In this document: in pieces, positions 1-64,000 of the stretch
Layout of the letters: each line of letters opens with the position of its first letter
How positions within the stretch are numbered: position 1 is the first letter of the stretch
Source of the DNA: Prochlorococcus marinus str. MIT 0912
GTDB lineage: Bacteria; Cyanobacteriota; Cyanobacteriia; PCC-6307; Cyanobiaceae
Direction: 5' to 3'
Assembly (NCBI RefSeq): GCF_027359595.1
Contig: NZ_CP114783.1
Span: 744,001-808,000 of the forward strand
DNA: 64,000 nt
Made by a program: the position numbers and the translations under genes
Notes under the pieces: generated by a model
The model's database searches: none
The model's input: the letters and a program-made list of their open reading frames with translations, nothing else
Told to the model about the DNA's origin: nothing

Positions 1-70
1 CTCCTCCTAAAAGCCCAACGGGAATTAAAACCCAAAAGACTGCAGCGATTCCAAAAATTTCTGATGCCAT
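1..70 (-). CDS. petM: PetM, cytochrome b6f complex subunit 7 (partial, cut by window edge)
   Basis: Only the first 23 codons are inside the window, reading MASEIFGIAAVFWVLIPVG followed by LLGG, with the ATG at 68-70. This is the N-terminus and start of the single membrane helix of PetM as I know it from marine picocyanobacteria, a small subunit of the cytochrome b6f complex that links photosystems II and I in the thylakoid. The rest lies beyond position 1. The identification rests on recognising a short sequence, so it is good but not certain. It is transcribed away from the hydrolase gene at 223. Confidence 0.75.
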   Translation of the reverse strand, partial: MASEIFGIAAVFWVLIPVGLLGG

Positions 71-222
71 TCAGATAATTTAACTCATTTACCATTAAAA
101 CCTAAAGCCCTGACATTCAGACAACAATCGAAAGGCATAAGCAAATTTTTAAAATAAACTTAAAATGAAATTAAAAATAAAACTCAAAATCAAAATCAAA
201 GTCAAAGTGGATACTGAACTTA

Positions 223-1194
223 ATGCAGCCAAATATTTCTAGTAAAGAGACTTTTCTTGGATCCCCAGATTGGGGTGAGTCTAAATATTGGAGCTACAAA
301 GATCTTAAGGTTCACTACAGAGTGACTGGAAAGGAATCAAACCCATCGATTATTCTAATTCATGGCTTTGGAGCTAGTAGTGATCACTGGAGAAATAATG
401 CAGAAATATTTGCATCAGAAGGGTTTAGGGTCTTTGGACTAGATTTAATAGGTTTTGGCAAATCAGCACAAAATCTTCGAAGAAAAATAAAGCACTTAGA
501 TAATCAATTTTGGGCAAATCAATTATCTTCTTTTCTGGATGAAGTTGTAGATATTAAAAAGAACGGAAAGGTTATATTGATTGGAAATTCATTAGGTGCT
601 TTAACCGCAATTACAACCCTCTCTGAAAGACCAGAGTTAATAAAAACCATTATTGCAGCACCACTACCCGAGCCAGTTTTTGTTACTCCAATTAAATTTT
701 ATTTTCCAACTTGGCTTGTAAGAGTTAAAAGTTTTCTGATAAAAATTGTTTTTCATTTATTTCCACTTAAGAGCTTAGTAAATTTAATATCAAGAACAAA
801 ATTAATTACTATTGCTCTTCAAAGCGCCTATTTTAGCTCAATTTCAAATGACACTCCATTAAAGAGGATAGTTACAGTCCCCGCCAGGAGAGTAAACGCC
901 TCAAAAGCTCTCAGGGCAATGTGCATTGGAATGAGCATTAGACCAGATTCTGCAAAAGGTCCATCTATTATCGAAAAGATTCAAAATCTTCCCAATCGCC
1001 CACCAATTTTATTAATTTGGGGAAAGCAGGATAAATTGATACCTATATTTTTAGCAAAAAAACTAATAAAGCTCCATCCTTGGCTTAAATTAACTGTAAT
1101 TAATGAAGCAGGCCATTGCCTACACGATGAATTACCCAAACATTTCAATCAAATTGTTCTGAAATGGCTGAAGAACTTAAAAAATTCTAAGTAA
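223..1194 (+). CDS. Alpha/beta hydrolase
   Basis: A 323-residue alpha/beta-hydrolase fold protein. The oxyanion motif HGFG is at residues 47-50, the nucleophile elbow GNSLG puts the serine at 123, and an acid (D270 in WGKQD) and histidine (H298 in EAGH) complete a plausible Ser-Asp-His triad. No signal peptide is evident. A hydrophobic cap region around residues 155-200 could sit at a membrane. The substrate cannot be read from sequence; cyanobacterial relatives include chlorophyll dephytylases, lipases and haloperoxidase-like enzymes. It ends 5 bases before ilvH, so the two are probably co-transcribed. Confidence 0.85.
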
Positions 1195-1199
1195 AAGAT

Positions 1200-1709
1200 A
1201 TGAAGCACACACTTTCAGTTTTAGTTGAAGATGAGTCTGGGGCATTAAGCAGGATTGCAGGCCTTTTTGCACGAAGAGGATTTAATATTGATAGTTTGGC
1301 TGTTGGCCCTGCAGAAGCCAAAGGAATATCGAGATTAACAATGGTCGTTCAAGGTGACGAATCAACACTTCAACAAATGAGCAAACAACTCAACAAATTA
1401 ATAAATGTTTTAGAAGTCCTTGATTTAACGACTCTACCAGCTGTAGAAAGAGAGTTAATGCTATTAAAAGTTTCTGCATCATCTGAAAATAGAGGAAAAA
1501 TTTTAGATCTTGTTCAAGTTTTCAGAGCAAAAGTTGTAGATGTTTCAGATAACGCTCTTACACTTGAAGTTGTTGGAGATCCTGGCAAACTTGTTGCTCT
1601 AGAAAACTTATTGAAGCCCTATGGAATATTAGAAATTGCCAGGACGGGAAAAGTTGCTCTTAAAAGGGCTTCGGGAGTAAATACAGAAATGTTAAAAGCT
1701 AAAAAATAA
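1200..1709 (+). CDS. ilvH: Acetolactate synthase small (regulatory) subunit
   Basis: This 169-residue protein matches the usual length of the regulatory subunit of acetolactate synthase (acetohydroxyacid synthase), the first common enzyme of branched-chain amino acid synthesis. The N-terminal ACT domain is clear: [19 protein letters not shown] followed by RRGFNIDSL and VGPAE, the valine-binding region in the family. The C-terminal half (about 85-160) is the second ACT-like domain. It would bind valine and tune the catalytic subunit, which is not in this window. It follows the hydrolase by 5 bases. Confidence 0.95.
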
Positions 1710-1720
1710 TATTTTTCTTT

Positions 1721-2431
1721 TCAAGAATCGACTCTTTTTGCTTCAATGATAAAATCTTCTTCTTCAATTAAATCAACAATATCCATTCCACTTATAACTT
1801 TTCCAAAAACAGCAAATCTTCCATCAAGTTCTGGTAAGGATTTTAGTAAAATATAAAATTGTAAATTTGCTGAATTAACTGCTTGAGATCTCGCCATAGA
1901 TAAATATGATCTTTTATGCTTAAGTTCAATATTATTTATTTGACTAGACGAATCAATTACTCTTCCGTATGTTGGCAAATTGTTCTTTTTTAATTTAATT
2001 TCCAAGGGAATATATCTTATTTTTCCTTTTTTAATATCTATAAACTTTTTTTCATCTCCTATCAAACTATTGCCTCCCCCTCTAACTATGAAAGGGTAAG
2101 GTTTTTTAATGACCCTATTGAAAATTGTTTTATTATATGAACCCTTTTCGACTAAATCTACAAAGTTCCCAACAGTTATTGGAGCTGTTTTCCCAAAAAG
2201 CTCTAGTTTTATCTTACCTTTATTGGTAATTAACAAGACATATTCATTTGATGTTAGGCAGGGAAACTTAGTCGAAGAACATATGTTTAAATCTTCATTT
2301 CTCTTTAAGTTTGAACATCCAGATAATAAAATAAAATTGATAACTAAAAAGACATAAATTGATTTGAAAAATTTATAACTTAAAGTAGAATTATCTGAAA
2401 TCTTAATTATTATATTTTTAAGTTCCTTCAA
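1721..2431 (-). CDS. Cyclophilin-type peptidyl-prolyl isomerase, probable lipoprotein
   Basis: A 236-residue cyclophilin-type peptidyl-prolyl cis-trans isomerase. A hydrophobic stretch ending in LLSGC (about residues 35-39) looks like a lipobox, so the mature protein is probably lipid-anchored outside the cytoplasmic membrane. The isomerase domain shows [30 protein letters not shown] and a C-terminal [17 protein letters not shown]. Several canonical catalytic positions are altered: FNRVI and LQFYILL replace the usual FHRVI and FQFFI. Activity may therefore be weak. Its start overlaps the end of ycf4 by 14 bases, so the two form a transcription unit. Confidence 0.85.
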
Positions 2432-2993
2432 GGTTAACCTCTAAAAATCTAGCGATTTCAGCTCCCTCGTTCTCTAATTCTAATAAAGGTTTCGGAGATC
2501 CAACTCTGGATATTGGTAAATCTTTCCTTCCTTTAATTCTTAAAGAAACTCTTCTTCGTGGATTAAAACCTTCTCTAACTTCTAATTTAACGGCTTTGAT
2601 TTCATTAATAGGTATTTCAATTTCGATGTTTTTTAATAATCCTCTTCGAGATAAGGATAAAACCCCTTTCTTTTTGTCAAATCTATTTATTCCAGAACCA
2701 TAATCAATACTAATTAATCTCCAAAAATAAAGGGCCAATAAAAAAGCTGCAACACCATAAAGTCCCATAACCAAGCCTTGAGGAACAAAAATCAAAGTAG
2801 AAGGATTACCCAAAGGCAAAAGATCTCTACCAAAATAACTAGATAACGAAGCCAGCAAAAATCCAACGCCACCAATACTGAGCATTGCAGCAACTAAATA
2901 GTTCGAAACCTTACGGGAACCTTTAATTTCTTGTTCTAGAACTAAATCAGATAACTCTTTTTCTGATTGATTTAAATTGGATTCAGTCGACAT
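2418..2993 (-). CDS. ycf4: Photosystem I assembly protein Ycf4
   Basis: At 191 residues this matches Ycf4, a thylakoid scaffold for photosystem I assembly. Two hydrophobic segments (about 30-50 and 72-95) are followed by a soluble C-terminal domain with the family's pattern of basic loops, [12 protein letters not shown]. It is transcribed away from psbD across a 200-bp intergenic stretch, and it is followed by the overlapping cyclophilin gene. The linkage of ycf4 next to psbD/psbC is typical of cyanobacteria. Confidence 0.93.
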
Positions 2994-3193
2994 AAGCTTG
3001 TAAAATTGGGGACCACATACCTTTCAAATCATTATAGAGACTAAGTTTTTAACACCTACAACATAGAAATAAAAAACTTTTATATTATCTCATTTCAATA
3101 CAAGGGATTTCATCAGGTTAAAGATTTACCCACAAACCCCGTCATCGTTGTTAAAGTCTCCGACGTATACAAAAGCTCAGCAACGCTCCTCCC

Positions 3194-4270
3194 ATGACGA
3201 TCGCTGTTGGAAGCGCAACAGAACGAGGTTGGTTTGACAACCTGGATGACTGGTTAAAGCGCGACCGATTCGTATTTGTTGGTTGGTCTGGACTACTTCT
3301 CTTCCCTACAGCTTTCCTAGCTATTGGTGGATGGTTTACAGGTACAACCTTCGTTTCTTCCTGGTACACCCATGGTGTAGCCAGTTCATATTTAGAGGGA
3401 TGTAATTTCCTCACTGCTGCTGTTAGTACTCCTGGCGATGCCATGGGTCACAGTCTTCTATTCCTATGGGGACCAGAAGCTCAAGGCGATTTAACACGTT
3501 GGTTCCAACTTGGTGGCCTATGGAATTTCGTTGCTCTTCACGGTGCATTTAGTCTTATAGGCTTTATGCTTCGTCAGTTCGAAATTGCAAGACTAGTTGG
3601 TATCCGACCTTATAACGCCCTTGCTTTCTCAGCAGTTATTGCAGTATTTACTGCTTGCTTCCTTATTTACCCTTTAGGTCAGCACAGTTGGTTTTTCGCT
3701 CCTTCTTTTGGAGTTGCAGCAATATTCCGATTCATTCTTTTTATTCAAGGATTCCACAACATTACGCTTAACCCATTCCACATGATGGGAGTAGCAGGAA
3801 TTCTTGGAGGTGCTCTACTTTGCGCTATTCATGGTGCAACTGTTCAGAACACTCTTTATGAAGATTCGAGTATTTATTCTGACGGTAAAAATCAGAGTAC
3901 TACTTTCAGAGGTTTCGACCCAGTTCAAGAAGAAGAGACTTACTCATTTATTACTGCAAACCGTTTCTGGAGTCAGATTTTCGGTATTGCATTCTCAAAT
4001 AAGCGTTTCCTTCACTTCTTGATGCTCTTCGTTCCTGTAACAGGTATGTGGGCCGCATCAATTGGAATTGTTGGATTAGCTCTAAACCTTCGTGCTTACG
4101 ACTTTGTTAGCCAAGAAATCAGAGCTGCTGAAGATCCCGAATTCGAAACTTTCTACACTAAAAACATCCTTCTTAATGAAGGTATGCGTGCATGGATGTC
4201 TTCTGTAGACCAACCACACGAAAACTTTGTATTCCCTGAGGAGGTACTCCCACGTGGAAACGCCCTTTAA
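3194..4270 (+). CDS. psbD: Photosystem II D2 reaction-centre protein
   Basis: A 358-residue D2 protein, starting [19 protein letters not shown]. Five membrane helices and the chlorophyll/iron/quinone ligands of the family are in place, for example the LYPLG-type segment at [11 protein letters not shown] and the histidine-bearing helices with [18 protein letters not shown]2 pairs with D1 to carry the electron-transfer cofactors of photosystem II. The start codon has no strong ribosome binding site but matches the family. The C-terminus overlaps psbC by 17 bases, the classic psbDC arrangement, which ties the two by translational coupling. Confidence 0.98.
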
Positions 4271-5636
4271 TAGTTTACTTAAAGCCCCTAATCAAAGTCT
4301 CGAGGAGACTGGTTACGCCTGGTATGTAGGAAATGCAAGGCTAATCAACCTTTCTGGAAGACTGTTAGGTGCTCACATCGCTCACGCTGGACTGATAGTC
4401 TTCTGGGCTGGTGCAATGATGCTTTTCGAAGTAAGTCACTTCACCATGGATAAACCCATGTGGGAACAAGGCTTAATTTGTATGCCTCACGTAGCCATGT
4501 TTGGATACGGCATTGGTCCTGGAGGAGAAGTCACAGATGTTTGGCCATTCTTCATTGCTGGTGTTATTCACCTAGTTGCATCTGGAATTCTTGGCTTTGG
4601 AGGAGTTTTCCACTCCCTAGCTGGGCCAGAGAAACTTGAAGAAGATTTCCCATTTTTCTCCACTGATTGGAGAGACAAAAATCAAATGACCAACATTCTT
4701 GGTTTCCATTTGGTTGTACTTGGAGTTGGTGCTCTTCTATGGTCCATTAACTGGATGTACATAGGCGGTGCATATGACACATGGGCTCCTGGTGGAGGAG
4801 AAGTTAGGCTAATTAATCCAACTCTCGATCCAAGAGTTATTTTTGGATACCTAGTTTCAACCCCTTGGGGTGGACAAGGTTGGATAGTTGGTGTCAACTC
4901 AATGGAAGATATTGTCGGAGGACATGTTTACCTGGGTGTGATTGAGATAATAGGTGGACTTTTCCATATCTTTACTGGTCCATATGGATGGGCAAGAAGA
5001 GCCTTTATCTGGAACGGCGAAGGTCTTCTAAGTTATGCACTTGGTGGAATCTGTGTTGCTAGTTTTGTAGCTTCATGCTTCATCTGGTTCAACAACACTG
5101 CTTATCCATCTGAGTTCTACGGTCCAACAAACGCAGAAGCATCTCAGGCCCAAAGTTTCACATTCCTAGTTCGTGACCAACGAATTGGCGCAAATGTGGG
5201 TTCAACTATGGGACCAACTGGTTTAGGTAAGTACCTAATGCGCTCTCCTACAGGAGAAATCATCTTTGGTGGAGAGACTATGCGTTTTTGGGACTTCAGA
5301 GGTCCTTGGTTAGAGCCTCTTAGAGGTCCTAATGGATTAAGTCTTGATAAAATACAAAATGATATTCAGCCTTGGCAGGTTCGCCGAGCTGCTGAATACA
5401 TGACACATGCTCCTAACGCTTCTATCAATTCAGTTGGTGGAATCATTACTGAGCCTAATGCAGTTAACTTCGTTAACTTGCGTCAATGGCTTGCAGGCGC
5501 TCAGTTTTTCCTTGGTTGGTTTACTTTTGTAGGTCATCTTTGGCATGCTGGTCGTGCGAGAGCCGCTGCAGCGGGATTTGAAAAAGGTATCAGTCGTTCA
5601 CAAGAACCTGCTCTTTCAATGCCTGATCTGGATTAA
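4254..5636 (+). CDS. psbC: Photosystem II CP43 chlorophyll-binding protein
   Basis: CP43 is an inner antenna of photosystem II. I place the start at the GTG of 4254-4256, preceded by a GAGGAGG ribosome binding site at 4238-4244, rather than at the upstream ATG of 4227. That gives 460 residues beginning [14 protein letters not shown], as usual for cyanobacterial psbC, which conventionally starts with GTG inside psbD. Six helices and the large lumenal loop with [19 protein letters not shown] (a manganese-cluster-contacting region in the family) are visible. A hairpin terminator follows the stop. Confidence 0.97.
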
Positions 5637-5656
5637 ATTCCTCAATAAATAAAAAA

Positions 5657-5683
5657 AGTCCTCTTAATAGAGGGCTTTTTTTA
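5657..5683 (+). terminator. Rho-independent terminator after psbDC
   Basis: AGTCCTCT, a short AATAG loop and AGAGGGCT form a hairpin followed by a run of seven T, 20 bases after the psbC stop codon. It ends the psbD-psbC transcript. Confidence 0.8.
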
Positions 5684-5712
5684 TGCTTAAGAATATTTAA
5701 TCTTATTATTTT

Positions 5713-6348
5713 TTATCTATTTAAAAGCAACTGAGATAAACCTAATTTTTCTAAATTAGTTTTCAACCAAGGCAAGCTAAGGCCAACAACATTACTAAAA
5801 CATCCCTCAATTTTTTTTATGAATAGTCCTCCATAACCTTCAATAGCAAATCCACCTGCACAATTATATGGTTCTTGAATTGAAGCATATTTTATTATCT
5901 CAATATTTGATAAAGACATAAATTCAATTTTTGTGCTCACAACTCCTTCGCAACTATTATTTTGTGAAATCCTTTCTATATTAGATTTCGAATTATCTAA
6001 AGAAATTAAATAGTGCCCAGTATGTAAAAAACCAGATTGACCAGACATCCTTTGCCATCTAGATATCAATTGCTCTTTATTAATTGGCTTTTCGAAAATT
6101 TCCCCATCAAACTCAAACAAAGAATCACAACCTAATAAAGCTTCAAAAGTATTCAATGCTTGATTTTCTTTTATCAACTTTTTCAAAGCACTTTCAGCTT
6201 TACCCTTAGCTAAAAACTTGACCTTTAAAATTGGATCTAATTCCTTAAGCTGTGTCTCATCAAAATCACTTACAATAACTCTGTGTTTCAAAGCTATTTG
6301 ATTAAGTAATTTTTGACGTGCTTTGGATGCTGAGGCAAGCACAAACAT
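5713..6348 (-). CDS. maf: Maf-family nucleotide pyrophosphatase
   Basis: A 211-residue Maf protein. The N-terminal signature LASASKARQKLL and the downstream SDFDE match the Maf/YhdE family of nucleoside triphosphate pyrophosphatases, which remove non-canonical or excess dTTP/UTP-type nucleotides. The family's C-terminal GGFAIEGYGGLFI segment is present. It converges on psbC and shares the intergenic region that holds the psbC terminator. Confidence 0.9.
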   Translation of the reverse strand: MFVLASASKARQKLLNQIALKHRVIVSDFDETQLKELDPILKVKFLAKGKAESALKKLIKENQALNTFEALLGCDSLFEFDGEIFEKPINKEQLISRWQRMSGQSGFLHTGHYLISLDNSKSNIERISQNNSCEGVVSTKIEFMSLSNIEIIKYASIQEPYNCAGGFAIEGYGGLFIKKIEGCFSNVVGLSLPWLKTNLEKLGLSQLLLNR

Positions 6349-6418
6349 AGAAAACTAATTTTTTAAATACTTAGGATCATTTTTGATCTTCTATTTAAAA
6401 ATAAATCCATTTAATTAA

Positions 6419-6793
6419 ATGTTGCTGATTGATCAAAAAATCTTTAGAAGAGCAAAGAAAGGGATAAGAAATTGTCCATTTAATTTTTTTCTTTTTCAAA
6501 GCCTTCAAAAAGGGAGCCTCAGTGCTCAAAATGTTTTCTTGAATAAATCAAAATATTTGAATCAAGAATTTATGTTTATCAATAGTTCTTTATTTATAGA
6601 GAATGAATTTCTTCAATTAATTAAAATAGGTGTTTTAAGAAGGGAGGTTGACGGCCAAGGTCTTACTTCAAAAGTTCGTATTACACCAATAGGAAGAAAA
6701 GTTATAGAAAGCAGTTCAAATTTATTTACTAAAAAAGTATCGATTATAAAAAGATTAATTACATGCCTAAAATACCAATTAACGCCAAGATGA
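6419..6793 (+). CDS. Small conserved cyanobacterial protein (Npun_F0494-like)
   Basis: A 124-residue basic protein. The stretch GVLRREVDGQGLTSKVRITP resembles a conserved cyanobacterial family of unknown function (named after Npun_F0494, as I recall). The N-terminal two thirds are poorly conserved to my eye. No signal peptide or membrane helix is obvious. Its TGA stop overlaps the ATG of cobQ (ATGA at 6790-6793), so translation is probably coupled to cobyric acid synthase. Function is not known. Confidence 0.7.
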   Translation: MLLIDQKIFRRAKKGIRNCPFNFFLFQSLQKGSLSAQNVFLNKSKYLNQEFMFINSSLFIENEFLQLIKIGVLRREVDGQGLTSKVRITPIGRKVIESSSNLFTKKVSIIKRLITCLKYQLTPR

Positions 6794-8304
6794 TCATAGA
6801 AATCAAACATACTCCATTAATGGTTTTAGGGACCTCTAGTGGTGCCGGGAAAACTCTTATAGCTACTGCTATTTGTAGATGTTTAAAAAGGAAAGGGGAA
6901 CAGCCAATACCTTTTAAGGGCCAAAACATGAGCAATAACGCTTGGGTTGATACACAAGGAAGAGAGATGGCATATTCTCAAGCGCTTCAATCTTGGTCTG
7001 CAGGATTAGAGCCAAGTGCCGAAATGAATCCTGTGCTTTTAAAACCAAAGGGAGATTGTACAAGTGAAGTAATTCACCTTGGCAAAAGTGTTGGAACTAG
7101 TAAAGCGATAAATTATTACGAAGATTGGTTTGATTCAGGATGGGAAGCCATCAAAAAAGGCCTATCAATATTGTTGAATAGTAAAAAAGATGGAAGACTC
7201 ATTCTTGAGGGGGCTGGGAGTCCTGTAGAGGTGAACTTACAACATAAAGATCTTACAAATTTGAAATTAGCAAAATTTTTAAATGCAAATTGTATTTTAG
7301 TAGCAGATATTGAAAGAGGAGGCGTATTTGCTCAAATCATAGGAACGATTGCATTAATGAAACCTGATGAAAAAAAATTAATTAAAGGAATAATTATTAA
7401 TAGGTTCAGAGGTGATAAAGCCTTATTCGATAAAGGAGTTACATGGATAGAAAAAGAAACTGGAATCGCAGTTTTAGGAATCTTGCCTTGGCTAAATGAG
7501 ATTTTTCCTCCTGAAGATTCCCTTGACTTACTTGAAAGGAAACAAACAAATCAAAATGCAGAAATAGAAATAGCAATAATAAAATTACCTAGAATTAGTA
7601 ATTTTTCTGATTTAGACCCTTTCTTAAGCGATTCAACTATTCAAACACGATGGATAGAACCCGGGCAAGACATAGGTAAGCCAGATGTATTAATAATTCC
7701 TGGAAGCAAGCAAACAATTAAAGATTTAGAGAGTTTAAATAAAACTGGTTTAAGCAATCAAATAAAAAATTATGCCAAAAATGGGGGAAATATTTTTGGT
7801 ATATGTGGAGGATTACAAATGCTAGGAGAATCGTTAGATGACCCATATAAGCAGGAAAGCATTAAAGAACTAAGTACATTTTCAAATATCGGAATGAAAC
7901 TTCTTCCAATAAAAACAACGTTTGGAGAAATCAAGCACACTTCTCAAAGAGAAGAAAGAATTTCATGGCCTAATTCACAAAATATCAAAGGATTTGAGAT
8001 GCATTATGGAGAAAGTTATTTGATCAACAATAAAAATTCCAATATTATTTCTTTATTTAAAAATAGTAACTTAGGGTGGGTAATTGAAAAAAAAGATAAA
8101 AGCTTTATTGGAGGAACTTATTTACATGGAATTTTCGAAAATGATGAATGGCGAAGGCAATGGATCAATAACGTAAGGAAGAAAAAAGGATTAAATAGTT
8201 TGAAAATTAACGAAGAAAATAATAGTAATAAAAGAGAAAAGTTATTAGATTTGCTAACTGATGCCTTTGAAAAAAATATCAATATAGATACTTTAATCAA
8301 TTGA
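6790..8304 (+). CDS. cobQ: Cobyric acid synthase
   Basis: CobQ amidates four side chains of adenosyl-cobyrinic acid a,c-diamide using glutamine and ATP in cobalamin (pseudocobalamin in this group) synthesis. The N-terminal P-loop-like GTSSGAGKT binds ATP, and the C-terminal class-I glutamine amidotransferase domain has NIFGICGGLQMLG with the nucleophilic cysteine. I take the ATG at 6790 (MIIEIKHTPLMVLGTSS, 504 residues) because it overlaps the previous stop as ATGA; a longer reading frame opens at 6763. Length fits the family. Confidence 0.93.
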   Translation: MIIEIKHTPLMVLGTSSGAGKTLIATAICRCLKRKGEQPIPFKGQNMSNNAWVDTQGREMAYSQALQSWSAGLEPSAEMNPVLLKPKGDCTSEVIHLGKSVGTSKAINYYEDWFDSGWEAIKKGLSILLNSKKDGRLILEGAGSPVEVNLQHKDLTNLKLAKFLNANCILVADIERGGVFAQIIGTIALMKPDEKKLIKGIIINRFRGDKALFDKGVTWIEKETGIAVLGILPWLNEIFPPEDSLDLLERKQTNQNAEIEIAIIKLPRISNFSDLDPFLSDSTIQTRWIEPGQDIGKPDVLIIPGSKQTIKDLESLNKTGLSNQIKNYAKNGGNIFGICGGLQMLGESLDDPYKQESIKELSTFSNIGMKLLPIKTTFGEIKHTSQREERISWPNSQNIKGFEMHYGESYLINNKNSNIISLFKNSNLGWVIEKKDKSFIGGTYLHGIFENDEWRRQWINNVRKKKGLNSLKINEENNSNKREKLLDLLTDAFEKNINIDTLIN

Positions 8305-8312
8305 TTTAAAAA

Positions 8313-8549
8313 ATGAAAAATGTAAAAATAAACTGGCCTAACAAAAAATCAAGCTATTGCGCGCCTGGAGTTGAATGGTTAAAAGCCGCATATTGTGCAG
8401 ATGTGGAGATTCCTACGGGATGCCTAGGAGGAAGCTGTGGGGCATGCGAGATAGAAGTTAATGGAGAAGTCATACGAGCATGTATTGCAACAGTTCCAGA
8501 TAAAAAAGAACTTGATGTTGATTTTTTTAGTGATCCTTATTGGCAATAA
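8313..8549 (+). CDS. 2Fe-2S plant-type ferredoxin-like protein
   Basis: A 78-residue ferredoxin-fold protein. Four cysteines, C37, C42, C45 and C57, are arranged as CLGGSCGAC and a downstream RACI, the plant-type [2Fe-2S] ligand pattern. It is shorter than photosynthetic PetF and differs in surface residues, so it is probably a specialised electron carrier. It follows cobQ by 8 bases on the same strand and is likely co-transcribed; whether it feeds electrons to cobalamin synthesis is only a guess. Confidence 0.85.
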   Translation: MKNVKINWPNKKSSYCAPGVEWLKAAYCADVEIPTGCLGGSCGACEIEVNGEVIRACIATVPDKKELDVDFFSDPYWQ

Positions 8550-8571
8550 AAAATATCAAACTTATTAATAA

Positions 8572-9213
8572 TCAATAATATTTCTCTGACCTTCTAATAG
8601 CTTTGATAGAACCTTTATAATCTCCGATTTTATATTTTGAATCACTAAGAAGCTCAAGTTTTTTTATCACCTCCTCTTTTCTTTTATCACTAATTACTTT
8701 TTTATAATCTGAAATTAAATCATATTTACTTCTACGTATTTTTGAACCTTTAATTAGGGCATTATAGTTGGATCCTAGATCAATTCCAACAAAAGTGCCT
8801 AACAAAATATTTCTGTAATCTATTTTAGTATTATTTAATCCTAATGATTGATCAATTTCTAATAATCGAATTTTTTTTGCTTGCCTTTTATCCTCTATTG
8901 CGCCATGGTAATCTCCATTTTTATATCTAGAATTACTTCTTCCACTAAATGAAATATCTTTAGATCTTTTATGAATAATATCTATTTCAGCTTCAAAAGA
9001 AATTGACCTTGAGAAGTCATCTATAGCGGATAGATTATCTCCCAGTTTATCACTTAAAAAAGCACAATTTAAATATGCCAAAGCAATTTCATCTTTACTT
9101 TCAAGAAGATCAATATTCCTTTTAATGGATTTAATGGCCCAATCATACTCATTTAAATCAATCAAGTTAATTGCTTCATCATAAAAAGATAAAGACTCCT
9201 CTAATTTTTTCAA
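8572..9213 (-). CDS. TPR-repeat protein
   Basis: A 213-residue, highly charged helical protein with degenerate tetratricopeptide-like units, for example YDEAINLIDLNEYDWAI and the C-terminal SKYKIGDYKGSIKAIRRSE. There is no signal peptide. TPR folds usually mediate protein-protein contacts; the partner is unknown. Another TPR protein, on the opposite strand, starts 360 bases further on at 9574. Confidence 0.7.
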   Translation of the reverse strand: MKKLEESLSFYDEAINLIDLNEYDWAIKSIKRNIDLLESKDEIALAYLNCAFLSDKLGDNLSAIDDFSRSISFEAEIDIIHKRSKDISFSGRSNSRYKNGDYHGAIEDKRQAKKIRLLEIDQSLGLNNTKIDYRNILLGTFVGIDLGSNYNALIKGSKIRRSKYDLISDYKKVISDKRKEEVIKKLELLSDSKYKIGDYKGSIKAIRRSEKYY

Positions 9214-9260
9214 ATCATTTCTTAATCCTCTTGATTTTAATCACATTTAAGAAAATCAGC

Positions 9261-9452
9261 TTAAATGTCTTCAAGAAAATATGTAAGAGGGAAGTAACTT
9301 CTAATCAATACGGAGAAGGTGTTTGTCGATTTGTTTTCAAGATAGACGATGAAGGCATAGAGAGGAACAATCAATCGAGATCGGAGGGAAAATCCAACAA
9401 CATTTTGTTTCTGCCAATTAAGTCCGTTCTCAATCCATAAGAATAAAGTCAT
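9261..9452 (-). CDS. Possible small protein (63 aa)
   Basis: An ATG at 9450-9452 preceded by a good GGAAGG ribosome binding site opens a 63-codon frame beginning MTLFLWIENGLNWQKQNVV. It fills an otherwise empty gap between two TPR genes. The N-terminal residues could be an amphipathic or short membrane helix. I do not recognise the family. A competing frame on the plus strand covers the same bases and looks less protein-like. Confidence 0.35.
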   Translation of the reverse strand: MTLFLWIENGLNWQKQNVVGFSLRSRLIVPLYAFIVYLENKSTNTFSVLIRSYFPLTYFLEDI

Positions 9453-9573
9453 GACAATGCCTTCCAAGAAATCTAACAACAAATCAATCTTCCATATTCA
9501 ATCTATGAAAACATTAAAGATATATACAAAAAACAATTTCGGTATTATTCTCAAATGAAATATTTATTAAACA

Positions 9574-10461
9574 ATGAAAACTAAAAACTTATATGCTTTT
9601 CTAATTTCATTTTTAATTATACCTTTTTCTTCAAATTTAGGCATCACTTTTTTCTCTCTATCAAGTGATATTGCATTATTAACAAAAGAGGTAAAAGCAA
9701 CCAATTGGAATACATACAAATTAAACTTTGAAAATGGTTATAGAATGCTTAATAAAGGTGAATATGAAAAAGCAATAGAATATTTCAACAAGGCGATTAA
9801 ACAGTACTCAAGAGAAGGAGCAGCGTACTACAACAGGGGCAATGCATATAGTGAACTAGGAAAAAGTGAAGAAGCGATTAAAGACTATCTAAAGTCAATT
9901 GAATTAGATAGCGAGACAGGGAATCAATATGCTTATAATAATATTTCAATAGAATATGATGCATTAGGAGACTACAAAAATGCTATTAAATATATTAATT
10001 TAGCAATAAAAGCATATCCAAAAGATGGACTATACTTTATGAATCGAGGTTCATATAATTTAGAATTAGAAAATTTCGACCAAGCAGTAAAAGACTATGA
10101 GAAAGCAGGTGAACTGTATTTAAAATATAAAAATAGAACAAGTGGGTATGCAGAATGCCCAAAGAATAAGAATTTAGTTCATTGCCAAATGGATTCCTGG
10201 TACTATTACGATCTTGGTTGGGCAAAAGAAAATCTAGACGATCTAAAAGGAGCACTTGATAATTATAATAAAGCAATTAAAATAAATTTTCCTACTGAAG
10301 AAAAATATTTTTGGTTTAGTAGTCGTGGGGATATTAAATATGAAATTGGAGACGAAGAAGGTGCTTGCAAAGATTACAAATTAGCAGCGTCTTTAGGAGA
10401 TGAAGAAAGAAGTGAATGGTTAAATTCACGAGATGGTAAGTGGTGCAAAAAAATGAATTAA
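9574..10461 (+). CDS. TPR-repeat protein with N-terminal signal/anchor
   Basis: A 295-residue protein with a hydrophobic N-terminus (about residues 5-35) that is either a signal peptide or a membrane anchor. Several tetratricopeptide repeats follow, for example MLNKGEYEKAIEYFNKAI, AYYNRGNAYSELGKSEEAI and a C-terminal GDEEGACKDYKLAASLGD. It is likely located at or outside the cytoplasmic membrane and works as a scaffold; Prochlorococcus has many such proteins. Nothing points to a specific partner. Confidence 0.8.
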   Translation: MKTKNLYAFLISFLIIPFSSNLGITFFSLSSDIALLTKEVKATNWNTYKLNFENGYRMLNKGEYEKAIEYFNKAIKQYSREGAAYYNRGNAYSELGKSEEAIKDYLKSIELDSETGNQYAYNNISIEYDALGDYKNAIKYINLAIKAYPKDGLYFMNRGSYNLELENFDQAVKDYEKAGELYLKYKNRTSGYAECPKNKNLVHCQMDSWYYYDLGWAKENLDDLKGALDNYNKAIKINFPTEEKYFWFSSRGDIKYEIGDEEGACKDYKLAASLGDEERSEWLNSRDGKWCKKMN

Positions 10462-10526
10462 GGAAGAGAATACTTTAATTATTTCACTAAATTCTTTTTT
10501 AAGTTATTGAGTTCATATAAAAAAAG

Positions 10527-10613
10527 CGGAGAGGGTGGGATTCGAACCCACGGATAGTTTTATCTATCAAACGATTTCGAGTCGTTCGCTTTCGACCACT
10601 CAGCCACCTCTCC
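10527..10613 (-). tRNA. tRNA-Ser (CGA)
   Basis: Read on the minus strand, GGAGAGG at the 5' end pairs with CCTCTCC at the 3' end, the anticodon stem AACGA/TCGTT encloses CTCGAAA with anticodon CGA, a long variable arm follows, and the T loop is GGTTCGAATCC. The 87-nt length fits a class-II serine tRNA. No CCA is encoded. Confidence 0.96.
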
Positions 10614-10686
10614 ATTCAAATAAGTTTAAGGCAAGCTTCTATTTTCTCTTAAGAATAAACAGAATTAAAAACTAATTCTTAATTCC

Positions 10687-11712
10687 TCAATCCCAACCTG
10701 CCTTTCTCATAAGATTAATTGCTTTTTTATTATTTGCTCCTAATTGATCAATTGTCACGCTGTCAGGAGTAAATTCTCCAAACTGTGTCACTTCATCCGT
10801 TGTATTAAAACCAACTAAAGGATGTTCAAATGTTGGGCCAGCTAATCCACTACTCCCATTAGGAGAAGCAAGATACTCAAGGAGCTGAATAGCTTCTTCT
10901 TTATTTTCAGCATATTTGGCAATGCCACCTGCACTAACATTTACATGAGCAGGATTGGGAATAAGAACTTTTACTTTTTTAGCCAACCTTTGATCTTTTC
11001 TTCCATTAACACCTGCGAGCATCCTTGAAACATAGTAGTGATTAACTATCCCTACACCACACTTACCTTGAGCCACAGCTCTAATAACTCCGATATCTCC
11101 AGGGAAAAAAGGCTGAGAAATATTTGAAATCATACCTTTTAACCATTCTTTAGTTTTTGCTTCTCCTTTATTGACAATTTGATTGGCAACTAAAGATTGA
11201 TTGTATGGACTACTCCTTTTTCTCACACAAACAAAACCCTTCAAAGAAGGGTTGGCAAGATCTGAATAATCTTTGATTAAATTAACATCAACTTTTTTAG
11301 GATTAGCGACCATAACCCTCACCCTTCTAGTTAAGGCATACCACCTTGCTTGAGGATCTCGATATGCGACGGGAACATTTTTATCTAATTGATCTGATCT
11401 ATATGACTGAAGAAGACCACTTTTTGCAGCATTACTAATTCGGGCTGCATCAACAAGAAGAATGACATCAGCTTTAGAATTTGCACCTTCCCTTTTCAAT
11501 CTTTCAACTAGAGAAATTCCTGTAGCCTCAATTAATCGAATTTTTATCCCAGTCTCTTCGGCAAATTTTTTGTATATCTGCTTATCTGTATTGTAATGTC
11601 TGCCTGAATAAATCCTTACTTCTCTATCAGAAGCCTTTACATGATTAAAACTTGAAGAAGCTAATATAGTTCCTGCTATTACTGAAGTAAAAAGACGCTT
11701 AATTAAATTCAT
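10687..11712 (-). CDS. futA: Iron(III) ABC transporter substrate-binding protein
   Basis: A 341-residue periplasmic binding protein of the FutA/IdiA/AfuA family that delivers ferric iron to an ABC importer. A signal peptide (about 1-27) precedes VRIYSGRHYNTDKQIYKKF, whose tyrosine and histidine are among the family's iron ligands, and a later NHYY supplies further tyrosines. The membrane and ATPase subunits are not nearby. It is divergent from the PKHD-type oxygenase gene, and a shared 148-bp promoter region suggests joint iron control. Confidence 0.92.
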   Translation of the reverse strand: MNLIKRLFTSVIAGTILASSSFNHVKASDREVRIYSGRHYNTDKQIYKKFAEETGIKIRLIEATGISLVERLKREGANSKADVILLVDAARISNAAKSGLLQSYRSDQLDKNVPVAYRDPQARWYALTRRVRVMVANPKKVDVNLIKDYSDLANPSLKGFVCVRKRSSPYNQSLVANQIVNKGEAKTKEWLKGMISNISQPFFPGDIGVIRAVAQGKCGVGIVNHYYVSRMLAGVNGRKDQRLAKKVKVLIPNPAHVNVSAGGIAKYAENKEEAIQLLEYLASPNGSSGLAGPTFEHPLVGFNTTDEVTQFGEFTPDSVTIDQLGANNKKAINLMRKAGWD

Positions 11713-11860
11713 TAATCTATCTAGGGAAGGGATTAATATCTTTCCCTAGACTAGACAAGAAGACACAGCTAAATACAGCTTCGCAACTTTGATACGTACT
11801 AAGGTATAAATTGATATCTTGTTGATACTTTAGGATAGTTATTTAATCTAGATAATAAAC

Positions 11861-12526
11861 ATGGAATATTTAATTCATTCGCTAATCGATCAATCAGAAG
11901 CTCTTCAAATAGTTAATAACCTCAAGGCAGAGAAATCATCATGGCAAGATGGCAAAAAAACTGCAGGAAGCCATGCCGCAAAAATCAAATCAAATTTTCA
12001 ATTAGATAAAAATTCCAAATTATCAATTGAGCTTAGAGATCTTATTGTTAATAAAATAATTTCAAATCCGCTTCTAAAAAGTTTTACATTACCAAGTCTT
12101 ATCCATGGAGTCATGTTTACTCAATCACTAGTTGGACATAGCTATGGGTCACATATTGATAATCCTTATATGCCCTCAGGAAGAAGTGATTTATCTTTTA
12201 CGTTATTTCTAAACGCGCCAGAAGATTACAGAGGTGGTGAATTATGTATTCAGACGATCAATAAAACTGAAAAAATCAAACTATCTGCAGGAGAGATGAT
12301 CATTTATCCCAGTACACAACTACATTCGGTTGCTGAAGTCAAAGATGGTGAACGTCATGTATGTGTAGGCTGGATTCAAAGCTATGTACAAAACAATGAC
12401 GATAGGAATTTCTTATTCGGACTTGATGCTGGAGCAAAAGGACTACTCGCAAAACATGGAAGATCCGAGGAACTGGATTTAGTTTTCCAGGCATACAGTA
12501 ATCTCCTAAGAAGATTAGGAGATTAA
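11861..12526 (+). CDS. PKHD-type Fe(II)/2-oxoglutarate hydroxylase (PiuC-like)
   Basis: A 221-residue 2-oxoglutarate-dependent oxygenase of the PiuC/PKHD type. The metal triad H98-x-D100 (in GSHIDNP) and H155 (in QLHSVAEV), and the 2-oxoglutarate-binding arginine R165, are all present. Relatives are induced by iron starvation and sit beside iron-uptake genes, as here beside futA in divergent orientation. Its substrate is not established. The 11713-11860 spacer holds several TTGATA-like repeats that might be a Fur-type operator, though I see no clean Fur box. Confidence 0.9.
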   Translation: MEYLIHSLIDQSEALQIVNNLKAEKSSWQDGKKTAGSHAAKIKSNFQLDKNSKLSIELRDLIVNKIISNPLLKSFTLPSLIHGVMFTQSLVGHSYGSHIDNPYMPSGRSDLSFTLFLNAPEDYRGGELCIQTINKTEKIKLSAGEMIIYPSTQLHSVAEVKDGERHVCVGWIQSYVQNNDDRNFLFGLDAGAKGLLAKHGRSEELDLVFQAYSNLLRRLGD

Positions 12527-12612
12527 ACCGATCACTTTATACAGTAAGAGGTAAAAAAAGAACTTCCCTTAGAAGGTTTGACCTACCAAAATAAACACAA
12601 ATCAAACATGGC

Positions 12613-12858
12613 ATGCCAAGTAAAACACCTATCGGAATATTCCTTGCTGCAGCAGCTGCTTTAGCGACTAACGCAATTATTCCTGACAATTCAAGAGCTG
12701 GGGAAAAACATGGTGATCTGGGTGGGTTAAAGGAATGGACTACAGATCAAGAAGTAGACGAGGATGGAAAACTTGATGAAGCAGCTCAAAAAGCTGCTGA
12801 TAAAGCTAAAAAAGCTGATATTTGCATTCCTATTGGAGAGGGAGAAAATTGCTGGTAA
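12613..12858 (+). CDS. Small secreted protein, unknown function
   Basis: An 81-residue protein with an N-terminal hydrophobic, alanine-rich segment ending NSRAGEK, which reads as a signal peptide. The acidic/lysine-rich middle (TDQEVDEDGKLDEAAQKAAD) is probably helical, and the C-terminus carries two cysteines (ICIPIGEGENCW) that could form a disulfide. It has its own terminator just downstream. I do not recognise a named family; such proteins are common in marine picocyanobacteria. Confidence 0.65.
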   Translation: MPSKTPIGIFLAAAAALATNAIIPDNSRAGEKHGDLGGLKEWTTDQEVDEDGKLDEAAQKAADKAKKADICIPIGEGENCW

Positions 12859-12877
12859 AAGGCTTAAAATATATAAA

Positions 12878-12901
12878 AAGCCCGTTTAATGGGCTTTTTT
12901 A
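12878..12901 (+). terminator. Terminator after the small secreted protein
   Basis: AAAAGCCCGTTTAATGGGCT followed by six T makes a GCCC/GGGC hairpin with a U-tract 20 bases after the stop at 12858. Confidence 0.8.
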
Positions 12902-12922
12902 TTGCACATAAATAAACACAAA

Positions 12923-12946
12923 AAAACGCCCCAAGAGGGGCGTTTT
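12923..12946 (-). terminator. Terminator after the porin gene
   Basis: AAAACGCCCC and GGGGCGTTTT form a 10-bp perfect hairpin with A/T tails on both sides. It lies 20 bases past the porin stop and would work for the minus strand, possibly in both directions. Confidence 0.82.
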
Positions 12947-12966
12947 AAAAAGTCCTAACTAAGAAT

Positions 12967-14253
12967 TTAGAACCTGAATTCAGTTAGAAGAACTGCACCA
13001 TTTACATCCTGGTTTGCAGCACCAGTATCTGATCCACCGAAGATCGCAGGGGTAACACTTACACCATCATTAACTTTAAATGTGTAATAAGCTTCCCAAC
13101 GTGTGTTGTCTTCTTCAGGATCTTCAGTGACTGATCCACCACTTTTCACAGAAGTTGCAGCCTGTGCTGAACCAAAAGCGACACCGGCTCTGTTCCCATC
13201 GATGAATAAGTCTTTCCAACCAAGACCTACCATCCATCCTGCAGTGTCTTCAGCCTCACCAGCTGTTGCTTCATCGTAAGAAGCAAAATCATAACCAACT
13301 TGAACTTCAGGAATAGCTCCTGTTTCTTGTGGCCTCCAATAACCTCTTAGGCCATAAGCAGTCATATCTCCACCAGTACATGTTGTGTCAGTGGTTTTAC
13401 CATTGTCACCAACCATAGCTGTATGGAAGTAGGCGTCATATCCATTGCAACTAGCTGTCGGTGCACTTTTGTTAGCCATTGCCGCAGAAACCTGCCAAGT
13501 AGGTGAGCCGTACTCAACCTTAGTTAACAAGAAACTTCTTGAATCATCATTGGACAAACCACTTGTAGAACTTGCTCCATCTTTAGAAGTGTAATTAGCA
13601 CTTATAGCAAATCTTGCTTCAGAAGGATCTTCGACATTTTGTGTCCATGCAATTCCAAATCCAGGACTTGTACTAGAACCATATGCTGAACCATTACCAC
13701 CTAACGCAAACTGCTTTGTTACTGGCTTATAAATAGATGGAGCACTAGCTAGCATGTAGTAGTTCTCAATCCTTGGTCCAACCCAAACTTGTAAAGAATC
13801 TCCTACAGGGAATTGATACCAAAGCTTATCAACTTTAAGAACACTACCGTTTCCATTAGCTGCACTTAAGTAAGTACCTTGACCTTTGTCTTTGAAATGA
13901 TCAGATACGTTACCAGTCTTAATACGTGTATAAAGATTGTCTTCACCAGTGAAACTTGTATTCAGATTTAACTGATACATGTATTCCATAGTGATCTCAT
14001 CTGTATTAGTCTCTGCATCATCATCAACGTAACCAGTGATAAAAGCAGCCTTTCCACTCATCTTTGTAGATGAAGAGAACTGACCAGCCATGATTTCGCC
14101 GAGTTGTGCTTCAACGCCATCAACACGAGCTTGAATGACTTCAGACCTAAGATCTGATTCGTTAGATACCGGAGTAACATCGGCATTTGCTGCTAATGGT
14201 GCCATTAGGCCTAAAGCAGCAGGAGCTACCAGCAAACGCTGAAAAAGCTTCAT
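12967..14253 (-). CDS. Outer-membrane porin (Som/OprB-like)
   Basis: A beta-barrel porin. I choose the ATG at 14251-14253 because a GAGGACAC ribosome binding site precedes it; an upstream start would add eight unlikely residues. This gives 428 residues beginning MKLFQRLLVAPAALGLM, a signal peptide cleaved near ANADV. A short coiled segment (about 45-65) precedes a series of alternating beta strands that end in the terminal phenylalanine expected of barrel proteins (LLTEFRF). It would pass small solutes through the outer membrane. It sits downstream of glyQ on the same strand but has its own leader. Confidence 0.85.
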   Translation of the reverse strand: MKLFQRLLVAPAALGLMAPLAANADVTPVSNESDLRSEVIQARVDGVEAQLGEIMAGQFSSSTKMSGKAAFITGYVDDDAETNTDEITMEYMYQLNLNTSFTGEDNLYTRIKTGNVSDHFKDKGQGTYLSAANGNGSVLKVDKLWYQFPVGDSLQVWVGPRIENYYMLASAPSIYKPVTKQFALGGNGSAYGSSTSPGFGIAWTQNVEDPSEARFAISANYTSKDGASSTSGLSNDDSRSFLLTKVEYGSPTWQVSAAMANKSAPTASCNGYDAYFHTAMVGDNGKTTDTTCTGGDMTAYGLRGYWRPQETGAIPEVQVGYDFASYDEATAGEAEDTAGWMVGLGWKDLFIDGNRAGVAFGSAQAATSVKSGGSVTEDPEEDNTRWEAYYTFKVNDGVSVTPAIFGGSDTGAANQDVNGAVLLTEFRF

Positions 14254-14406
14254 TGTGTCCTCACACAAATATGTCAATTTAATATTAGTGTATTCATTAA
14301 GACATTCCAGAGGCAGAACCCATGAAAGTATCTTTTTATACGCGGCTGGATATTAAACGAACTATTTTTTACTTAAAAAGCCAAACATATTAATTTGTAT
14401 TAATAA

Positions 14407-15276
14407 CTAATTTGAACAAAGAGGGAACCCTAAGACCTTTCGTTCTTCCAACCAAGCTTCAGCAACTTTACGAGCCAAAGATCTAATTCTTGCAATAATT
14501 TTAGTTCTTTCAGTAACAGATATAACTCCTCTTGCTTCTAATAAATTAAATGTATGGCTACATTTCAGAACATAATCAAGGCATGGAGAAGGTAGCTTTT
14601 TAGCAATTAGTTGATGAGCTTCATCCTCGTAAATCTCAAAAAGCTTCCTTAAATTAGCTGGATTAGATTCTTCAAAATTATACTTGCATTGACCTTTTTC
14701 GAAAGGAAGCCAAATATCCCCATATTTAGTCTTTTTATTCCAGGAAAGATCCCAAATACTTTCAACATTTTGTAGATACATTGCCAATCTCTCCAAGCCA
14801 TAAGTGATCTCAATTGAAACAGGCTTGCAATCAAGACCTCCACATTGTTGAAAATAAGTAAATTGGGTAACTTCCATCCCATCAAGCCAAACTTCCCAAC
14901 CCACTCCCCATGCGCCTAAAGTTGGAGATTCCCAATTATCTTCAACGAATCTAATATCGTGGTCCTTAGCTGAAATCCCCAAGGCTTCAAGAGAAGATAA
15001 ATAAATTTCTTGTATTGCGTCTAAAGAGGGCTTGATAAGAACTTGATATTGAAAATAATGCTGTGCTCTATTTGGATTGTCTCCATACCTACCATCAGTC
15101 GGACGTCGACAGGGCTCTGGGTAAGCGACAGCCCAAGGCTCAGGACCTATCGCTCTTAAAAAAGAATGAGGGCTCATCGTCCCTGCGCCCTTCTCCAAAT
15201 CATATGGCTGAAGCAGCAAACAACCTTTCTCACTCCAGAAATTATTGAGGCTAGAAATTATGTCCTGAAAATACAC
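14407..15276 (-). CDS. glyQ: Glycyl-tRNA synthetase alpha chain; 5' end is the attachment site of the neighbouring element
   Basis: The 289-residue alpha subunit of the bacterial alpha2-beta2 glycyl-tRNA synthetase, with family landmarks [31 protein letters not shown] and [10 protein letters not shown]. The start is a GTG (15276-15274) preceded by GGGAGGAC, which lies in DNA belonging to the inserted element. The same first codons recur at the element's far end with an ATG, so glyQ appears to have lost its own start and leader and is now expressed from element-supplied sequence. The protein itself looks intact. Confidence 0.95.
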
Positions 15277-15278
15277 TA
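15261..15278. other. attL core within the 5' end of glyQ
   Basis: TGTCCTGAAAATACACTA matches TGTCCTGAAAGTACATTA at 24172-24189 at 16 of 18 positions. On the minus strand it contains the first codons of glyQ (GTG TAT TTT CAG GAC). The two differences fall on the start codon and on the third base of the tyrosine codon. Confidence 0.75.
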
Positions 15279-15311
15279 TACAGTCCTCCCAATGTTTTTG
15301 AAGCTCAGATT

Positions 15312-15420
15312 TAGGAGAACAAGGGGAGAACAGCGATTCAAAACAAACTTAGGAGAACAGATGTGCAATGTGTCAAAAGAACAGAAGGAGAACGAAATCG
15401 CGTTTTTCAATTTGTTCTCC
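15312..15420. repeat. Left arm: GGAGAAC repeats near attL
   Basis: GGAGAAC occurs at 15314-15320, 15325-15331, 15352-15358 and 15387-15393, and inverted (GTTCTCC) at 15414-15420. The first pair, with 11-bp spacing, belongs to a 24-bp block (15312-15335) that recurs at 24112-24135 with two mismatches. Placement inside both cores suggests integrase arm-type binding sites. Confidence 0.65.
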
Positions 15421-15523
15421 CTTTTCTTTCACTCAACTAATCCTATCTATTTGTGTAATCAATGACACGCAAATATCCATGAACAATCAAACAGATCGAT
15501 CCACATTGAGTCATTAATTTATT

Positions 15524-15537
15524 AGTATATATGTACT
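15524..15537. promoter_or_regulatory. LexA-like box, one mismatch
   Basis: AGTATATATGTACT fits the cyanobacterial LexA pattern RGTACNNNDGTWCB with one mismatch in the left half. It lies 14 bases before the DUF1651 start codon. Taken alone it is weak; it gains weight from the better boxes at 16100 and 26885. Confidence 0.35.
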
Positions 15538-15550
15538 ACCGTGTTCTCTG

Positions 15551-15784
15551 ATGAAGCGTGATGGTTGGATTAAAGAAGCAAATGGAAGATGGATATTAAG
15601 GTTTCGCTACGATTGGGAGAGCTGGGAACAGAATCCGAAGGTATTAATAGATAGAGGAAGGTTGATGTCTAATGGTATTCCCTTACTTAAATCAAGAAAG
15701 AGAATGAGAAGAAACCTAGCGATTGTTTTATGGAAGGATCTATTAGCGTCTGGTTGGAAGCGCGTTAATCCTCAATGGGAATAG
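15551..15784 (+). CDS. DUF1651 family protein
   Basis: A 77-residue protein with the pattern of DUF1651, a family I associate with marine picocyanobacteria: DGWIKEANGRWILRF at the start, a central ..DRGRL..NGIPLLKSR.. and a C-terminal LWKDLLASGWKRVNPQW. Its function is unknown. Here it is the first gene inside the left end of the integrated element, reading away from glyQ, and a LexA-like sequence lies just upstream. Its presence hints that the family travels on mobile elements in these genomes. Confidence 0.8.
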   Translation: MKRDGWIKEANGRWILRFRYDWESWEQNPKVLIDRGRLMSNGIPLLKSRKRMRRNLAIVLWKDLLASGWKRVNPQWE

Positions 15785-15909
15785 CGCTAATCTGTGTCCA
15801 AAAACCTGCATAACTGCTTATATGACAGTTACGCAAACCATAAATCACCCTATCAAAACGTAGTTATAGCTTAATCGGGTTATAAAAGAGTTTCAAATGA
15901 GCGCTGTTA

Positions 15910-15963
15910 GGACACGAAATGGACAGAACTGGACACGAATTGGACACAAAAAAGGACATCAAA
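15910..15963 (+). repeat. Iteron-like array of GGACA units
   Basis: Five direct copies of GGACA start at 15910, 15921, 15931, 15942 and 15954, that is, one per 10-12 bases or about one helical turn. The fuller unit is GGACACGAATT-like. Such phased repeats are typical of binding arrays for replication initiators, excisionases or regulators. They sit in a 383-bp gene-free region between the DUF1651 gene and the first LexA-type box. Confidence 0.6.
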
Positions 15964-16014
15964 CACCCTATATATGAATCTGAACACCCCACTATGGGGA
16001 CATCTGCGTCGCTG

Positions 16015-16029
16015 CTTATACGATATAAG
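16015..16029. promoter_or_regulatory. Operator-like palindrome CTTATA-CGA-TATAAG
   Basis: A perfect 6-bp inverted repeat with a 3-bp spacer. Its left side (CTGCTTATA-Y-GA) also occurs near 15808-15819, about 200 bases upstream. A further small repeat, CCCC-ACTAT-GGGG, is at 15987-15999. These suggest a regulatory region before the gene at 16168. Confidence 0.4.
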
Positions 16030-16099
16030 GGTTCAGAGATTTATAATATTATTTTTTTGGAATTTTTTTAGAGGGTAACCAATTCAGCACATAACTAAT

Positions 16100-16113
16100 A
16101 GTACAACTGTTCT
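16100..16113. promoter_or_regulatory. LexA (SOS) box before the first element module
   Basis: AGTACAACTGTTCT matches the recalled cyanobacterial LexA pattern RGTACNNNDGTWCB at every position. It is 54 bases upstream of the start at 16168. A perfect 12-bp palindrome GACGAGCTCGTC follows at 16120-16131. A perfect match is expected roughly once by chance in 64 kb on both strands, so position is the main argument. Confidence 0.55.
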
Positions 16114-16167
16114 TCTTTTGACGAGCTCGTCCAAAACTGCTAGAACTTTATCAGTCACTTTAATGTC

Positions 16168-16815
16168 TTGACTTCATCAGCAATAGAAACTCCTCAATAC
16201 GTAGACGATTACTCCATTGATGAATTGGAGAGCGTGGATTTAAACAGCGCTACTACAAAAGGATTACCAGCTAGTCAAATTCGTTTCGTAAAGACAAGAG
16301 TGCTGAGTGCTAATGAAGCGCTAGCGACAGCGGGTAATGCTATATACGCAGCAGCAAAAGCGCTGGTAGAAATTAAGAAGGATGTAAAGAAAAAGAATTG
16401 GGTAGCACTTACAGACTCAGGTGCTTTGAAGATGAGCGGTAGAAACGCAAGAGATCTAGCAAACGCTTATGAAACTTGGTTGTCCGCTTCAGACATCCCA
16501 GAAGATGCACTATCTCAAGTATCAGCAAGAACGCTAGCGAAGATAGGCAAAGCAGAAGCAGGACAGAGAGTACACGCAATCAATAAGATCAAGAAAGGTG
16601 ATGGATTCTCTGAAGGTGATCTCAACAAGATTCTTAAGAAGAGAAGCAAAGTAACAGTAACTATGGAAGAACTACTAGCTAAAGCAGAGCTAGTATCTAA
16701 GAAGACAAGCGATGAAGATAAGATCGGTAGATTTACAGACATCATGCTAGAAAATATAAAACTCAAAGCAAAGGTAGTTGAGCTAGAAGCACAGTTAGCA
16801 AAAGCTAAAGCTTGA
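16168..16815 (+). CDS. Element protein with C-terminal coiled coil; paralogue of the gene at 24719
   Basis: A 215-residue protein starting at a TTG. The N-terminal 150 residues are clearly related to those of the gene at 24719-25339: shared features include TKGL, a helical segment with ..LV.IK..VK..NW..L..SG.., and a further SA.T.WL.-type stretch. The order of helices faintly recalls DUF3102/KfrA-like DNA-binding proteins, but I cannot prove that. The end (about 165-215) is a coiled coil, ENIKLKAKVVELEAQLAKAK. It is followed by a membrane protein and preceded by a LexA-type box, so it may be an inducible regulatory or DNA-handling protein of the element. Confidence 0.8.
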   Translation: MTSSAIETPQYVDDYSIDELESVDLNSATTKGLPASQIRFVKTRVLSANEALATAGNAIYAAAKALVEIKKDVKKKNWVALTDSGALKMSGRNARDLANAYETWLSASDIPEDALSQVSARTLAKIGKAEAGQRVHAINKIKKGDGFSEGDLNKILKKRSKVTVTMEELLAKAELVSKKTSDEDKIGRFTDIMLENIKLKAKVVELEAQLAKAKA

Positions 16816-16871
16816 TGAGAGTGGGTTAGTACCCATTCGGATATAACTTCTCACACCTACAACTAAATACC

Positions 16872-17210
16872 ATGTCATACTCTTCTCGTGATCGAGATAA
16901 GAAAGTAGAGAGCAGTATTCCTAATTGGGTTGTATATGCTTTGCTCGGTGCAGTTACGTTTCTAATAGTTAATTCAATACATACAGCGCTTCTAACCTTC
17001 ATTGTGTCTGGAGCAGTAATGCTGTTTATCTGGAGTTATATGTCTAAACCTGTAGCAGAGATACAACCTATGAAGGAAGAGAATAGAGATCAGATGAGTC
17101 TATTCACTAAGAACAAAATCAATAGACATACATTCAATAAGAATACAGAAACAAATCCTCAGCGTAAAAGATTCTTGAGATCTATAGACGATATAGATAA
17201 CGCAGCGTAA
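16872..17210 (+). CDS. Small two-helix membrane protein of the element
   Basis: A 112-residue protein with two hydrophobic helices (about 18-36 and 38-55) and a soluble, basic C-terminal tail. The tail ends RSIDDIDNAA; a related SRFIDDLDY motif is found in the protein at 25718, and the Ala-Ala end is shared with several small proteins outside the element's right end. It follows the coiled-coil gene by 56 bases and is probably in its operon. No known family is apparent. Confidence 0.7.
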   Translation: MSYSSRDRDKKVESSIPNWVVYALLGAVTFLIVNSIHTALLTFIVSGAVMLFIWSYMSKPVAEIQPMKEENRDQMSLFTKNKINRHTFNKNTETNPQRKRFLRSIDDIDNAA

Positions 17211-17214
17211 AAGA

Positions 17215-17292
17215 TTAAGGGAGAGATTAAAACCATATGGAGAGCTAATACCACTTAGTAGGTTTTGGGACACCCATCCCTCTCTCCCTTAA
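17215..17292 (+). ncRNA. Candidate structured RNA 1
   Basis: TTAAGGGAGAGA (17215-17226) pairs perfectly with TCTCTCCCTTAA (17281-17292). Inside, AAAACC (17229-17234) pairs with GGTTTT (17261-17266), enclosing a GCTAA/TTAGT mini-hairpin, and GGGA/TCCC (17267-17270, 17277-17280) forms another. This gives a branched 78-nt structure starting 5 bases after the membrane-protein stop. Confidence 0.5.
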
Positions 17293-17306
17293 CACATACT
17301 TCTCGT

Positions 17307-17345
17307 GCCGTCCATATCCCGAAGGACTTAGGACGCGGCTTTTTT
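17307..17345 (+). terminator. Probable terminator of the plus-strand element operon
   Basis: CGTCC (17309-17313) pairs with GGACG (17331-17335), with possible extension through GCC/GGC across a bulge, followed by a run of six T. It lies between the two structured regions. Confidence 0.55.
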
Positions 17346-17358
17346 AATGTCTGAGGAT

Positions 17359-17541
17359 CTTTTAACGTCTTAACCTCATTGGACGAGCTACGCATTAATT
17401 AATCTTTCCCCGAAGCGGCTAAAGCGAGGGAGCTGCTAAGACAACAGTCGCAAACACGAGCAAGCGGCTAAAGCTTGCGAGTTATCCGAGCGAACGGAGT
17501 GAGCGAGAGCGCTTAACCAAAAGAGGTTAAGACGTTAAAAG
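17359..17541. ncRNA. Candidate structured RNA 2, closed by a perfect 19-bp stem
   Basis: A 19-base sequence at 17359-17377 has its exact reverse complement at 17523-17541. The enclosed 145 bases are G+C-richer than anything nearby and hold two hairpins that present the same AAGCGGCTAAAGC 13-mer (17413-17425 and 17462-17474), giving the loop GGCTAAA; the second has a 6-bp GCAAGC/GCTTGC stem. The right arm overlaps the stop codon of the minus-strand gene at 17535. It may be an RNA, a 3' end structure or a DNA site such as an origin. Confidence 0.55.
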
Positions 17542-17690
17542 TCATCCATACCTATATCTCTAAGTGTCTTCTCGTATTCATATAAAGAGACACCCATTGT
17601 ATTAGCTCTGATCATTCTTATCTGCTGATCTGATAGATCCGCTTTAAGACTGAATGCTTCCTTTACTTTTTCCCTGTCTTTCTTTGTCAT
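17535..17690 (-). CDS. Small element protein (51 aa)
   Basis: A 51-codon frame on the minus strand, starting MTKKDREKVKEAFSLKADLS and ending IGMDDF. It looks helical and soluble. Its start lies inside the end of the preceding 53-codon gene, an overlap of 47 bases, which points to a compact phage-like operon of four or more overlapping small genes. No family recognised. Confidence 0.5.
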   Translation of the reverse strand: MTKKDREKVKEAFSLKADLSDQQIRMIRANTMGVSLYEYEKTLRDIGMDDF

Positions 17691-17805
17691 TGTTCTTTCT
17701 GTCAAATACCTCATCTATTAGTTTCTTGTATTGATCGGAACTCATACCCATGTCAAACGCTCTAACGTCTCTCATGGTTTGTTCTACATAATCCATGTTA
17801 TTCAT
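17644..17805 (-). CDS. Small element protein (53 aa)
   Basis: A 53-codon frame beginning MNNMDYVEQTMRDVRAFDMG. It is mostly charged and helical. Its ATG overlaps the TAA stop of the upstream 51-codon gene (17798), which supports translational coupling. Function unknown. Confidence 0.5.
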   Translation of the reverse strand: MNNMDYVEQTMRDVRAFDMGMSSDQYKKLIDEVFDRKNNDKERQGKSKGSIQS

Positions 17806-17953
17806 GAGCGCTTATAAGTAGAGATTGCTTTGTATAGGGTTTATTTGCAAAGAGATGTCTATCATCTCTAGGAGCTTTAGCTTTTAGGTATTGATTCAAG
17901 TGCTTAGCAGGTGCAGCGCTGCTAATCTTAAGTGACTTGGTAGTGTATTTCAT
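17798..17953 (-). CDS. Small element protein (51 aa)
   Basis: A 51-codon frame beginning MKYTTKSLKISSAAPAKHLN, basic and without hydrophobic helices. Its stop overlaps the next start. It follows the 56-codon gene by 25 bases. Basic charge would fit nucleic-acid binding, but that is a guess. Confidence 0.5.
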   Translation of the reverse strand: MKYTTKSLKISSAAPAKHLNQYLKAKAPRDDRHLFANKPYTKQSLLISAHE

Positions 17954-17978
17954 TGTTTGTGCAAATTAAAATGTTAAT

Positions 17979-18149
17979 TTATTGAGGTTTACATATCCAC
18001 TCTTCAAGCATCGCTTGTGCGTAGGGATGATTGCGCGCGCTTTGGTGTCTTGATATCTGTCTGTAAGCAGACTCGGTAATCTTCCCTTCTGTCCAAAAGC
18101 GGATGTTGTCTGTATGTGGAACTGTCTCTCTATGTTGAGAATGATTCAT
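17979..18149 (-). CDS. Small element protein (56 aa)
   Basis: A 56-codon frame beginning MNHSQHRETVPHTDNIRFWT and ending EEWICKPQ, rich in histidine and aromatic residues. It lies 27 bases after the stop of the 291-residue protein, on the same strand. No family recognised. Confidence 0.5.
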   Translation of the reverse strand: MNHSQHRETVPHTDNIRFWTEGKITESAYRQISRHQSARNHPYAQAMLEEWICKPQ

Positions 18150-18176
18150 ATACTTATTGGGTGGGTGGTGCAGTAA

Positions 18177-19052
18177 TTAGTTAGTAGTTAGTTCTTTTGT
18201 TGGTTGCGATGCTATATGTGCAATGTTCCATAGATCAGACTGTGCTTCTTTAAGTATTGAGATAATCTTTTGATCCTTCCATACTTCACGATCTAACTGC
18301 TTAGCAAGAGACACAAGTTCTCTAGCTATAGATTCCTGAGTTACTTCTTTAACCTCAGTAGATTCAATGGTAATTGCTTCTTGATTGTCTGGGACTAGAT
18401 GAAGTTGAGATAATGGATTCTTCTTTCTACCTCTTGTCTCTTTTGTGTTTAGTGGGTATTCCTTTTTAAGTTGCTCTAATGCTTTGTACGTTAAAGGTTT
18501 ACCTATAAAGGAATCAGTCTTTGAATCCCATTGCTTTGTGTCTTCCTGATACCTCATCGCTTTAGCGATACCTTGATCAGTCATACCGCTAAGAAGGTAT
18601 TGAGAAGAGATAGGTAGAGTTAAGACAAACTCATAGATCTTAGCGATCCTTTGGTTAACTCCATACTTTCTACCTTTATATAATCCCTCTTGTAACCGCT
18701 TTTGGAATTCTGCAGCGGCTATAAGTTTATAGACATTACTTGGTTTAAATCCTCTTTCCTTTAATCCTTCTATCAACTGTTTTCTTAAGCGCTTAGCTCT
18801 GTAGTTGAATTGGTTATATGTTTCATCTGCTGTCAGTTTGTCTGTGTAGTTAAACCAGTTAACAGCAAACTCTAATGCTAATGATCCATACCTAATCTCT
18901 AGTTCTGTTGTCTTCTGTTTGAATTCCTCCAAACCTTTTAAGACTTCAGGACGTACAGTATCAAAGATGTTATGTAGATCAGTTTCATATCTGAAATCAT
19001 TATCACCTAGATCATTCTTAGGGGTAAATGTATTAATTAAATCGGATGTCAT
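18177..19052 (-). CDS. Element protein of unknown function (291 aa), possible DNA binder
   Basis: A 291-residue, mainly helical protein. Basic helices occur around residues 84-130 (RAKRLRKQL..GLKERGFKPSNVYKLIAAAEF), a helix-turn-helix-like spacing. A TRGRKK patch at 206-211 resembles an AT-hook, and the end is amphipathic helix. It is the largest gene between the small-gene block and the RNA polymerase, and its ATG overlaps the stop of the 51-codon gene upstream (ATGA). A role in replication, partition or transcription of the element is plausible but not demonstrated. Confidence 0.75.
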   Translation of the reverse strand: MTSDLINTFTPKNDLGDNDFRYETDLHNIFDTVRPEVLKGLEEFKQKTTELEIRYGSLALEFAVNWFNYTDKLTADETYNQFNYRAKRLRKQLIEGLKERGFKPSNVYKLIAAAEFQKRLQEGLYKGRKYGVNQRIAKIYEFVLTLPISSQYLLSGMTDQGIAKAMRYQEDTKQWDSKTDSFIGKPLTYKALEQLKKEYPLNTKETRGRKKNPLSQLHLVPDNQEAITIESTEVKEVTQESIARELVSLAKQLDREVWKDQKIISILKEAQSDLWNIAHIASQPTKELTTN

Positions 19053-19204
19053 TTATTCAACGTTGAATAGTTTAATGCTTTGCTTGTGGTGTATATAGTC
19101 TTGATCTTGTATGTATAAGTAGTTCTGTCGTCTGTTAAGACGGCAATCCCCTTAGTACATACTGTTAAACCTTGATCTTGTAGAGGTGAACCGACGCTGT
19201 TCAT
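19049..19204 (-). CDS. Small element protein (51 aa), possibly the 3' part of a broken gene
   Basis: A 51-codon frame beginning MNSVGSPLQDQGLTVCTKGI, whose stop overlaps the start of the 291-residue gene. Upstream, the same frame stays open for another 21 codons and then meets a TGA near 19268, beyond which a 21-codon frame beginning MKSILKPVRNSLTWLLRALG runs in phase. It could be one longer gene interrupted by a stop codon. Function unknown. Confidence 0.45.
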   Translation of the reverse strand: MNSVGSPLQDQGLTVCTKGIAVLTDDRTTYTYKIKTIYTTSKALNYSTLNK

Positions 19205-19433
19205 TTCGTCAGTTAACAGTCTGAGAATTATGGATCTACCTTGAATCCCTTTGCATATAATTCAAGTTCCTAGAGCTCTCAGCAACCAAGTCAAACTATT
19301 CCTAACTGGTTTTAGTATTGACTTCATTTATTTAGACAGGGTATCAACCTGTAAAAGCAGCGCTTCACGCTTCTTTCTCTATTAGACTGTCTAGTTAGTC
19401 GCTGAGATCCCAGTAAATACGTTAGAGAATATA

Positions 19434-21875
19434 TTAATTGAACATATAAGTAGAGTTTAGAACCTCTTCTAACACCCCTGTACCCTGCTCTAAGCGTGGT
19501 AGTTGCTCCTCTGTGACTCCTAAGTCATCCGCTAAGCGCGCTAATGGATCACCGCTGCATACATTATGAAACCCATGTCTGATTCTCTTCTTAGCTAGAT
19601 CTAAATCATTAGGTAGAACTTTAAAACAATCATGCACTACTACTAAAGGTTTACTCCAATCTTGGAAAGCAGACTTAAGAACACAAGAGTCATAGCTATG
19701 TACAAAATCAGGAGCTAGACTTGTCTTCATTCTGTTGTATGCAGGTTCTTTAATCTCTGTTAGTGGGATAGTGATCTTACCTAGATATGTTGAAGTGATT
19801 CTCTTAGTTACTTGCTCAACCTTTAATAAGTTGATTGAGTCAAGGTTAGGAGTATTCCAAGTAAATGAGGTATTACCATTCTTCTGTGCTATCCGATATA
19901 AATCTTTAATCCAGTCAAGCGCTTCAAACGCATCTGGGAATACTTGCTTACTTGCTTCTCTAAGTATTGAACAAATATCTGATACCGCTTGATAATCAAT
20001 CTTGTTAGGGAATAAACCTTGAGCTATGAAATATTCTTTTATCTCTCTTCTATTAGTCTGAAGCGTTGCTCCATAGATAACTTTCATCAGGATGATCTTA
20101 CCTAATGCTCTGTCTTCTAAGTAATCCGCTAACCATCTATGACTGTGAGATCGGTAAGCAATGTGTCTAGCAATCTTTAATACCTCTTTGTATGCGTCTC
20201 TAGGTGGATCGTTTATATCCTTAGGTGCAAATAGATTAGAAAATTCCATACCCTTAGGATCGCGTCTCATAGCGCTTAGAAGTTGCAACCCTGAGCTAGT
20301 AGCATCTGCTCCTATTGGGACATCCCATAAAGGTTTCTGCTTAGTTAATACAACTTGATTCCATTCCAGAGCGAGTTGTAGAAATTGCCACGGTTTATCT
20401 GCTTGACTCCATTCATCTATTAAACCTAAAGGAGTATTAGCTATTGCTTGTAAGAGTTCTTTATTCTGATAAGTCCATTTACTTCTATCTTCATAGTTAA
20501 CTTTACTTCCTATGAATGCTTCCCCTACTGCTTGCGCTGCATATTCTTCACCGCTTTTATCTAACTTGCATCCATCTGAGAAGGTTATAAGAGAGCGCTC
20601 AAAGTCTGAAGAATCCTCATGTAGAAATGATTGTTGAGGATACATCCTACCTCTGTAATCGCAGCTCCAACTTAAATAGAAGCGCGATTCACTCATGAAC
20701 TGCTTAGCAACAGTAAGAGCTAGTCTTGTATTCCTACTCTTAGCGATTGCTTCTCTATGCGCTACATGTATTTGATGAGTTTCATCTACCCATGCTTTTC
20801 TAAGTGGATCGCTTTTATCTTTGCTTGATAGATAGGAAGGCATTCTTTCATGCAATCTAGGATGATCAAAGACAGCATTAAAAGAACCGATAGTGTAACC
20901 CTTTTCTAAGCAGCGGTAAGCAAGATTGAAGACAGTATGATCTACATTCCAAGCAGTTCTACTTAGTGTGTTGAGTAGATTAATTGCATCAGTTCCAAAC
21001 TTAGTATCTGAATAGAAACTCCTACATAGATTTAAGTTTGTTCTAAACCATTCTTGGTAATATCCTCCTGAGTTGTTATGTCTTGATGCTCCTGTTTGCG
21101 ACTCCCATTCTTTAGGAATATCAATTAGTGGATACTTAAATACTTCTCTTTCTTCTAATGCTGTTTGATATTTGATTGACTGTGCTTTGACTTGCTCGCT
21201 TAGTCGGTAGTAAGTCTGTTGTTTCTTACCTGTTCTAAGTGGATATGATTCAACGATTCCAAATGATTCAGCAACGTGTAAGACAAACGCTCCAACATGA
21301 AATCTATCGCTGTCTTTCCAGTCTTGGAATAGTTCTTCTTTACTCCAGTCATGCTTATTAGTAAGCAACTTCTGTGCTGTCTGTTTCGCTCCCTGTCGTC
21401 TGTAACTGGGTGTTGAACCCTTTGTGTTGTTCTGCTTGTGTATCGCTGCTACAACCTCGTCTGGAGCGCGCTGATAGTAGAACTCATTACGCATCTCATC
21501 TTCTAGTCTTCTCCCTATCTTCTTGAATCCTTCCTGTACTTTTGGTTTACTACCTTCACATGTATAGAAAGAATCGAAGATAGTAATTAGTGAGATATAA
21601 GAAACTAAATCAGGATCAACTAAGTATTCAAATAATTCTTGCATCTTCCTGAAACCTAAGGAGAGCGCGCTAGTTGTTGCTCTTCCTCTTGCTTTCTTAC
21701 CTGTTGCTTTTACTAACTCTTGTCCAAAGGGTTGAACATATTGTCTAACAAAGTCATTAGCAAATCCTGTGCTTGAACCGTAGTTCTTATCTTGTGCTTG
21801 TCTTAAATCCTTTCTTAATTTATCTGTCGCTAATCTACTTAGCGTTATCTCATGATTTACTTGTCTGTTATTCAT
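19434..21875 (-). CDS. Single-subunit DNA-directed RNA polymerase, T7 type
   Basis: An 813-residue protein aligned by eye with phage T7 RNA polymerase (883 residues). SCDYRGRMYP (404-413) matches the T7 DWRGRVY element. The metal-binding aspartate of motif A is D524 in GADATSSGLQLLSAMRRD; motif B, R-x3-K-x7-YG, is R589, K593, Y601 with exact T7 spacing; and the motif C aspartate is D749 in VVHDCF, with the FVHS histidine at 726. The enzyme therefore looks active. It would transcribe from its own promoter class, which I could not identify. It lies between a terminator and the 291-residue protein gene, with a plausible AAGG ribosome binding site. Confidence 0.95.
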   Translation of the reverse strand: MNNRQVNHEITLSRLATDKLRKDLRQAQDKNYGSSTGFANDFVRQYVQPFGQELVKATGKKARGRATTSALSLGFRKMQELFEYLVDPDLVSYISLITIFDSFYTCEGSKPKVQEGFKKIGRRLEDEMRNEFYYQRAPDEVVAAIHKQNNTKGSTPSYRRQGAKQTAQKLLTNKHDWSKEELFQDWKDSDRFHVGAFVLHVAESFGIVESYPLRTGKKQQTYYRLSEQVKAQSIKYQTALEEREVFKYPLIDIPKEWESQTGASRHNNSGGYYQEWFRTNLNLCRSFYSDTKFGTDAINLLNTLSRTAWNVDHTVFNLAYRCLEKGYTIGSFNAVFDHPRLHERMPSYLSSKDKSDPLRKAWVDETHQIHVAHREAIAKSRNTRLALTVAKQFMSESRFYLSWSCDYRGRMYPQQSFLHEDSSDFERSLITFSDGCKLDKSGEEYAAQAVGEAFIGSKVNYEDRSKWTYQNKELLQAIANTPLGLIDEWSQADKPWQFLQLALEWNQVVLTKQKPLWDVPIGADATSSGLQLLSAMRRDPKGMEFSNLFAPKDINDPPRDAYKEVLKIARHIAYRSHSHRWLADYLEDRALGKIILMKVIYGATLQTNRREIKEYFIAQGLFPNKIDYQAVSDICSILREASKQVFPDAFEALDWIKDLYRIAQKNGNTSFTWNTPNLDSINLLKVEQVTKRITSTYLGKITIPLTEIKEPAYNRMKTSLAPDFVHSYDSCVLKSAFQDWSKPLVVVHDCFKVLPNDLDLAKKRIRHGFHNVCSGDPLARLADDLGVTEEQLPRLEQGTGVLEEVLNSTYMFN

Positions 21876-21935
21876 ACGATTAAATTACCTTATATTTATT
21901 GATATGGAATAGTGTCTTGCGTTATCAATGACAAT

Positions 21936-21964
21936 TAAAAACCCCGCTTATGACAGCAGGGTTA
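21936..21964 (-). terminator. Terminator between the small membrane gene and the RNA polymerase gene
   Basis: On the minus strand AACCCTGC, a loop and GCGGGGTT followed by T's form a hairpin and U-tract. It ends the transcript of the 51-residue membrane protein, so the polymerase probably has its own promoter in 21876-21936. Confidence 0.7.
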
Positions 21965-21971
21965 GAGTTTA

Positions 21972-22127
21972 TTAAAAGACAAATGCTGAGATAATAGCAG
22001 TAGCACTTAGATAGAAGAGAGTCATAGTTGCTTTCTCTTGTGCTTGAAGTCGCTTGTCTAATCCCTCAGCGGTTTTAAGTAGCTCAGGTTTGAGCATTTT
22101 AGATAAGACACGAGTTGATGAAGTCAT
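21972..22127 (-). CDS. Small single-helix membrane protein (51 aa)
   Basis: A 51-codon frame beginning MTSSTRVLSKMLKPELLKTA and ending with a hydrophobic helix, LFYLSATAIISAFVF. The N-terminal half is an amphipathic helix. The arrangement (short soluble helix plus one C-terminal membrane helix) could be a membrane anchor or toxin-like peptide. It has its own terminator and lies between the integrase and the polymerase. Confidence 0.55.
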   Translation of the reverse strand: MTSSTRVLSKMLKPELLKTAEGLDKRLQAQEKATMTLFYLSATAIISAFVF

Positions 22128-22315
22128 TTGAAGTGAGTGTGTGAATGAGTTCCAAGCGCGAAGCTTGGGAATACGAGCAATTAGTGGATGAACTAAAACC
22201 AGAGCTGTCTCTTACTCGTTTGAATTGGATGTATTAACCTTCTTTCCTAAACCTTTTGCTTAATCTCAGAGCGTATCGGTGAGTTAAGCATTACTAATAT
22301 AGCATATAAACATTG

Positions 22316-22340
22316 AAAAAGCACCCATTACTGAGTGCTT
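22316..22340 (-). terminator. Terminator after the 20-codon hydrophobic frame
   Basis: On the minus strand AAGCACTC-AGTAAT-GGGTGCTT followed by T's. It closes whatever is transcribed leftward from 22369-22431 and possibly from the integrase. Confidence 0.65.
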
Positions 22341-22368
22341 AGGGAGTTATTCGATTGTGGTGAATGAT

Positions 22369-22431
22369 CTAGACGTTAGTTACCGTAATAAGAATGACTT
22401 GAAGTGCGATGAGAGTGAAAAGAGTAACCAT
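22369..22431 (-). CDS. Possible 20-residue hydrophobic peptide
   Basis: A 20-codon frame, MVTLFTLIALQVILITVTNV, is almost wholly hydrophobic, has a GAGGATTA ribosome binding site and is followed by a terminator. The size is at the limit of what can be believed, but the three signals together are suggestive of a small membrane peptide gene. Confidence 0.35.
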   Translation of the reverse strand: MVTLFTLIALQVILITVTNV

Positions 22432-22518
22432 TAATCCTCACATTAAATGGGTTCAATTAAATAAAAGCGTGATTGTGTCCACATTGCTAACCAATATATT
22501 CAGATTGCTAAGTGTCTA

Positions 22519-24072
22519 CTACTTAATCTTAAGCGGATTAGATTTATTTTTACTTTGCTTCAGTGATTCCTTCGGTTTATCAGAGAGTTTAGTTCCATCT
22601 AAAGCTAACTTATCCCAATCATCTACATTCTCTAAAGACATTATTACTTTCTTTTCTTTCTTCTTACCTATTGTTCTAGATACTGCTTCTGCTGTTCTCT
22701 TCCTTACATCAGAGCGATCATAGTGACGTTGCAACATCTCTAAGCTATGTCCTGTGATCTTCTTAATTAAGTAGATGTCTTTACCTTCATCAATCTGATT
22801 AGTTATGTAAGAGGAGCGCAAAGAGTAGAGAGTGTATTTCTTATCTGATCTAACAGGAGATAATACTAAAGATAAGTTAGTTCTAAGATCACTCCAAGCT
22901 AGAGAGAACTGTGAATAGGGATAAGGTTTATCAGTATGAGGATTGAAGAATACATAATCTTTTGGAGTTACCTTTCTCAATCCCACTTGTCTTCTATATT
23001 CATTAACGTGTCTTCTCCATCTGCTTAGGAATTCTGTACAGTTGCAAGGTATATCACGTGTTTCTCCTGTCTTGGAATAACGAATAAAGAGATTAGTGAT
23101 AACGATATCTATATACTTCCCTGTCGCTGCATTCATATTGAATGAATCCTGTATCTCTATATCCTCCCAACGTAATCCTCCTTTAAGAACTCTTTTAATT
23201 ACGTATGATCCATCACTCTGTGCTTCTCTTATCTTCTCTTCTTTCCCTACTAATTCACTAGGACGAGCACCAGTATTGTATAAGACAAGAATTAGTGTTC
23301 TGAATAATTCTCTCCAATAGTGATTCCTTCTCCAGTTATTAGTTTTAGTTTCCTCCTTTACTGCTTCATCACTCCATTGCTTTAAGTAACGATGAACATG
23401 TCCCCATTGATCTAAAGGTATTGGTGGGTTTGCATCTAATTCATCTTTCCTTTGTTTAATGATTTCAAAGGTAGGTTTTAGATCTATGTACTCCTTATCG
23501 TTTAGATATTTAAACCATTCAGCAAGATGAACTATATCTCTCTTAACTGTTGAATCCTTTGGAATTATGGTTTTACCTCTTGAGTTAGGGATTAGTTTGA
23601 ACCCTTCATTCTTTCTCCATCTACTGAAACTCTCAAAGGTATCTCTCTTTATCTGATCTACATATGTGATCTTCTTCTCTTTGGTTATAAAGAGTATTCC
23701 AGCATTCTGAAGTGAACTAACCTTAGCTCTAAGAGTAGTTAAAGCCATACTCCCTGCTCTATTCCGCTCTTCATTCAAAAGTATCCATTCCTTAATTAGA
23801 TCAACTACCTTATACCTTCTTACTGGTACACCCTCTTCATCTATATCTCCCTGAAATGCTAAATATAAATCCTCTGCTTTAAGTATTGCTCTCTTCTCAT
23901 CGAGTTCATCTAAGCATCTAACTATATACTTACTACCCTTCGCTTTATTGTTTACTCGATACTTGAAATACCAAGAAGTTGGACGCCCTTCAAACATATA
24001 TATCTTGCATCTACCACCCAAGACATCGCGGGCTAAAGGTGCACCATTTTCATCTCGTGCTACCTTGCTCAT
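22519..24072 (-). CDS. Tyrosine recombinase (integrase) of the element
   Basis: A 517-residue tyrosine recombinase. Catalytic residues visible: R270 (TGARPSE), K334 (YSKTGETR), R419 (LYSLRSSY), H442 (TGHSLEM) and the nucleophile Y451 (QRHYDRS). The usual first histidine of the H-x-x-R box is a tyrosine (Y416). A large N-terminal region (1-210) should hold the arm- and core-binding domains. The gene sits at the right end of the element with its start 40 bases from the GGAGAAC repeats, the normal place for an integrase beside its attachment site. It should carry out insertion at, and excision from, the glyQ 5' end. Confidence 0.95.
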   Translation of the reverse strand: MSKVARDENGAPLARDVLGGRCKIYMFEGRPTSWYFKYRVNNKAKGSKYIVRCLDELDEKRAILKAEDLYLAFQGDIDEEGVPVRRYKVVDLIKEWILLNEERNRAGSMALTTLRAKVSSLQNAGILFITKEKKITYVDQIKRDTFESFSRWRKNEGFKLIPNSRGKTIIPKDSTVKRDIVHLAEWFKYLNDKEYIDLKPTFEIIKQRKDELDANPPIPLDQWGHVHRYLKQWSDEAVKEETKTNNWRRNHYWRELFRTLILVLYNTGARPSELVGKEEKIREAQSDGSYVIKRVLKGGLRWEDIEIQDSFNMNAATGKYIDIVITNLFIRYSKTGETRDIPCNCTEFLSRWRRHVNEYRRQVGLRKVTPKDYVFFNPHTDKPYPYSQFSLAWSDLRTNLSLVLSPVRSDKKYTLYSLRSSYITNQIDEGKDIYLIKKITGHSLEMLQRHYDRSDVRKRTAEAVSRTIGKKKEKKVIMSLENVDDWDKLALDGTKLSDKPKESLKQSKNKSNPLKIK

Positions 24073-24081
24073 ATAGATGAG

Positions 24082-24135
24082 GGAGAACTGATCTAGTTAT
24101 ACTATACCTAATAGGAGAACAAAGGGAGAACAACG
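24082..24135. repeat. Right arm: GGAGAAC repeats upstream of the integrase
   Basis: GGAGAAC at 24082-24088, 24114-24120 and 24125-24131. The last two, 11 bp apart, lie in the 24-bp block 24112-24135 that copies 15312-15335 with two mismatches. Probable integrase arm-type sites, which would also overlap the integrase promoter. Confidence 0.65.
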
Positions 24136-24160
24136 TTTGAGATCCCTTGCTATGACTGTG

Positions 24161-24187
24161 TTATGTACTGCTGTCCTGAAAGTACAT
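24161..24187 (-). pseudogene. Orphan first codons of glyQ at the element's right end
   Basis: Read leftward from 24187: ATG TAC TTT CAG GAC AGC AGT ACA TAA, that is M-Y-F-Q-D then three non-glyQ residues and a stop. The first five codons encode the start of GlyQ. This marks where glyQ began before insertion; the native leader would be the DNA just to the right (24190 onward). Confidence 0.65.
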
Positions 24188-24189
24188 TA
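24172..24189. other. attR core
   Basis: TGTCCTGAAAGTACATTA, the right-hand copy of the 18-bp core at 15261-15278 (16 of 18 identical). It lies outside the GGAGAAC arm block, mirroring the left end. Confidence 0.75.
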
Positions 24190-24200
24190 GTGTTGATATG

Positions 24201-24261
24201 ACTGGAGTTAGAGGTAATCAGCTTAACTTGGCAGGGCTTACAACAAAGAAGTAACTCCAGT
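24201..24261. other. 10-bp perfect inverted repeat beside attR
   Basis: ACTGGAGTTA (24201-24210) and TAACTCCAGT (24252-24261) are exact reverse complements around a 41-base loop, starting 11 bases from the attR core. It may be the displaced glyQ leader, a small RNA or part of the recombination site. Confidence 0.4.
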
Positions 24262-24309
24262 ACCCCTCGTTTTCAAATAGCTCAACCAAGAAAATCAGTT
24301 AGATTCTAA

Positions 24310-24489
24310 ATCAACTATCGAGCATTTAAAGCTGAGTATTTAGATGAGGACAAACCTAAAAATAAGTATATTTACTCATTAGAGAAAAAAGAAAAATGCA
24401 TTTACATAGCCAGAGAAACAGAAGCAAGTGTAATTAGCTTGTTAGCTGGAATTATAGTTTGTAATTACATACTTTTTTTTAAAAATTGA
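24310..24489 (+). pseudogene. Open frame without a start codon, possible gene remnant
   Basis: Fifty-nine sense codons with no ATG, GTG or TTG at the head, bounded upstream by a stop at 24307. The translation ends with a plausible membrane helix (ISLLAGIIVCNYILFF). It lies just outside the element. The remaining sequence from 24262 to 24650 is AT-rich with nothing else I can support. Confidence 0.25.
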
Positions 24490-24649
24490 TATACATAAGA
24501 ATTAACATCAATAGTAATTCTTATGTAATAAAGTTTTAAAAATCTATTTACAAAAAATAAAGAATTAAATTATTATCAATTAGAAAAACTTTCTGCTAAA
24601 TCAAAAATATTTAAGCAAAATCAAATATTGTGCAGCCAAGAACAAAAAG

Positions 24650-24665
24650 ATAGTACATTAGTATC
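24650..24665. promoter_or_regulatory. LexA-like box before the second module, one mismatch
   Basis: AGTACATTAGTATC (24652-24665) fits RGTACNNNDGTWCB except for one base. The 14-mer at 24650-24663 is the exact reverse complement of 26887-26900, which overlaps the perfect box at 26885. It lies 54 bases before the ATG at 24719. Confidence 0.45.
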
Positions 24666-24718
24666 CATTGTTCCGATTCGTCACAAGGCGTATATTAAAT
24701 GCGTATTTAGCTAAACCC

Positions 24719-25339
24719 ATGGAATTATCGCCCACGGAGGTGGTTGACTTAGCGAATATTCCGCTCAACAGCGAAGTCACCAAGGGGCTGGTGCCCGCAC
24801 AAGTAGAGTACGTCAAAGAATCTGTCGCAGAAATAAACGAAGAACTGAGCTGCGTTGGGCAATCACTAAGAGCCGTGGCGGCCAACCTCTCCGACATAAA
24901 GAGCAACATCAAGCCTGGGAACTGGAGAGCCTTCTTGAAGTCAGGAGCGATCAACTGCTCAGAACGTTTTGCTATTGACCTCGTAAGTGCATACACAAAC
25001 TGGTTAGGTGGCTCTGATATAGACGACAACATGCTTGCTTCACTAACGCCCAGATCGTTAGCATTGATGGGAAGCAAAGGCGTGACTGACAAGGAGCGGC
25101 AAAAGGTATTTGATGCCGTTGGGAACGGCGAAAGAATGACAGAAGCGACTGTAAGAATCCTGGTGAAAGGGAACAAGAAAAAAGCCAGCAAAGCCTCACA
25201 AAAAAGTGAAAGTGAAAAGATTAAATCACTGAAAGAAAAGATCGAGACTTACAAAAAAGTCATTAATAACCTTCAAGATGAAAATAAAAAACTTAGTAAA
25301 TTACTATCAAATAGAGAAAAAATTGAGTCCCTTGTCTAG
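24719..25339 (+). CDS. Paralogue of the element coiled-coil protein
   Basis: I start this at MELSPTEVVDLANIPL (206 residues); the frame is open from 24668. Residues 1-150 align with the element protein at 16168, including TKGL, the NW-containing helix and a TPRSLALMG segment opposite ARTLAKIG. The last 45 residues are a lysine-rich coiled coil (KIKSLKEKIETYKKVINNLQ). Base composition changes abruptly within the gene: about 50% G+C up to roughly 25190, then 20-27%. It opens a run of small genes and has a LexA-like box upstream. Function unknown; probably the same as its paralogue. Confidence 0.75.
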   Translation: MELSPTEVVDLANIPLNSEVTKGLVPAQVEYVKESVAEINEELSCVGQSLRAVAANLSDIKSNIKPGNWRAFLKSGAINCSERFAIDLVSAYTNWLGGSDIDDNMLASLTPRSLALMGSKGVTDKERQKVFDAVGNGERMTEATVRILVKGNKKKASKASQKSESEKIKSLKEKIETYKKVINNLQDENKKLSKLLSNREKIESLV

Positions 25340-25342
25340 GAA

Positions 25343-25555
25343 GTGTTACAAGAAAGCAAACCTCCACTACTATTATTAAAAATGAAAAGCACCAACTTTA
25401 GCTCTGGGATCTCTAAACAAATTAAATCTAAAAATGAAGAGACCCACAACTTAGAGAAAGGAATTAATAAGGCATTACTAGAGAAATATAAGCCAAAAGT
25501 TCTGTACAAAATAGAGAACTCGAACAAAAAGAAAGTACAAAGGAGAGTAGCTTAA
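25343..25555 (+). CDS. Small basic protein ending Val-Ala
   Basis: A 70-codon frame from a GTG, or 57 codons from the ATG at 25382. It is lysine-rich and helical, ending KKVQRRVA. It starts 4 bases after the coiled-coil gene and precedes the next start by 5 bases, so it belongs to the same operon. No family recognised. Confidence 0.55.
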   Translation: MLQESKPPLLLLKMKSTNFSSGISKQIKSKNEETHNLEKGINKALLEKYKPKVLYKIENSNKKKVQRRVA

Positions 25556-25559
25556 GATT

Positions 25560-25721
25560 ATGAATAAGAATTCAAAGTCTAGGAATGGATTAATCCATTT
25601 ATACAACCCCAAGAAAGAGGGGTTAGGATCTTACGACGTACACTATATAAATGCCTACAAAAAAGAAAAATGTTTAAAAAATAATCTAAATAAACTTGAT
25701 AATGAGAGGTATGCAGCATGA
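25560..25721 (+). CDS. Small protein ending Ala-Ala (53 aa)
   Basis: A 53-codon frame beginning MNKNSKSRNGLIHLYNPKKE and ending NERYAA. Its stop overlaps the next ATG (ATGA at 25718-25721), which supports its being translated. It has no hydrophobic segment. Function unknown. Confidence 0.6.
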   Translation: MNKNSKSRNGLIHLYNPKKEGLGSYDVHYINAYKKEKCLKNNLNKLDNERYAA

Positions 25722-26038
25722 TTCCATTTATCAGAAGTCTTTCAGAGCTAATGGCTATTACAGAGTCAAGAGAGAGCCAAAGGCATGTCTCTCAATACAA
25801 TGAGAGCTACAGCTCGCAAATAGATAGTGGACAAAGAAAACGATACATAAAGTCTCTTAACAAGAAAGAAGTAGACCTGCCTGATTTACCTAAAAGAATA
25901 CGGCGTAAATGGATGCAAAATAAAAAATCTTTATCAAGATTCATTGATGATTTAGATTATAATAATCAAATACAATCTTCCTATGATCTCACCTTAATAG
26001 AAAGACAAAATAAGAGAACTCAACAGGATGTCGCCTAA
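25718..26038 (+). CDS. Small protein ending Val-Ala (106 aa)
   Basis: A 106-residue charged protein. The segment SLSRFIDDLDY resembles RFLRSIDDIDN near the end of the element membrane protein at 16872, so the two may share a short domain. It ends QQDVA. Its start overlaps the previous stop and it is followed 2 bases later by the next gene. Function unknown. Confidence 0.6.
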   Translation: MIPFIRSLSELMAITESRESQRHVSQYNESYSSQIDSGQRKRYIKSLNKKEVDLPDLPKRIRRKWMQNKKSLSRFIDDLDYNNQIQSSYDLTLIERQNKRTQQDVA

Positions 26039-26040
26039 TT

Positions 26041-26382
26041 ATGAAAAAGATTAAAATAAATCAGGTTATAGAGTATTTATCCCCGACATTGGTTTTCTCA
26101 TATTTTTTTATTCATAATATTTTTCTAGTACTGATTGGTATTACATTTTCATTGTATTCAATAAATATTAATATGATTAATAATCTAAAAAAATCTATGA
26201 ATAAAAATTTTGGTATAAAAAATGAATCCAAAGATTCTAATAAAAATAATAAAGAAAACAATTCAAATGCTATTAATATAAAATCTACCAAAGAAGAAAC
26301 CAAGCTTACATTAGTTGAAGAAATAGAAGAATTTGGATTTATACCATCAATAGATAAGAAAAATAATTCTAATGCAGCATAA
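26041..26382 (+). CDS. Small membrane protein ending Ala-Ala (113 aa)
   Basis: A 113-residue protein with one or two hydrophobic helices (about 15-45) and a long polar tail rich in Asn, Lys and Glu, ending NNSNAA. The plan (N-terminal membrane hairpin, polar tail, Ala-Ala end) is that of the element protein at 16872, though the sequence identity is low. It is last in the run of four small genes after the coiled-coil protein. Confidence 0.6.
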   Translation: MKKIKINQVIEYLSPTLVFSYFFIHNIFLVLIGITFSLYSININMINNLKKSMNKNFGIKNESKDSNKNNKENNSNAINIKSTKEETKLTLVEEIEEFGFIPSIDKKNNSNAA

Positions 26383-26491
26383 TGTATTTTTAATATATAA
26401 ATATATTTCCTAAATAGTTCTCCTTACAAAGCCTTTTATCTCTTTACAAACAAGTTAATAAAAGTTAGTCTAGTATACATGCAAAAAGTAA

Positions 26492-26686
26492 ATGCAAGTG
26501 GATCCAAAAAGAGTAGAGGATTTATTAGTTAAAGGTTTATCTCATATTTTAAAAAGAACAGTAGAGGTCGGCCCGAGGGATCAATTAGCAATTGCACAAG
26601 AGTATAAAGAATGGATAAATTGCATATCTGCTAGTGATTTCTCAGAGCAAGAGATTCTAGTAATAGATAAGTTTACATTTACCTAG
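26492..26686 (+). CDS. Small protein, YKEWI family (64 aa)
   Basis: A 64-residue acidic protein. Its core, LSHILKR..., IAQEYKEWI and SEQEILVIDKF, resembles the 66-residue protein at 29680 (LYQEFKEWI, ESQEILCLRYL), so the two look like paralogues of a small unnamed family. The region from 26687 to 26872 that follows is very AT-rich and holds no gene I can see. Confidence 0.5.
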   Translation: MQVDPKRVEDLLVKGLSHILKRTVEVGPRDQLAIAQEYKEWINCISASDFSEQEILVIDKFTFT

Positions 26687-26872
26687 AATCTATATTTTAT
26701 TCTGATTATAAATTCTATAAATATATAGTATATCTATATATTTATAACTAAATCATCCTTTAAAAGCATATTTGTATTTACTTTTAGATATTATTTTCAC
26801 TAATTTGTAATAAAATTATATGTATAAATTAATCAAATTCCCAAGTTAATTTTAAGCAATCAAGGGGAAAAA

Positions 26873-26926
26873 TTGACATTAATTGGTACTAATGTACTAT
26901 AAGAAGGCGTTTCGATCGTATCGAAA
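26873..26926 (+). promoter_or_regulatory. Promoter with embedded LexA box and adjacent palindrome
   Basis: TTGACA (26873-26878) and TACTAT (26895-26900) are spaced by 16 bases. GGTACTAATGTACT (26885-26898) lies between and over them, matches RGTACNNNDGTWCB fully and resembles the recalled Anabaena box TAGTACTAATGTTCTA at 13 of 16. The palindrome TTTCGAT-CGT-ATCGAAA follows at 26910-26926. A LexA repressor here would block the promoter. Confidence 0.6.
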
Positions 26927-27050
26927 AATCTCGATTTTCTTTCACCCACTCTTACGAAATCATTTAATTTACTGAGCATGATTAATGAAACAGTCTACAG
27001 AGGTAGGGCGATCTTCTCATATTTAATCAACCAATCAACTGGAGTATCTA

Positions 27051-27245
27051 ATGGAATCTTCAAGCACTTCAAGCTGGGAATCGACAAAGAGCCTAAAGCT
27101 TTCAAGCGGACTAGAAATTGGAAGAGAAGCACCTATAACAAGCTCCACAAGAGAGTTAGTTGAATTTTACTGGACAAATCGGAAGCGATTTTCAGGAGGT
27201 TACTTAGGCTTCCCTTCAAAAATAAATAGTGATCAGGAGAAATAA
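27051..27245 (+). CDS. Small protein behind the LexA-box promoter (64 aa)
   Basis: A 64-codon frame, MESSSTSSWESTKSLKLSSG at the start and a basic, aromatic C-terminal half (LVEFYWTNRKRFSGGYLGFP). A GGAG ribosome binding site is 7 bases before the ATG. It is the first reasonable frame after the promoter at 26873, so it is the candidate DNA-damage-inducible gene here. A 61-codon frame in another phase (from 26978) overlaps it and could be the true gene instead. Confidence 0.45.
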   Translation: MESSSTSSWESTKSLKLSSGLEIGREAPITSSTRELVEFYWTNRKRFSGGYLGFPSKINSDQEK

Positions 27246-27342
27246 AGACTGAACTTAAAATTTCCTTTTTTTTGTTTTTCGATCTAAGTAGATAATTTAT
27301 TATTAAGGCTATTACAAAAAACAAATTAATAAATAATGGTTA

Positions 27343-27558
27343 TCATTTATCATTATTTACTTGATACGAATTCGGAGCAAGTATTAAAAATACTATCCAC
27401 CAAACAAGAATAAAAAAAGCTAAAATAGAAGTTATTATAGTGTTATTTAAAAGTTTAAAACTGAAAATAAGAACTAAAACTCCAAAGCTAATAATTGACC
27501 AAGGTTGACACCAATTAGGCTTTGAATCCCAAAAACTTTTTTTTGCATTTGTATCCAT
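27343..27558 (-). CDS. Small two-helix membrane protein (DUF6737-like)
   Basis: A 71-residue protein. The N-terminal FWDSKPNWCQPWSII and two following hydrophobic helices resemble a small cyanobacterial family that I recall as DUF6737; the number is from memory. Probably an integral membrane protein of unknown function. It lies 44 bases past the end of the repeat-protein gene on the same strand. Confidence 0.65.
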   Translation of the reverse strand: MDTNAKKSFWDSKPNWCQPWSIISFGVLVLIFSFKLLNNTIITSILAFFILVWWIVFLILAPNSYQVNNDK

Positions 27559-27602
27559 GAAAGAAACTTAAGAAATGATTAAAGCTATCCAATACTAACG
27601 GC

Positions 27603-28088
27603 TTACCAAGGCTTATCTTCTTCAACAGGCTTATCTTCTTCAACAAGTTTATCTTCCTCAACAGGTTTATCTTCTTCAACAGGTTTATCTTCCTCAACAG
27701 GTTTATCTTCTTCAACAGGTTTATCTTCCTCAACAGGTTTATCTTCTTCAACAGGTTTATCTTCTTCAACAGGTTTATCTTCTTCAACAGGTTTATCTTC
27801 TTCAACAGGTTTATCTTCTTCAACAGGTTTATCTTCTTCAACAGGTTTATCTTCTTCAATCGGTTTAATTTCAACTATATTGTCGATTGAAGAAGAGGAG
27901 TCGCTGCTTGTAAAAATCTGAGAAACCTCCTTAACCGAATCAGACTCGGAGTCCTTAAGTAAAAATTTCAAAACATATCCAAGAGAGACAAACAAAGCTA
28001 TTGGGAGGACAAGTCCTAAAAGCAATTTATAGAGGATTATTCCTATACCTAGGACACCAATAGAAATAAGAATGTTCTTCTTGTTCAT
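27603..28088 (-). CDS. Membrane-anchored protein with 14 PVEEDK repeats
   Basis: A 161-residue protein. Two hydrophobic segments (about 5-20 and 22-44) are followed by a serine-rich linker and a C-terminal domain of 14 consecutive six-residue units, mostly PVEEDK with one PIEEDK and one LVEEDK, ending PW. The tail is strongly acidic and Pro-rich, probably extended and disordered. It could be a spacer or binding surface for basic proteins. The DNA repeat is nearly perfect, so copy number probably varies between strains. Confidence 0.7.
   Translation of the reverse strand: MNKKNILISIGVLGIGIILYKLLLGLVLPIALFVSLGYVLKFLLKDSESDSVKEVSQIFTSSDSSSSIDNIVEIKPIEEDKPVEEDKPVEEDKPVEEDKPVEEDKPVEEDKPVEEDKPVEEDKPVEEDKPVEEDKPVEEDKPVEEDKLVEEDKPVEEDKPW
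27612..27863 (-). repeat. 18-bp tandem repeat array, 14 units
   Basis: The coding array behind the PVEEDK repeats. Units differ mainly by silent T/C changes in the glutamate codons (tcttcttc versus tcttcctc on the plus strand). The unit length is a multiple of three, so gain or loss of units keeps the frame. Confidence 0.9.
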
Positions 28089-28203
28089 ATGAGTTAATTG
28101 AATAGGTTCTAAATCTAAGCTATTTCTGAGTTATCTACATCACATTCCTTTAACGCGATGTCTATTTAAATAATCTAAATTACAACTATTAACATTAAAT
28201 TAA

Positions 28204-28629
28204 ATGCTCATCAAAGAGAAAGAATTAAAAAAATTCTTCAATTTATCTTATGGAGAGAAAGCTCCATCTAGGGAAGAATGGGAGTCCTTATACAATAAGC
28301 AAGTTAAATTTATAGATCCTACCCAAGAAAAAAATGGAATTGATGCATATATCAAAGCCCAAGATGGATTAATCAAAAGATGTGATGATATTTATCTAGA
28401 ATCACACTCAATTGCCATCAATAAGAATATTGCTTTTGTTGAATGGACAATGGGGTTAAAAATAAAAGGTCTCGAATTTTTATACGATGGGACAACCAGA
28501 TTGATATTTGATGAAGAAGGTAAGGTTAAAGAACATAGAGATTATTTTGATTTTTGTTCTGGAACATTTGGAAATGTCCCAGTCATAGGGGCATTTCTTA
28601 GATGGTTATATTCAAGATTTGTTGATTAA
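28204..28629 (+). CDS. NTF2-like/SnoaL-like protein
   Basis: A 141-residue protein with the plan of the NTF2/SnoaL fold: an N-terminal helical segment, then FIDPTQEKNGIDAYIKAQDG and beta strands with AFVEWTMGLKIKG and RLIFDEEGKVKEHRDYFD. Members bind small hydrophobic ligands or act as isomerase-like enzymes, and many have no known activity. The C-terminal GAFLRWLYSRFVD is basic and amphipathic. Confidence 0.75.
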   Translation: MLIKEKELKKFFNLSYGEKAPSREEWESLYNKQVKFIDPTQEKNGIDAYIKAQDGLIKRCDDIYLESHSIAINKNIAFVEWTMGLKIKGLEFLYDGTTRLIFDEEGKVKEHRDYFDFCSGTFGNVPVIGAFLRWLYSRFVD

Positions 28630-28904
28630 AATAATTATTATTTTTAAAAATTATAGAGAAATTTCCAATCATTTCTCTTGCTTTGATTATCTTTCATAAG
28701 AGTTTGCTTTATTCCCTAACCAGAATCTAAGCATTTTCATTTTTTGCTTTCGTTTGAGAAACTATAAAAGAACTAGTAAATTTAGCTAATCGCAATCCAA
28801 GCAAAAATAATATTTAGTCATTTTCTAAATTTTGTTTGATTATTTGGTTGTTTACCTAATTAATTTTTTTAGTAGCTATAACACAAGTGGACTGAAAGGA
28901 TCAA
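28630..28904. other. Intergenic region, no gene seen
   Basis: 275 AT-rich bases. The only frames are very short (a 17-codon minus-strand frame near 28696-28749 among them). Nothing I would support. Confidence 0.5.
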
Positions 28905-29261
28905 ATGGGAAAATTAGTTGATTTAATCAAGGAAACCTACGACCATAAAGCTTGTTTAGAGATTGCCAGTAGTGGATGTTCTGAAGGAGCATGCACAAGA
29001 CATAACTATCAAGCTGACACTCTCTTGCTCTATATGAGTTACTCAGATGAGATTATCAAATACACATCAGAAAGACTCGGCTACTCTTTCCTTTCTAATC
29101 TTGCAAGAGACTTTGGTTCACCACTAAAAGACAATCAAGTTAAAGATAATTTCTCATGGCAAGAAGTAGTATCGGCTTGTCCTAATAAGGATGACTACAA
29201 ACATGCCCTTGTATGGAAATTTATAGAATTAGTCGCCAAAGAGAAAAGTTTAGAAAGATAA
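28905..29261 (+). CDS. Conserved hypothetical protein (118 aa)
   Basis: A 118-residue soluble, helical protein beginning MGKLVDLIKETYDHKACLEI. Three cysteines lie close together (ACLEIASSGCSEGAC) followed by a histidine, an arrangement that might bind a metal, though no known motif fits. A fourth cysteine is at VSACPNKDD. I do not recognise the family. Confidence 0.6.
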   Translation: MGKLVDLIKETYDHKACLEIASSGCSEGACTRHNYQADTLLLYMSYSDEIIKYTSERLGYSFLSNLARDFGSPLKDNQVKDNFSWQEVVSACPNKDDYKHALVWKFIELVAKEKSLER

Positions 29262-29328
29262 GCCAGTATGGAAATTAATTGGTAATAAATTCTCTATTAG
29301 TTGAGGATTTACCCTACAAGTAACTTAA

Positions 29329-29496
29329 TTATCGAAAAAGATCAATTACAGGTCTCATCCAAAGAGGTTGAAAAATAAAATAAATTAGAACGAAGAAGAA
29401 TATTGCACCTATTATTCCATAAAATTGAACCTCTATTTCTTCCCAAATCTCTTCTATCCAAATAAAGAAAGATTTATTTCTACTGTCTCTTTCCAT
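29329..29496 (-). CDS. Small single-helix membrane protein (55 aa)
   Basis: A 55-codon frame beginning MERDSRNKSFFIWIEEIWEE with one hydrophobic helix (GIIGAIFFFVLIYFIF) and the end PLWMRPVIDLFR. The plan resembles the 55-codon minus-strand gene at 33286, though not clearly the sequence. Function unknown. Confidence 0.5.
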   Translation of the reverse strand: MERDSRNKSFFIWIEEIWEEIEVQFYGIIGAIFFFVLIYFIFQPLWMRPVIDLFR

Positions 29497-29679
29497 TGAA
29501 CATTAGATTAGAAACGTAGTCTATATGAACAATAAAAAGTTTCAAAATAATATTTATTAAATGCCTTAGATTTCTCCATATTTATATTCAATAGATAAAT
29601 TGAATATAAAATCATGGACCAAAAGACTCGGCAGAATGGATTTTTAAGTAAATTAACTAAATAATATAAAAAAAGAAAA

Positions 29680-29880
29680 TTGAAAAATAGCCCTTCTATT
29701 GAAGAAATTGTTTCAGTAACTCTTAGCTGTACCTTAATTAGGATGACTGAAATAAATAAAATAGATAGATCAGTTCTTTATCAAGAGTTCAAAGAATGGA
29801 TTTTAAATTCTGGAGAGAATGAAGAGAGCCAGGAAATCCTGTGCCTGAGGTACTTAAAAAATGATAGAAAGACTAATTAG
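29680..29880 (+). CDS. Small protein, YKEWI family (66 aa)
   Basis: A 66-codon frame from a TTG. LYQEFKEWILNSG and ESQEILCLRYL align with the 64-residue protein at 26492. No membrane helix. Start codon uncertain; no strong ribosome binding site. Confidence 0.45.
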   Translation: MKNSPSIEEIVSVTLSCTLIRMTEINKIDRSVLYQEFKEWILNSGENEESQEILCLRYLKNDRKTN

Positions 29881-29979
29881 TTTAACTTATAATTATTATT
29901 TGATTATCTTGCAAAAAAAAAGAGTATTAAAATCCTCATTCATGCTTAAATAGCGCTAATATAAAAAAAATCTAAAGAA

Positions 29980-30255
29980 ATGTTTAGTTCAATATTTTCA
30001 TTGTTTTTCTCCACTCTCCTTTGGGTTCAAGTACCTCAATGGAGTGATAATTGGTCAAAATGCGCCGTGGACGTCCCCGACACGGCATGTCATTGGTACA
30101 TTGTTTCTCCAGATAATACTTTTGGGAAAGGCTTTGATTGGGCAACAGCTCCTTGGTTTGATGCAAACGGATTAAATGACGTTGCAAAAATCTCTTCTGA
30201 AACTGTATTAGAAAAACTACAAGCAAAAAAAGTTAGCAGTAAACTAATATCTTGA
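29980..30255 (+). CDS. Small secreted protein (91 aa)
   Basis: A 91-residue protein with a hydrophobic N-terminus (SSIFSLFFSTLLWVQV), probably a signal peptide. The mature part has two cysteines (SKCAVDVPDTACHWY) and many tryptophans, suggesting a small folded domain with a disulfide. The codons of CAVDVPDTACHW are G+C-rich compared with the rest. No family recognised. Confidence 0.55.
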   Translation: MFSSIFSLFFSTLLWVQVPQWSDNWSKCAVDVPDTACHWYIVSPDNTFGKGFDWATAPWFDANGLNDVAKISSETVLEKLQAKKVSSKLIS

Positions 30256-30303
30256 TTATTTTTAGATAATTACTACGACAAAACTACTCAACAATTTTAA
30301 AAA

Positions 30304-30765
30304 TTAATTTCTTATCTCGCCTAATACTCTAAGTGCCTCATTAACATGAGCAGGACCATTTAAAAGATCATTAAAAATATGCCTAATAACACCTTTTGAA
30401 TCAATAATATAAGTTACTCGACCATCAAGTAAACCAAGAACTTTAGGAACTCCAAAAGCTCTTCTCAGAGAATTTTCTGTGTCACACAATAATGGAAATG
30501 GAAGTTTATTTTTGTCTGCAAAAGATCTATGACTTGCTTCATCATCACCACTTACCCCCCAAACTTCAGCACCAAACAGTTTAAAAAGATCGTATTTATC
30601 TCTAAAGCCGCAATTTTCAGCCGTACAACCAGGTGTATCATCTTTGGGATAAAAAAATAGAACCAGTGGCCTGCCTTTTGCTTGCTTATTCGTCCTAGAA
30701 ACTCCTAGTTGATCAGAGAGTGAGAAATCAGGTATTTGATCACCTAACTTTAAAGGCATTTGCAT
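30304..30765 (-). CDS. bcp: Peroxiredoxin Q / bacterioferritin comigratory protein
   Basis: A 153-residue thiol peroxidase. The peroxidatic cysteine is C47 in DDTPGCTAENC, with the resolving C52 five residues on, the PrxQ pattern. It reduces hydrogen peroxide and organic peroxides with electrons from thioredoxin, which matters in a photosynthetic cell. Length fits the family. It converges with the small secreted protein gene. Confidence 0.93.
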   Translation of the reverse strand: MQMPLKLGDQIPDFSLSDQLGVSRTNKQAKGRPLVLFFYPKDDTPGCTAENCGFRDKYDLFKLFGAEVWGVSGDDEASHRSFADKNKLPFPLLCDTENSLRRAFGVPKVLGLLDGRVTYIIDSKGVIRHIFNDLLNGPAHVNEALRVLGEIRN

Positions 30766-30957
30766 CCTAAAATATATGAAAAATATTATATAAAAAATTA
30801 GGGCTTATTGGAGGTAATAAGAGTTAATAAAAGTGTATTAACTCCATAATCTATAAATAAATTGCTATTAACTACAGTTTGGAAACTATAGAATTATTAA
30901 GCTAAAATAATTAGATTATTGACTTTTTGTATAATAATATTAATTAAGTAAAAATCA

Positions 30958-33297
30958 TTGAGTGGTTTCGGGGAAAAGAAAAAAGAGAATAAAGGCTCTT
31001 CTAAAAAACTCCAAAAGCTTTCAGAAAAGGATCTGAAAGCAAAATCGATCAATAATCATATTAAAGGGAATTTAGATGAAGCAGAAAAAGGGTATATAGC
31101 TTTTTTAAAAAATGGTTATTCTGATGCAGATATAATTTCAAATTATGCACTCATATGTGAAGAAAAAGAAGAAAATGACAAAGCAATAAAATTATACGAA
31201 AAATGTGCTAAAAATTTTCCAAATCATATTTACTCAAGATTAAATTTATCTTTTTTATATTATAAGTTAAATCATTTAGAAAAAGCAGAAATAATAATTG
31301 AAGAAGCAATTAAATTAAAGCCAAGCCTGCCAAATGGGCATTGTATTAGAGGATTGATTTTAAAAAGTTTAGATAAATATGATGAGTCAAAATTATCACT
31401 TGAGAAAGCAATCGAACTGGATAAAAATTACTTTGATGCTTATATCAATCTAGGGTTATTAAACAAAGATTCTAATAAATATAATGAAGCAGAAGAATAT
31501 TATTTAAAAGCCTTAGAAATAGATAATAAATCTGCTATCGCTCATTTAAATCTAGGCGCATGCTACAAAGAGAAACAAGATCTTGAAAAAGCAATTTTGC
31601 ATACAAAGATAGCAATAGAGTTAGATAGTAAATTAGAAAACTGTTATTTGAATCTAGCTACAATATACAACCAAATTGGTGATTATAAAAAATCACTAAT
31701 ACTTACAAAAAAAGAGCTTTTATTATATAAGAATAGCGAGTTAAGTTATCAACTTATAAGTGAATTAATCAAAAAAGGTGAATTATTAAACATATCAGAG
31801 AAAGATAATAGAGAATTACTTAAAAATTTATTAAATAGAAAAGATATATCTCATCGAGAAATATTTGGGAATATAAACAGCCTTATCTCCAAAGAGATAT
31901 TAGAAGAATTATCTATTTTAGAATCGAAGTTGTATGAGAATAATAAATTTAATATTTTAATTAAGGATAAGGAATTAGTAAAAGCACTTTCTTTACTAAT
32001 ATTTTGCTCTCCATTATGGGAAAAGGTTTTAGGAAATATACGCAAGAATATTCTATTAAACTATTCAGACAAAGATAAAATAAGTAATAGTATTTTTAAC
32101 TTTATAATAGGGCTTGGATCACAATGCTTCTTAAATGAGTATGTCTATTACATATCTACCGAAGAAAATGATAAACTAAAAGAACTTAAAAAGACAATCA
32201 ATATTAATAAAAATAGAGAATATAAATTAGCAATAATCTCTTGCTACCAATCTCTATCTTCAATAAATGATAAAATAATTAATTTAAATACTTATAGATC
32301 AAATAACAAAGAATTTAACCATCTGCTTAATTTACAAATTAAAGAGTTAAATGATGAAAAAAAGATTTCAAAAGGGATTAAAAAGATAGGTGATATAAAA
32401 GATTTTATATCTAAGGAGGTGAAAGTTCAGTATGAATTAAACCCATATCCTAGATGGAGATATAATTCATATGCTAAAGAAAACAAATTAAACTTTTTAT
32501 CAGTTATTAATTCTGAGATTTATCCAAATACAATTAAATCTATTTCAGATGAATTAAATAATAAAAAAACAAATATACTTATAGCTGGTTGTGGTACGGG
32601 GATTCAAATACTTGAAGCATCTCGATATAGTAATTGTGAAATAACAGCAATCGATTTAAGTAATTCAAGTATCTCCTATGCAAAGAGAAAGGTCGACGAA
32701 TATGGATTGAAGAATGTAGATTTTATAGAAATGGATTTACTTGAATTGACAGCACTACATAAAAGATTTGATTTAATAGAATGCTCTGGTGTTCTACATC
32801 ATATGAATGATCCAACGAAGGGATTATCAAATCTATTTAATGTATTAAAACCAAAAGGTTTTTTAAAGTTAGGTTTGTATAGCAAGTATGCAAGAGAAGA
32901 AATACTAAAAGCGAGAGAACTAATCAAAGAAAAAGATATTAAACCAAGCCTTGCTGGAATAAGAAGCTTCCGAAATGATCTTCTTAATGGAAAAATAAAA
33001 CAGTTTAATGAAATAATTAATTGGTCAGATTTCTACTCAACCTCAATGTGTAGAGATCTCTGCTTTCATAGTCACGAAAATTGTTACTCACTAATTGAAA
33101 TTAAAAATATGTTAAAGGTATCCAACCTGGAATTCCTAGGTTTTACTCTTTCCAAAGATATAAAAGATAAATATCAGAAAGATAATAAAGACAAAAACTC
33201 TTTAAAAGATTTAGAATTATGGGATAAATTTGAAAAATTAAATCCTAATTCTTTTAGGGAGATGTATCAATTCTGGGTTAGAAAATCAATTAAATAG
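30958..33297 (+). CDS. TPR-repeat protein with C-terminal methyltransferase domain
   Basis: A 779-residue protein starting at a TTG (MSGFGEKKKENKGSSKK). Residues about 30-260 are tandem tetratricopeptide repeats (for example NLGLLNKDSNKYNEAEEYY, NLGACYKEKQDLEKAI). A middle region of about 200 residues is unassigned. Residues about 530-700 form a class-I SAM-dependent methyltransferase: ILIAGCGTGIQILEASRY (motif I), AIDLS and ECSGVLHHM. The substrate is unknown; the TPR part may present it. Similar fusions are common in Prochlorococcus. Codon use is very AT-rich. Confidence 0.85.
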   Translation: MSGFGEKKKENKGSSKKLQKLSEKDLKAKSINNHIKGNLDEAEKGYIAFLKNGYSDADIISNYALICEEKEENDKAIKLYEKCAKNFPNHIYSRLNLSFLYYKLNHLEKAEIIIEEAIKLKPSLPNGHCIRGLILKSLDKYDESKLSLEKAIELDKNYFDAYINLGLLNKDSNKYNEAEEYYLKALEIDNKSAIAHLNLGACYKEKQDLEKAILHTKIAIELDSKLENCYLNLATIYNQIGDYKKSLILTKKELLLYKNSELSYQLISELIKKGELLNISEKDNRELLKNLLNRKDISHREIFGNINSLISKEILEELSILESKLYENNKFNILIKDKELVKALSLLIFCSPLWEKVLGNIRKNILLNYSDKDKISNSIFNFIIGLGSQCFLNEYVYYISTEENDKLKELKKTININKNREYKLAIISCYQSLSSINDKIINLNTYRSNNKEFNHLLNLQIKELNDEKKISKGIKKIGDIKDFISKEVKVQYELNPYPRWRYNSYAKENKLNFLSVINSEIYPNTIKSISDELNNKKTNILIAGCGTGIQILEASRYSNCEITAIDLSNSSISYAKRKVDEYGLKNVDFIEMDLLELTALHKRFDLIECSGVLHHMNDPTKGLSNLFNVLKPKGFLKLGLYSKYAREEILKARELIKEKDIKPSLAGIRSFRNDLLNGKIKQFNEIINWSDFYSTSMCRDLCFHSHENCYSLIEIKNMLKVSNLEFLGFTLSKDIKDKYQKDNKDKNSLKDLELWDKFEKLNPNSFREMYQFWVRKSIK

Positions 33298-33453
33298 TTG
33301 TTCTTCCAAGCCTGGAATAAACATTTTACATAGGGAGAAAATAAATAATATTGCTAAAATATTACCTAGCATTGCTATTGCAAAGCGAATTCTTAGATCC
33401 TTAGCAAATGGTAGTAGGTTTTCCCAAAGTTGTAATAATGGTCCGCCTGCCAT
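33286..33453 (-). CDS. Small membrane protein (55 aa)
   Basis: A 55-codon frame beginning MAGGPLLQLWENLLPFAKDL, with a hydrophobic helix (FAIAMLGNILAILFIFSL) and a polar end. Its stop overlaps the end of the converging TPR-methyltransferase gene by 12 bases. Function unknown. Confidence 0.55.
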   Translation of the reverse strand: MAGGPLLQLWENLLPFAKDLRIRFAIAMLGNILAILFIFSLCKMFIPGLEEQLFN

Positions 33454-33551
33454 TGGATATTAATGTTTAATTACTAATAGCTTACAGTGGGACTACCTTA
33501 TTGGCCACAAAAAAACCAAGATTTAAAGTAAAAAGATTCTATTATTATCTT

Positions 33552-33818
33552 CTACTTCAATTTCCTTGTCATAACAAACAGAAGTATCAACCCAATCAAT
33601 ATTAGGGCTAAAGGGTAAAAGAGTGTAAATAATATATCTGTTAATTTTTCTGGTCTATTCACAATAAATAAACCCACTAAAAAGATTATTATTGGCAAAA
33701 GAATAAGTGATTTTATTAATAGGCCTTCATTCCATTCTTTAATTTCATTATCTTCATCTAATAAAGTTTCCAATTCATCCTTTAAAAGATCATAAATAAG
33801 ATTAGACTGATCATTCAT
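33552..33818 (-). CDS. Small two-helix membrane protein (88 aa)
   Basis: An 88-residue protein: acidic N-terminal helix (LLKDELETLLDEDNEIKEW) followed by two hydrophobic helices and a basic end. Probably an inner- or thylakoid-membrane protein with both ends on the same side. Not recognised. Confidence 0.6.
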   Translation of the reverse strand: MNDQSNLIYDLLKDELETLLDEDNEIKEWNEGLLIKSLILLPIIIFLVGLFIVNRPEKLTDILFTLFYPLALILIGLILLFVMTRKLK

Positions 33819-33908
33819 AATTTTTTTATTCTAAACCTACTCATGTAAAATAATTCTAAATGATGATTTATTTATTATCAAAATTATTTGATCAATTACT
33901 AAAGAAAA

Positions 33909-34181
33909 ATGAATCATTTAAATTATATAGATTTATTTGGATTTTTAGCTGCTTTACTTACTACTATTGCCTTTTTGCCTCAGTTATATAAAACATGGCA
34001 AACGAAATCGGCAGATGATGTTTCGTTAGTTATGTTAATTCTTTTCATAACAGGTCTTTTTTGTTGGATTATTTACGGCTTAAAGATCAATTCCATTCCT
34101 ATTTTAGTTGCCAATATAATCACCTTTATTTTTAATTTTTCTATATTAGTTTTAAAAATTTCATATATAAAAAACAAATAA
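33909..34181 (+). CDS. SemiSWEET-type (PQ-loop) transporter
   Basis: A 90-residue, three-helix protein with the SemiSWEET pattern: GFLAALLTTIAFLPQLYKTW with the PQ motif, then KSADDVSLVM and a helix ending in the polar loop CWIIYGL. Such proteins dimerise to move sugars or related small solutes down their gradient. The substrate here is not known. Confidence 0.88.
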   Translation: MNHLNYIDLFGFLAALLTTIAFLPQLYKTWQTKSADDVSLVMLILFITGLFCWIIYGLKINSIPILVANIITFIFNFSILVLKISYIKNK

Positions 34182-34264
34182 GAAAAAGATTCTTTTATAT
34201 ATATTAAATTATTTTTCTTGTGTTCATATAGAAGCTATAGTTATTAAAGAATTGAACAAATTTA

Positions 34265-34426
34265 ATGCCTGTAGAAGAACTGCAACTGATTGGAAAATCT
34301 TTAGCTTTGCACCCTCCTGTAATGATAATTACTCTTGGCTTATTTATGTATATTAGAGGTAAAGCTATTGCAAGCAGCAACCCAACAAAAAAAGTTACTC
34401 CTTTTTTCCCTTTTAGAAACGTTTGA
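34265..34426 (+). CDS. Small protein (53 aa) with a membrane helix
   Basis: A 53-codon frame beginning MPVEELQLIGKSLALHPPVM, then a hydrophobic helix (MIITLGLFMYI) and a basic tail ending FPFRNV. A hairpin terminator follows 14 bases after the stop, which supports it as a gene. Function unknown. Confidence 0.55.
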   Translation: MPVEELQLIGKSLALHPPVMIITLGLFMYIRGKAIASSNPTKKVTPFFPFRNV

Positions 34427-34437
34427 AAATATTAAGA

Positions 34438-34482
34438 TAAAAAAAACTATCTCTATTGTTAAATAAAGATAGTTTTTTTTTT
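34438..34482. terminator. Bidirectional terminator
   Basis: AAAAAACTATCT and AGATAGTTTTTT pair around a 17-base loop, with A and T runs on both sides. It serves the converging genes ending at 34426 and 34494. Confidence 0.75.
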
Positions 34483-34493
34483 TAATTTAAATC

Positions 34494-34925
34494 TCAACCA
34501 AAAGGATTAGATCCCTTAAGAGGTCCTACGAAAAGGAATTCAATAACAGTTCCTAATATTGCCATAGGAAAAACCCATATAGACATAAATCTTAGTCCCA
34601 TGAACTTCATTCCACCTTCACCGGCAAAAGCATCTTTGGTCATTGTATAAACAGTCTCTGTATCAGTTACCTCATACGAATCATTAAGACCTGATTCATA
34701 AGGTTTAACAAAATCCATCCTATTGAATAAATTTCTAATTTTATTAATAGCGACTATTGGCCAAACCCATAAAAAAAAGATACGAGATCCCAATCTATTA
34801 GCATCAGATTGTGGATTTCCTAAATCCTGATTAGTGCTGTCTTTTGGAAATGAATCTTCAATTATCGAAGCTATTGCTTCTTGATCAGTTGTGTAATCAA
34901 CTACAGTATTTGCTGAATCCATCAA
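34494..34925 (-). CDS. Conserved membrane protein (143 aa)
   Basis: A 143-residue protein with a polar N-terminus and two hydrophobic segments, RIFFLWVWPIVAINKI and FMSIWVFPMAILGTVIEFLF, each with a Trp-Val-(Trp/Phe)-Pro motif, as if internally duplicated. It is probably a thylakoid or cytoplasmic-membrane protein. I do not recognise the family. Confidence 0.65.
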   Translation of the reverse strand: MMDSANTVVDYTTDQEAIASIIEDSFPKDSTNQDLGNPQSDANRLGSRIFFLWVWPIVAINKIRNLFNRMDFVKPYESGLNDSYEVTDTETVYTMTKDAFAGEGGMKFMGLRFMSIWVFPMAILGTVIEFLFVGPLKGSNPFG

Positions 34926-35028
34926 GAACTGAAATTTTGAATAATTATAAGATTAATTCCTTATTTTTGTATTGAAGAAATAATTTAATATTTATTGGTA
35001 ACAAATATCCAAAAATCGAAAAACAATA

Positions 35029-35060
35029 AAAAAAGACCTAAATTTATTTAGGTCTTTTTA
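35029..35060. terminator. Hairpin terminator
   Basis: AAAAAGACCTAAATT and ATTTAGGTCTTTTT form a near-perfect stem with A/T runs on both sides, between the genes ending at 35108 and starting at 34925. Confidence 0.75.
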
Positions 35061-35107
35061 AGCTTTCAATTTTAAAAAAAAAGTTTAACCGTATAACAAT
35101 TTACTTG

Positions 35108-35401
35108 TTAAGCGTTTATTACACCGCGGCGAATAAATTGCATTGCAAAAATTGCACCAAGGAAAAATACAGTTGGGATACCCAATGCATTGACGGCCAA
35201 AGTTCTAACAGTGAAAACTGGGTAGCCACCTGCTGGTCTTCCTTTATCAGCAACAATTGCAGTATCTTCCCAAACTTGTTCATTTTTAATAGTTGGGCCA
35301 TTATCCCAGACAAATACTCCCCACCTACGCAACCAATAATCAGCAAAGGCAAGAGTAAAAATAACTGGAGAAAGAACCAGTAATAATTTAAGTGTGTTCA
35401 T
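35108..35401 (-). CDS. Two-helix membrane protein with a PsbF-like C-terminal domain lacking the haem histidine
   Basis: From the ATG at 35401 this has 97 residues; the frame is open to 35446. An N-terminal helix ([20 protein letters not shown]) is joined by a polar loop to [20 protein letters not shown] with FLGAI and AMQFIRR, strikingly like cytochrome b559 beta (PsbF). PsbF coordinates haem through a histidine in LAVH; here that residue is asparagine (codon AAT). So it is probably a thylakoid protein of PsbF descent without haem ligation. It is divergent from another two-helix protein. Confidence 0.7.
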
Positions 35402-35596
35402 CCATCTAGGATATTTATGTGACAAATCCTGGCATATGAGAGCCAAAAAGGCTGATCAAGAACAAGACCCTAAGGATTCTGTAACAAATTAATCCAATTT
35501 CAGAAGCTTTAAAGACTCCTTTATGCCTCTAGCTTTACTTCTGATAAGGTAGTTTTATTGCCTTTTGGCAGGCCTATAAATTATTGGTTTTTATTT

Positions 35597-36031
35597 ATGG
35601 AATTTGGTTTTAAAGAAATTCTTTTTGGACTTGCTGGGGTCAGCATGATTGCTTGGGCCGGAGTTATTGGTCTATGGCATACCTATATGTTTCCAACATT
35701 TTTCAAAGAAGATTCCAGTCGAATTAATAGTGCATCTCCAGTAGGTTCTTCTCAGTCAGAAACTAATGCAAATGGCTCGAATAAACCATGGTTCATTGAT
35801 GATGAAGGTGGAACACTCACTCCTAATTCAGCACTTGGTGCTATCGGTCTTAGTGATAGAGGAAAATACAGCAAAAAATCTTTTGTAGTTGCTGATTTCA
35901 ACCCTGTTGAAGCTGGTTATGGGGTAAATAGGCTTTACACATCTATTTTGATTGGTTTAGCTATAAGCACATTTGTAATAATTTCCTTTGGACTTCAAAG
36001 TGGATTTGGAATGATGGGACCAAACTTATAA
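35597..36031 (+). CDS. Two-helix membrane protein, unknown function
   Basis: From the ATG at 35597, 144 residues; a TTG at 35558 would add 13. An N-terminal helix (ILFGLAGVSMIAWAGVIGLW) and a C-terminal helix (ILIGLAISTFVIISFGL) flank a roughly 70-residue polar, Ser/Asn-rich loop. The end is Gly/Met-rich (GFGMMGPNL). It shares a promoter region with the divergent PsbF-like gene, so the two may act together in the thylakoid. Not recognised. Confidence 0.65.
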   Translation: MEFGFKEILFGLAGVSMIAWAGVIGLWHTYMFPTFFKEDSSRINSASPVGSSQSETNANGSNKPWFIDDEGGTLTPNSALGAIGLSDRGKYSKKSFVVADFNPVEAGYGVNRLYTSILIGLAISTFVIISFGLQSGFGMMGPNL

Positions 36032-36099
36032 ATAGATTCAATTTGAAACTAAGAAATAAACAACAATCAAAATAATTTAAACCAATTCAAACCTTCCTA

Positions 36100-36132
36100 A
36101 AGTCAAACTCTATATTTTTGGGTTTGACTTTT
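36100..36132 (+). terminator. Terminator after the 144-residue gene
   Basis: AAGTCAAAC and GTTTGACTT pair around a 13-base loop, followed by T's, 70 bases after the stop at 36031. The next 360 bases to 36491 hold no gene I can support. Confidence 0.75.
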
Positions 36133-36491
36133 TTAGTGACCTGAAATTTCTTGACCACAAATGTTTTCAGATAAAGATCTTTTGTAAATAAGACTTTGTG
36201 TAATTTTTGAATATTTTGAATCTATTTGATTAAGAATATCTAGTTTTTTATTTTTTTTCTTAAAAATTTTCAATCATTTTCTCTTCAAACCCTTTGAATC
36301 ACTTGGTTCAAGAATGAAGATGATCATGAAAAGCAAAATGGAAAATGAGTTTCCTGATAAATAGGCAAACAATTCTTGACTTTTTCATGTATCAAAAATC
36401 AATATTCAATGGAAAAGAAAATTTAAAAAAAACCAAATTCACTCTAAATGTGCAAAGCTGCTTTAAAATATTCTTGATTTTAAATTGCTCC

Positions 36492-37007
36492 ATGACTGTA
36501 GGAATCTACTTCGCTACAACAACAGGTAAAACCGAAGATATAGCGGAAAGGCTGCACGGCTTACTTGACTCTGCTGAAGCTCCTAAGGATATTTCAGACG
36601 TCGATGACCTTAGTGAACTAGCCGGACATGATGGGGTTATTTGTGGAATCCCTACTTGGAATACTGGTGCAGACTCTGAGAGATCAGGAACTGCTTGGGA
36701 CTCAATCCTTGAAGACATTGGAGAACTAAGTCTCAGTGGCAAGAAAGTTGCGATTTTTGGTTTAGGTGATTCTTCTACTTACACGGAAAACTATTGCGAT
36801 GCAATGGAAGAGCTTCATAGGTACTTCAAGCAAGCAGGTGCTTCAATGGTTGGTTACACTTCTAAGGGTGATTACACCTTTGATGAGTCAAAAAGTGTTG
36901 TTGGAGAAGAATTCTGCGGATTACCTCTTGACGAAGACAGTGAATCAGACATGACTGATGAAAGGCTTGCAGGATGGGCTGAGAAGCTAAAAGGCGAGAT
37001 GTTTTAA
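36492..37007 (+). CDS. isiB: Flavodoxin (iron-stress induced)
   Basis: I start at the ATG of 36492 (MTVGIYFATTTGKTEDIAER, 171 residues), the family's usual start; the frame is open from 36345. ATTTGKTEDIA binds the FMN phosphate, and PTWNTGADSERSG and the later FGLGDSSTYTENY are the two flavin-sandwiching loops of long-chain flavodoxins. It replaces ferredoxin as electron acceptor of photosystem I under iron limitation. It has its own strong terminator, so it is probably a single-gene unit. Confidence 0.95.
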   Translation: MTVGIYFATTTGKTEDIAERLHGLLDSAEAPKDISDVDDLSELAGHDGVICGIPTWNTGADSERSGTAWDSILEDIGELSLSGKKVAIFGLGDSSTYTENYCDAMEELHRYFKQAGASMVGYTSKGDYTFDESKSVVGEEFCGLPLDEDSESDMTDERLAGWAEKLKGEMF

Positions 37008-37027
37008 GCCTTAAACAAAAACTACTT

Positions 37028-37067
37028 AAAGATCTTCCTAAGTACTTACTTAGGAAGATCTTTTTTT
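37028..37067 (+). terminator. Strong terminator after isiB
   Basis: AAAGATCTTCCTAAGT and ACTTAGGAAGATCTTT form a 16-bp perfect stem with a 4-base loop, then T's. Confidence 0.9.
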
Positions 37068-37192
37068 GTCGATTTTTGATGAGAGTAAAAATTCCAAAAA
37101 AATAAATTATAAATATCCCCCAAAAACGTCATTTTCTGAAGATATTTAAGAAACCAACCCAAACGGCTCGACGGCATCTTAATGTTTTCTTT

Positions 37193-37429
37193 ATGAACTC
37201 AAATAATTCTTCTGGCCAAAACGTTTCCATAAACGTAAATCTCTCTTTAAAAGATGAGACTTTGCGTATATTGATAGAGATGGCAACTGATATGGGATCA
37301 AGTCTTGAAGAAGTAATAAGCTCAATCACTGAAGACTCCGTAATTGATTTAGAGAGACTTCAGGATGATCTTGGCATTGTTATTATTCCTGAAAAATGTA
37401 GCAAACAAGATTTAATAAATTCTATTTAA
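37193..37429 (+). CDS. Small acidic protein (78 aa)
   Basis: A 78-residue protein: NVSINVNLSLKDETLRILIE suggests a beta strand followed by helices, a ribbon-helix-helix-like beginning, and the rest is acidic helix. I would not call it a regulator on this evidence alone. It lies between isiB and the converging glycosyltransferase gene. Confidence 0.5.
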   Translation: MNSNNSSGQNVSINVNLSLKDETLRILIEMATDMGSSLEEVISSITEDSVIDLERLQDDLGIVIIPEKCSKQDLINSI

Positions 37430-37446
37430 TAGATTTTTGAAGTTTT

Positions 37447-39285
37447 TTAAAACCTCTCGGGTCTAGGATTTTTCCAATTAGTAATAACACCCTCCATTTT
37501 CAAAGATTTAGCGCGTCTTTCAAGAGCTTCTCTTTTAAGTCTCCAAATGCTATAAACACCAAAAGACCCTAAGACTTTTGGATTAAGCCCTTGCCAATAA
37601 TATTTTGCCACTGATCTTTTATCAATAAGTAAAAGAGCAGTTTCTGATCCATTTGATCCATATATTGGTCTTCCTTTCCAACCTCTTCGATTTTCATTTT
37701 TAAGTCGATCCGAAACATTTAAGAAAGCATTTTTAGATCGACCTTCAAAAACGATGACCTGATTTGTATAAAAATGAATTGAGGGTTTCATAGCTCCTAC
37801 CATTACTAAAGGCTCATTTTTGTTTTGAGAATTTAAAAGTAATTCTGAAGCTTGCCTTAAGGGGAGTTGTCTTAACCTATCTGCTAAATCAAAAGTTGGT
37901 AATACAACCAAAAAATTGGCTACAACTATAGGGATTTGTAAAATCAATAGTTTTCCATATATTTTTCTTGAAAAAAATATGATTCCTAGAAAAGCAATTA
38001 AAAGGAAAATAAATCCAGCTTTTTCAACTAAAAAGCTATTGGATAATTCTTCTTTGAAATTGGGAATCTCAGGATCATTAATAAGCAGAATCCATCTTTT
38101 TGAAGAAAAAAGAAATATGGAAAATATTAATGATAAAAATATTGTAAATTTCCAAGCCAAAGTTTTTAAAAACTCCTCTGTAATATTATTCGTTAAGGAA
38201 AGTGATATTAAAACCGATGCTGCAGGAGTAGCAGGAAGCCAATAGCTTGGAAGCTTTGTAGCTGAAATTGTAAAGAAGATAAATACAGCGATTAACCAAA
38301 AAAATGAAAACTCAAATAAAGACTTCTCTGGTTTTTTAATAAGCCTTCTAGACCAATTAGATATATTGCATACATTCCTCCAAATACTTATCAATAAAAA
38401 TGGCGTAAAAGGTATAGAAGCTATGCATAATACTATTAAAAAAAACCACCAAGGTTCCCCGTGAGAATTTACTACTGAGGTAAATCTTTGAAGATTATGG
38501 TAACCAAAAAAACTATCTAAGAATGGTTTTCCCTCTATTAATAATTCAATTAAGTACCAAGGAAAACTAATAATAAAAACAATAAAAAGTCCTGGAATTA
38601 CCCTCAAAATTTTTAAAATTCCAAGAAAATTATTTTGAAATAAGGCAAAAAATAAAATTATTAATCCTGATAAAACCAAGGCGACAGGACCTTTCGTTAA
38701 AACTGCTAATGATAAAAAGATCCAAGACAACCACCAAACTTCTCCTTCTGGATTAGCAAATCTTCTCCATTTGAAAAGCAAGCTAATTCCAAGAGTGCTG
38801 CAAAGGAGTGCATCACTCACAGCAATTCTTCCCCAAATTATTACTAAAGGCGATAACGCAAATACTAGAGAAGTAACGACTGCTGTTCTTCTATTGAAAT
38901 TGTTTTCTTCTTGGGGGTATTTCATCATTGTGTCCCCTAAAACAATCATCAAAAAAATTGTTGATAAAGCAGAAGGGAGTCTGGCAGCCCAGGTCCCTAA
39001 AGGATCCCAAGAAGTATTCCCTGGGATCGAAAATCCCATCCCCATCAACCAATAAACCAAAGGAGGCTTATCAAATCGAGGTAACCCATTTACTTGAGGA
39101 GTGAACCAATTGCCCGTTTCTGCCATAGCTCTACTGGCTGCTGCAAACAATGGTGGTGTTTCATCAACCAAACCTGTTGAGCCTAATTGCCAAACAAAAA
39201 TTATTAATCCAAAAAACAAAATACAAAGAAGACCTCGTCTTCTTTGTTTTAAAGTTGGGGAAAAAGAGTTTGTTAAACTTTTCAA
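37447..39285 (-). CDS. Glycosyltransferase family 39 (ArnT/PMT-like) membrane protein
   Basis: A 612-residue polytopic membrane protein with about 11 hydrophobic helices. The acidic motif in the first external loop, LVDETPPLFAAASRAMAETG, and the following GLPRFDKPPLVYWLMG are hallmarks of ArnT-type lipid-phosphate-dependent glycosyltransferases, which move a sugar from a polyprenyl-phosphate carrier to lipid A or protein. The acceptor here is unknown. The stop of the next glycosyltransferase gene upstream abuts its start (1-base spacing), so they form an operon for envelope modification. Confidence 0.85.
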   Translation of the reverse strand: MKSLTNSFSPTLKQRRRGLLCILFFGLIIFVWQLGSTGLVDETPPLFAAASRAMAETGNWFTPQVNGLPRFDKPPLVYWLMGMGFSIPGNTSWDPLGTWAARLPSALSTIFLMIVLGDTMMKYPQEENNFNRRTAVVTSLVFALSPLVIIWGRIAVSDALLCSTLGISLLFKWRRFANPEGEVWWLSWIFLSLAVLTKGPVALVLSGLIILFFALFQNNFLGILKILRVIPGLFIVFIISFPWYLIELLIEGKPFLDSFFGYHNLQRFTSVVNSHGEPWWFFLIVLCIASIPFTPFLLISIWRNVCNISNWSRRLIKKPEKSLFEFSFFWLIAVFIFFTISATKLPSYWLPATPAASVLISLSLTNNITEEFLKTLAWKFTIFLSLIFSIFLFSSKRWILLINDPEIPNFKEELSNSFLVEKAGFIFLLIAFLGIIFFSRKIYGKLLILQIPIVVANFLVVLPTFDLADRLRQLPLRQASELLLNSQNKNEPLVMVGAMKPSIHFYTNQVIVFEGRSKNAFLNVSDRLKNENRRGWKGRPIYGSNGSETALLLIDKRSVAKYYWQGLNPKVLGSFGVYSIWRLKREALERRAKSLKMEGVITNWKNPRPERF

Positions 39286-40395
39286 CTAATCTTGTACGTC
39301 TGCAGAGATTTTTTTATTTAAGCCTTTATTAAGCCAATTCTCCACTCGTTTTGCAAAAACTTTGTTAGTGGCTTTTTTTTCAAACCAATCTCTACAGTTT
39401 TTTCTTTTGATTTCTGAGATTAATTTTGTTGCTTTTATCAATCCTTCAATATCATTGGGCCTAACCAAAAAACCATTGAAACCATCTTCAATCAATTCCC
39501 CAGGTCCTCCCAGATCATATGCAATTACGGGAACACCACAAGCCATCGCTTCAACAATAACGTTACCGTAAGCTTCATTCCATTTAGGAGTATTTATCAA
39601 CGCTCTACATCTTCCTAATTCCTCCTGAAATTTATTCGTTGGAAGAAATCCTCTCCAGTCAATAATTTCTATTTCGAAAGTATTTTCAATTTTTGATGCA
39701 TATTCTTTATCTTCAATAAGTCCCCAAACTAATAATTTTTCACTTAAGTGATTCGCAACTTTTACTGCATCTTCTAAACCTTTTTCTGGCGCAATTCTTC
39801 CAGCCCAACCTAATGGTCCATTCATATTTTCATTGAATAAATAATTTTCCTTATCAAATCCATTGCCAACAATAATTGGATCATTTTTTAATAAATAGTC
39901 TTTAGATTGTCGTTTCGTATGAAAAGCTAACTGAGAAGGAAAAAGTTGACTTATTTCACTGATTATTTCTTTCATTATTAGTGATTCAGAACCCATGCTA
40001 ATTAAATGAAATATTTTAGTTGATTGAGTTTTTGTCAACCATAAAGGAAGCCAATCATATGAAAAGTTAATAACTGCATCAAATTGATTAGATATATCTA
40101 AAACCTCTTCCCATAACCTTGGTAAAACTGAATTAGATGGAATTACAACTGGATCTGTTTTCTTCTGATGTTGCCAACTAGGTTGATCAATTCCATCGAT
40201 TAATCTTATTTTAAGTAATTCACTTTCAAAAGGTAATTTGGATCCTTTTGGTGCAATTAAAGTAATTTTATGGCCTAATAAAATTAATCCTTTAATCAGA
40301 GAAATAATAGTAAGTTCAACTCCTCCACCTTTGCCACTTCCCAAATAACCTATAGGTGTACTTACTAGAATAAGTTTTAATTGATTATTTATCAC
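39286..40395 (-). CDS. Glycosyltransferase, GT4-like
   Basis: A 369-residue GT-B fold glycosyltransferase. The N-terminal GYLGSGKGGGVELTIISLI (sugar acceptor side) and the C-terminal domain with APEKGLEDAV-type segment and NVIVEAMACGVPVIAYDLGG, plus GELIEDGFNGFLV, match family GT4, which uses nucleotide sugars. It is upstream of, and directly joined to, the ArnT-like gene. Product probably an envelope glycan or glycolipid. Confidence 0.88.
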   Translation of the reverse strand: MINNQLKLILVSTPIGYLGSGKGGGVELTIISLIKGLILLGHKITLIAPKGSKLPFESELLKIRLIDGIDQPSWQHQKKTDPVVIPSNSVLPRLWEEVLDISNQFDAVINFSYDWLPLWLTKTQSTKIFHLISMGSESLIMKEIISEISQLFPSQLAFHTKRQSKDYLLKNDPIIVGNGFDKENYLFNENMNGPLGWAGRIAPEKGLEDAVKVANHLSEKLLVWGLIEDKEYASKIENTFEIEIIDWRGFLPTNKFQEELGRCRALINTPKWNEAYGNVIVEAMACGVPVIAYDLGGPGELIEDGFNGFLVRPNDIEGLIKATKLISEIKRKNCRDWFEKKATNKVFAKRVENWLNKGLNKKISADVQD

Positions 40396-40400
40396 TTAAG

Positions 40401-41351
40401 TTAAGCCTCTTTTATTTGTTCATTAATGTTTTTATCCCCCCAGAATCTTCTCCTCTGACTTACAAATAGTACGGAAATTAAAACCAAAACCACTCCAATC
40501 CACTGGAGAAGGAAAAGTCTCTCGCCTAACCAAATCCCTCCGGTAATCAAGGCAAATACAGGAGTTAAAAAGGCAAGGGTACTAAAGCTTGTTAATTCTT
40601 TTCGGCTTGCAAACCAAAAAAACAATCCATAGGCAAGTGCGCTACCAAACAAACTTGAATAAGACATCAAAGTCCATTCAAAAACAGACCAATCTGGAAC
40701 TAACGGCCAATTCTTATCGAACACATGCCAGAAGAGAAGAGGAACACTTCCCAAAACCATATGCCATCCAGTTACAGCAACAGGATCACTGTTTCTACAA
40801 GCAAATCGAATCAACACCGTTCCTAAAGCCATCGAGGTAGCTGCGCATATCATCCACACTTCTCCATGACTTAAAAAATTACTTCCTGATTCAAATTTGC
40901 CAAGCAAAAACCAATTCCCTAGCAACTCTGTAGGGACTCCAAGACAAATTATGCCAACCAAGCCAAGCACCAATCCAATCCATCCAATTGGATTTATTGC
41001 ATCGCCAAAGAGAATTCTTGCTAATAAAGCAACCATCAAAGGTTGTGAATCAATAAGAACAGAACCCAAGCCTGCACCAGTTTCCATTAAACCTTTAGCT
41101 AGAAAAATCTGAAAAAGGGTTGCATCAATCAAAGTAAATACTAAAAACCACACCAAATCATCTTTTGAAATATTCCAACTCCTCTTCAAGAAAGGTACCG
41201 AAGCCAATACAACTAGGCCTGCAGGCAAAAGCCTTAGTGAGGCAACTATCTCAGGTCCCGCAGCATTGACCAAAGGTGCCATCGCCGCCATTGAGGTTCC
41301 CCAAAGAGCGAACGGCAAAATCATCAAAAACCAATTCCAAATGACAAACAT
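40401..41351 (-). CDS. EamA/DMT-family transporter
   Basis: A ten-helix protein of the drug/metabolite transporter superfamily, with two EamA repeats. I start at MFVIWNWFLMILPFALWGTS (316 residues) because the longer frame to 41447 adds a polar extension that overlaps sppA. Substrate unknown; family members export amino acids or metabolites. It ends 5 bases before the glycosyltransferase gene downstream. Confidence 0.85.
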   Translation of the reverse strand: MFVIWNWFLMILPFALWGTSMAAMAPLVNAAGPEIVASLRLLPAGLVVLASVPFLKRSWNISKDDLVWFLVFTLIDATLFQIFLAKGLMETGAGLGSVLIDSQPLMVALLARILFGDAINPIGWIGLVLGLVGIICLGVPTELLGNWFLLGKFESGSNFLSHGEVWMICAATSMALGTVLIRFACRNSDPVAVTGWHMVLGSVPLLFWHVFDKNWPLVPDWSVFEWTLMSYSSLFGSALAYGLFFWFASRKELTSFSTLAFLTPVFALITGGIWLGERLFLLQWIGVVLVLISVLFVSQRRRFWGDKNINEQIKEA

Positions 41352-41404
41352 AAGGTCAGAAAGCAATCTCCTTTTTAAGATCAATAAAGTTATGCATGAT
41401 TTGA

Positions 41405-42214
41405 ATGATTTGGCCCTTGAGACGCAAATCCAAAAAGAGGATGGCACGAATCTGTATTGAAGGTCCTATCAATTCAGAAACTCGAAAAAATGTTCTAAAA
41501 GCATTAAAGCAAATCGAGGAAAGAGAGTTCCCAGCCTTGCTACTTCGCATTGATAGTCCTGGTGGAACAGTTGGTGATAGCCAAGAAATCCATAGTGCCC
41601 TCTTGAGACTAAGAGAAAAAGGTTGTCATGTTGTAGCTAGTTTTGGCAATATCTCAGCCTCTGGAGGGGTCTATATAGGAGTAGGTGCTGAAAAAATTGT
41701 TGCCAACCCTGGAACAATAACAGGCTCTATTGGTGTCATTTTAAGAGGGAACAACCTATCCAAATTATTAGAAAAGGTTGGTATTAAATTTGAAACTGTA
41801 AAAAGTGGAATTTATAAAGACATCCTTTCACCTGATCGCCCATTATCAGCTGAAGAGAGAGAACTACTTCAATCCCTTATTGATAGCAGTTATGAACAAT
41901 TTGTTTTAGCAGTTTCAAAAGGAAGAAATTTATCACCAGAAGATGTTAAAAGTTTTGCGGATGGAAGAGTTTTCACTGGAGAGCAAGCTAAAGAGTTTGG
42001 ACTTGTAGATGAAATTGGTGACGAAAATGATGCAAAGTTACTTGCTATTAAAATTGCAAACCTAGATAAAAAAACAAAGCCTATAACCTTTGGTAAAACC
42101 AAAAAGAAATTATTAGGTTTTTTACCAGGAGGGAAATTAATCCACAACCTTATAAATTTATTAAATCTTGAGTTGGAAGGAAATGGACAGATACTTTGGC
42201 TATTCAAGCCATGA
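41405..42214 (+). CDS. sppA: Signal peptide peptidase SppA (short form)
   Basis: A 269-residue serine protease of the SppA S49 family. The nucleophile is S86 in GNISASGGVYI and the general-base lysine is K138 in KSGIYKDIL, the Ser-Lys dyad of the family. It lacks the extra N-terminal domain of long SppA. In cyanobacteria SppA-type proteases degrade signal peptides and light-harvesting proteins at the membrane. The TGA overlaps the aroH start as ATGA. Confidence 0.92.
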   Translation: MIWPLRRKSKKRMARICIEGPINSETRKNVLKALKQIEEREFPALLLRIDSPGGTVGDSQEIHSALLRLREKGCHVVASFGNISASGGVYIGVGAEKIVANPGTITGSIGVILRGNNLSKLLEKVGIKFETVKSGIYKDILSPDRPLSAEERELLQSLIDSSYEQFVLAVSKGRNLSPEDVKSFADGRVFTGEQAKEFGLVDEIGDENDAKLLAIKIANLDKKTKPITFGKTKKKLLGFLPGGKLIHNLINLLNLELEGNGQILWLFKP

Positions 42215-42588
42215 ATTTTCAAAATGAATTCACCTGTCTTTGTGCATTGAGAGGAGCAACGACTTGTGAAAACAACTCTGTTGAGTCAATCACTTTGGCA
42301 GTTGAGGCATTACTAGTTGAATTAGTTTCAAGAAATAATTTGATCCCAGATCAAATTATTTCTGTTACTTTCTCCGTAACATCAGATTTAGATGCTTGTT
42401 TCCCCGCTTCTATTGCCAGAAAAAAAACAGGCTGGGGAAAAGTTGCACTTTTAGATTGCCAGCAAATGTTTGTTAAAGACGACTTATCAAAATGTATTCG
42501 CCTCCTTGCTTACGTTTTTTTACCAAACGATCAAATACCCCAAAATCCTTATCTTGGTAAAGCAAAAAATTTGCGTCCTGATCGATAA
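42211..42588 (+). CDS. aroH: Chorismate mutase, AroH type
   Basis: From the ATG at 42211, 125 residues, the usual length of monofunctional AroH. CALRGATTCENNSVESI carries the active-site arginine and glutamate-containing helix of the family, and FSVTSDLDACFPASIAR is the conserved second block. It converts chorismate to prephenate for phenylalanine and tyrosine synthesis. The start overlaps the stop of sppA, so the two are translationally coupled. Confidence 0.9.
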   Translation: MNFQNEFTCLCALRGATTCENNSVESITLAVEALLVELVSRNNLIPDQIISVTFSVTSDLDACFPASIARKKTGWGKVALLDCQQMFVKDDLSKCIRLLAYVFLPNDQIPQNPYLGKAKNLRPDR

Positions 42589-42635
42589 ATTCAGATTTTT
42601 TTCCAAAGACCGCTTATATTCATTCAATATCTCAA

Positions 42636-42661
42636 AAGTACTTGAATATATTCAAGTACTT
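42636..42661. promoter_or_regulatory. 26-bp perfect palindrome
   Basis: Each 13-base half, AAGTACTTGAATA, is followed by its exact reverse complement without a spacer. No T-run follows on either strand, so it is not a standard terminator. It lies 48 bases after aroH and 24 before the DUF2808 start: an operator, or a hairpin in the leader. Confidence 0.5.
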
Positions 42662-42684
42662 AAAATTACTTAAAAATTCAAGTT

Positions 42685-43260
42685 ATGTTCAAGAAAAAAT
42701 TGTTTTCAACCTTCAAGAAAAGTTTTTTTATTGGATTTTCAGCTTTTTTATTTGGAACAGGGGCTTATATTTTAGCTCCAAAAGCTTCAGCATCGCCAGG
42801 ATTCTTTGAATACCAATGGGATCCTGAGCCAGGATATAAAAGACTTAAATATTATCAATCCTCCTCTAAAAGGAATGAAAGATCGACTTATTACTTCTTC
42901 CTAAGGGGGATAGAAAGAAAAGAAGACATTGAAAAATTAACGATTGCAGTCCCTGATTATTTTGAAGCAAAAATCAAAACAAAAAATTTAAGCCTCTGTA
43001 AAGTAAAAGTTGGTGGATATACCGCGAGGACTCGATGTTTAAAGAACATTCCTTCTCTAATTAAAGTTAATGATAAACAAACTATTATTGAAATCTACCC
43101 AGAAAAAGCCATTCCAAACAACAAGGATAATTACGCTGTAGTAATGAAAGTATTCAATCCCAGAAAAAGAGGTATGTTTCAAATCCAAGCTCTATCTCAA
43201 AAAGGTGGTGACATTCCTATCTCAACATATTTAGGAACTTGGAACATAGATGTACAGTGA
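42685..43260 (+). CDS. DUF2808 family exported protein
   Basis: A 191-residue protein with an N-terminal signal peptide or anchor (FFIGFSAFLFGTGAYI) and a beta-rich domain typical of DUF2808, a cyanobacterial family of unknown function: WDPEPGYKRLKYYQSS, LTIAVPDYFEAKI and NYAVVMKVFNPRKRGMFQI. It probably acts outside the cytoplasmic membrane. A perfect 26-bp palindrome lies just upstream. Confidence 0.8.
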   Translation: MFKKKLFSTFKKSFFIGFSAFLFGTGAYILAPKASASPGFFEYQWDPEPGYKRLKYYQSSSKRNERSTYYFFLRGIERKEDIEKLTIAVPDYFEAKIKTKNLSLCKVKVGGYTARTRCLKNIPSLIKVNDKQTIIEIYPEKAIPNNKDNYAVVMKVFNPRKRGMFQIQALSQKGGDIPISTYLGTWNIDVQ

Positions 43261-43309
43261 ACTGATAAATTAACCTTTATATCTAACTCCAATACGAGCA
43301 TAAATAGAA

Positions 43310-43447
43310 ATGACAAAAAGGACCTTTGGAGGAACTAGTAGAAAAAGGAAAAGAGTTTCTGGTTTCAGAGTGAGAATGAGATCTCATACTGGAAGGAGAG
43401 TTGTAAGAACCCGTAGAAAACGTGGAAGAGCTCGTTTGACTGTCTAA
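43310..43447 (+). CDS. rpmH: 50S ribosomal protein L34
   Basis: A 45-residue, very basic protein, [20 protein letters not shown] at the start and [12 protein letters not shown] at the end, the complete L34 sequence. It precedes rnpA, the PH-domain protein and yidC, the widespread rpmH-rnpA-yidC arrangement. Confidence 0.97.
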
Positions 43448-43494
43448 CAAAAGGCTCTCAAATAAAAAGACACTTACACCAAAAGTTTCTTCTA

Positions 43495-43881
43495 ATGGTT
43501 TTGCCAAAACACATGCGACTCAAGGGTCATAGATGTTTTGACTTCATCTATAGAGAAGGGGAAAGGTTCTACAGCCCTTCAATGGTTTTAAGAGTTACAA
43601 AGGCAAATACAAAACTTCAAGTTAGAGGAATTAACTCAAATTTAAGTCCCTCTATAAAATGTGCCATATCAATTAGCAATAAAGTAAGCAAAAGATCAGT
43701 TATAAGGAATAAGCTTCGACGGTTATTCCACCATCATTTGTCATGCAGACTTTCTAAAATAGAATGTGTGGATGAAGTTTGGGCTTTTATCTCCTTGAAA
43801 CCCTCCTGCATAAAAAACTCCAACAGAGATCTGTTGAAAGAATGTGACAAACTACTCATTAAGGCTGGAATAACAAAATGA
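43495..43881 (+). CDS. rnpA: Ribonuclease P protein component
   Basis: A 128-residue basic protein. The RNA-binding signature is SNKVSKRSVIRNKLRRLF (the RNR motif of RnpA), and the N-terminal LKGHRCFDFIYREGERF matches the family. It assists the RNA subunit in 5' maturation of tRNAs. The stop overlaps the start of the next gene by 4 bases. Confidence 0.94.
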   Translation: MVLPKHMRLKGHRCFDFIYREGERFYSPSMVLRVTKANTKLQVRGINSNLSPSIKCAISISNKVSKRSVIRNKLRRLFHHHLSCRLSKIECVDEVWAFISLKPSCIKNSNRDLLKECDKLLIKAGITK

Positions 43882-44288
43882 CAAATAGTCTCAACGAAGA
43901 CATTTTTTACGAAGGTGGTCCCGCAAGCGGTGATCTAATAATTAATTTAATGGCTGGGATAACACTTATTGGGTTACCTTTTACTTTCGGAGCCTTAGTT
44001 AGAGCATTGTGGGTTAGATACAAGATAACTACTCGTAGAATATCTGTTACAGGTGGATGGTTAGGCCGTGATAAGACTCAAGTTGTTTATAGTCAAATTT
44101 CTGAGATCAGAGCCATTCCAAGAGGATTAGGATCTTACGGTGATATGGTTTTAGTTCTTAAAGATGGCGCTCGACTTGAGATGAGATCACTTCCAAACTT
44201 TCGAGAAACTGAAACTTACATTCTAGAAAAAATAGAAAAATCACCTGCAAATAAACTCGATAAAGAGGTTCAAGGCTTTTCAAACTAA
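43878..44288 (+). CDS. PH domain-containing membrane protein
   Basis: A 136-residue protein with two hydrophobic stretches (about 20-48), then a bacterial PH-like domain: YKITTRRISVTGGWLGRDKT, QVVYSQISEIR and VLKDGARLEMRSLPNF. In cyanobacteria this gene commonly lies between rnpA and yidC, so a role near membrane-protein insertion is plausible but unproven. Overlaps rnpA by 4 bases. Confidence 0.85.
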   Translation: MTNSLNEDIFYEGGPASGDLIINLMAGITLIGLPFTFGALVRALWVRYKITTRRISVTGGWLGRDKTQVVYSQISEIRAIPRGLGSYGDMVLVLKDGARLEMRSLPNFRETETYILEKIEKSPANKLDKEVQGFSN

Positions 44289-44372
44289 TGAGCCCATACA
44301 AAAATGTGAGACAAGATCACATCTTCTAAGGCAAACTGGCCTAACAAACTCAAACCTTCTTCCTTAATAACC

Positions 44373-45521
44373 GTGATCGGGTACATCTCCGACAATCTAC
44401 TTATCCCGATCCTAGATTTTTTCTACGGATTAGTTCCAAGTTATGGATTAGCCATTGTCGCGTTAACAATCGTTATCCGCTTAGCACTTTTCCCTCTTAG
44501 TGCTGGTTCTATCAGAAGCGCGAGAAGAATGAAGATAGCTCAACCTGTAATGCAAAAAAGACAGGCTGAGATCAAAAGCCGCTATGCAAGTAACCCTCAA
44601 AAACAACAGGAAGAATTAGGCAAATTAATGGGTGAATTTGGAAGTCCCTTGGCTGGTTGCCTTCCTCTTCTTGTTCAAATGCCTATACTTTTTGCATTAT
44701 TCGCAACTTTGAGAGGATCACCTTTTGCTGATGTACCTTATCTAGTCAACATAAAAGTTTTACCGTCAGATCAAATAGCTGCTGTTGAACCTAAACCCTT
44801 TAAAACGGCCAAGCACTCCATATTTATAACTGAAAAAAATCATTTCCCTGTTATTGCATCTCTTCCAGGTGGCACAAAAATCGGTTCGGGTGATTCAGTA
44901 AAAATTAATTTACAAACGATGAGTGGAGATTCATATGTCAACGAATTACAGAAATATGAGAATGGATCAAAATTTTCTCCTTCTTGGAAAGTCACTAAAG
45001 GCGAAGAATTTGTAAAAGTATCCTCTGATGGGACTGTGAGTGCTCTTAATCCTGGCGACGCTACTGTTGAAGCAAAGATCCCTGGACTAGCAGCTAAAAG
45101 CGGTTTCTTGTTTATAAAAGCATTAGGTAATGTTGGCTTTTATGTAGATGGAGCAATTCATTGGGATATTGCCATTCTAGTAGCAGGTTTCGGACTAACA
45201 CTTGTGATTTCTCAGGTTCTCTCTGGAAGAGGAATGCCTGTAAACAAGCAACAATCAACTGCAAATAAAATCACACCGGTAATGATTACTGGAATGTTTT
45301 TATTCTTCCCTTTGCCTGCTGGTGTTTTGCTATACATGGTCATAGCAAATATTTTTCAAGGGTTACAAACATTTCTGCTTAGCAGAGAATCTCTACCAGA
45401 CAATTTACAAAAGATACTTGACGATCAACTTAAACAGCAAGATAAACCTGCTGTTTCTGTCACTTCAGAGTTAATCTCTGATTCCGACAGATTACCCTTT
45501 GAACCAAAAAGCAATAAATAA
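44373..45521 (+). CDS. yidC: Membrane protein insertase YidC/Alb3
   Basis: A 382-residue Oxa1/YidC/Alb3 insertase. The first conserved helix ([20 protein letters not shown]) carries the arginine of the hydrophilic groove; [20 protein letters not shown], the terminal [12 protein letters not shown] and [20 protein letters not shown] complete the family core. A roughly 100-residue external domain between the second and third core helices includes a Big_2-like repeat ([20 protein letters not shown]). It inserts thylakoid and plasma-membrane proteins with or without SecYEG. Confidence 0.93.
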
Positions 45522-45576
45522 TTTTGGAACAACTTATTATGTGAATTCAGACTTATCCAGATCAAATCTATAACTG

Positions 45577-47055
45577 ATGTCTAATTGGGACGAACAACTT
45601 GATTTACTAATTCGAGCAAGAACTCCAATTATTTGGATAAGAAGTAATGAAGAAGAAAGAGTTGAAACCCTTTTAAGAAATTCTACAAAAAGGCTTTCTC
45701 CAAGAAGACTTGCAACTTGGGATTACATAGAAGGAATTAGTAATATTCTAAATTCCAATAATATTGGTTCTAGACAACCAATGGCAGTACTTGAATGGCT
45801 CAAAAAACTGGATGAAAGTTCTCCAACCATCCTTTTGTTAAAAGATTTCCATCATTTCTGTGAAGATCCCGGAATTCTAAGAATGCTAAAAAATTTAACC
45901 ATAAATCTTCGTTCAAAGCCTCATTCAATAATTATTAGTTCTGGGTTATGGAGCCCATCAAATGATTTAGAAGAAGACCTAACGATTCTTGATCTACCAC
46001 TACCAAAGGAACATGAAATCAAGACACTTTTATCAAATATTTCTGACGCTAGTAATTCTCAATTAGACGAAATCGTTTTAAAGGAACTTACAAATGCATG
46101 CGGGGGGTTAAGTGAAGCCAGGATCCGTAAAGTAGCCGCTAGGGCTCTTGCCCAAAGAGGTCAAATTGGCAGAGAAGATTTAATAGAAGTACTTGAAGAG
46201 AAACGCCAATCTATTGCTCGTAGCGAAGTACTGGAATATTGCAAAACAAATAAATCTCCAAATGATGTTGGTGGTTTACAAATATTGAAAGATTGGTTGA
46301 ACCAAAGGAAACAAGCCTTCTCCGAAGAAGCAAAAGATTTTGGATTGCCTTTACCTAAAGGGGTTTTACTTGTAGGCCCTCAAGGTACAGGAAAAACTCT
46401 GGTAGCGAAAGCAATAGCAAATAGTTGGTCTATGCCCTTACTAAGACTTGATGTAGGGAGATTATTTGCAGGCTTAGTCGGAGCCAGTGAAGCACGGACA
46501 AGAGAAACCATTCAGAGAGCTGAAGCTATGGCCCCTTGCATATTGTGGATTGACGAAATTGACAAAGCTTTTGGTGGAGATGGTAGAAGTGACGGAGGAA
46601 CGAGTCAAAGAGTACTTGCAAATATTCTTACTTGGATGTCAGAGAAAACTTCTTCTGTTTTTCTTGTGGCAACTGCAAATGGAATAGATAAACTTCCTGC
46701 TGAGCTAATGAGGAAAGGAAGATTTGATGAAATTTTCATGTTGGAATTACCCTCTAGAAACGAAAGACATACCATTCTTGAACTACATATTCAAAAACGA
46801 AGACCTAATTTAAATATTGATTTAAATGCTGCTGTCGATAGAACAGAGGGATTTTCTGGTGCCGAATTAGAACAATCTGTTATTGAGGCAATGTACTTTG
46901 CATTTGCAGAGGGAAGAGAACTTGTTGAAGGTGATTTAATTCTCGCTACAAGTCAACTAGTGCCCTTATCTAGAACAGCAAGAGAACAACTTGAATCTTT
47001 AAGAGAATGGGCATCTAGCGGAAGAGCAAGATCTTCTTCTCCAAAACTTTTTTAG
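45577..47055 (+). CDS. ycf46: AAA+ ATPase Ycf46
   Basis: A 492-residue AAA+ protein with the N-terminal domain typical of Ycf46 (LIRARTPIIWIRSNEEERVE). Walker A is GPQGTGKTLVAKAI, Walker B is ILWIDEIDKAF, and the arginine-finger region reads ELMRKGRFDE. Ycf46 has been linked to carbon dioxide uptake and photosynthesis regulation in cyanobacteria; the molecular role is unsettled. It follows yidC by 55 bases. Confidence 0.92.
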   Translation: MSNWDEQLDLLIRARTPIIWIRSNEEERVETLLRNSTKRLSPRRLATWDYIEGISNILNSNNIGSRQPMAVLEWLKKLDESSPTILLLKDFHHFCEDPGILRMLKNLTINLRSKPHSIIISSGLWSPSNDLEEDLTILDLPLPKEHEIKTLLSNISDASNSQLDEIVLKELTNACGGLSEARIRKVAARALAQRGQIGREDLIEVLEEKRQSIARSEVLEYCKTNKSPNDVGGLQILKDWLNQRKQAFSEEAKDFGLPLPKGVLLVGPQGTGKTLVAKAIANSWSMPLLRLDVGRLFAGLVGASEARTRETIQRAEAMAPCILWIDEIDKAFGGDGRSDGGTSQRVLANILTWMSEKTSSVFLVATANGIDKLPAELMRKGRFDEIFMLELPSRNERHTILELHIQKRRPNLNIDLNAAVDRTEGFSGAELEQSVIEAMYFAFAEGRELVEGDLILATSQLVPLSRTAREQLESLREWASSGRARSSSPKLF

Positions 47056-47178
47056 AATTTTTCTGTTGTTTTTATTTAATTTAATCAAAAAAGCCCTTTA
47101 TTTAGTTGAGTTTAACTAGCGTGATTTTTTTTAGGAACAATTAACGATTAGGCTAAAATGACTTTTAAAATTTAGATA

Positions 47179-48459
47179 GTGATAGACCAGAGACTATTAA
47201 GAGAAAATCCTAATTTAATTTCAGAAGGGCTTAAATCAAGAGGAATGGATGTTGATCTAGCACCTCTTCAAAAATTCTGCAAAGATCTTAAAGAGCTTGA
47301 AGAGAAAAGAAGTTCTTTACAAGCTCAGGGGAATTCCATTGGGAAAGAGGTTGGTCAAAAGATAAAACAAGGTCTTTCTCAAGATTCTGAAGAGATTTCA
47401 AATCTTAGAATTAAGGGAAATCAAATCAAAAAACAAGTTGGAATTATTGAAGAGGAAGAAAAATCGATTTCAAATAAATTAAATGAACAAATCCTTTGCT
47501 TACCAAACCTTCCTGCAAAGAATTCTCTTAAAGGAAACAGCGAGAAAGATAATAAGGAAATAAGAAGATGGGGAGAACCAATTTCAGAAAATAATTCAAA
47601 AGAACATTGGGAAATTGCTAATCAATTAAACCTTTGGGATAGTGAAAGATCTTCGGTAATAGCAAAAAGTCGATTTGTAACCCTTTTCAAACAAGCAGCA
47701 AAACTTGAGAGATCTCTTATAAATTTCATGCTTGATTTACATGTCAAAAAAGGATATATAGAAGTTCTTCCTCCAGCTCTTGTAAACAAAGCTAGTCTTA
47801 CTGGGTCTGGACAGTTACCCAAATTTGCTGAGGAAAGTTTTCGATGTGCTGATGATGATTTATGGCTGACTCCAACTGCTGAAGTTCCAATAACATCTCT
47901 CCATCGTGGCGAGATCATCTCGAAAGATTTGCTGCCATTAAGATATGTGGCTTATAGTCCATGTTTCAGAAGAGAAGCTGGTAGTTACGGTAGGGATACG
48001 AGAGGTCTAATCAGACTTCATCAATTCAATAAAGTAGAACTATATTGGTTTTCTATTCCGGAAAAATCTGAAGAAGCTTTAGAGCAAATAACATCTGATG
48101 CAGAATCTGTTTTACAAGCGCTTGAACTACCTTACCGAGTAGTTGAGCTTTGCACGGGAGACTTAGGTTTCTCAGCAAAAAAAACTTATGATTTGGAGGT
48201 CTGGCTTCCAGGTGCAAATACTTTTAGAGAAATATCAAGTTGTAGTAATTGTGGAGATTTTCAAGCTAGACGTTCCTCAATACGAACAAAAGATAACAAT
48301 AAAAAAAATATACTTTTGCATACTTTAAATGGAAGTGGATTGGCGATAGGGCGCACTATGGCTGCGATTTTGGAAAATGGTCAACAATCTGATGGAAGTA
48401 TCAATTTACCAAAAGCCTTAATACCTTACTTCGGTTCGAACAAATTACAGCCAGAATAA
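47179..48459 (+). CDS. serS: Seryl-tRNA synthetase
   Basis: A 426-residue class-II aminoacyl-tRNA synthetase starting at GTG. The N-terminal helical arm (about 30-100) is the coiled coil that grips the tRNA-Ser long arm; motif 2 is YVAYSPCFRREAGSYGRDTR and motif 3 is NGSGLAIGRTMAAILEN. Length and order match SerRS. A tRNA-Ser gene is elsewhere in the window (10527). Confidence 0.97.
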   Translation: MIDQRLLRENPNLISEGLKSRGMDVDLAPLQKFCKDLKELEEKRSSLQAQGNSIGKEVGQKIKQGLSQDSEEISNLRIKGNQIKKQVGIIEEEEKSISNKLNEQILCLPNLPAKNSLKGNSEKDNKEIRRWGEPISENNSKEHWEIANQLNLWDSERSSVIAKSRFVTLFKQAAKLERSLINFMLDLHVKKGYIEVLPPALVNKASLTGSGQLPKFAEESFRCADDDLWLTPTAEVPITSLHRGEIISKDLLPLRYVAYSPCFRREAGSYGRDTRGLIRLHQFNKVELYWFSIPEKSEEALEQITSDAESVLQALELPYRVVELCTGDLGFSAKKTYDLEVWLPGANTFREISSCSNCGDFQARRSSIRTKDNNKKNILLHTLNGSGLAIGRTMAAILENGQQSDGSINLPKALIPYFGSNKLQPE

Positions 48460-48478
48460 CTCAATCAAAATCTAATTA

Positions 48479-49564
48479 ATGAACGTTCTCTTATCTATAG
48501 CTGTACTTGGCCTTCTGATTTTTTTTCATGAATCTGGTCATTTTTTAGCAGCAGTGTTTCAAAAAATCAAAGTCAGTGGGTTTTCAATTGGCTTTGGACC
48601 GGCTCTTATGAAAAAGGAAATAAATGGAATTACTTATTCACTTAGATCTCTTCCTTTAGGTGGATTCGTGTCCTTTCCTGATGAAGAATCTGATTCACTA
48701 GTTCAACCCAATGATCCAGATCTTTTAAAAAATAGACCAATTCACCAAAGGGCAATTGTTATTTCAGCGGGTGTAATAGCAAATTTATTACTTGCTTGGA
48801 TAGTACTTGTTGGTCAAGCAAGCTTTGTAGGAATTCCTAATCAACCTGAGCCAGGTGTAATAATAATGGGTATACAGCCAGATGAACCAGCTTTTAATTC
48901 AGGATTAGTTGCTGGAGATCGAATAATGAGAGTGAACGGTCAAGAGTTAGGAAGCGGAAAAGAGGGGATTATGAATTTAGTTAATATTATTCAAAAATCA
49001 TCTGGTGAAGAATTACTTTTTGAAAGAGTTAATGAAGGAGAAAGTGAGACCGTTTCTATTATCCCAATCGAAAACGAAGGCAATGGAAGAATAGGAGCTC
49101 AACTGCAACCAAATCTTCCAAATGAAGTATCGAAAGCAAAAAATATCGGTGAAATACTTAATAGCTCAAATTCACAATTTTATGAATTACTTAGTCGAAC
49201 AGTTATTGGTTATAAAAGTTTAATTACTAATTTTTCTTCAACTGCTCAGCAGTTAAGTGGGCCAGTCAAAATTGTTGAAATTGGTGCTCAGCTTTCAGAG
49301 CAAGGGGGTTCAGGTCTAGTACTATTTTCTGCCTTGGTTTCAATTAATCTTGCAGTTCTAAACTCGTTACCATTGCCGCTTCTTGATGGAGGACAACTTG
49401 TTCTTCTAATTCTAGAGAGTATCCGTGGGAAGCCTGTTCCTGAAAAAATTCAATTAGCTTTTATGCAATCTGGATTTGTTTTACTTGTAGGACTAAGTGT
49501 TGTTTTGATAATCCGTGATACAACTCAGCTATCTTTGGTTCAACAGTTTGTTCACAGGCAATAA
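48479..49564 (+). CDS. rseP: Site-2 intramembrane protease RseP
   Basis: A 361-residue membrane metalloprotease. The zinc motif HESGH is at residues 17-21 in the first helix, a PDZ domain follows (about 115-200, GVIIMGIQPDEPAFNSGLVAGDR), and the C-terminal NSLPLPLLDGGQ contains the third ligand aspartate. Homologues cut anti-sigma factors or signal peptides within the membrane. It follows serS by 19 bases. Confidence 0.94.
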   Translation: MNVLLSIAVLGLLIFFHESGHFLAAVFQKIKVSGFSIGFGPALMKKEINGITYSLRSLPLGGFVSFPDEESDSLVQPNDPDLLKNRPIHQRAIVISAGVIANLLLAWIVLVGQASFVGIPNQPEPGVIIMGIQPDEPAFNSGLVAGDRIMRVNGQELGSGKEGIMNLVNIIQKSSGEELLFERVNEGESETVSIIPIENEGNGRIGAQLQPNLPNEVSKAKNIGEILNSSNSQFYELLSRTVIGYKSLITNFSSTAQQLSGPVKIVEIGAQLSEQGGSGLVLFSALVSINLAVLNSLPLPLLDGGQLVLLILESIRGKPVPEKIQLAFMQSGFVLLVGLSVVLIIRDTTQLSLVQQFVHRQ

Positions 49565-49684
49565 CCTAAAACAATTGAAGATTAAAAGTTAAAAAAATAA
49601 TTTGAAAATAAATATCTTGCAATTCCTTAAAACAATCAGACAAGGAGTTAAAATGTGTATGAAATGAGTTAAATAAGCCCCTTA

Positions 49685-49987
49685 ATGGCCAAAAAGTCAA
49701 TGATAGCGCGTGATGTAAAGCGCAAAAAACTTGTAGAAAGGTACGCAGCTAAGCGTAAAACTCTTATTGATTCGTTCAAATCAGCAAAAGACCCCATGGA
49801 AAGACTAGAAATCCATAGGAAGATTCAAGCTTTGCCAAGAAATTGTGCCCCAAATAGAATTAGGAATCGTTGTTGGGCGACTGGGAAACCTAGAGGAGTT
49901 TATAGAGATTTCGGCCTATGCAGAAATCAACTTAGATCGAGAGCTCATAACGGAGAATTGCCTGGAGTAGTAAAATCAAGTTGGTAA
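49685..49987 (+). CDS. rpsN: 30S ribosomal protein S14
   Basis: A 100-residue S14 of the zinc-free type: [20 protein letters not shown] at the start and [20 protein letters not shown] before the conserved [15 protein letters not shown] good hairpin terminator follows. Confidence 0.97.
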
Positions 49988-50016
49988 AAACTAACAGAAA
50001 TTTGATTTATACCATT

Positions 50017-50050
50017 AAGTGGGAAAGATCATATCTCCCACTTTTTTTTT
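50017..50050 (+). terminator. Terminator after rpsN
   Basis: AAGTGGGA and TCCCACTT pair around a short loop and run into nine T, 30 bases past the rpsN stop. Confidence 0.88.
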
Positions 50051-50171
50051 AGTTTTATAGTTTCAGTAATTGTCGTAAATATTTCCTATAGGAAACAAAT
50101 CTATCGAGATTTTTACTCAATTAGTCCCATTAAGTGTAAGAATGTCTAAAGACAAAAAGCTATAAAGTAAC

Positions 50172-52340
50172 GTGCAAGGTCAGACAAAATCCGTTTCCTT
50201 CGATGGTAGAGAGATAAAGCTCACTACAGGGAGATTTGCTCCACAGGCTGGTGGTTCAGTAATGATTGAGTGTGGGGACACCTCAGTTCTAGTAACAGCT
50301 ACAAAATCGACAGGACGAGAAGGTGTTGATTTCCTACCTTTAATGTGTGATTACGAAGAGAGGTTATACGCAGCAGGAAGGATTCCAGGGAGTTTTATGC
50401 GTCGCGAAGGTCGTCCTCCAGAGAGGGCGACTTTGATCTCAAGACTGATTGATCGTCCAATGAGACCTCTCTTCCCTGGTTGGATGAGAGACGATATACA
50501 GATAGTTGCAACATGTCTCTCATTAGATGAAAGAGTTCCAGCAGATGTTTTGGCTGTAACTGGAGCTTCAATGGCAACATTAATAGCAGGTATCCCATTC
50601 CAAGGACCTATGGCTGCTGTCCGCGTTGGGCTCTTAGGAGATGATTTTGTTCTTAATCCAAGTTACCGAGAAATCGAAAGAGGTGATCTTGATCTTGTAG
50701 TTGCTGGAACTCAAGATGGCGTAGTAATGGTTGAAGCAGGGGCAAATCAACTTACAGAACAAGACGTTATTGAAGCTATTGATTTTGGATACGAAGCCAT
50801 AACCGAACTAATCAATGCTCAGAAAGAAGTTTTAAAAGAATCAGGCATAAAACAAGAGATGCCTGAAGCTCCTGAGACTGATGAAACAGTATCAAATTAT
50901 TTAGATAAAAACTGCTCAAAATCAATTAGTGAAGTCCTCAAAAACTTCGATCAAACAAAAGAAGAGAGAGATAATAAAATCGAAGAAATAAAAATAAATA
51001 TTTCTGCGAAAATCGATGGGTTAAAAGAAGATAACGCTGTAAGAAAATCTCTTTCCTTAAATAACAAATTATTAGAAAATGGTTATAAAGCTTTAACGAA
51101 AAAATTAATGAGAGATCAGATAATTAAGGAAGGGAAAAGGGTAGACGGGCGAGAATTAAACGAAGTAAGAGCAATTGATGCTGATGCTGCAGTTTTACCT
51201 AACAGAGTTCATGGATCAGCTTTATTTCAAAGAGGTTTAACTCAAGTTCTCTCTACTGCAACATTGGGAACTCCAAGCGATGCACAAGAAATGGACGATT
51301 TAAACCCTAATACTGATAAGACCTACATTCATCATTACAACTTCCCGCCTTATTCAGTAGGAGAGACTCGGCCGATGAGAACTCCTGGAAGGAGAGAAGT
51401 TGGACATGGAGCTTTAGCCGAAAGAGCTTTAATACCTGTACTACCAGCCAAAGATACCTTCCCTTATGTTTTAAGAGTTGTTAGCGAAGTATTGAGTTCA
51501 AACGGATCTACTTCTATGGCCTCAGTATGTGGAAGTACCCTTGCACTAATGGATGCAGGAGTTCCATTAAAAGCCCCTGTAGGTGGAGCTGCTATGGGAC
51601 TAATCAAAGAAGGAAAAGAAGTAAGGATTTTAACTGATATTCAAGGAATTGAAGATTTTCTTGGAGACATGGATTTCAAAGTTGCAGGGACAGAAAAAGG
51701 AATCACAGCCTTGCAAATGGATATGAAGATAACTGGACTTCCAATTGAGACAATTGGGGAAGCAATTAACCAAGCACTTCCTGCGAGGACTCACATATTA
51801 GGAAAAATGCTCGAGGCAATTGAAACTCCAAAAGACAACCTTTCTCCTCACGCCCCAAGACTTTTAAGCTTTAGAATTGATCCAGAGCTAATAGGTACGG
51901 TTATTGGTCCTGGTGGAAGAACAATAAAAGGGATCACAGAAAGAACTAACACAAAAATCGATATTGAAGATGGAGGAATTGTCACTATTGCATCTCACGA
52001 TGGAGCAGCCGCAGAAGAAGCTCAGAGAATTATTGAAGGTTTAACTAGAAAAGTACATGAGGGAGAGATTTTCCCTGGCTCCATTACAAGAATCATTCCA
52101 ATTGGTGCCTTTGTTGAAATCCTTCCTGGTAAAGAAGGAATGATTCATATTTCTCAATTGTCTGAAGCAAGAGTTGAAAAAGTTGAAGATGTTGTAAAAG
52201 TTGGAGACCAAGTAACCGTAAGGGTAAGAGAAATAGATAATCGTGGACGTATTAATCTAACTTTAAGAGGAGTCTCTCAAAATGGTGGTATGAGCAACTA
52301 CCCTGAGCCAACGCCTACTCCTGTTGCCCCTCTGACTTAA
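50172..52340 (+). CDS. pnp: Polyribonucleotide nucleotidyltransferase (PNPase)
   Basis: A 722-residue PNPase starting at GTG. Two RNase PH domains (about 1-220 and 315-545) are joined by a helical linker; the first holds [20 protein letters not shown] and the second [18 protein letters not shown] domain ([18 protein letters not shown]) and an S1 domain ([20 protein letters not shown]) follow. It degrades RNA by phosphorolysis and can add tails. All expected parts are present. Confidence 0.97.
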
Positions 52341-52343
52341 TAA

Positions 52344-53258
52344 TTAGACCAAGTATTCAGGTTCTTCAAGAGAGAAAAACTCCATAGCTTTTTGGCAAAT
52401 CTTTTGATGACATTTACCATGACTTGCAATTAAACAACCAGACTGAGAATAGTTGGTATCTTTGTAAATTAAATTTGTTCCATCAGCATGAGTAAAAATA
52501 CCACCAGCCGCCTCAATAAGGGCATGTGGGGCAGCCATATCCCAATCCTTGGGTGAAGTTTTTCCAGATAGAGAGATATAAACATCCGCTTCTCCTCTCA
52601 AAATTGAGGCGACCTTGCAACCGACACTTCCTATTTTTTTTGTCTCGCCAAAACACAAAGTTGAGAGGAGATTCTTAAGTATTGATTGTTGATGGTTTTT
52701 GCTTGAAACTAAAACCAATTTAGTGATATCAAGTCTTTCACTAAAAGAAAAGTGGTTTTTAATGCCATCACGATTTTCAAACCATGCACCAGTCCCAATA
52801 ATTCCAATCCATAATTCATTCTTTTCAGGTATTAAAACTATCCCAATTTTTGGTTTTTGTTTGTAAATCAAAGCGATATGAACTGCATAGTTTTCAGAAC
52901 CTTGAAGAAAATCCTTTGTCCCATCAAGTGGGTCAAGAATCCAACACCAATCTTTTTTATGTTTGTCTCGCTGAAAAGTTTCTTCCTTAGAGGTTTCTTC
53001 ACTTAAAATATCCCAATCTTTAAAAGAGAGATTATTCTTCAATCCAGAGATCAATAATTCATTCACTGCCATGTCAGCTGCTGATACTGGACCGTCACCT
53101 CCTTCTTCTACAGTTAACGATTTTTGAAAGCCATAGGGAGGTTCTTCCCCTCTCGCATATGCCATCAAAACATCAGCTGAAGCCCAGCTAAGCTTTCTAA
53201 GTTCATCCAATAAAGTCGTTAATTCGACCTCTTCTGGCACAACAAGATCAATTGTCAT
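52344..53258 (-). CDS. cysQ: 3'(2'),5'-bisphosphate nucleotidase / inositol-phosphatase family (CysQ-like)
   Basis: A 304-residue lithium-sensitive phosphatase of the inositol monophosphatase superfamily. The metal sites are visible as the DWDILSEET and WILDPLDGTKDFLQG motifs and the later WDMAAPHALIEAAGG. CysQ-type enzymes clear PAP made during sulfate assimilation; related enzymes hydrolyse fructose-1,6-bisphosphate or inositol phosphates, so the substrate is not certain. It converges on pnp and diverges from rsmI with one base between them. Confidence 0.88.
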   Translation of the reverse strand: MTIDLVVPEEVELTTLLDELRKLSWASADVLMAYARGEEPPYGFQKSLTVEEGGDGPVSAADMAVNELLISGLKNNLSFKDWDILSEETSKEETFQRDKHKKDWCWILDPLDGTKDFLQGSENYAVHIALIYKQKPKIGIVLIPEKNELWIGIIGTGAWFENRDGIKNHFSFSERLDITKLVLVSSKNHQQSILKNLLSTLCFGETKKIGSVGCKVASILRGEADVYISLSGKTSPKDWDMAAPHALIEAAGGIFTHADGTNLIYKDTNYSQSGCLIASHGKCHQKICQKAMEFFSLEEPEYLV

Positions 53259-53259
53259 A

Positions 53260-54147
53260 ATGGATTTAATCGATGATCACCAGCTTCAACAAGAAAGATC
53301 AGAACCTTGTCCGGGAACTCTTTACATAGTAGGAACGCCAATAGGTAACTTAGGCGATTTATCTCCAAGGGCAAAGTCCATCCTCAAGAATGTTTCACTA
53401 ATAGCCTGTGAGGATACACGTAGAAGTGGACAATTATTGAAAATAATAAAATCTAAAGTTCCACTCCTCAGCTATCACAAACACAATTTTAAGAGCCGTC
53501 AATCTCAATTATTAAAAATCCTTGAAAGTAGTGGGAGTATTGCTTTAATTAGTGATGCTGGCTTACCGGGGATAAATGATCCAGGGGAAGAGCTTGTTCA
53601 TGCTGCCAGGTCAAATAATTATGAAGTGATTTGCATACCTGGACCTTGCGCAGCAACTACAGCATTAGTAATAAGTGGATTACCTTCAGATAGATTTTGC
53701 TTTGAAGGATTTTTACCAAAGAAACAAAGCCTTAGGAAGAAACGTTTGGAGGATATTTCCCAAGAACATAGAACGACAGTAATCTATGAATCACCACATC
53801 AATTAATAAAACTCTTAGAAGATTTGTCTATGTCATGTGGGAAAGAACGCCCTATCCAAATAGCGAGAGAACTTACAAAAAGATATGAAGAGTCAATCGG
53901 GAAGACAATTGAGCAGGTAACAAAATATTTTCTTGAAAACAAGCCAAAAGGAGAATTTACAATAGTTCTAGGAGGAAAAAGTAATAAGAAAAAAAATAGA
54001 ATGAGTGAATCAGACGCATTAATTAAACTAAATATATTAATTAAACAAGGAGAAAAATCTAATGTTGCAGCTCGCAAAATCGCAGAGGAATCAGGTTATG
54101 AAAAAAAATGGCTTTATTCCAAATTACACAAGAAGCTTGACAAATAA
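53260..54147 (+). CDS. rsmI: 16S rRNA (cytidine1402-2'-O)-methyltransferase
   Basis: A 295-residue SAM-dependent methyltransferase of the tetrapyrrole-methylase-like fold: GTLYIVGTPIGNLGDLSPRA, LIACEDTRRSG and ISDAGLPGINDPGEELV are the family signatures. With RsmH it modifies C1402 in the ribosomal P site. It is complete and of family length. Confidence 0.95.
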   Translation: MDLIDDHQLQQERSEPCPGTLYIVGTPIGNLGDLSPRAKSILKNVSLIACEDTRRSGQLLKIIKSKVPLLSYHKHNFKSRQSQLLKILESSGSIALISDAGLPGINDPGEELVHAARSNNYEVICIPGPCAATTALVISGLPSDRFCFEGFLPKKQSLRKKRLEDISQEHRTTVIYESPHQLIKLLEDLSMSCGKERPIQIARELTKRYEESIGKTIEQVTKYFLENKPKGEFTIVLGGKSNKKKNRMSESDALIKLNILIKQGEKSNVAARKIAEESGYEKKWLYSKLHKKLDK

Positions 54148-54202
54148 ACTGTTTCACCTAAAGCTTATTAAAATATAAATTTTAATAAGAGAAATTTTCA
54201 AA

Positions 54203-54430
54203 ATGTTTTTTAGATTAAAACTTTTAACTCTAAATTTTGCAACATCAATATTATTAATTTTCTTTCTTTGCCTTGGATCACAAAACCTAGGTAAGAAATA
54301 TAGTTTAGATTTTCTAATTAATAAAACTGTATCTCTTCCAATTGGTTTCTTAATTGGCACATCATTTACTTTAGGATTAATGTCTGGAGGCTTAACTTCA
54401 GTTTTAATGATTAATGATGAAGATAATTAA
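54203..54430 (+). CDS. Small two-helix membrane protein (LapA-like plan)
   Basis: A 75-residue protein with two hydrophobic helices (about 10-25 and 45-68) separated by NLGKKYSLDFLINKTVSLPI. The plan resembles the LapA/DUF1049 family, but the sequence similarity is not strong enough to name it. It follows rsmI. Confidence 0.6.
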   Translation: MFFRLKLLTLNFATSILLIFFLCLGSQNLGKKYSLDFLINKTVSLPIGFLIGTSFTLGLMSGGLTSVLMINDEDN

Positions 54431-54442
54431 CTTTGATAATAA

Positions 54443-55255
54443 CTAATCTTCTAATCCAATTATTGAATCTTCAAGTATTAATCTAGTAATACCCTTGGAA
54501 ATTAAATATGATTTTGAAAGTTTAAAAATGCTTGTATTTGGAACCTTAATAACTCTTTGATTTCTTGAACAAATTCTTTTCGCAGAACGTTGATTAGAAA
54601 ATAATAAAATTGCATTTCTTTGTAATTCATTCTCGGGTAAAAAGCTCCATTCTGGTAACTCAGAAATAGGTTGTAAGTCAAGCTCAACTTTTTTATCAAC
54701 AATCATATAAACGCTCTCAGGAAGGCTTTCGTAGTTAAGAATCTCATAATCTGATTTTTGCTTCTCTAAATTAAAATCAAAACCAGAAAGCAGAGGGGCT
54801 ATTTCCTCAAAGTTATTATCAGTATTTTGATTATTGTCATCGTTATCATAATTTTCAGGTCTTAGATCTTCAGAGTCTGAATCTTCAGTATCGGTAAACC
54901 CTGAAGAAGCAACTTCATCAAAATCAGAAACATGAGTTCCTTCATTATTTTTTATATTCAAATCTTCTTCTTCAACTTTTTCTTTAAATGAAATTAATGA
55001 ATTTGCCTTTTCTAAATCTTCCTTTTGCACCTTTACAGTTTTATTATTAAGCATATTTTCATTTTTACTGCTATTTTTTGCCCTGTTTTTCTTTAAAAGT
55101 GTATATTCTGTCTCTGATAATAAGGTTTTAACTGTTCTATTTATTGTGTTAGGAGTGCAATTATAGTTATTTGCTATGAGATTGGTATTATCTCCAGCCC
55201 TATATGCCTCTAAAATCTCAGCTTTTTGCGTCTTGGTTAATCTTCTTGAAATCAT
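54443..55255 (-). CDS. Protein with N-terminal helix-turn-helix and acidic linker
   Basis: I start at MISRRLTKTQKAEILEAYRA (270 residues; the frame is open to 55294). Residues 1-50 form a transposase/homeodomain-like helix-turn-helix: AEILEAYRAGDNTNLIANNY followed by CTPNTINRTVKTLL. A long acidic, low-complexity linker (about 75-150) and a C-terminal domain (LQPISELPEWSFLPENELQR, then SKSYLISKGITRLI) follow. It is probably DNA-binding and may be a regulator. It ends next to the small membrane gene and starts 300 bases before tRNA-Arg. Confidence 0.7.
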   Translation of the reverse strand: MISRRLTKTQKAEILEAYRAGDNTNLIANNYNCTPNTINRTVKTLLSETEYTLLKKNRAKNSSKNENMLNNKTVKVQKEDLEKANSLISFKEKVEEEDLNIKNNEGTHVSDFDEVASSGFTDTEDSDSEDLRPENYDNDDNNQNTDNNFEEIAPLLSGFDFNLEKQKSDYEILNYESLPESVYMIVDKKVELDLQPISELPEWSFLPENELQRNAILLFSNQRSAKRICSRNQRVIKVPNTSIFKLSKSYLISKGITRLILEDSIIGLED

Positions 55256-55558
55256 CTCTATTATTTCTATATATCCAAGATAAGTCCTAATCAACAGAAG
55301 TAGTAAAAAGATTTCTCAACCTATAAAAATAAAAAAAAGCTAGAAAAAAATTTACCAATAAGAATCTACAAATGCCTAATTTTTACGAAATGAACTTTAT
55401 TTTATATGTGAAATAAATTCAATTGTCGGAAGAGGCTAACCAAACTGTTGTTGGTCTGCTTAATTCTCCTTGTGACTAGCTACATCAGTATGTAGTCTTA
55501 AATAGTTGGTTTTCCGAGAGAGACTTTATTTCTTGTCTTTTTCTTAAAATCTACTCTA
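55256..55558. other. Gene-free region before tRNA-Arg
   Basis: About 300 bases. The only structure is a CTACAT-CAGT-ATGTAG hairpin (55480-55495) with a CCAA/TTGG pair just upstream. It might be a small RNA or part of the tRNA promoter region; I see no gene. Confidence 0.4.
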
Positions 55559-55632
<74 letters not shown>

Positions 55633-56120
55633 TACTCAAGCGACAGAGAGACCAACAGACTACTCTATTCTCATAAGAGCAACTGCCCATCGTGCTATGT
55701 CTTCTAGATATGACTAAATATTCTTAATATGCATAAAGATTTGCGCAAGCTAAAACCATTCAGAATCTTTAATGGAACCAAACTAGAATAAACATCTACG
55801 CATAATTAAAAAATAAGAGAAATATGATGATTTTCTTCGCCGTTAGAAATTTTTTAATGCATCCTAAGAATAAGAGGGAAAGCTCTATCATCGTTTAGGA
55901 TTTAGAAACGCTCAGGGAAAGCAATCTAAGTCCAATATGCCTGATATAAATTAAGTAAAAAGCCACCAATTAGTGCAAGTCTTGCATGAAACTCAAGCTC
56001 AACTTCTAGGTGAAACTAGCATATTATTTTTTAATAATTAATGCACTGCGAATTAAACTATAGTTGATTAATCTATTAACTTCATAAAAATCAATTGAAC
56101 TCATAAGTAAGCAAAATAAA
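55633..56120. other. 488-bp gene-free region after tRNA-Arg
   Basis: No credible gene. It contains the repeated tRNA fragment at 55676-55687 and, near 55882-55965, an open frame without a start codon (GKLYHRLGFRNAQGK) that could be the relic of a small gene. Confidence 0.4.
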
Positions 56121-57092
56121 TTAATTTATATAGAAAATTAGATCTAAATGATCAGTACCTTTGTTGATGAAGATCTTATATACTTTGTCTATATCATGAT
56201 CACATTGAATTAATTCCTCATCAATTACTAATATTTTATAGCCTAAATTAACAATAAATTTTAGGTATTCATCCCATTTTATTCCACAAATAGAAGGCAT
56301 TGCAGTAGGTGTAAATTCTGAGAAAATTATTGGCAAGCTATTCTTTATAGTATCAATAGATCCCAGCATTGCATTATATTCAGCACCTTCAATATCTATT
56401 TTTATAAGATCAACTTTTTCTCTTACAATATTATCAATTCTTACCATATTGACAGTATCACTTGTAAGTACTGACTCTGGCTGATCTGCTAACTCCTTAC
56501 ATTGTCCATTACTCCCTGATGCACCAAAGGCTACTGTTCCAAATTGATTACCAGCCGCAGCCTGAATAACATTTATACTATTAAAATTATTCTTTGATTT
56601 ACTAGCAAGAAGCAATTTTGCATTTTCAGAAAAAGGTTCAAACGCATATATTTTACAATTATCTTTTAATAATTTAGCAGCCAGAAGTGAATACCATCCA
56701 ATATTTGCTCCTATATCCAAAAATGTCATATTCTCTGTTAATTTTTTTGTGAAAAAATGCGTTACATTTTCCTCATAAATGACTCCTTGACTTATTGGCT
56801 GACCAATAAGTGAATCTTGCAAATTCAAATAAATATCAAATCCAAATTTAGTTTTATAATTAATTATGTTCTGATCATAATTAAGAAGTTCTCTAGATTT
56901 AAATTCTAAAGAATTTAAATATCCTCTTACCACTTGCTCAAGTTCAGATCCTACGAAAGAGGAGTGACCTGGCCATTCCTCTTTGTTTGGATTCCTTCCT
57001 AAAATCAAACGAAAACAATATTTAATATCATTCTCAGAAGCTAAAGAATTAAAATAACCTTTCCAAGGCTTAAACCATAATTTTTTTAACAC
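56121..57092 (-). CDS. FkbM-family methyltransferase
   Basis: A 323-residue protein. The C-terminal 220 residues are an FkbM-type SAM methyltransferase: FLDIGANIGWYSLLAAKLL (motif I), IYAFEPFSENAKLL and LIKIDIEGAEYNAMLGS. The first 80 residues hold a helical region (FRLILGRNPNKEEWPGHSSF) like that found before glycan-modifying enzymes. Such genes often methylate sugars of surface glycans. It lies alone in a gene-poor region and is probably accessory. Confidence 0.85.
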   Translation of the reverse strand: MLKKLWFKPWKGYFNSLASENDIKYCFRLILGRNPNKEEWPGHSSFVGSELEQVVRGYLNSLEFKSRELLNYDQNIINYKTKFGFDIYLNLQDSLIGQPISQGVIYEENVTHFFTKKLTENMTFLDIGANIGWYSLLAAKLLKDNCKIYAFEPFSENAKLLLASKSKNNFNSINVIQAAAGNQFGTVAFGASGSNGQCKELADQPESVLTSDTVNMVRIDNIVREKVDLIKIDIEGAEYNAMLGSIDTIKNSLPIIFSEFTPTAMPSICGIKWDEYLKFIVNLGYKILVIDEELIQCDHDIDKVYKIFINKGTDHLDLIFYIN

Positions 57093-57620
57093 TCTTATGA
57101 AAAAACGTACCTGTTTTTAATATAGATGATAAATTCAAATAAAATTTGAAATTTAAATCTACTTTTATAATTAATTTAAACTCTCTAAGCACCAATCATA
57201 TGAGGTGATAATTCCAGATATGGAAATATTTTCCAATAAAAAACCCAAGAGTTCTTAGTGATTGAAATAATAATGAAAAATTGGGATAAAATTCTCCTCT
57301 AAACTATTAATTTGGAATTTCCATGGGGAAGATATAGATAAATACATCTTTATTTTGATGAGTTGAGATAAATTGTTGAGATAAAAAAAGCCTTACTTAT
57401 TGCACCAACTTAATTAAATTCAATAAAAGGTCCTAATTCTAATATATATTTTTAACTCCAAAAAGAGTTACTTCTCAGCCATTTTGGTCTAGTTCTGATT
57501 AAGCATAGAGCGTATTCAATATCAAACCATAACAACTTATAAAAGTACTTCTGTGAAGATGTAATAACTAGACTTTTATCTCTAAATATTGATTGTATTA
57601 GGTTTCAAAGATCAATTCTT
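57093..57620. other. 528-bp gene-free region
   Basis: AT-rich with only short frames on both strands. No terminator, tRNA or recognisable repeat seen. Confidence 0.45.
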
Positions 57621-58103
57621 TCAACCTAACCCTACTCCTCTTGCCATAAGTGTTGCTAAAAAAGGAATAGAGGCAAATCCTACCAATTCAACATTAATTA
57701 TCAACCTTAATCTTGAGACCAAAGTTTCAGTTACTACAGGCAGAGTTCCTTTGCTAAGGGGAATTGCCCATAAAACATAGGTGATTGTTGGATAAAGTGA
57801 TAAAGAGCCAACAGAAGCAAAAACAATAATCTTTGTCCAAAAGATAGGATTTTGAGTATAAAATTCTGAACCCTGACCAAACTTTATAACTCTATAAATC
57901 CCACTTACCAAAAGAGCAACCCCAGCAATTCCATAAATAATATCGGCTACGACCATAGATATTGCTTCTTTTCTGTTTGGACTAGGCTTTAATGATATTC
58001 GTTCAAATATCAAAGCTCCAAAGCAAAGCATAAAACTTAAATAATGTATGTAAGCGACGGAAGCTGATTTCAATAAATCAGCTGGCAAAATGAAACCGAA
58101 CAC
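57621..58103 (-). CDS. DUF2214 family membrane protein
   Basis: A 160-residue protein with four hydrophobic helices: SASVAYIHYLSFMLCFGALI, DIIYGIAGVALLVSGIYRVI, IIVFASVGSLSLYPTITYVL and VELVGFASIPFLATLMARG. The histidine and the GIYRVIKFGQGSEFY loop are typical of DUF2214, a family of unknown function. Complete. Confidence 0.85.
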   Translation of the reverse strand: MFGFILPADLLKSASVAYIHYLSFMLCFGALIFERISLKPSPNRKEAISMVVADIIYGIAGVALLVSGIYRVIKFGQGSEFYTQNPIFWTKIIVFASVGSLSLYPTITYVLWAIPLSKGTLPVVTETLVSRLRLIINVELVGFASIPFLATLMARGVGLG

Positions 58104-58358
58104 AGTTGCTTGTTTTTATCAATTTATACACTAGCAAAGAGCATAAATTACAGAGGGTTCGTAGTGAAACTCATTACCAAGAAACCAGAATCGGACTGAA
58201 AACGAATAAAGCATTCTCAAATGTCAATTTCAAAGAAATTTGATTTCAAGTATTATAAGTTAATTTTTTCTACCAATGGCTTAGAGGCTATTACAAATAT
58301 TTTAAAAATAAAGCTAAATGTTATTTAATAGACTATTTTACTATTTTCCAAATAGATC

Positions 58359-58751
58359 ATGATAGATACATTAAAGAAAGTATTTTTTAGACTATTTACT
58401 TTAATTTTTACAATATATTCAATGTTAATTTTACTTCAAACAGAAAGCTTATCCGCTGCAGAAGGTATTGATAATAAATTAATAAATAAAGTTTCGCAAT
58501 CATATACAAAAAAATTTTGCAATGCTATTGGCTTTGGACTTTCTAAGGAAAGCGCAATGGACTTTTCTTTAGCAGAAAACAAACAAGTTTTCAAAAAGAA
58601 AAAAGGTTTTAATGATATTAATAAAGAATTACTTGCCGAAGAAATAGCCATATCAGTTATTGAAAAATGTGGCTATCCAATAAACCTATCTGGAGAAAAA
58701 GGTATTCTGGAATTCAAAAATTATTATTTATCAAAAGATTCAAAGATCTAG
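58359..58751 (+). CDS. Exported protein of unknown function (130 aa)
   Basis: A 130-residue protein with a signal peptide (FFRLFTLIFTIYSMLILLQT) cleaved near LSAAEG. The mature part is helical, with FCNAIGFGLSKESAMDF and VIEKCGYPINLSG; the two cysteines could pair. Similar proteins occur in Prochlorococcus but I do not know a name or role. Confidence 0.65.
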   Translation: MIDTLKKVFFRLFTLIFTIYSMLILLQTESLSAAEGIDNKLINKVSQSYTKKFCNAIGFGLSKESAMDFSLAENKQVFKKKKGFNDINKELLAEEIAISVIEKCGYPINLSGEKGILEFKNYYLSKDSKI

Positions 58752-58810
58752 AAAAATAGAATGTGTGCATAAGTACTTTTTCCTGAGTCAAAATTGTTTC
58801 AAATTAAGAA

Positions 58811-58883
58811 TGGAGCCAAGCGGACTCGAACCGCTGACCCCCTGCATGCCATGCAGGTGCTCTACCAACTGAGCTATGGCCCC
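58811..58883 (-). tRNA. tRNA-Ala (GGC)
   Basis: On the minus strand GGGGCCA pairs with TGGCTCC (one G-U), the anticodon stem CCTGC/GCAGG encloses ATGGCAT with anticodon GGC, and the T loop is GGTTCGAGTCC. 73 nt; no CCA is encoded. Confidence 0.96.
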
Positions 58884-60527
58884 AAGATCGTTTTGAAAAC
58901 TGTGTTTTCTACTTCTCAAGGATTTAGACATAAAGTCAAAATCACTTGATAGTGGATAAATAGCAATTTTTTCACAATAAAGTGCTTAATGGATTGCTAA
59001 TCACAGAAGGGCTTTTAATGCTTTCTAGCAGAAACTTCTGCTAGACCATGAAGCCCTTAAAAAAGATAGATGTTCAAATCTTAGTAAAAGGAATGAGAGT
59101 CTAGAAAAAGGATTAATAATCTCTTGCAAAGAGTTCTTGAAATGAGACTTGAAAAGTCTTTTTCTTCTTTACCAAAAGAATGGAACATCTATAACCAAGA
59201 TAAGGTTATCATCGTTTTTGCAATACTAAAAAGACTTATTTAGAAAAGGAAGGCATTTCTTGAAAAAAGAGTAAAGTTTATCTACTTTTAAATAGTTGAT
59301 TTAAGTTCCAACATTAGAGATAATAATAGAAAGGGAAAGTGATTTTCAATTAATATCAAACCAACTGGTTATCATGTAAGAACCTCAATAAATAATATAT
59401 CTTGATAACAAAATTTAATCTATACTATAAGCCTAGTCTTAATTCTTTATCTTTTTTTAGATTGGAGGAGATGGGTAAGCTTGTAGAGAAGAAATACAAT
59501 TTAATTAAAACTTAATTACAAATAAATTATTTTTAATAGTTTAAATAAAAAAAGAGTTAAAAGAGCTACATTCTTTTTTCTACAGAAAGGTATTTATTAT
59601 TCATCTCATCACAAAAGTTAGTCAAAGCAGATTCTGAAAAAATTTCCCGAATCTTCCAATTAATTTCATAAGTCGATTTTGTTTTTCTTGATTTTAAGGG
59701 GTCCTTCATTGAGTGAATTAAATTTTCTCGTTGATAAAAAATTTAATGACTTTTTAAAGAGTTGTCTAAAAAAAATTATTCATAACAAAAATTCACCAAA
59801 GAAATAGAGACGATTTTATAAATAAAAAGGGATGCATCTATCGTTTTTCAACGCAAAAAGTTCTCTTTAAGGAGATAGTTGTACATTATGATACTTTTCC
59901 ACATTTTTCTGTTTCCCTCATATTACAAAAAGTTTTGTCCGAGAATTTTAACAAGAACTTTCCAATGTATCAAGAGATACAAAATCATGGAAAACAACTG
60001 CAGCAACTAAGCTTTAATTGCTGACTCTTTATTTTGTAATTAATCCACTTATTCAATTGACATGAACCCTGTTGAGATTTTTTTTAAATTATGAAATTTG
60101 TGGAAAAGTGGAAAAACCCATTTTTAATACTTCTAGAATTGTTTTGATCTAAAAAAAAAATAGAAAATATTTTATCCCAAACATGAATCTCTTTAAGATC
60201 AAAACAAAACAATTCAGCCAAAGAAACTAGCTGTTTTCTAGCTAAACTAGTTTTTATACCTTAAGCAAGTCTTCTTCTCTTCTGCATTCTTAGTTGGCAA
60301 ATCTAATTCCTTTTCAATTGCATCAAAGTTTAGAACTTAAAACTTCAATAGTTTCATTTCCCAGAGAATTTTCTCATTGTCCTAATTTTTCAATAAAAAA
60401 TAATCAGGCAATAACTGCAATAATTTATGTTGAAAGTAAGTTTTAAATAAGCCGGTTAACTAATTAATTAATTTATTTTGCTGACTTTAAAGCCATCAAA
60501 AGATAATTTAGAGTCATAGTAGTTTTT
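58884..60527. other. 1.64-kb gene-free region
   Basis: An unusually long stretch without a credible gene for so compact a genome. It holds a nested hairpin (59007-59058) and a 14-codon frame at 59471 behind a strong GGAGGAG site, which looks like a decayed gene start. The rest is AT-rich and featureless to my eye. Confidence 0.55.
59007..59058. ncRNA. Nested stem-loop, candidate small RNA
   Basis: Outer stem AAGGGCTT/AAGCCCTT (59007-59014, 59051-59058) encloses CTAGCAGAA-AC-TTCTGCTAG (59025-59044), a 9-bp perfect hairpin. There is no T-run after it on either strand, so a simple terminator is unlikely. Confidence 0.4.
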
Positions 60528-60758
60528 ATGCATAATCCTTTCTCCATATATTGGAATAAAAACTGGACCTTTCAAATAGTACATATGGAAGGTGGTACTT
60601 ACATTGAAGCAAAAGGATTGGGTGCTCTAATTAGGAAGCCTTTACAAGCAAATGAGAGCCCATTTACTGCAGCAGATAATTTAGTTCATGGAGAAGATAA
60701 AAATAGAACATCTTTATTCAACTCTTGGAAGTCAAAAAACATTCATAGTTTTAATTAG
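60528..60758 (+). CDS. Small hypothetical protein (76 aa)
   Basis: A 76-residue soluble protein, MHNPFSIYWNKNWTFQIVHM at the start, with an acidic/polar end. A start codon is clear but there is no strong ribosome binding site. It converges on lexA with 13 bases between stops. Not recognised. Confidence 0.5.
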   Translation: MHNPFSIYWNKNWTFQIVHMEGGTYIEAKGLGALIRKPLQANESPFTAADNLVHGEDKNRTSLFNSWKSKNIHSFN

Positions 60759-60771
60759 TTTTAAAATAGAG

Positions 60772-61380
60772 TTACGTTTTCCTCCACACGGCTGCTAATT
60801 TACCCTGAACATGTACTTGTTCAGCTTCAATTTCTATAGGTTCGTAGGATGTATTTGCAGCTTCTAAACGAACTAAACTTCCATCGCGAAAAAAATGCTT
60901 CAAAGTAGTTCCTAAACCAGGAACCATTGCACTTACAATAGTCCCGTCTCTCAAGCGAGAGGGTTCATAAACAGGTTCCATCAAAACCATATCCCCGTCT
61001 GCGATAAAAGAATCAATCATTGAATCTCCATTTACCGTCAAAGCGAAAAGTCCCTTTAATTGAAGAACTGAATTTAAATCTAAAGTTTCCTGTACATCAT
61101 CAAAAGTTTCAACTAACCCACCTGCAGCTATTGCACCCAAAACAGGAACACCCGAAATACTCTCCTCTATTAATTGCAGTGTTCTTGCCTGACCTTCTTG
61201 CCATTTTATCCAACCTTTTTGTTGTAGATGTCTTAAACGACTTTGGATTGGTGCTGGAGATCTAAGGCCCATAGCTTGCATCATCTGCCTAATTGAAGGA
61301 CTGTGATGATGATCTCCAATAAAATCTACTAGCCAGTCATAAAGTTCTTGCTGGGCAGCTGTTAGGGCTTCTTCTGGCAT
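60772..61380 (-). CDS. lexA: LexA repressor of the SOS response
   Basis: I start at MPEEALTAAQQELYDWLVDF (202 residues, the usual LexA length; the frame is open to 61443). The winged helix-turn-helix (about 25-65) is followed by the autocleavage site A86-G87 (AIAAGGLVE) and the serine/lysine dyad S120 (GDSM) and K161 (TTLKHFF). Thus it should self-cleave when RecA is activated and derepress SOS genes, unlike cyanobacterial LexA proteins that lack these residues. Two LexA-like boxes lie directly upstream, consistent with autoregulation. Confidence 0.93.
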   Translation of the reverse strand: MPEEALTAAQQELYDWLVDFIGDHHHSPSIRQMMQAMGLRSPAPIQSRLRHLQQKGWIKWQEGQARTLQLIEESISGVPVLGAIAAGGLVETFDDVQETLDLNSVLQLKGLFALTVNGDSMIDSFIADGDMVLMEPVYEPSRLRDGTIVSAMVPGLGTTLKHFFRDGSLVRLEAANTSYEPIEIEAEQVHVQGKLAAVWRKT

Positions 61381-61392
61381 CCGAATAGATTG

Positions 61393-61422
61393 AGTACATA
61401 TGTCCTTCAATACATATGTACC
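61393..61422. promoter_or_regulatory. Paired LexA-like boxes upstream of lexA
   Basis: AGTACATATGTCCT (61393-61406, plus strand) and GGTACATATGTATT (61422-61409, minus strand) each fit RGTACNNNDGTWCB with one mismatch and share the core TACATATGT. They end 12 bases before the lexA start. Confidence 0.55.
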
Positions 61423-61445
61423 TAAGATCTCTCGGTATCGCAACC

Positions 61446-62402
61446 CTAAAGCCCTCCAAGCTGGACGGCAAGCAAGGCTTGCTGAACGTGAAGACGGTTC
61501 TCAGCTTGATCAAAGACTTGACTACTTCGGCTCTCTAATGCATCCTCTGTTATTTCTTCTCCTCTATGAGCAGGCAAGCAATGCAAAATCATTACTTCCT
61601 CATCTGCAAGGCCTATTAATTTCTCATCAACTTTATAATTTTCAAAAATTTCTTTCCTCTTTAAATGCTCTTCCTCTTGCCCCATAGAAGCCCAAACATC
61701 TGTATAAATTACTTGAGCTCCTTTTACCGCCGTTGAAGGTTCATTAGAGATAGATATTTGCGAACCAAATTCCGAGAGTAATTTCGCCTTCTCTACAATT
61801 TGAGAATCTGGTTCAAAACCTTTTGGAGAGCAAATTTTCACATTAACTCCCAATATTGCTCCGCATATCATCAATGAGTTTGCGACATTATTCCCATCTC
61901 CGATGTAAGAAAGGTTTATTCCTTTAAGCTTGCCAAATTTCTCCTGAATTGTTAAATAATCGGCTAGTGCCTGACAAGGATGTTCGAGATCAGTTAGAGC
62001 ATTAATAACAGGGATAGTTGCCCACTCTGCATATTCTTCTAGTTCTTCATGAGAAAAAGTACGAATTGCAAGAACATCACAATATCGACTCAAAACCCTT
62101 GCGGTGTCTTTTATCGGTTCACCTCTGCCAAGTTGTGTGATTTGAGGATTCAAATCAACAGTCTGACCTCCCAACCTTGCCATTGCAACTTGAAAACTCA
62201 CTCTTGTCCTAGTGGAGGCTTTTTTGAATATCAATCCAAGAACCCTATTCCCTAGGTCTATTCTTCTATTACCTATTTTTAGCTGTTTCGCTAATTCAAA
62301 TAAAGATAAAATCTGATCACTATTTAAATCAGATGAAGAAAGAAAGTTCTTCTTACTAAAAGTGGTTAATTTAGAAGCTAAGCCAGAAGATACTGAAGCC
62401 AT
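61446..62402 (-). CDS. argF: Ornithine carbamoyltransferase
   Basis: A 318-residue carbamoyltransferase. KKASTRTRVSF is the carbamoyl-phosphate loop and ILHCLPAHRGEEI carries the ornithine-binding cysteine; the DLEHPCQALADYLT block is also typical. It makes citrulline in arginine synthesis. It precedes lexA on the same strand, with the LexA-like boxes between them, so lexA has its own control. Confidence 0.96.
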   Translation of the reverse strand: MASVSSGLASKLTTFSKKNFLSSSDLNSDQILSLFELAKQLKIGNRRIDLGNRVLGLIFKKASTRTRVSFQVAMARLGGQTVDLNPQITQLGRGEPIKDTARVLSRYCDVLAIRTFSHEELEEYAEWATIPVINALTDLEHPCQALADYLTIQEKFGKLKGINLSYIGDGNNVANSLMICGAILGVNVKICSPKGFEPDSQIVEKAKLLSEFGSQISISNEPSTAVKGAQVIYTDVWASMGQEEEHLKRKEIFENYKVDEKLIGLADEEVMILHCLPAHRGEEITEDALESRSSQVFDQAENRLHVQQALLAVQLGGL

Positions 62403-62456
62403 AAATAAGCCTCAAATATCCTTTATCGGAGATAAAGGATATAAAAGTCAAGTGTT

Positions 62457-64000
62457 TTAATTCAAAACTTTTTCAGGCATGACGCTACTTGAAAGCATTT
62501 CTTTAAGTTCATCTCCCTCTATTACTTCCTTCTCAAGGATTTTTTGGGAAATATCTTCTAATAATGAAAGATTATTCTTAAGAATGTTTAAGGCACTTTC
62601 ATGTGCATCATCTACCAAACTTCTGACTTCTTTATCAATTGCCTGTGCAGTTGCATCACTTAATTCTCTTCTTGGATTGTTGTTACCACCGAGGAATTGT
62701 CCACCTCCCTGCTTGTCATATGCTAATGGGCCCAAAATATCACTCATTCCATATGTACCTACCATTTGTTCTGCTAGATCAGTAGCTCTTTGTAAATCGT
62801 TTGATGCTCCAGTGGTAATTTTTCCAAAAATGATTTCTTCTGCAGATCTACCACCTAAAAGAGTAGCTATTTGGCCTTGTAAATCTTCTTTAGAATTTAA
62901 AAATCTTTCCTCAGTTGGCAATTGAAGGGTATAACCCAACGCACTCATTCCTCTAGGAACAATTGAAATTTTTGCAACTTTGCTACCACCTGGCATCAAG
63001 TGACCAACAATTGCATGACCAACCTCATGATAAGCAACAATCTTTTTCTCATCATCTTGAAGAACTCTACTTTTTTTCTCTAATCCAGCTACAACCCTTT
63101 CAATTGCTTCGTTTAAATCTTTTTGCTCAACAGAAGTTCTTTTGCCTCGGGCAGCAAGAAGAGCTGCTTCGTTAACCATATTAGCCAAGTCAGCACCAGC
63201 AAAGCCACTAGTTGCTTGAGCAATGCGATCTAAATCAATTTCATTAGAAAGTTTAACTTTTTTTGTATAAATTTCTAAAATCGTCTTTCTACCAGAAAGG
63301 TCAGGTCTATCAACAAGTACTTGTCTATCAAATCTGCCTGGACGCAATAGGGCTGCATCTAAAACTTCAGGTTGGTTAGTTGCGGCAAGAACGATAACAG
63401 GTTTATCAGTTGAAGCAAAACCATCCATTTCAGTAAGAAGTTGATTAAGAGTTTGCTCTCTCTCATCATTTCCACCCACAACACCCATAGACCCTGATCT
63501 ACTTTTGCCTATAGCGTCAAGTTCATCAATAAATATTATGCAAGGAGCTTTTTTCTTAGCTTGTTCAAACAGATCCCTAACTCTTGCAGCACCTGCACCA
63601 ACAAATAGTTCTACAAATTCAGAACCAGAGATAATGAAGAAAGGTACTTCAGCCTCACCTGCAACTGCTTTAGATAAAAGAGTTTTACCTGTACCTGGAG
63701 GTCCCACCAGAAGAACACCTTTAGGAATCCTTGCACCTATATCTGTGTATCTTTGTGGCTTTTTGAGAAAATCTACAATTTCAGTTAATTCGTCTTTTGC
63801 TTCATCTACGCCTGCAACATCTTCAAAAGTTACCTTTGATTCGTCATCTGGAACATAGACTTTAGCTTTGCTTTTCGTGAAACTAAGCGCTCCTTGAGCT
63901 CCACCACCACCCATACTTCTACGAGCAAAAAACTGTAAGACAAGTATGAAAATCAGCGGTGGTACAACCCAACTAAGGATAGTGGTAAATATATTTGGTT
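62457..64000 (-). CDS. ftsH: ATP-dependent zinc metalloprotease FtsH (5' end beyond window)
   Basis: The reading frame stays open to the window edge, so the gene is partial. Upstream of the methionine at 63914 the frame continues with a membrane helix ([18 protein letters not shown]) and [10 protein letters not shown], the end of the FtsH second transmembrane segment. Then come Walker A GPPGTGKT, Walker [12 protein letters not shown], the second region of homology ([11 protein letters not shown]) and the zinc site HEVGH. FtsH removes damaged membrane proteins, notably D1 in photosystem II. Most FtsH copies in cyanobacteria pair as heteromers; which one this is cannot be told. Confidence 0.96.

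Follow-up and report, generated by a model that had tools for sequence, protein, structure and literature searches.

A 64,000-nucleotide stretch of DNA (the window) contains an integrated element of about 8.8 kb with a T7-like RNA polymerase of its own, and two regions of this element are structured. The region termed R2, located between the genes for the polymerase and for p291, qualifies by its covariation as a conserved structured RNA with stems kept by compensatory change. The region at 17211-17541, put forward as a possible element-encoded RNA in the first-pass annotation, probably is a 3'-end and terminator module between two convergent transcription units. As had been suspected, the element does bear a structured RNA, yet the one with the best support is R2, about 1.6 kb further along, and not 17211-17541.

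An integrated element with its own RNA polymerase

The host, a picocyanobacterium, has a chromosome of 1.9 Mb (G000), and an IsrR RNA is located at 4668-4851. The borders of the element were taken from an att-like direct repeat (15312-15338 and 24112-24138, 89% identity), and the gene adjoining the border is glyQ (NCBIfam name). A sister element, L072 (contig name: uncultured Prochlorococcus AG-404-B19, L143), also adjoins glyQ; the border repeat was looked for there and not found, so the borders are defined from the window only. Since the repeat is taken as the border, 17211-17541 lies in the left third of the element and not at its centre, where it had first been placed.

Table 1. Features of the element and of its structured regions (positions are those of the window).
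Feature	Position	Strand	Context or evidence
Integrated element, about 8.8 kb	15312-24138		adjoins the 5' end of glyQ; bordered by a 27-nt direct repeat
L-box, A/T-rich	15985-16080	+	adjoins hairpin A in relatives, 1.1 kb off in the window
p215, function unassigned	16168-16815	+	paralogue at 24668-25339
p112	16872-17210	+	stop codon adjoins the structured region
Hairpin A, 12-bp closing stem	17215-17292	+	fold, shuffles, relatives
Terminator-like hairpin, then T6	17308-17346	+	fold; not listed in the terminator scan
C-box, left copy (left arm of the 19-bp stem)	17358-17384	+	conserved in relatives
Lineage-specific insert, two GGCTAAA hairpins	17398-17507	unspecified	match in L072
C-box, second copy, inverted	17516-17542	-	overlaps the end of p59
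p59, small ORF	17535-17714	-	stop (17535-17537) borders the structured region
p291, predicted all-helical core	18177-19052	-	fold prediction
R2, structured RNA, about 175 nt	19178-19353	-	upstream of p291, between polymerase and p291; covariation
T7-like single-subunit RNA polymerase	19434-21875	-	phrog_414, E 1.3e-137; PF00940, E 1.5e-36
Tyrosine recombinase (integrase)	22519-24072	-	PF00589, E 2.6e-8; phrog_1, E 3e-24

The plus strand of the element encodes a DUF1651 gene, p215 and p112, and the minus strand the tyrosine recombinase, the polymerase, p291, small genes and, as the last one, p59. No match was found for p215 in Pfam and NCBIfam, and fold searches returned nothing at E ≤ 0.001 for p215 in the PDB and for p291 in the PDB and BFVD. 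Relatives of p59 with 41-76% identity are encoded in L073, L075, L076, L084, L086 and L087, and further relatives in L280 and L284. At the left end of the element (15905-15965) are five repeats of the TGGACA/AGGACA type, spaced about 10-12 bases apart, which are perhaps iterons or binding sites. Adjoining the element is a second cassette (24668-26382) with a p215-like ORF (31% identity) and small ORFs; p215-like ORFs are present in 28 of 41 genomes of the genus. Two overlapping frames of a short tandem repeat, with EEDKPV and KINLLK units, were seen at 27515-28088 on the minus strand.

The polymerase is 36-51% identical to eight polymerases of other elements, and 37 of 400 family genomes gave polymerase matches at E ≤ 0.001, of which many are remote or fragmentary. 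The element belongs to a group found in Prochlorococcus and Synechococcus (according to contig names), whose members are small, integrative and carry a T7-like polymerase of their own. The element shares a single-subunit RNA polymerase with the T7-like cyanopodoviruses P60, 9515-10a and P-SSP10; however, identity to phage enzymes is only 24.7-26.9% among the best 20 phage matches listed, no virion gene was noticed among the ORFs of the element, and neither the R1 model (see below) nor the R2 model gave a convincing match in the cyanopodovirus stretches searched. When viral contigs were searched with a single polymerase protein no relative was found; a search with an alignment of nine polymerases yielded 75 loci, the best with 37% identity (L155), the others with at most 32% and phage-like. 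L155 (IMGVR_UViG_3300043395_003452) also contains an ORF (9212-10495) that looks tyrosine-integrase-like by eye, and R2 was not found there. In a search for a repeated polymerase promoter within the element, scores above 16/20 were confined to the att-like repeat and the sequence around it, and other matches were taken as chance without a shuffle control. ATCTGTT is a T7 pause motif; it was seen twice towards the left end of the element and is absent from 17211-17541.

In the part of the description drawn on here, the tycheposons of Prochlorococcus have sizes of 4-200 kb (PMC10872708), a range that includes the 8.8 kb of the element, and integration, a tyrosine recombinase and variable cargo are common to both. 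Compared with that part of the description, the element is distinguished by a border repeat that lies beside glyQ, with no tRNA gene, and by its T7-like polymerase (PMC10872708). The three tRNA genes of the window are located at 10526, 55559 and 58810, none of them at the border repeat (15312/24112). A literature search, with preprints and most subscription papers outside its scope, found no title naming such a polymerase element or RNA.

The structured region lies between two convergent genes

The region 17211-17541 exactly fits the gap between the stop codons of p112 (17210, plus strand) and p59 (minus strand), and, as described before, it is not explained by any gene. Both perfect stems of the first description are present: the 12-bp closing stem of hairpin A (17215-17226/17281-17292) and the 19-bp stem of a 183-base unit, which is the perfect outer part of a 22-nt inverted repeat with 95% identity (17359-17380/17520-17541). 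The high G+C content was confirmed as well, with 54% at 17400-17499 and 29-49% in the other 100-base bins of 15800-19199. The 13-mer AAGCGGCTAAAGC occurs twice, within a direct repeat (17413-17432/17462-17481), but of the two GGCTAAA hairpins reported there the minimum-energy fold of the plus strand contains just the first one; the second has 6 bp when folded alone and also forms in the minus-strand DNA fold. Likewise, the reported terminator does consist of a hairpin followed by T6, but its stability is not above that expected from composition (z -0.8/-1.1 against shuffles), and a scan of 16800-19500 for terminators of stricter shape did not list it. Among the entries of that scan, however, is the second GGCTAAA hairpin as read from the minus strand (17478-17460).

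Folding energies were compared with those of 200 dinucleotide shuffles on both strands. The z scores were -3.6 (plus) and -3.0 (minus) for 17211-17296, -5.2 and -6.2 for 17359-17541, and -4.5 and -5.6 for the whole of 17211-17541; folded as single-stranded DNA, the minus strand of the 183-nt unit had a z score of -4.3. The interior of the 19-bp stem alone behaved like shuffles (z +0.4), and the fold excess of the 183-nt unit therefore stems from the outer stem.

The proposed comparison with Rfam did not identify a family: no match at the gathering score was found in Rfam 15 for this region or for R2, six relatives included, and matches at E ≤ 5 were sub-threshold and chance-like for both. The Rfam cyanobacterial RNAs (Yfr series, IsrR), like the two regions structured and noncoding in picocyanobacteria, are among the families that had no match in either region at that score. 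A Yfr11 RNA was seen at a contig end near another polymerase element (L146:10668-10720).

Hairpin A, a terminator-like hairpin and the C-box form a shared module

Pieces homologous to the left part of the region were found in G161, G206 (two loci), G366, G027 and G357. Common to the relatives are hairpin A, a spacer (AAGTAAATAA), a hairpin with T-run at the same place and the C-box (GCTTTTAAHGNCATCACCTNNTTGGNC); the L-box before hairpin A is also common to several of them. In the window p215 and p112 stand between L-box and hairpin A, and the part of the L-box at 16040-16074 is 86% identical to L084:13401-13433, where hairpin A begins at 13405.

A covariance model (R1) was built from five relatives with the window excluded, and it recovered positions 17258-17384 of the window with 31.2 bits (E 4.6e-5 in 404 kb). 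Among 400 family genomes it detected 25 places in 22 genomes at E ≤ 0.05, and 13 of the 14 places inspected were judged to be real, the remaining 11 (≤24.6 bits) being treated as chance without inspection. A place in G333 that overlaps a tRNA-like gene region was taken for chance. Real places were found in G206 (four, one with the left half only), G366, G027, G161, G357, G233 and the window. The left half and the C-box are separable, since G206:C51 and G360 contain the left half only, while G328 and G302 have only a C-box with p59. The module is preceded by cynS in G366 and lies between argJ and a small ORF in G357.

All ten instances of hairpin A fold as a hairpin, eight of them with z ≤ -2.0 (range -1.3 to -5.1). 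The arms differ strongly among the instances, those of the window cannot be aligned to the others, and G-U pairs occur on the plus strand in G366 and G233. A stem predicted throughout despite such different arms, together with these G-U pairs, speaks for hairpin A acting as an RNA on the plus strand. RNAalifold, applied to an alignment of six module sequences, returned an unrelated helix of 5 pairs across the terminator, which was discarded. The terminator core TCC-ATA-TCC-N4-GGA-CTTA-GGA is present in five of eight instances, carries one change in G233 and is different in G360 and G366; only one of the eight terminator hairpins of the relatives is below z -2, that of G360, which has no T-run.

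The C-box is conserved as sequence and not as a stem

A C-box pattern gave 13 matches at ≤5 mismatches in 23 loci (329 kb), with one place counted twice (L007, L282) and none outside a module or half of one. Because these loci were themselves the source of the pattern, only its absence elsewhere and its copy number are informative. Compensatory changes in the 19-bp stem had been named as the mark of an RNA. Such changes were not observed: the arm is kept as sequence in 11 loci, and an inverted partner is present in two of them. This was determined by searching for the inverted 19-nt arm within 600 nt in the 11 C-box loci and in 200 shuffles. The partner has no mismatch in the window and two in L086 (G206); the other nine loci have 6-9 mismatches out of 19, equalled by 12 to 200 of the 200 shuffles. 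The 19-bp stem thus consists of two inverted copies of a box that is conserved in sequence, and nine of 11 loci lack the pair. In L086 the two copies lie 371 nt apart and enclose a small ORF, p64 (L086:13419-13625), so that the corresponding slot is coding in one relative, which goes part of the way towards the outcome that was to speak against an RNA; an ORF related to p64 is located at 26492-26686 of the window. The integron attC core follows the rule RYYYAAC/GTTRRRY (R'/R''). Judged by eye, the arms CTTTTAAC/GTTAAAAG depart from it, and the recombinase of the element matches phage integrase profiles.

The GGCTAAA hairpin pair of the insert between the C-boxes recurs in only one sister element, L072. 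Positions 17400-17507 are 72% identical to L072:2773-2881, which equals the best coding segments between both elements (64-72%). With the L072 insert as query, four of 400 genomes matched: that of the window, G129 itself and two with matches of 25-27 bases. The left edge of the insert (up to 17424) also resembles the flank of p64 in G366 and G027. MAGCGGCTAMAGC has three occurrences in the genome, two of them within the region, and is therefore not a genome-wide repeat.

R2 is a covarying RNA upstream of p291

The gap between the polymerase and p291 is conserved despite stop codons in all frames. In an alignment of nine sequences (A8) four helices were found, in which 86.9% of the cells are paired compared with 64.1% in shuffles, a value that none of 500 shuffles reached. 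Double changes were counted in 43 cells (16.1 in shuffles, 0 of 500 reaching this number) and in 15 of 22 pairs (9.9 in shuffles, 2 of 500 reaching it). Sliding the partners by one column lowered the pairing to 43-53%. With the arms phased by hand, which favours pairing, 45 of 45, 62 of 63, 60 of 60 and 50 of 52 cells of the helices are paired; recombining the arms across sequences gave 55-66%.

A model of R2 detected members in 23 of 330 family genomes from 10 genera at E ≤ 0.05, seven of the 23 having been used for the model. Fifteen members outside the model have 93.9% of their cells paired, where shuffles have 62.2%, and show double changes in 96 cells (30.7 in shuffles), spread over 20 of the 22 pairs; these values come from an alignment that was fitted to the model and leans toward it, with relatedness not removed and four rows (L307, L308, L310, L315) gappy or doubtful. 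Subject to the same lean, there are 28 G-U pairs but only 7 A-C mismatches, which points to the strand of p291 as that of the RNA. Of the 27 places 24 were examined for neighbours, and in 18 of these 24 loci R2 is directly followed by a p291 relative encoded on its strand. A polymerase match lies near R2 in nine of the 24 (upstream in eight, downstream in one), and since the flanks cover ≤1.5 kb an absent neighbour is a weak sign. G161 holds two copies of R2 (L084:8409-8547 and 11586-11761), one of which adjoins a broken polymerase gene. R2 had no match at E ≤ 1 in the 1.05 Mb of the 75 viral contigs that carry a related polymerase, nor in the stretches searched from three cyanophages.

Alternative explanations for the region 17211-17541

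Taken together, the comparisons make it somewhat probable that 17211-17541 is a convergent terminator module with a cargo slot rather than a conserved RNA. Transcripts of p215-p112 would meet hairpin A and then the terminator-like hairpin with its T-run, both of which may work as RNA on the plus strand, in termination and 3'-end protection, while transcripts of polymerase-p291-p59 would reach the region from the opposite side. Of the proposed element-encoded RNA, this reading keeps a 3'-end structure made up of hairpin A and the terminator, but not the 19-bp stem. The C-box after the terminator is kept as sequence, and a second, inverted copy sits on the end of p59, so that both could form the 19-bp stem; the slot between them holds a lineage-specific insert with two like hairpins and, in one relative, a small gene. 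The interchangeable neighbours at the module edges (p215-p112, cynS, p64) suggest that the module may double as a cargo slot. Like intrinsic (rho-independent) terminators between convergent genes, the module lies between two stops and has a G+C-rich hairpin with a T-run on the plus strand; unlike them, it adds a conserved upstream hairpin and a conserved 27-nt box after the T-run, its hairpin is modestly stable, and the minus-strand unit has no T-run. How the leftward unit terminates is not accounted for, as the minus strand lacks a T-run behind the structures, although the scan picks up the second of the GGCTAAA hairpins on that strand. A further point against the terminator module is that the insert, although noncoding, is 72% conserved, which calls for more than a passive spacer.

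This conservation, together with the strong folding of the 183-nt unit on both strands, would be accounted for if 17359-17541 were a functional small RNA closed by the 19-bp stem, in which the GGCTA(A/C)A loops would do the work, for instance as sites for protein binding. Hairpin 2 has one pair that is changed on both sides between the window and L072 and still pairs, and the loops are changed alike; with only two sequences, however, covariation of the insert hairpins is unprovable. We regard a small RNA as unlikely, as the closing stem is missing in L072 (by inspection) and unpaired in nine of 11 C-box loci, the interior alone resembles shuffles in the window and in L072 (z +0.6 in the latter), no further close copy was found among the 400 genomes and Rfam offers no match. 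Slightly more doubtful still is that the C-box is a DNA site for recombination, replication or packaging, with the inverted pair forming a cruciform or bounding an invertible or exchangeable cassette. Its conservation as sequence and not as pair, its changing neighbours (p64, the two-hairpin insert, p59, other genes) and the small ORF enclosed by the inverted pair in L086 are consistent with such a site. But the recombinase has its own att-like repeat elsewhere. Moreover, a C-box query gave only short, chance-level matches in 50,697 phage records, and the single match of the pattern in the viral contigs was read as coding and due to chance, so no site shared with a helper phage was seen. The R1 model had one match, with E 0.23, in the stretches of three cyanophages, and neither 16800-17900 nor the left half of G206:C51 had a DNA match in the phage records. 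A spacer-terminator pattern matched 50 stretches of the viral contigs, none of which resembles the module, and a single match to GGCTAMA was judged to be unrelated. It is very improbable that 17359-17541 is a non-autonomous, MITE-like transposon: its 22-nt inverted repeat could serve as terminal repeats, and G206 has a different interior between related ends, but the unit is present in a single copy in its own genome with no dispersed copies, in nine of 11 loci the left end stands at this place with no right end, and no target duplication was seen in the sequence.

Implications for the polymerase elements

With the convergent terminator module as the preferred reading, the region first singled out is mostly explained as gene-end architecture, and a tempting false lead is removed. 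A more speculative proposal, to which we give little weight, is that the elements carry a two-part RNA programme, in which R2 would control p291 or work with it in trans, and the C-box and GGCTA(A/C)A hairpins of the convergence-point module (17211-17541) would be bound by a protein of the element (p291, p59) or by the polymerase. If true, this would constitute an element-encoded RNA regulatory system outside the families searched. p291 is an obvious candidate partner of R2 and, if transcribed, R2 would define a new family of RNAs linked to mobile elements in very abundant phototrophs of the ocean.
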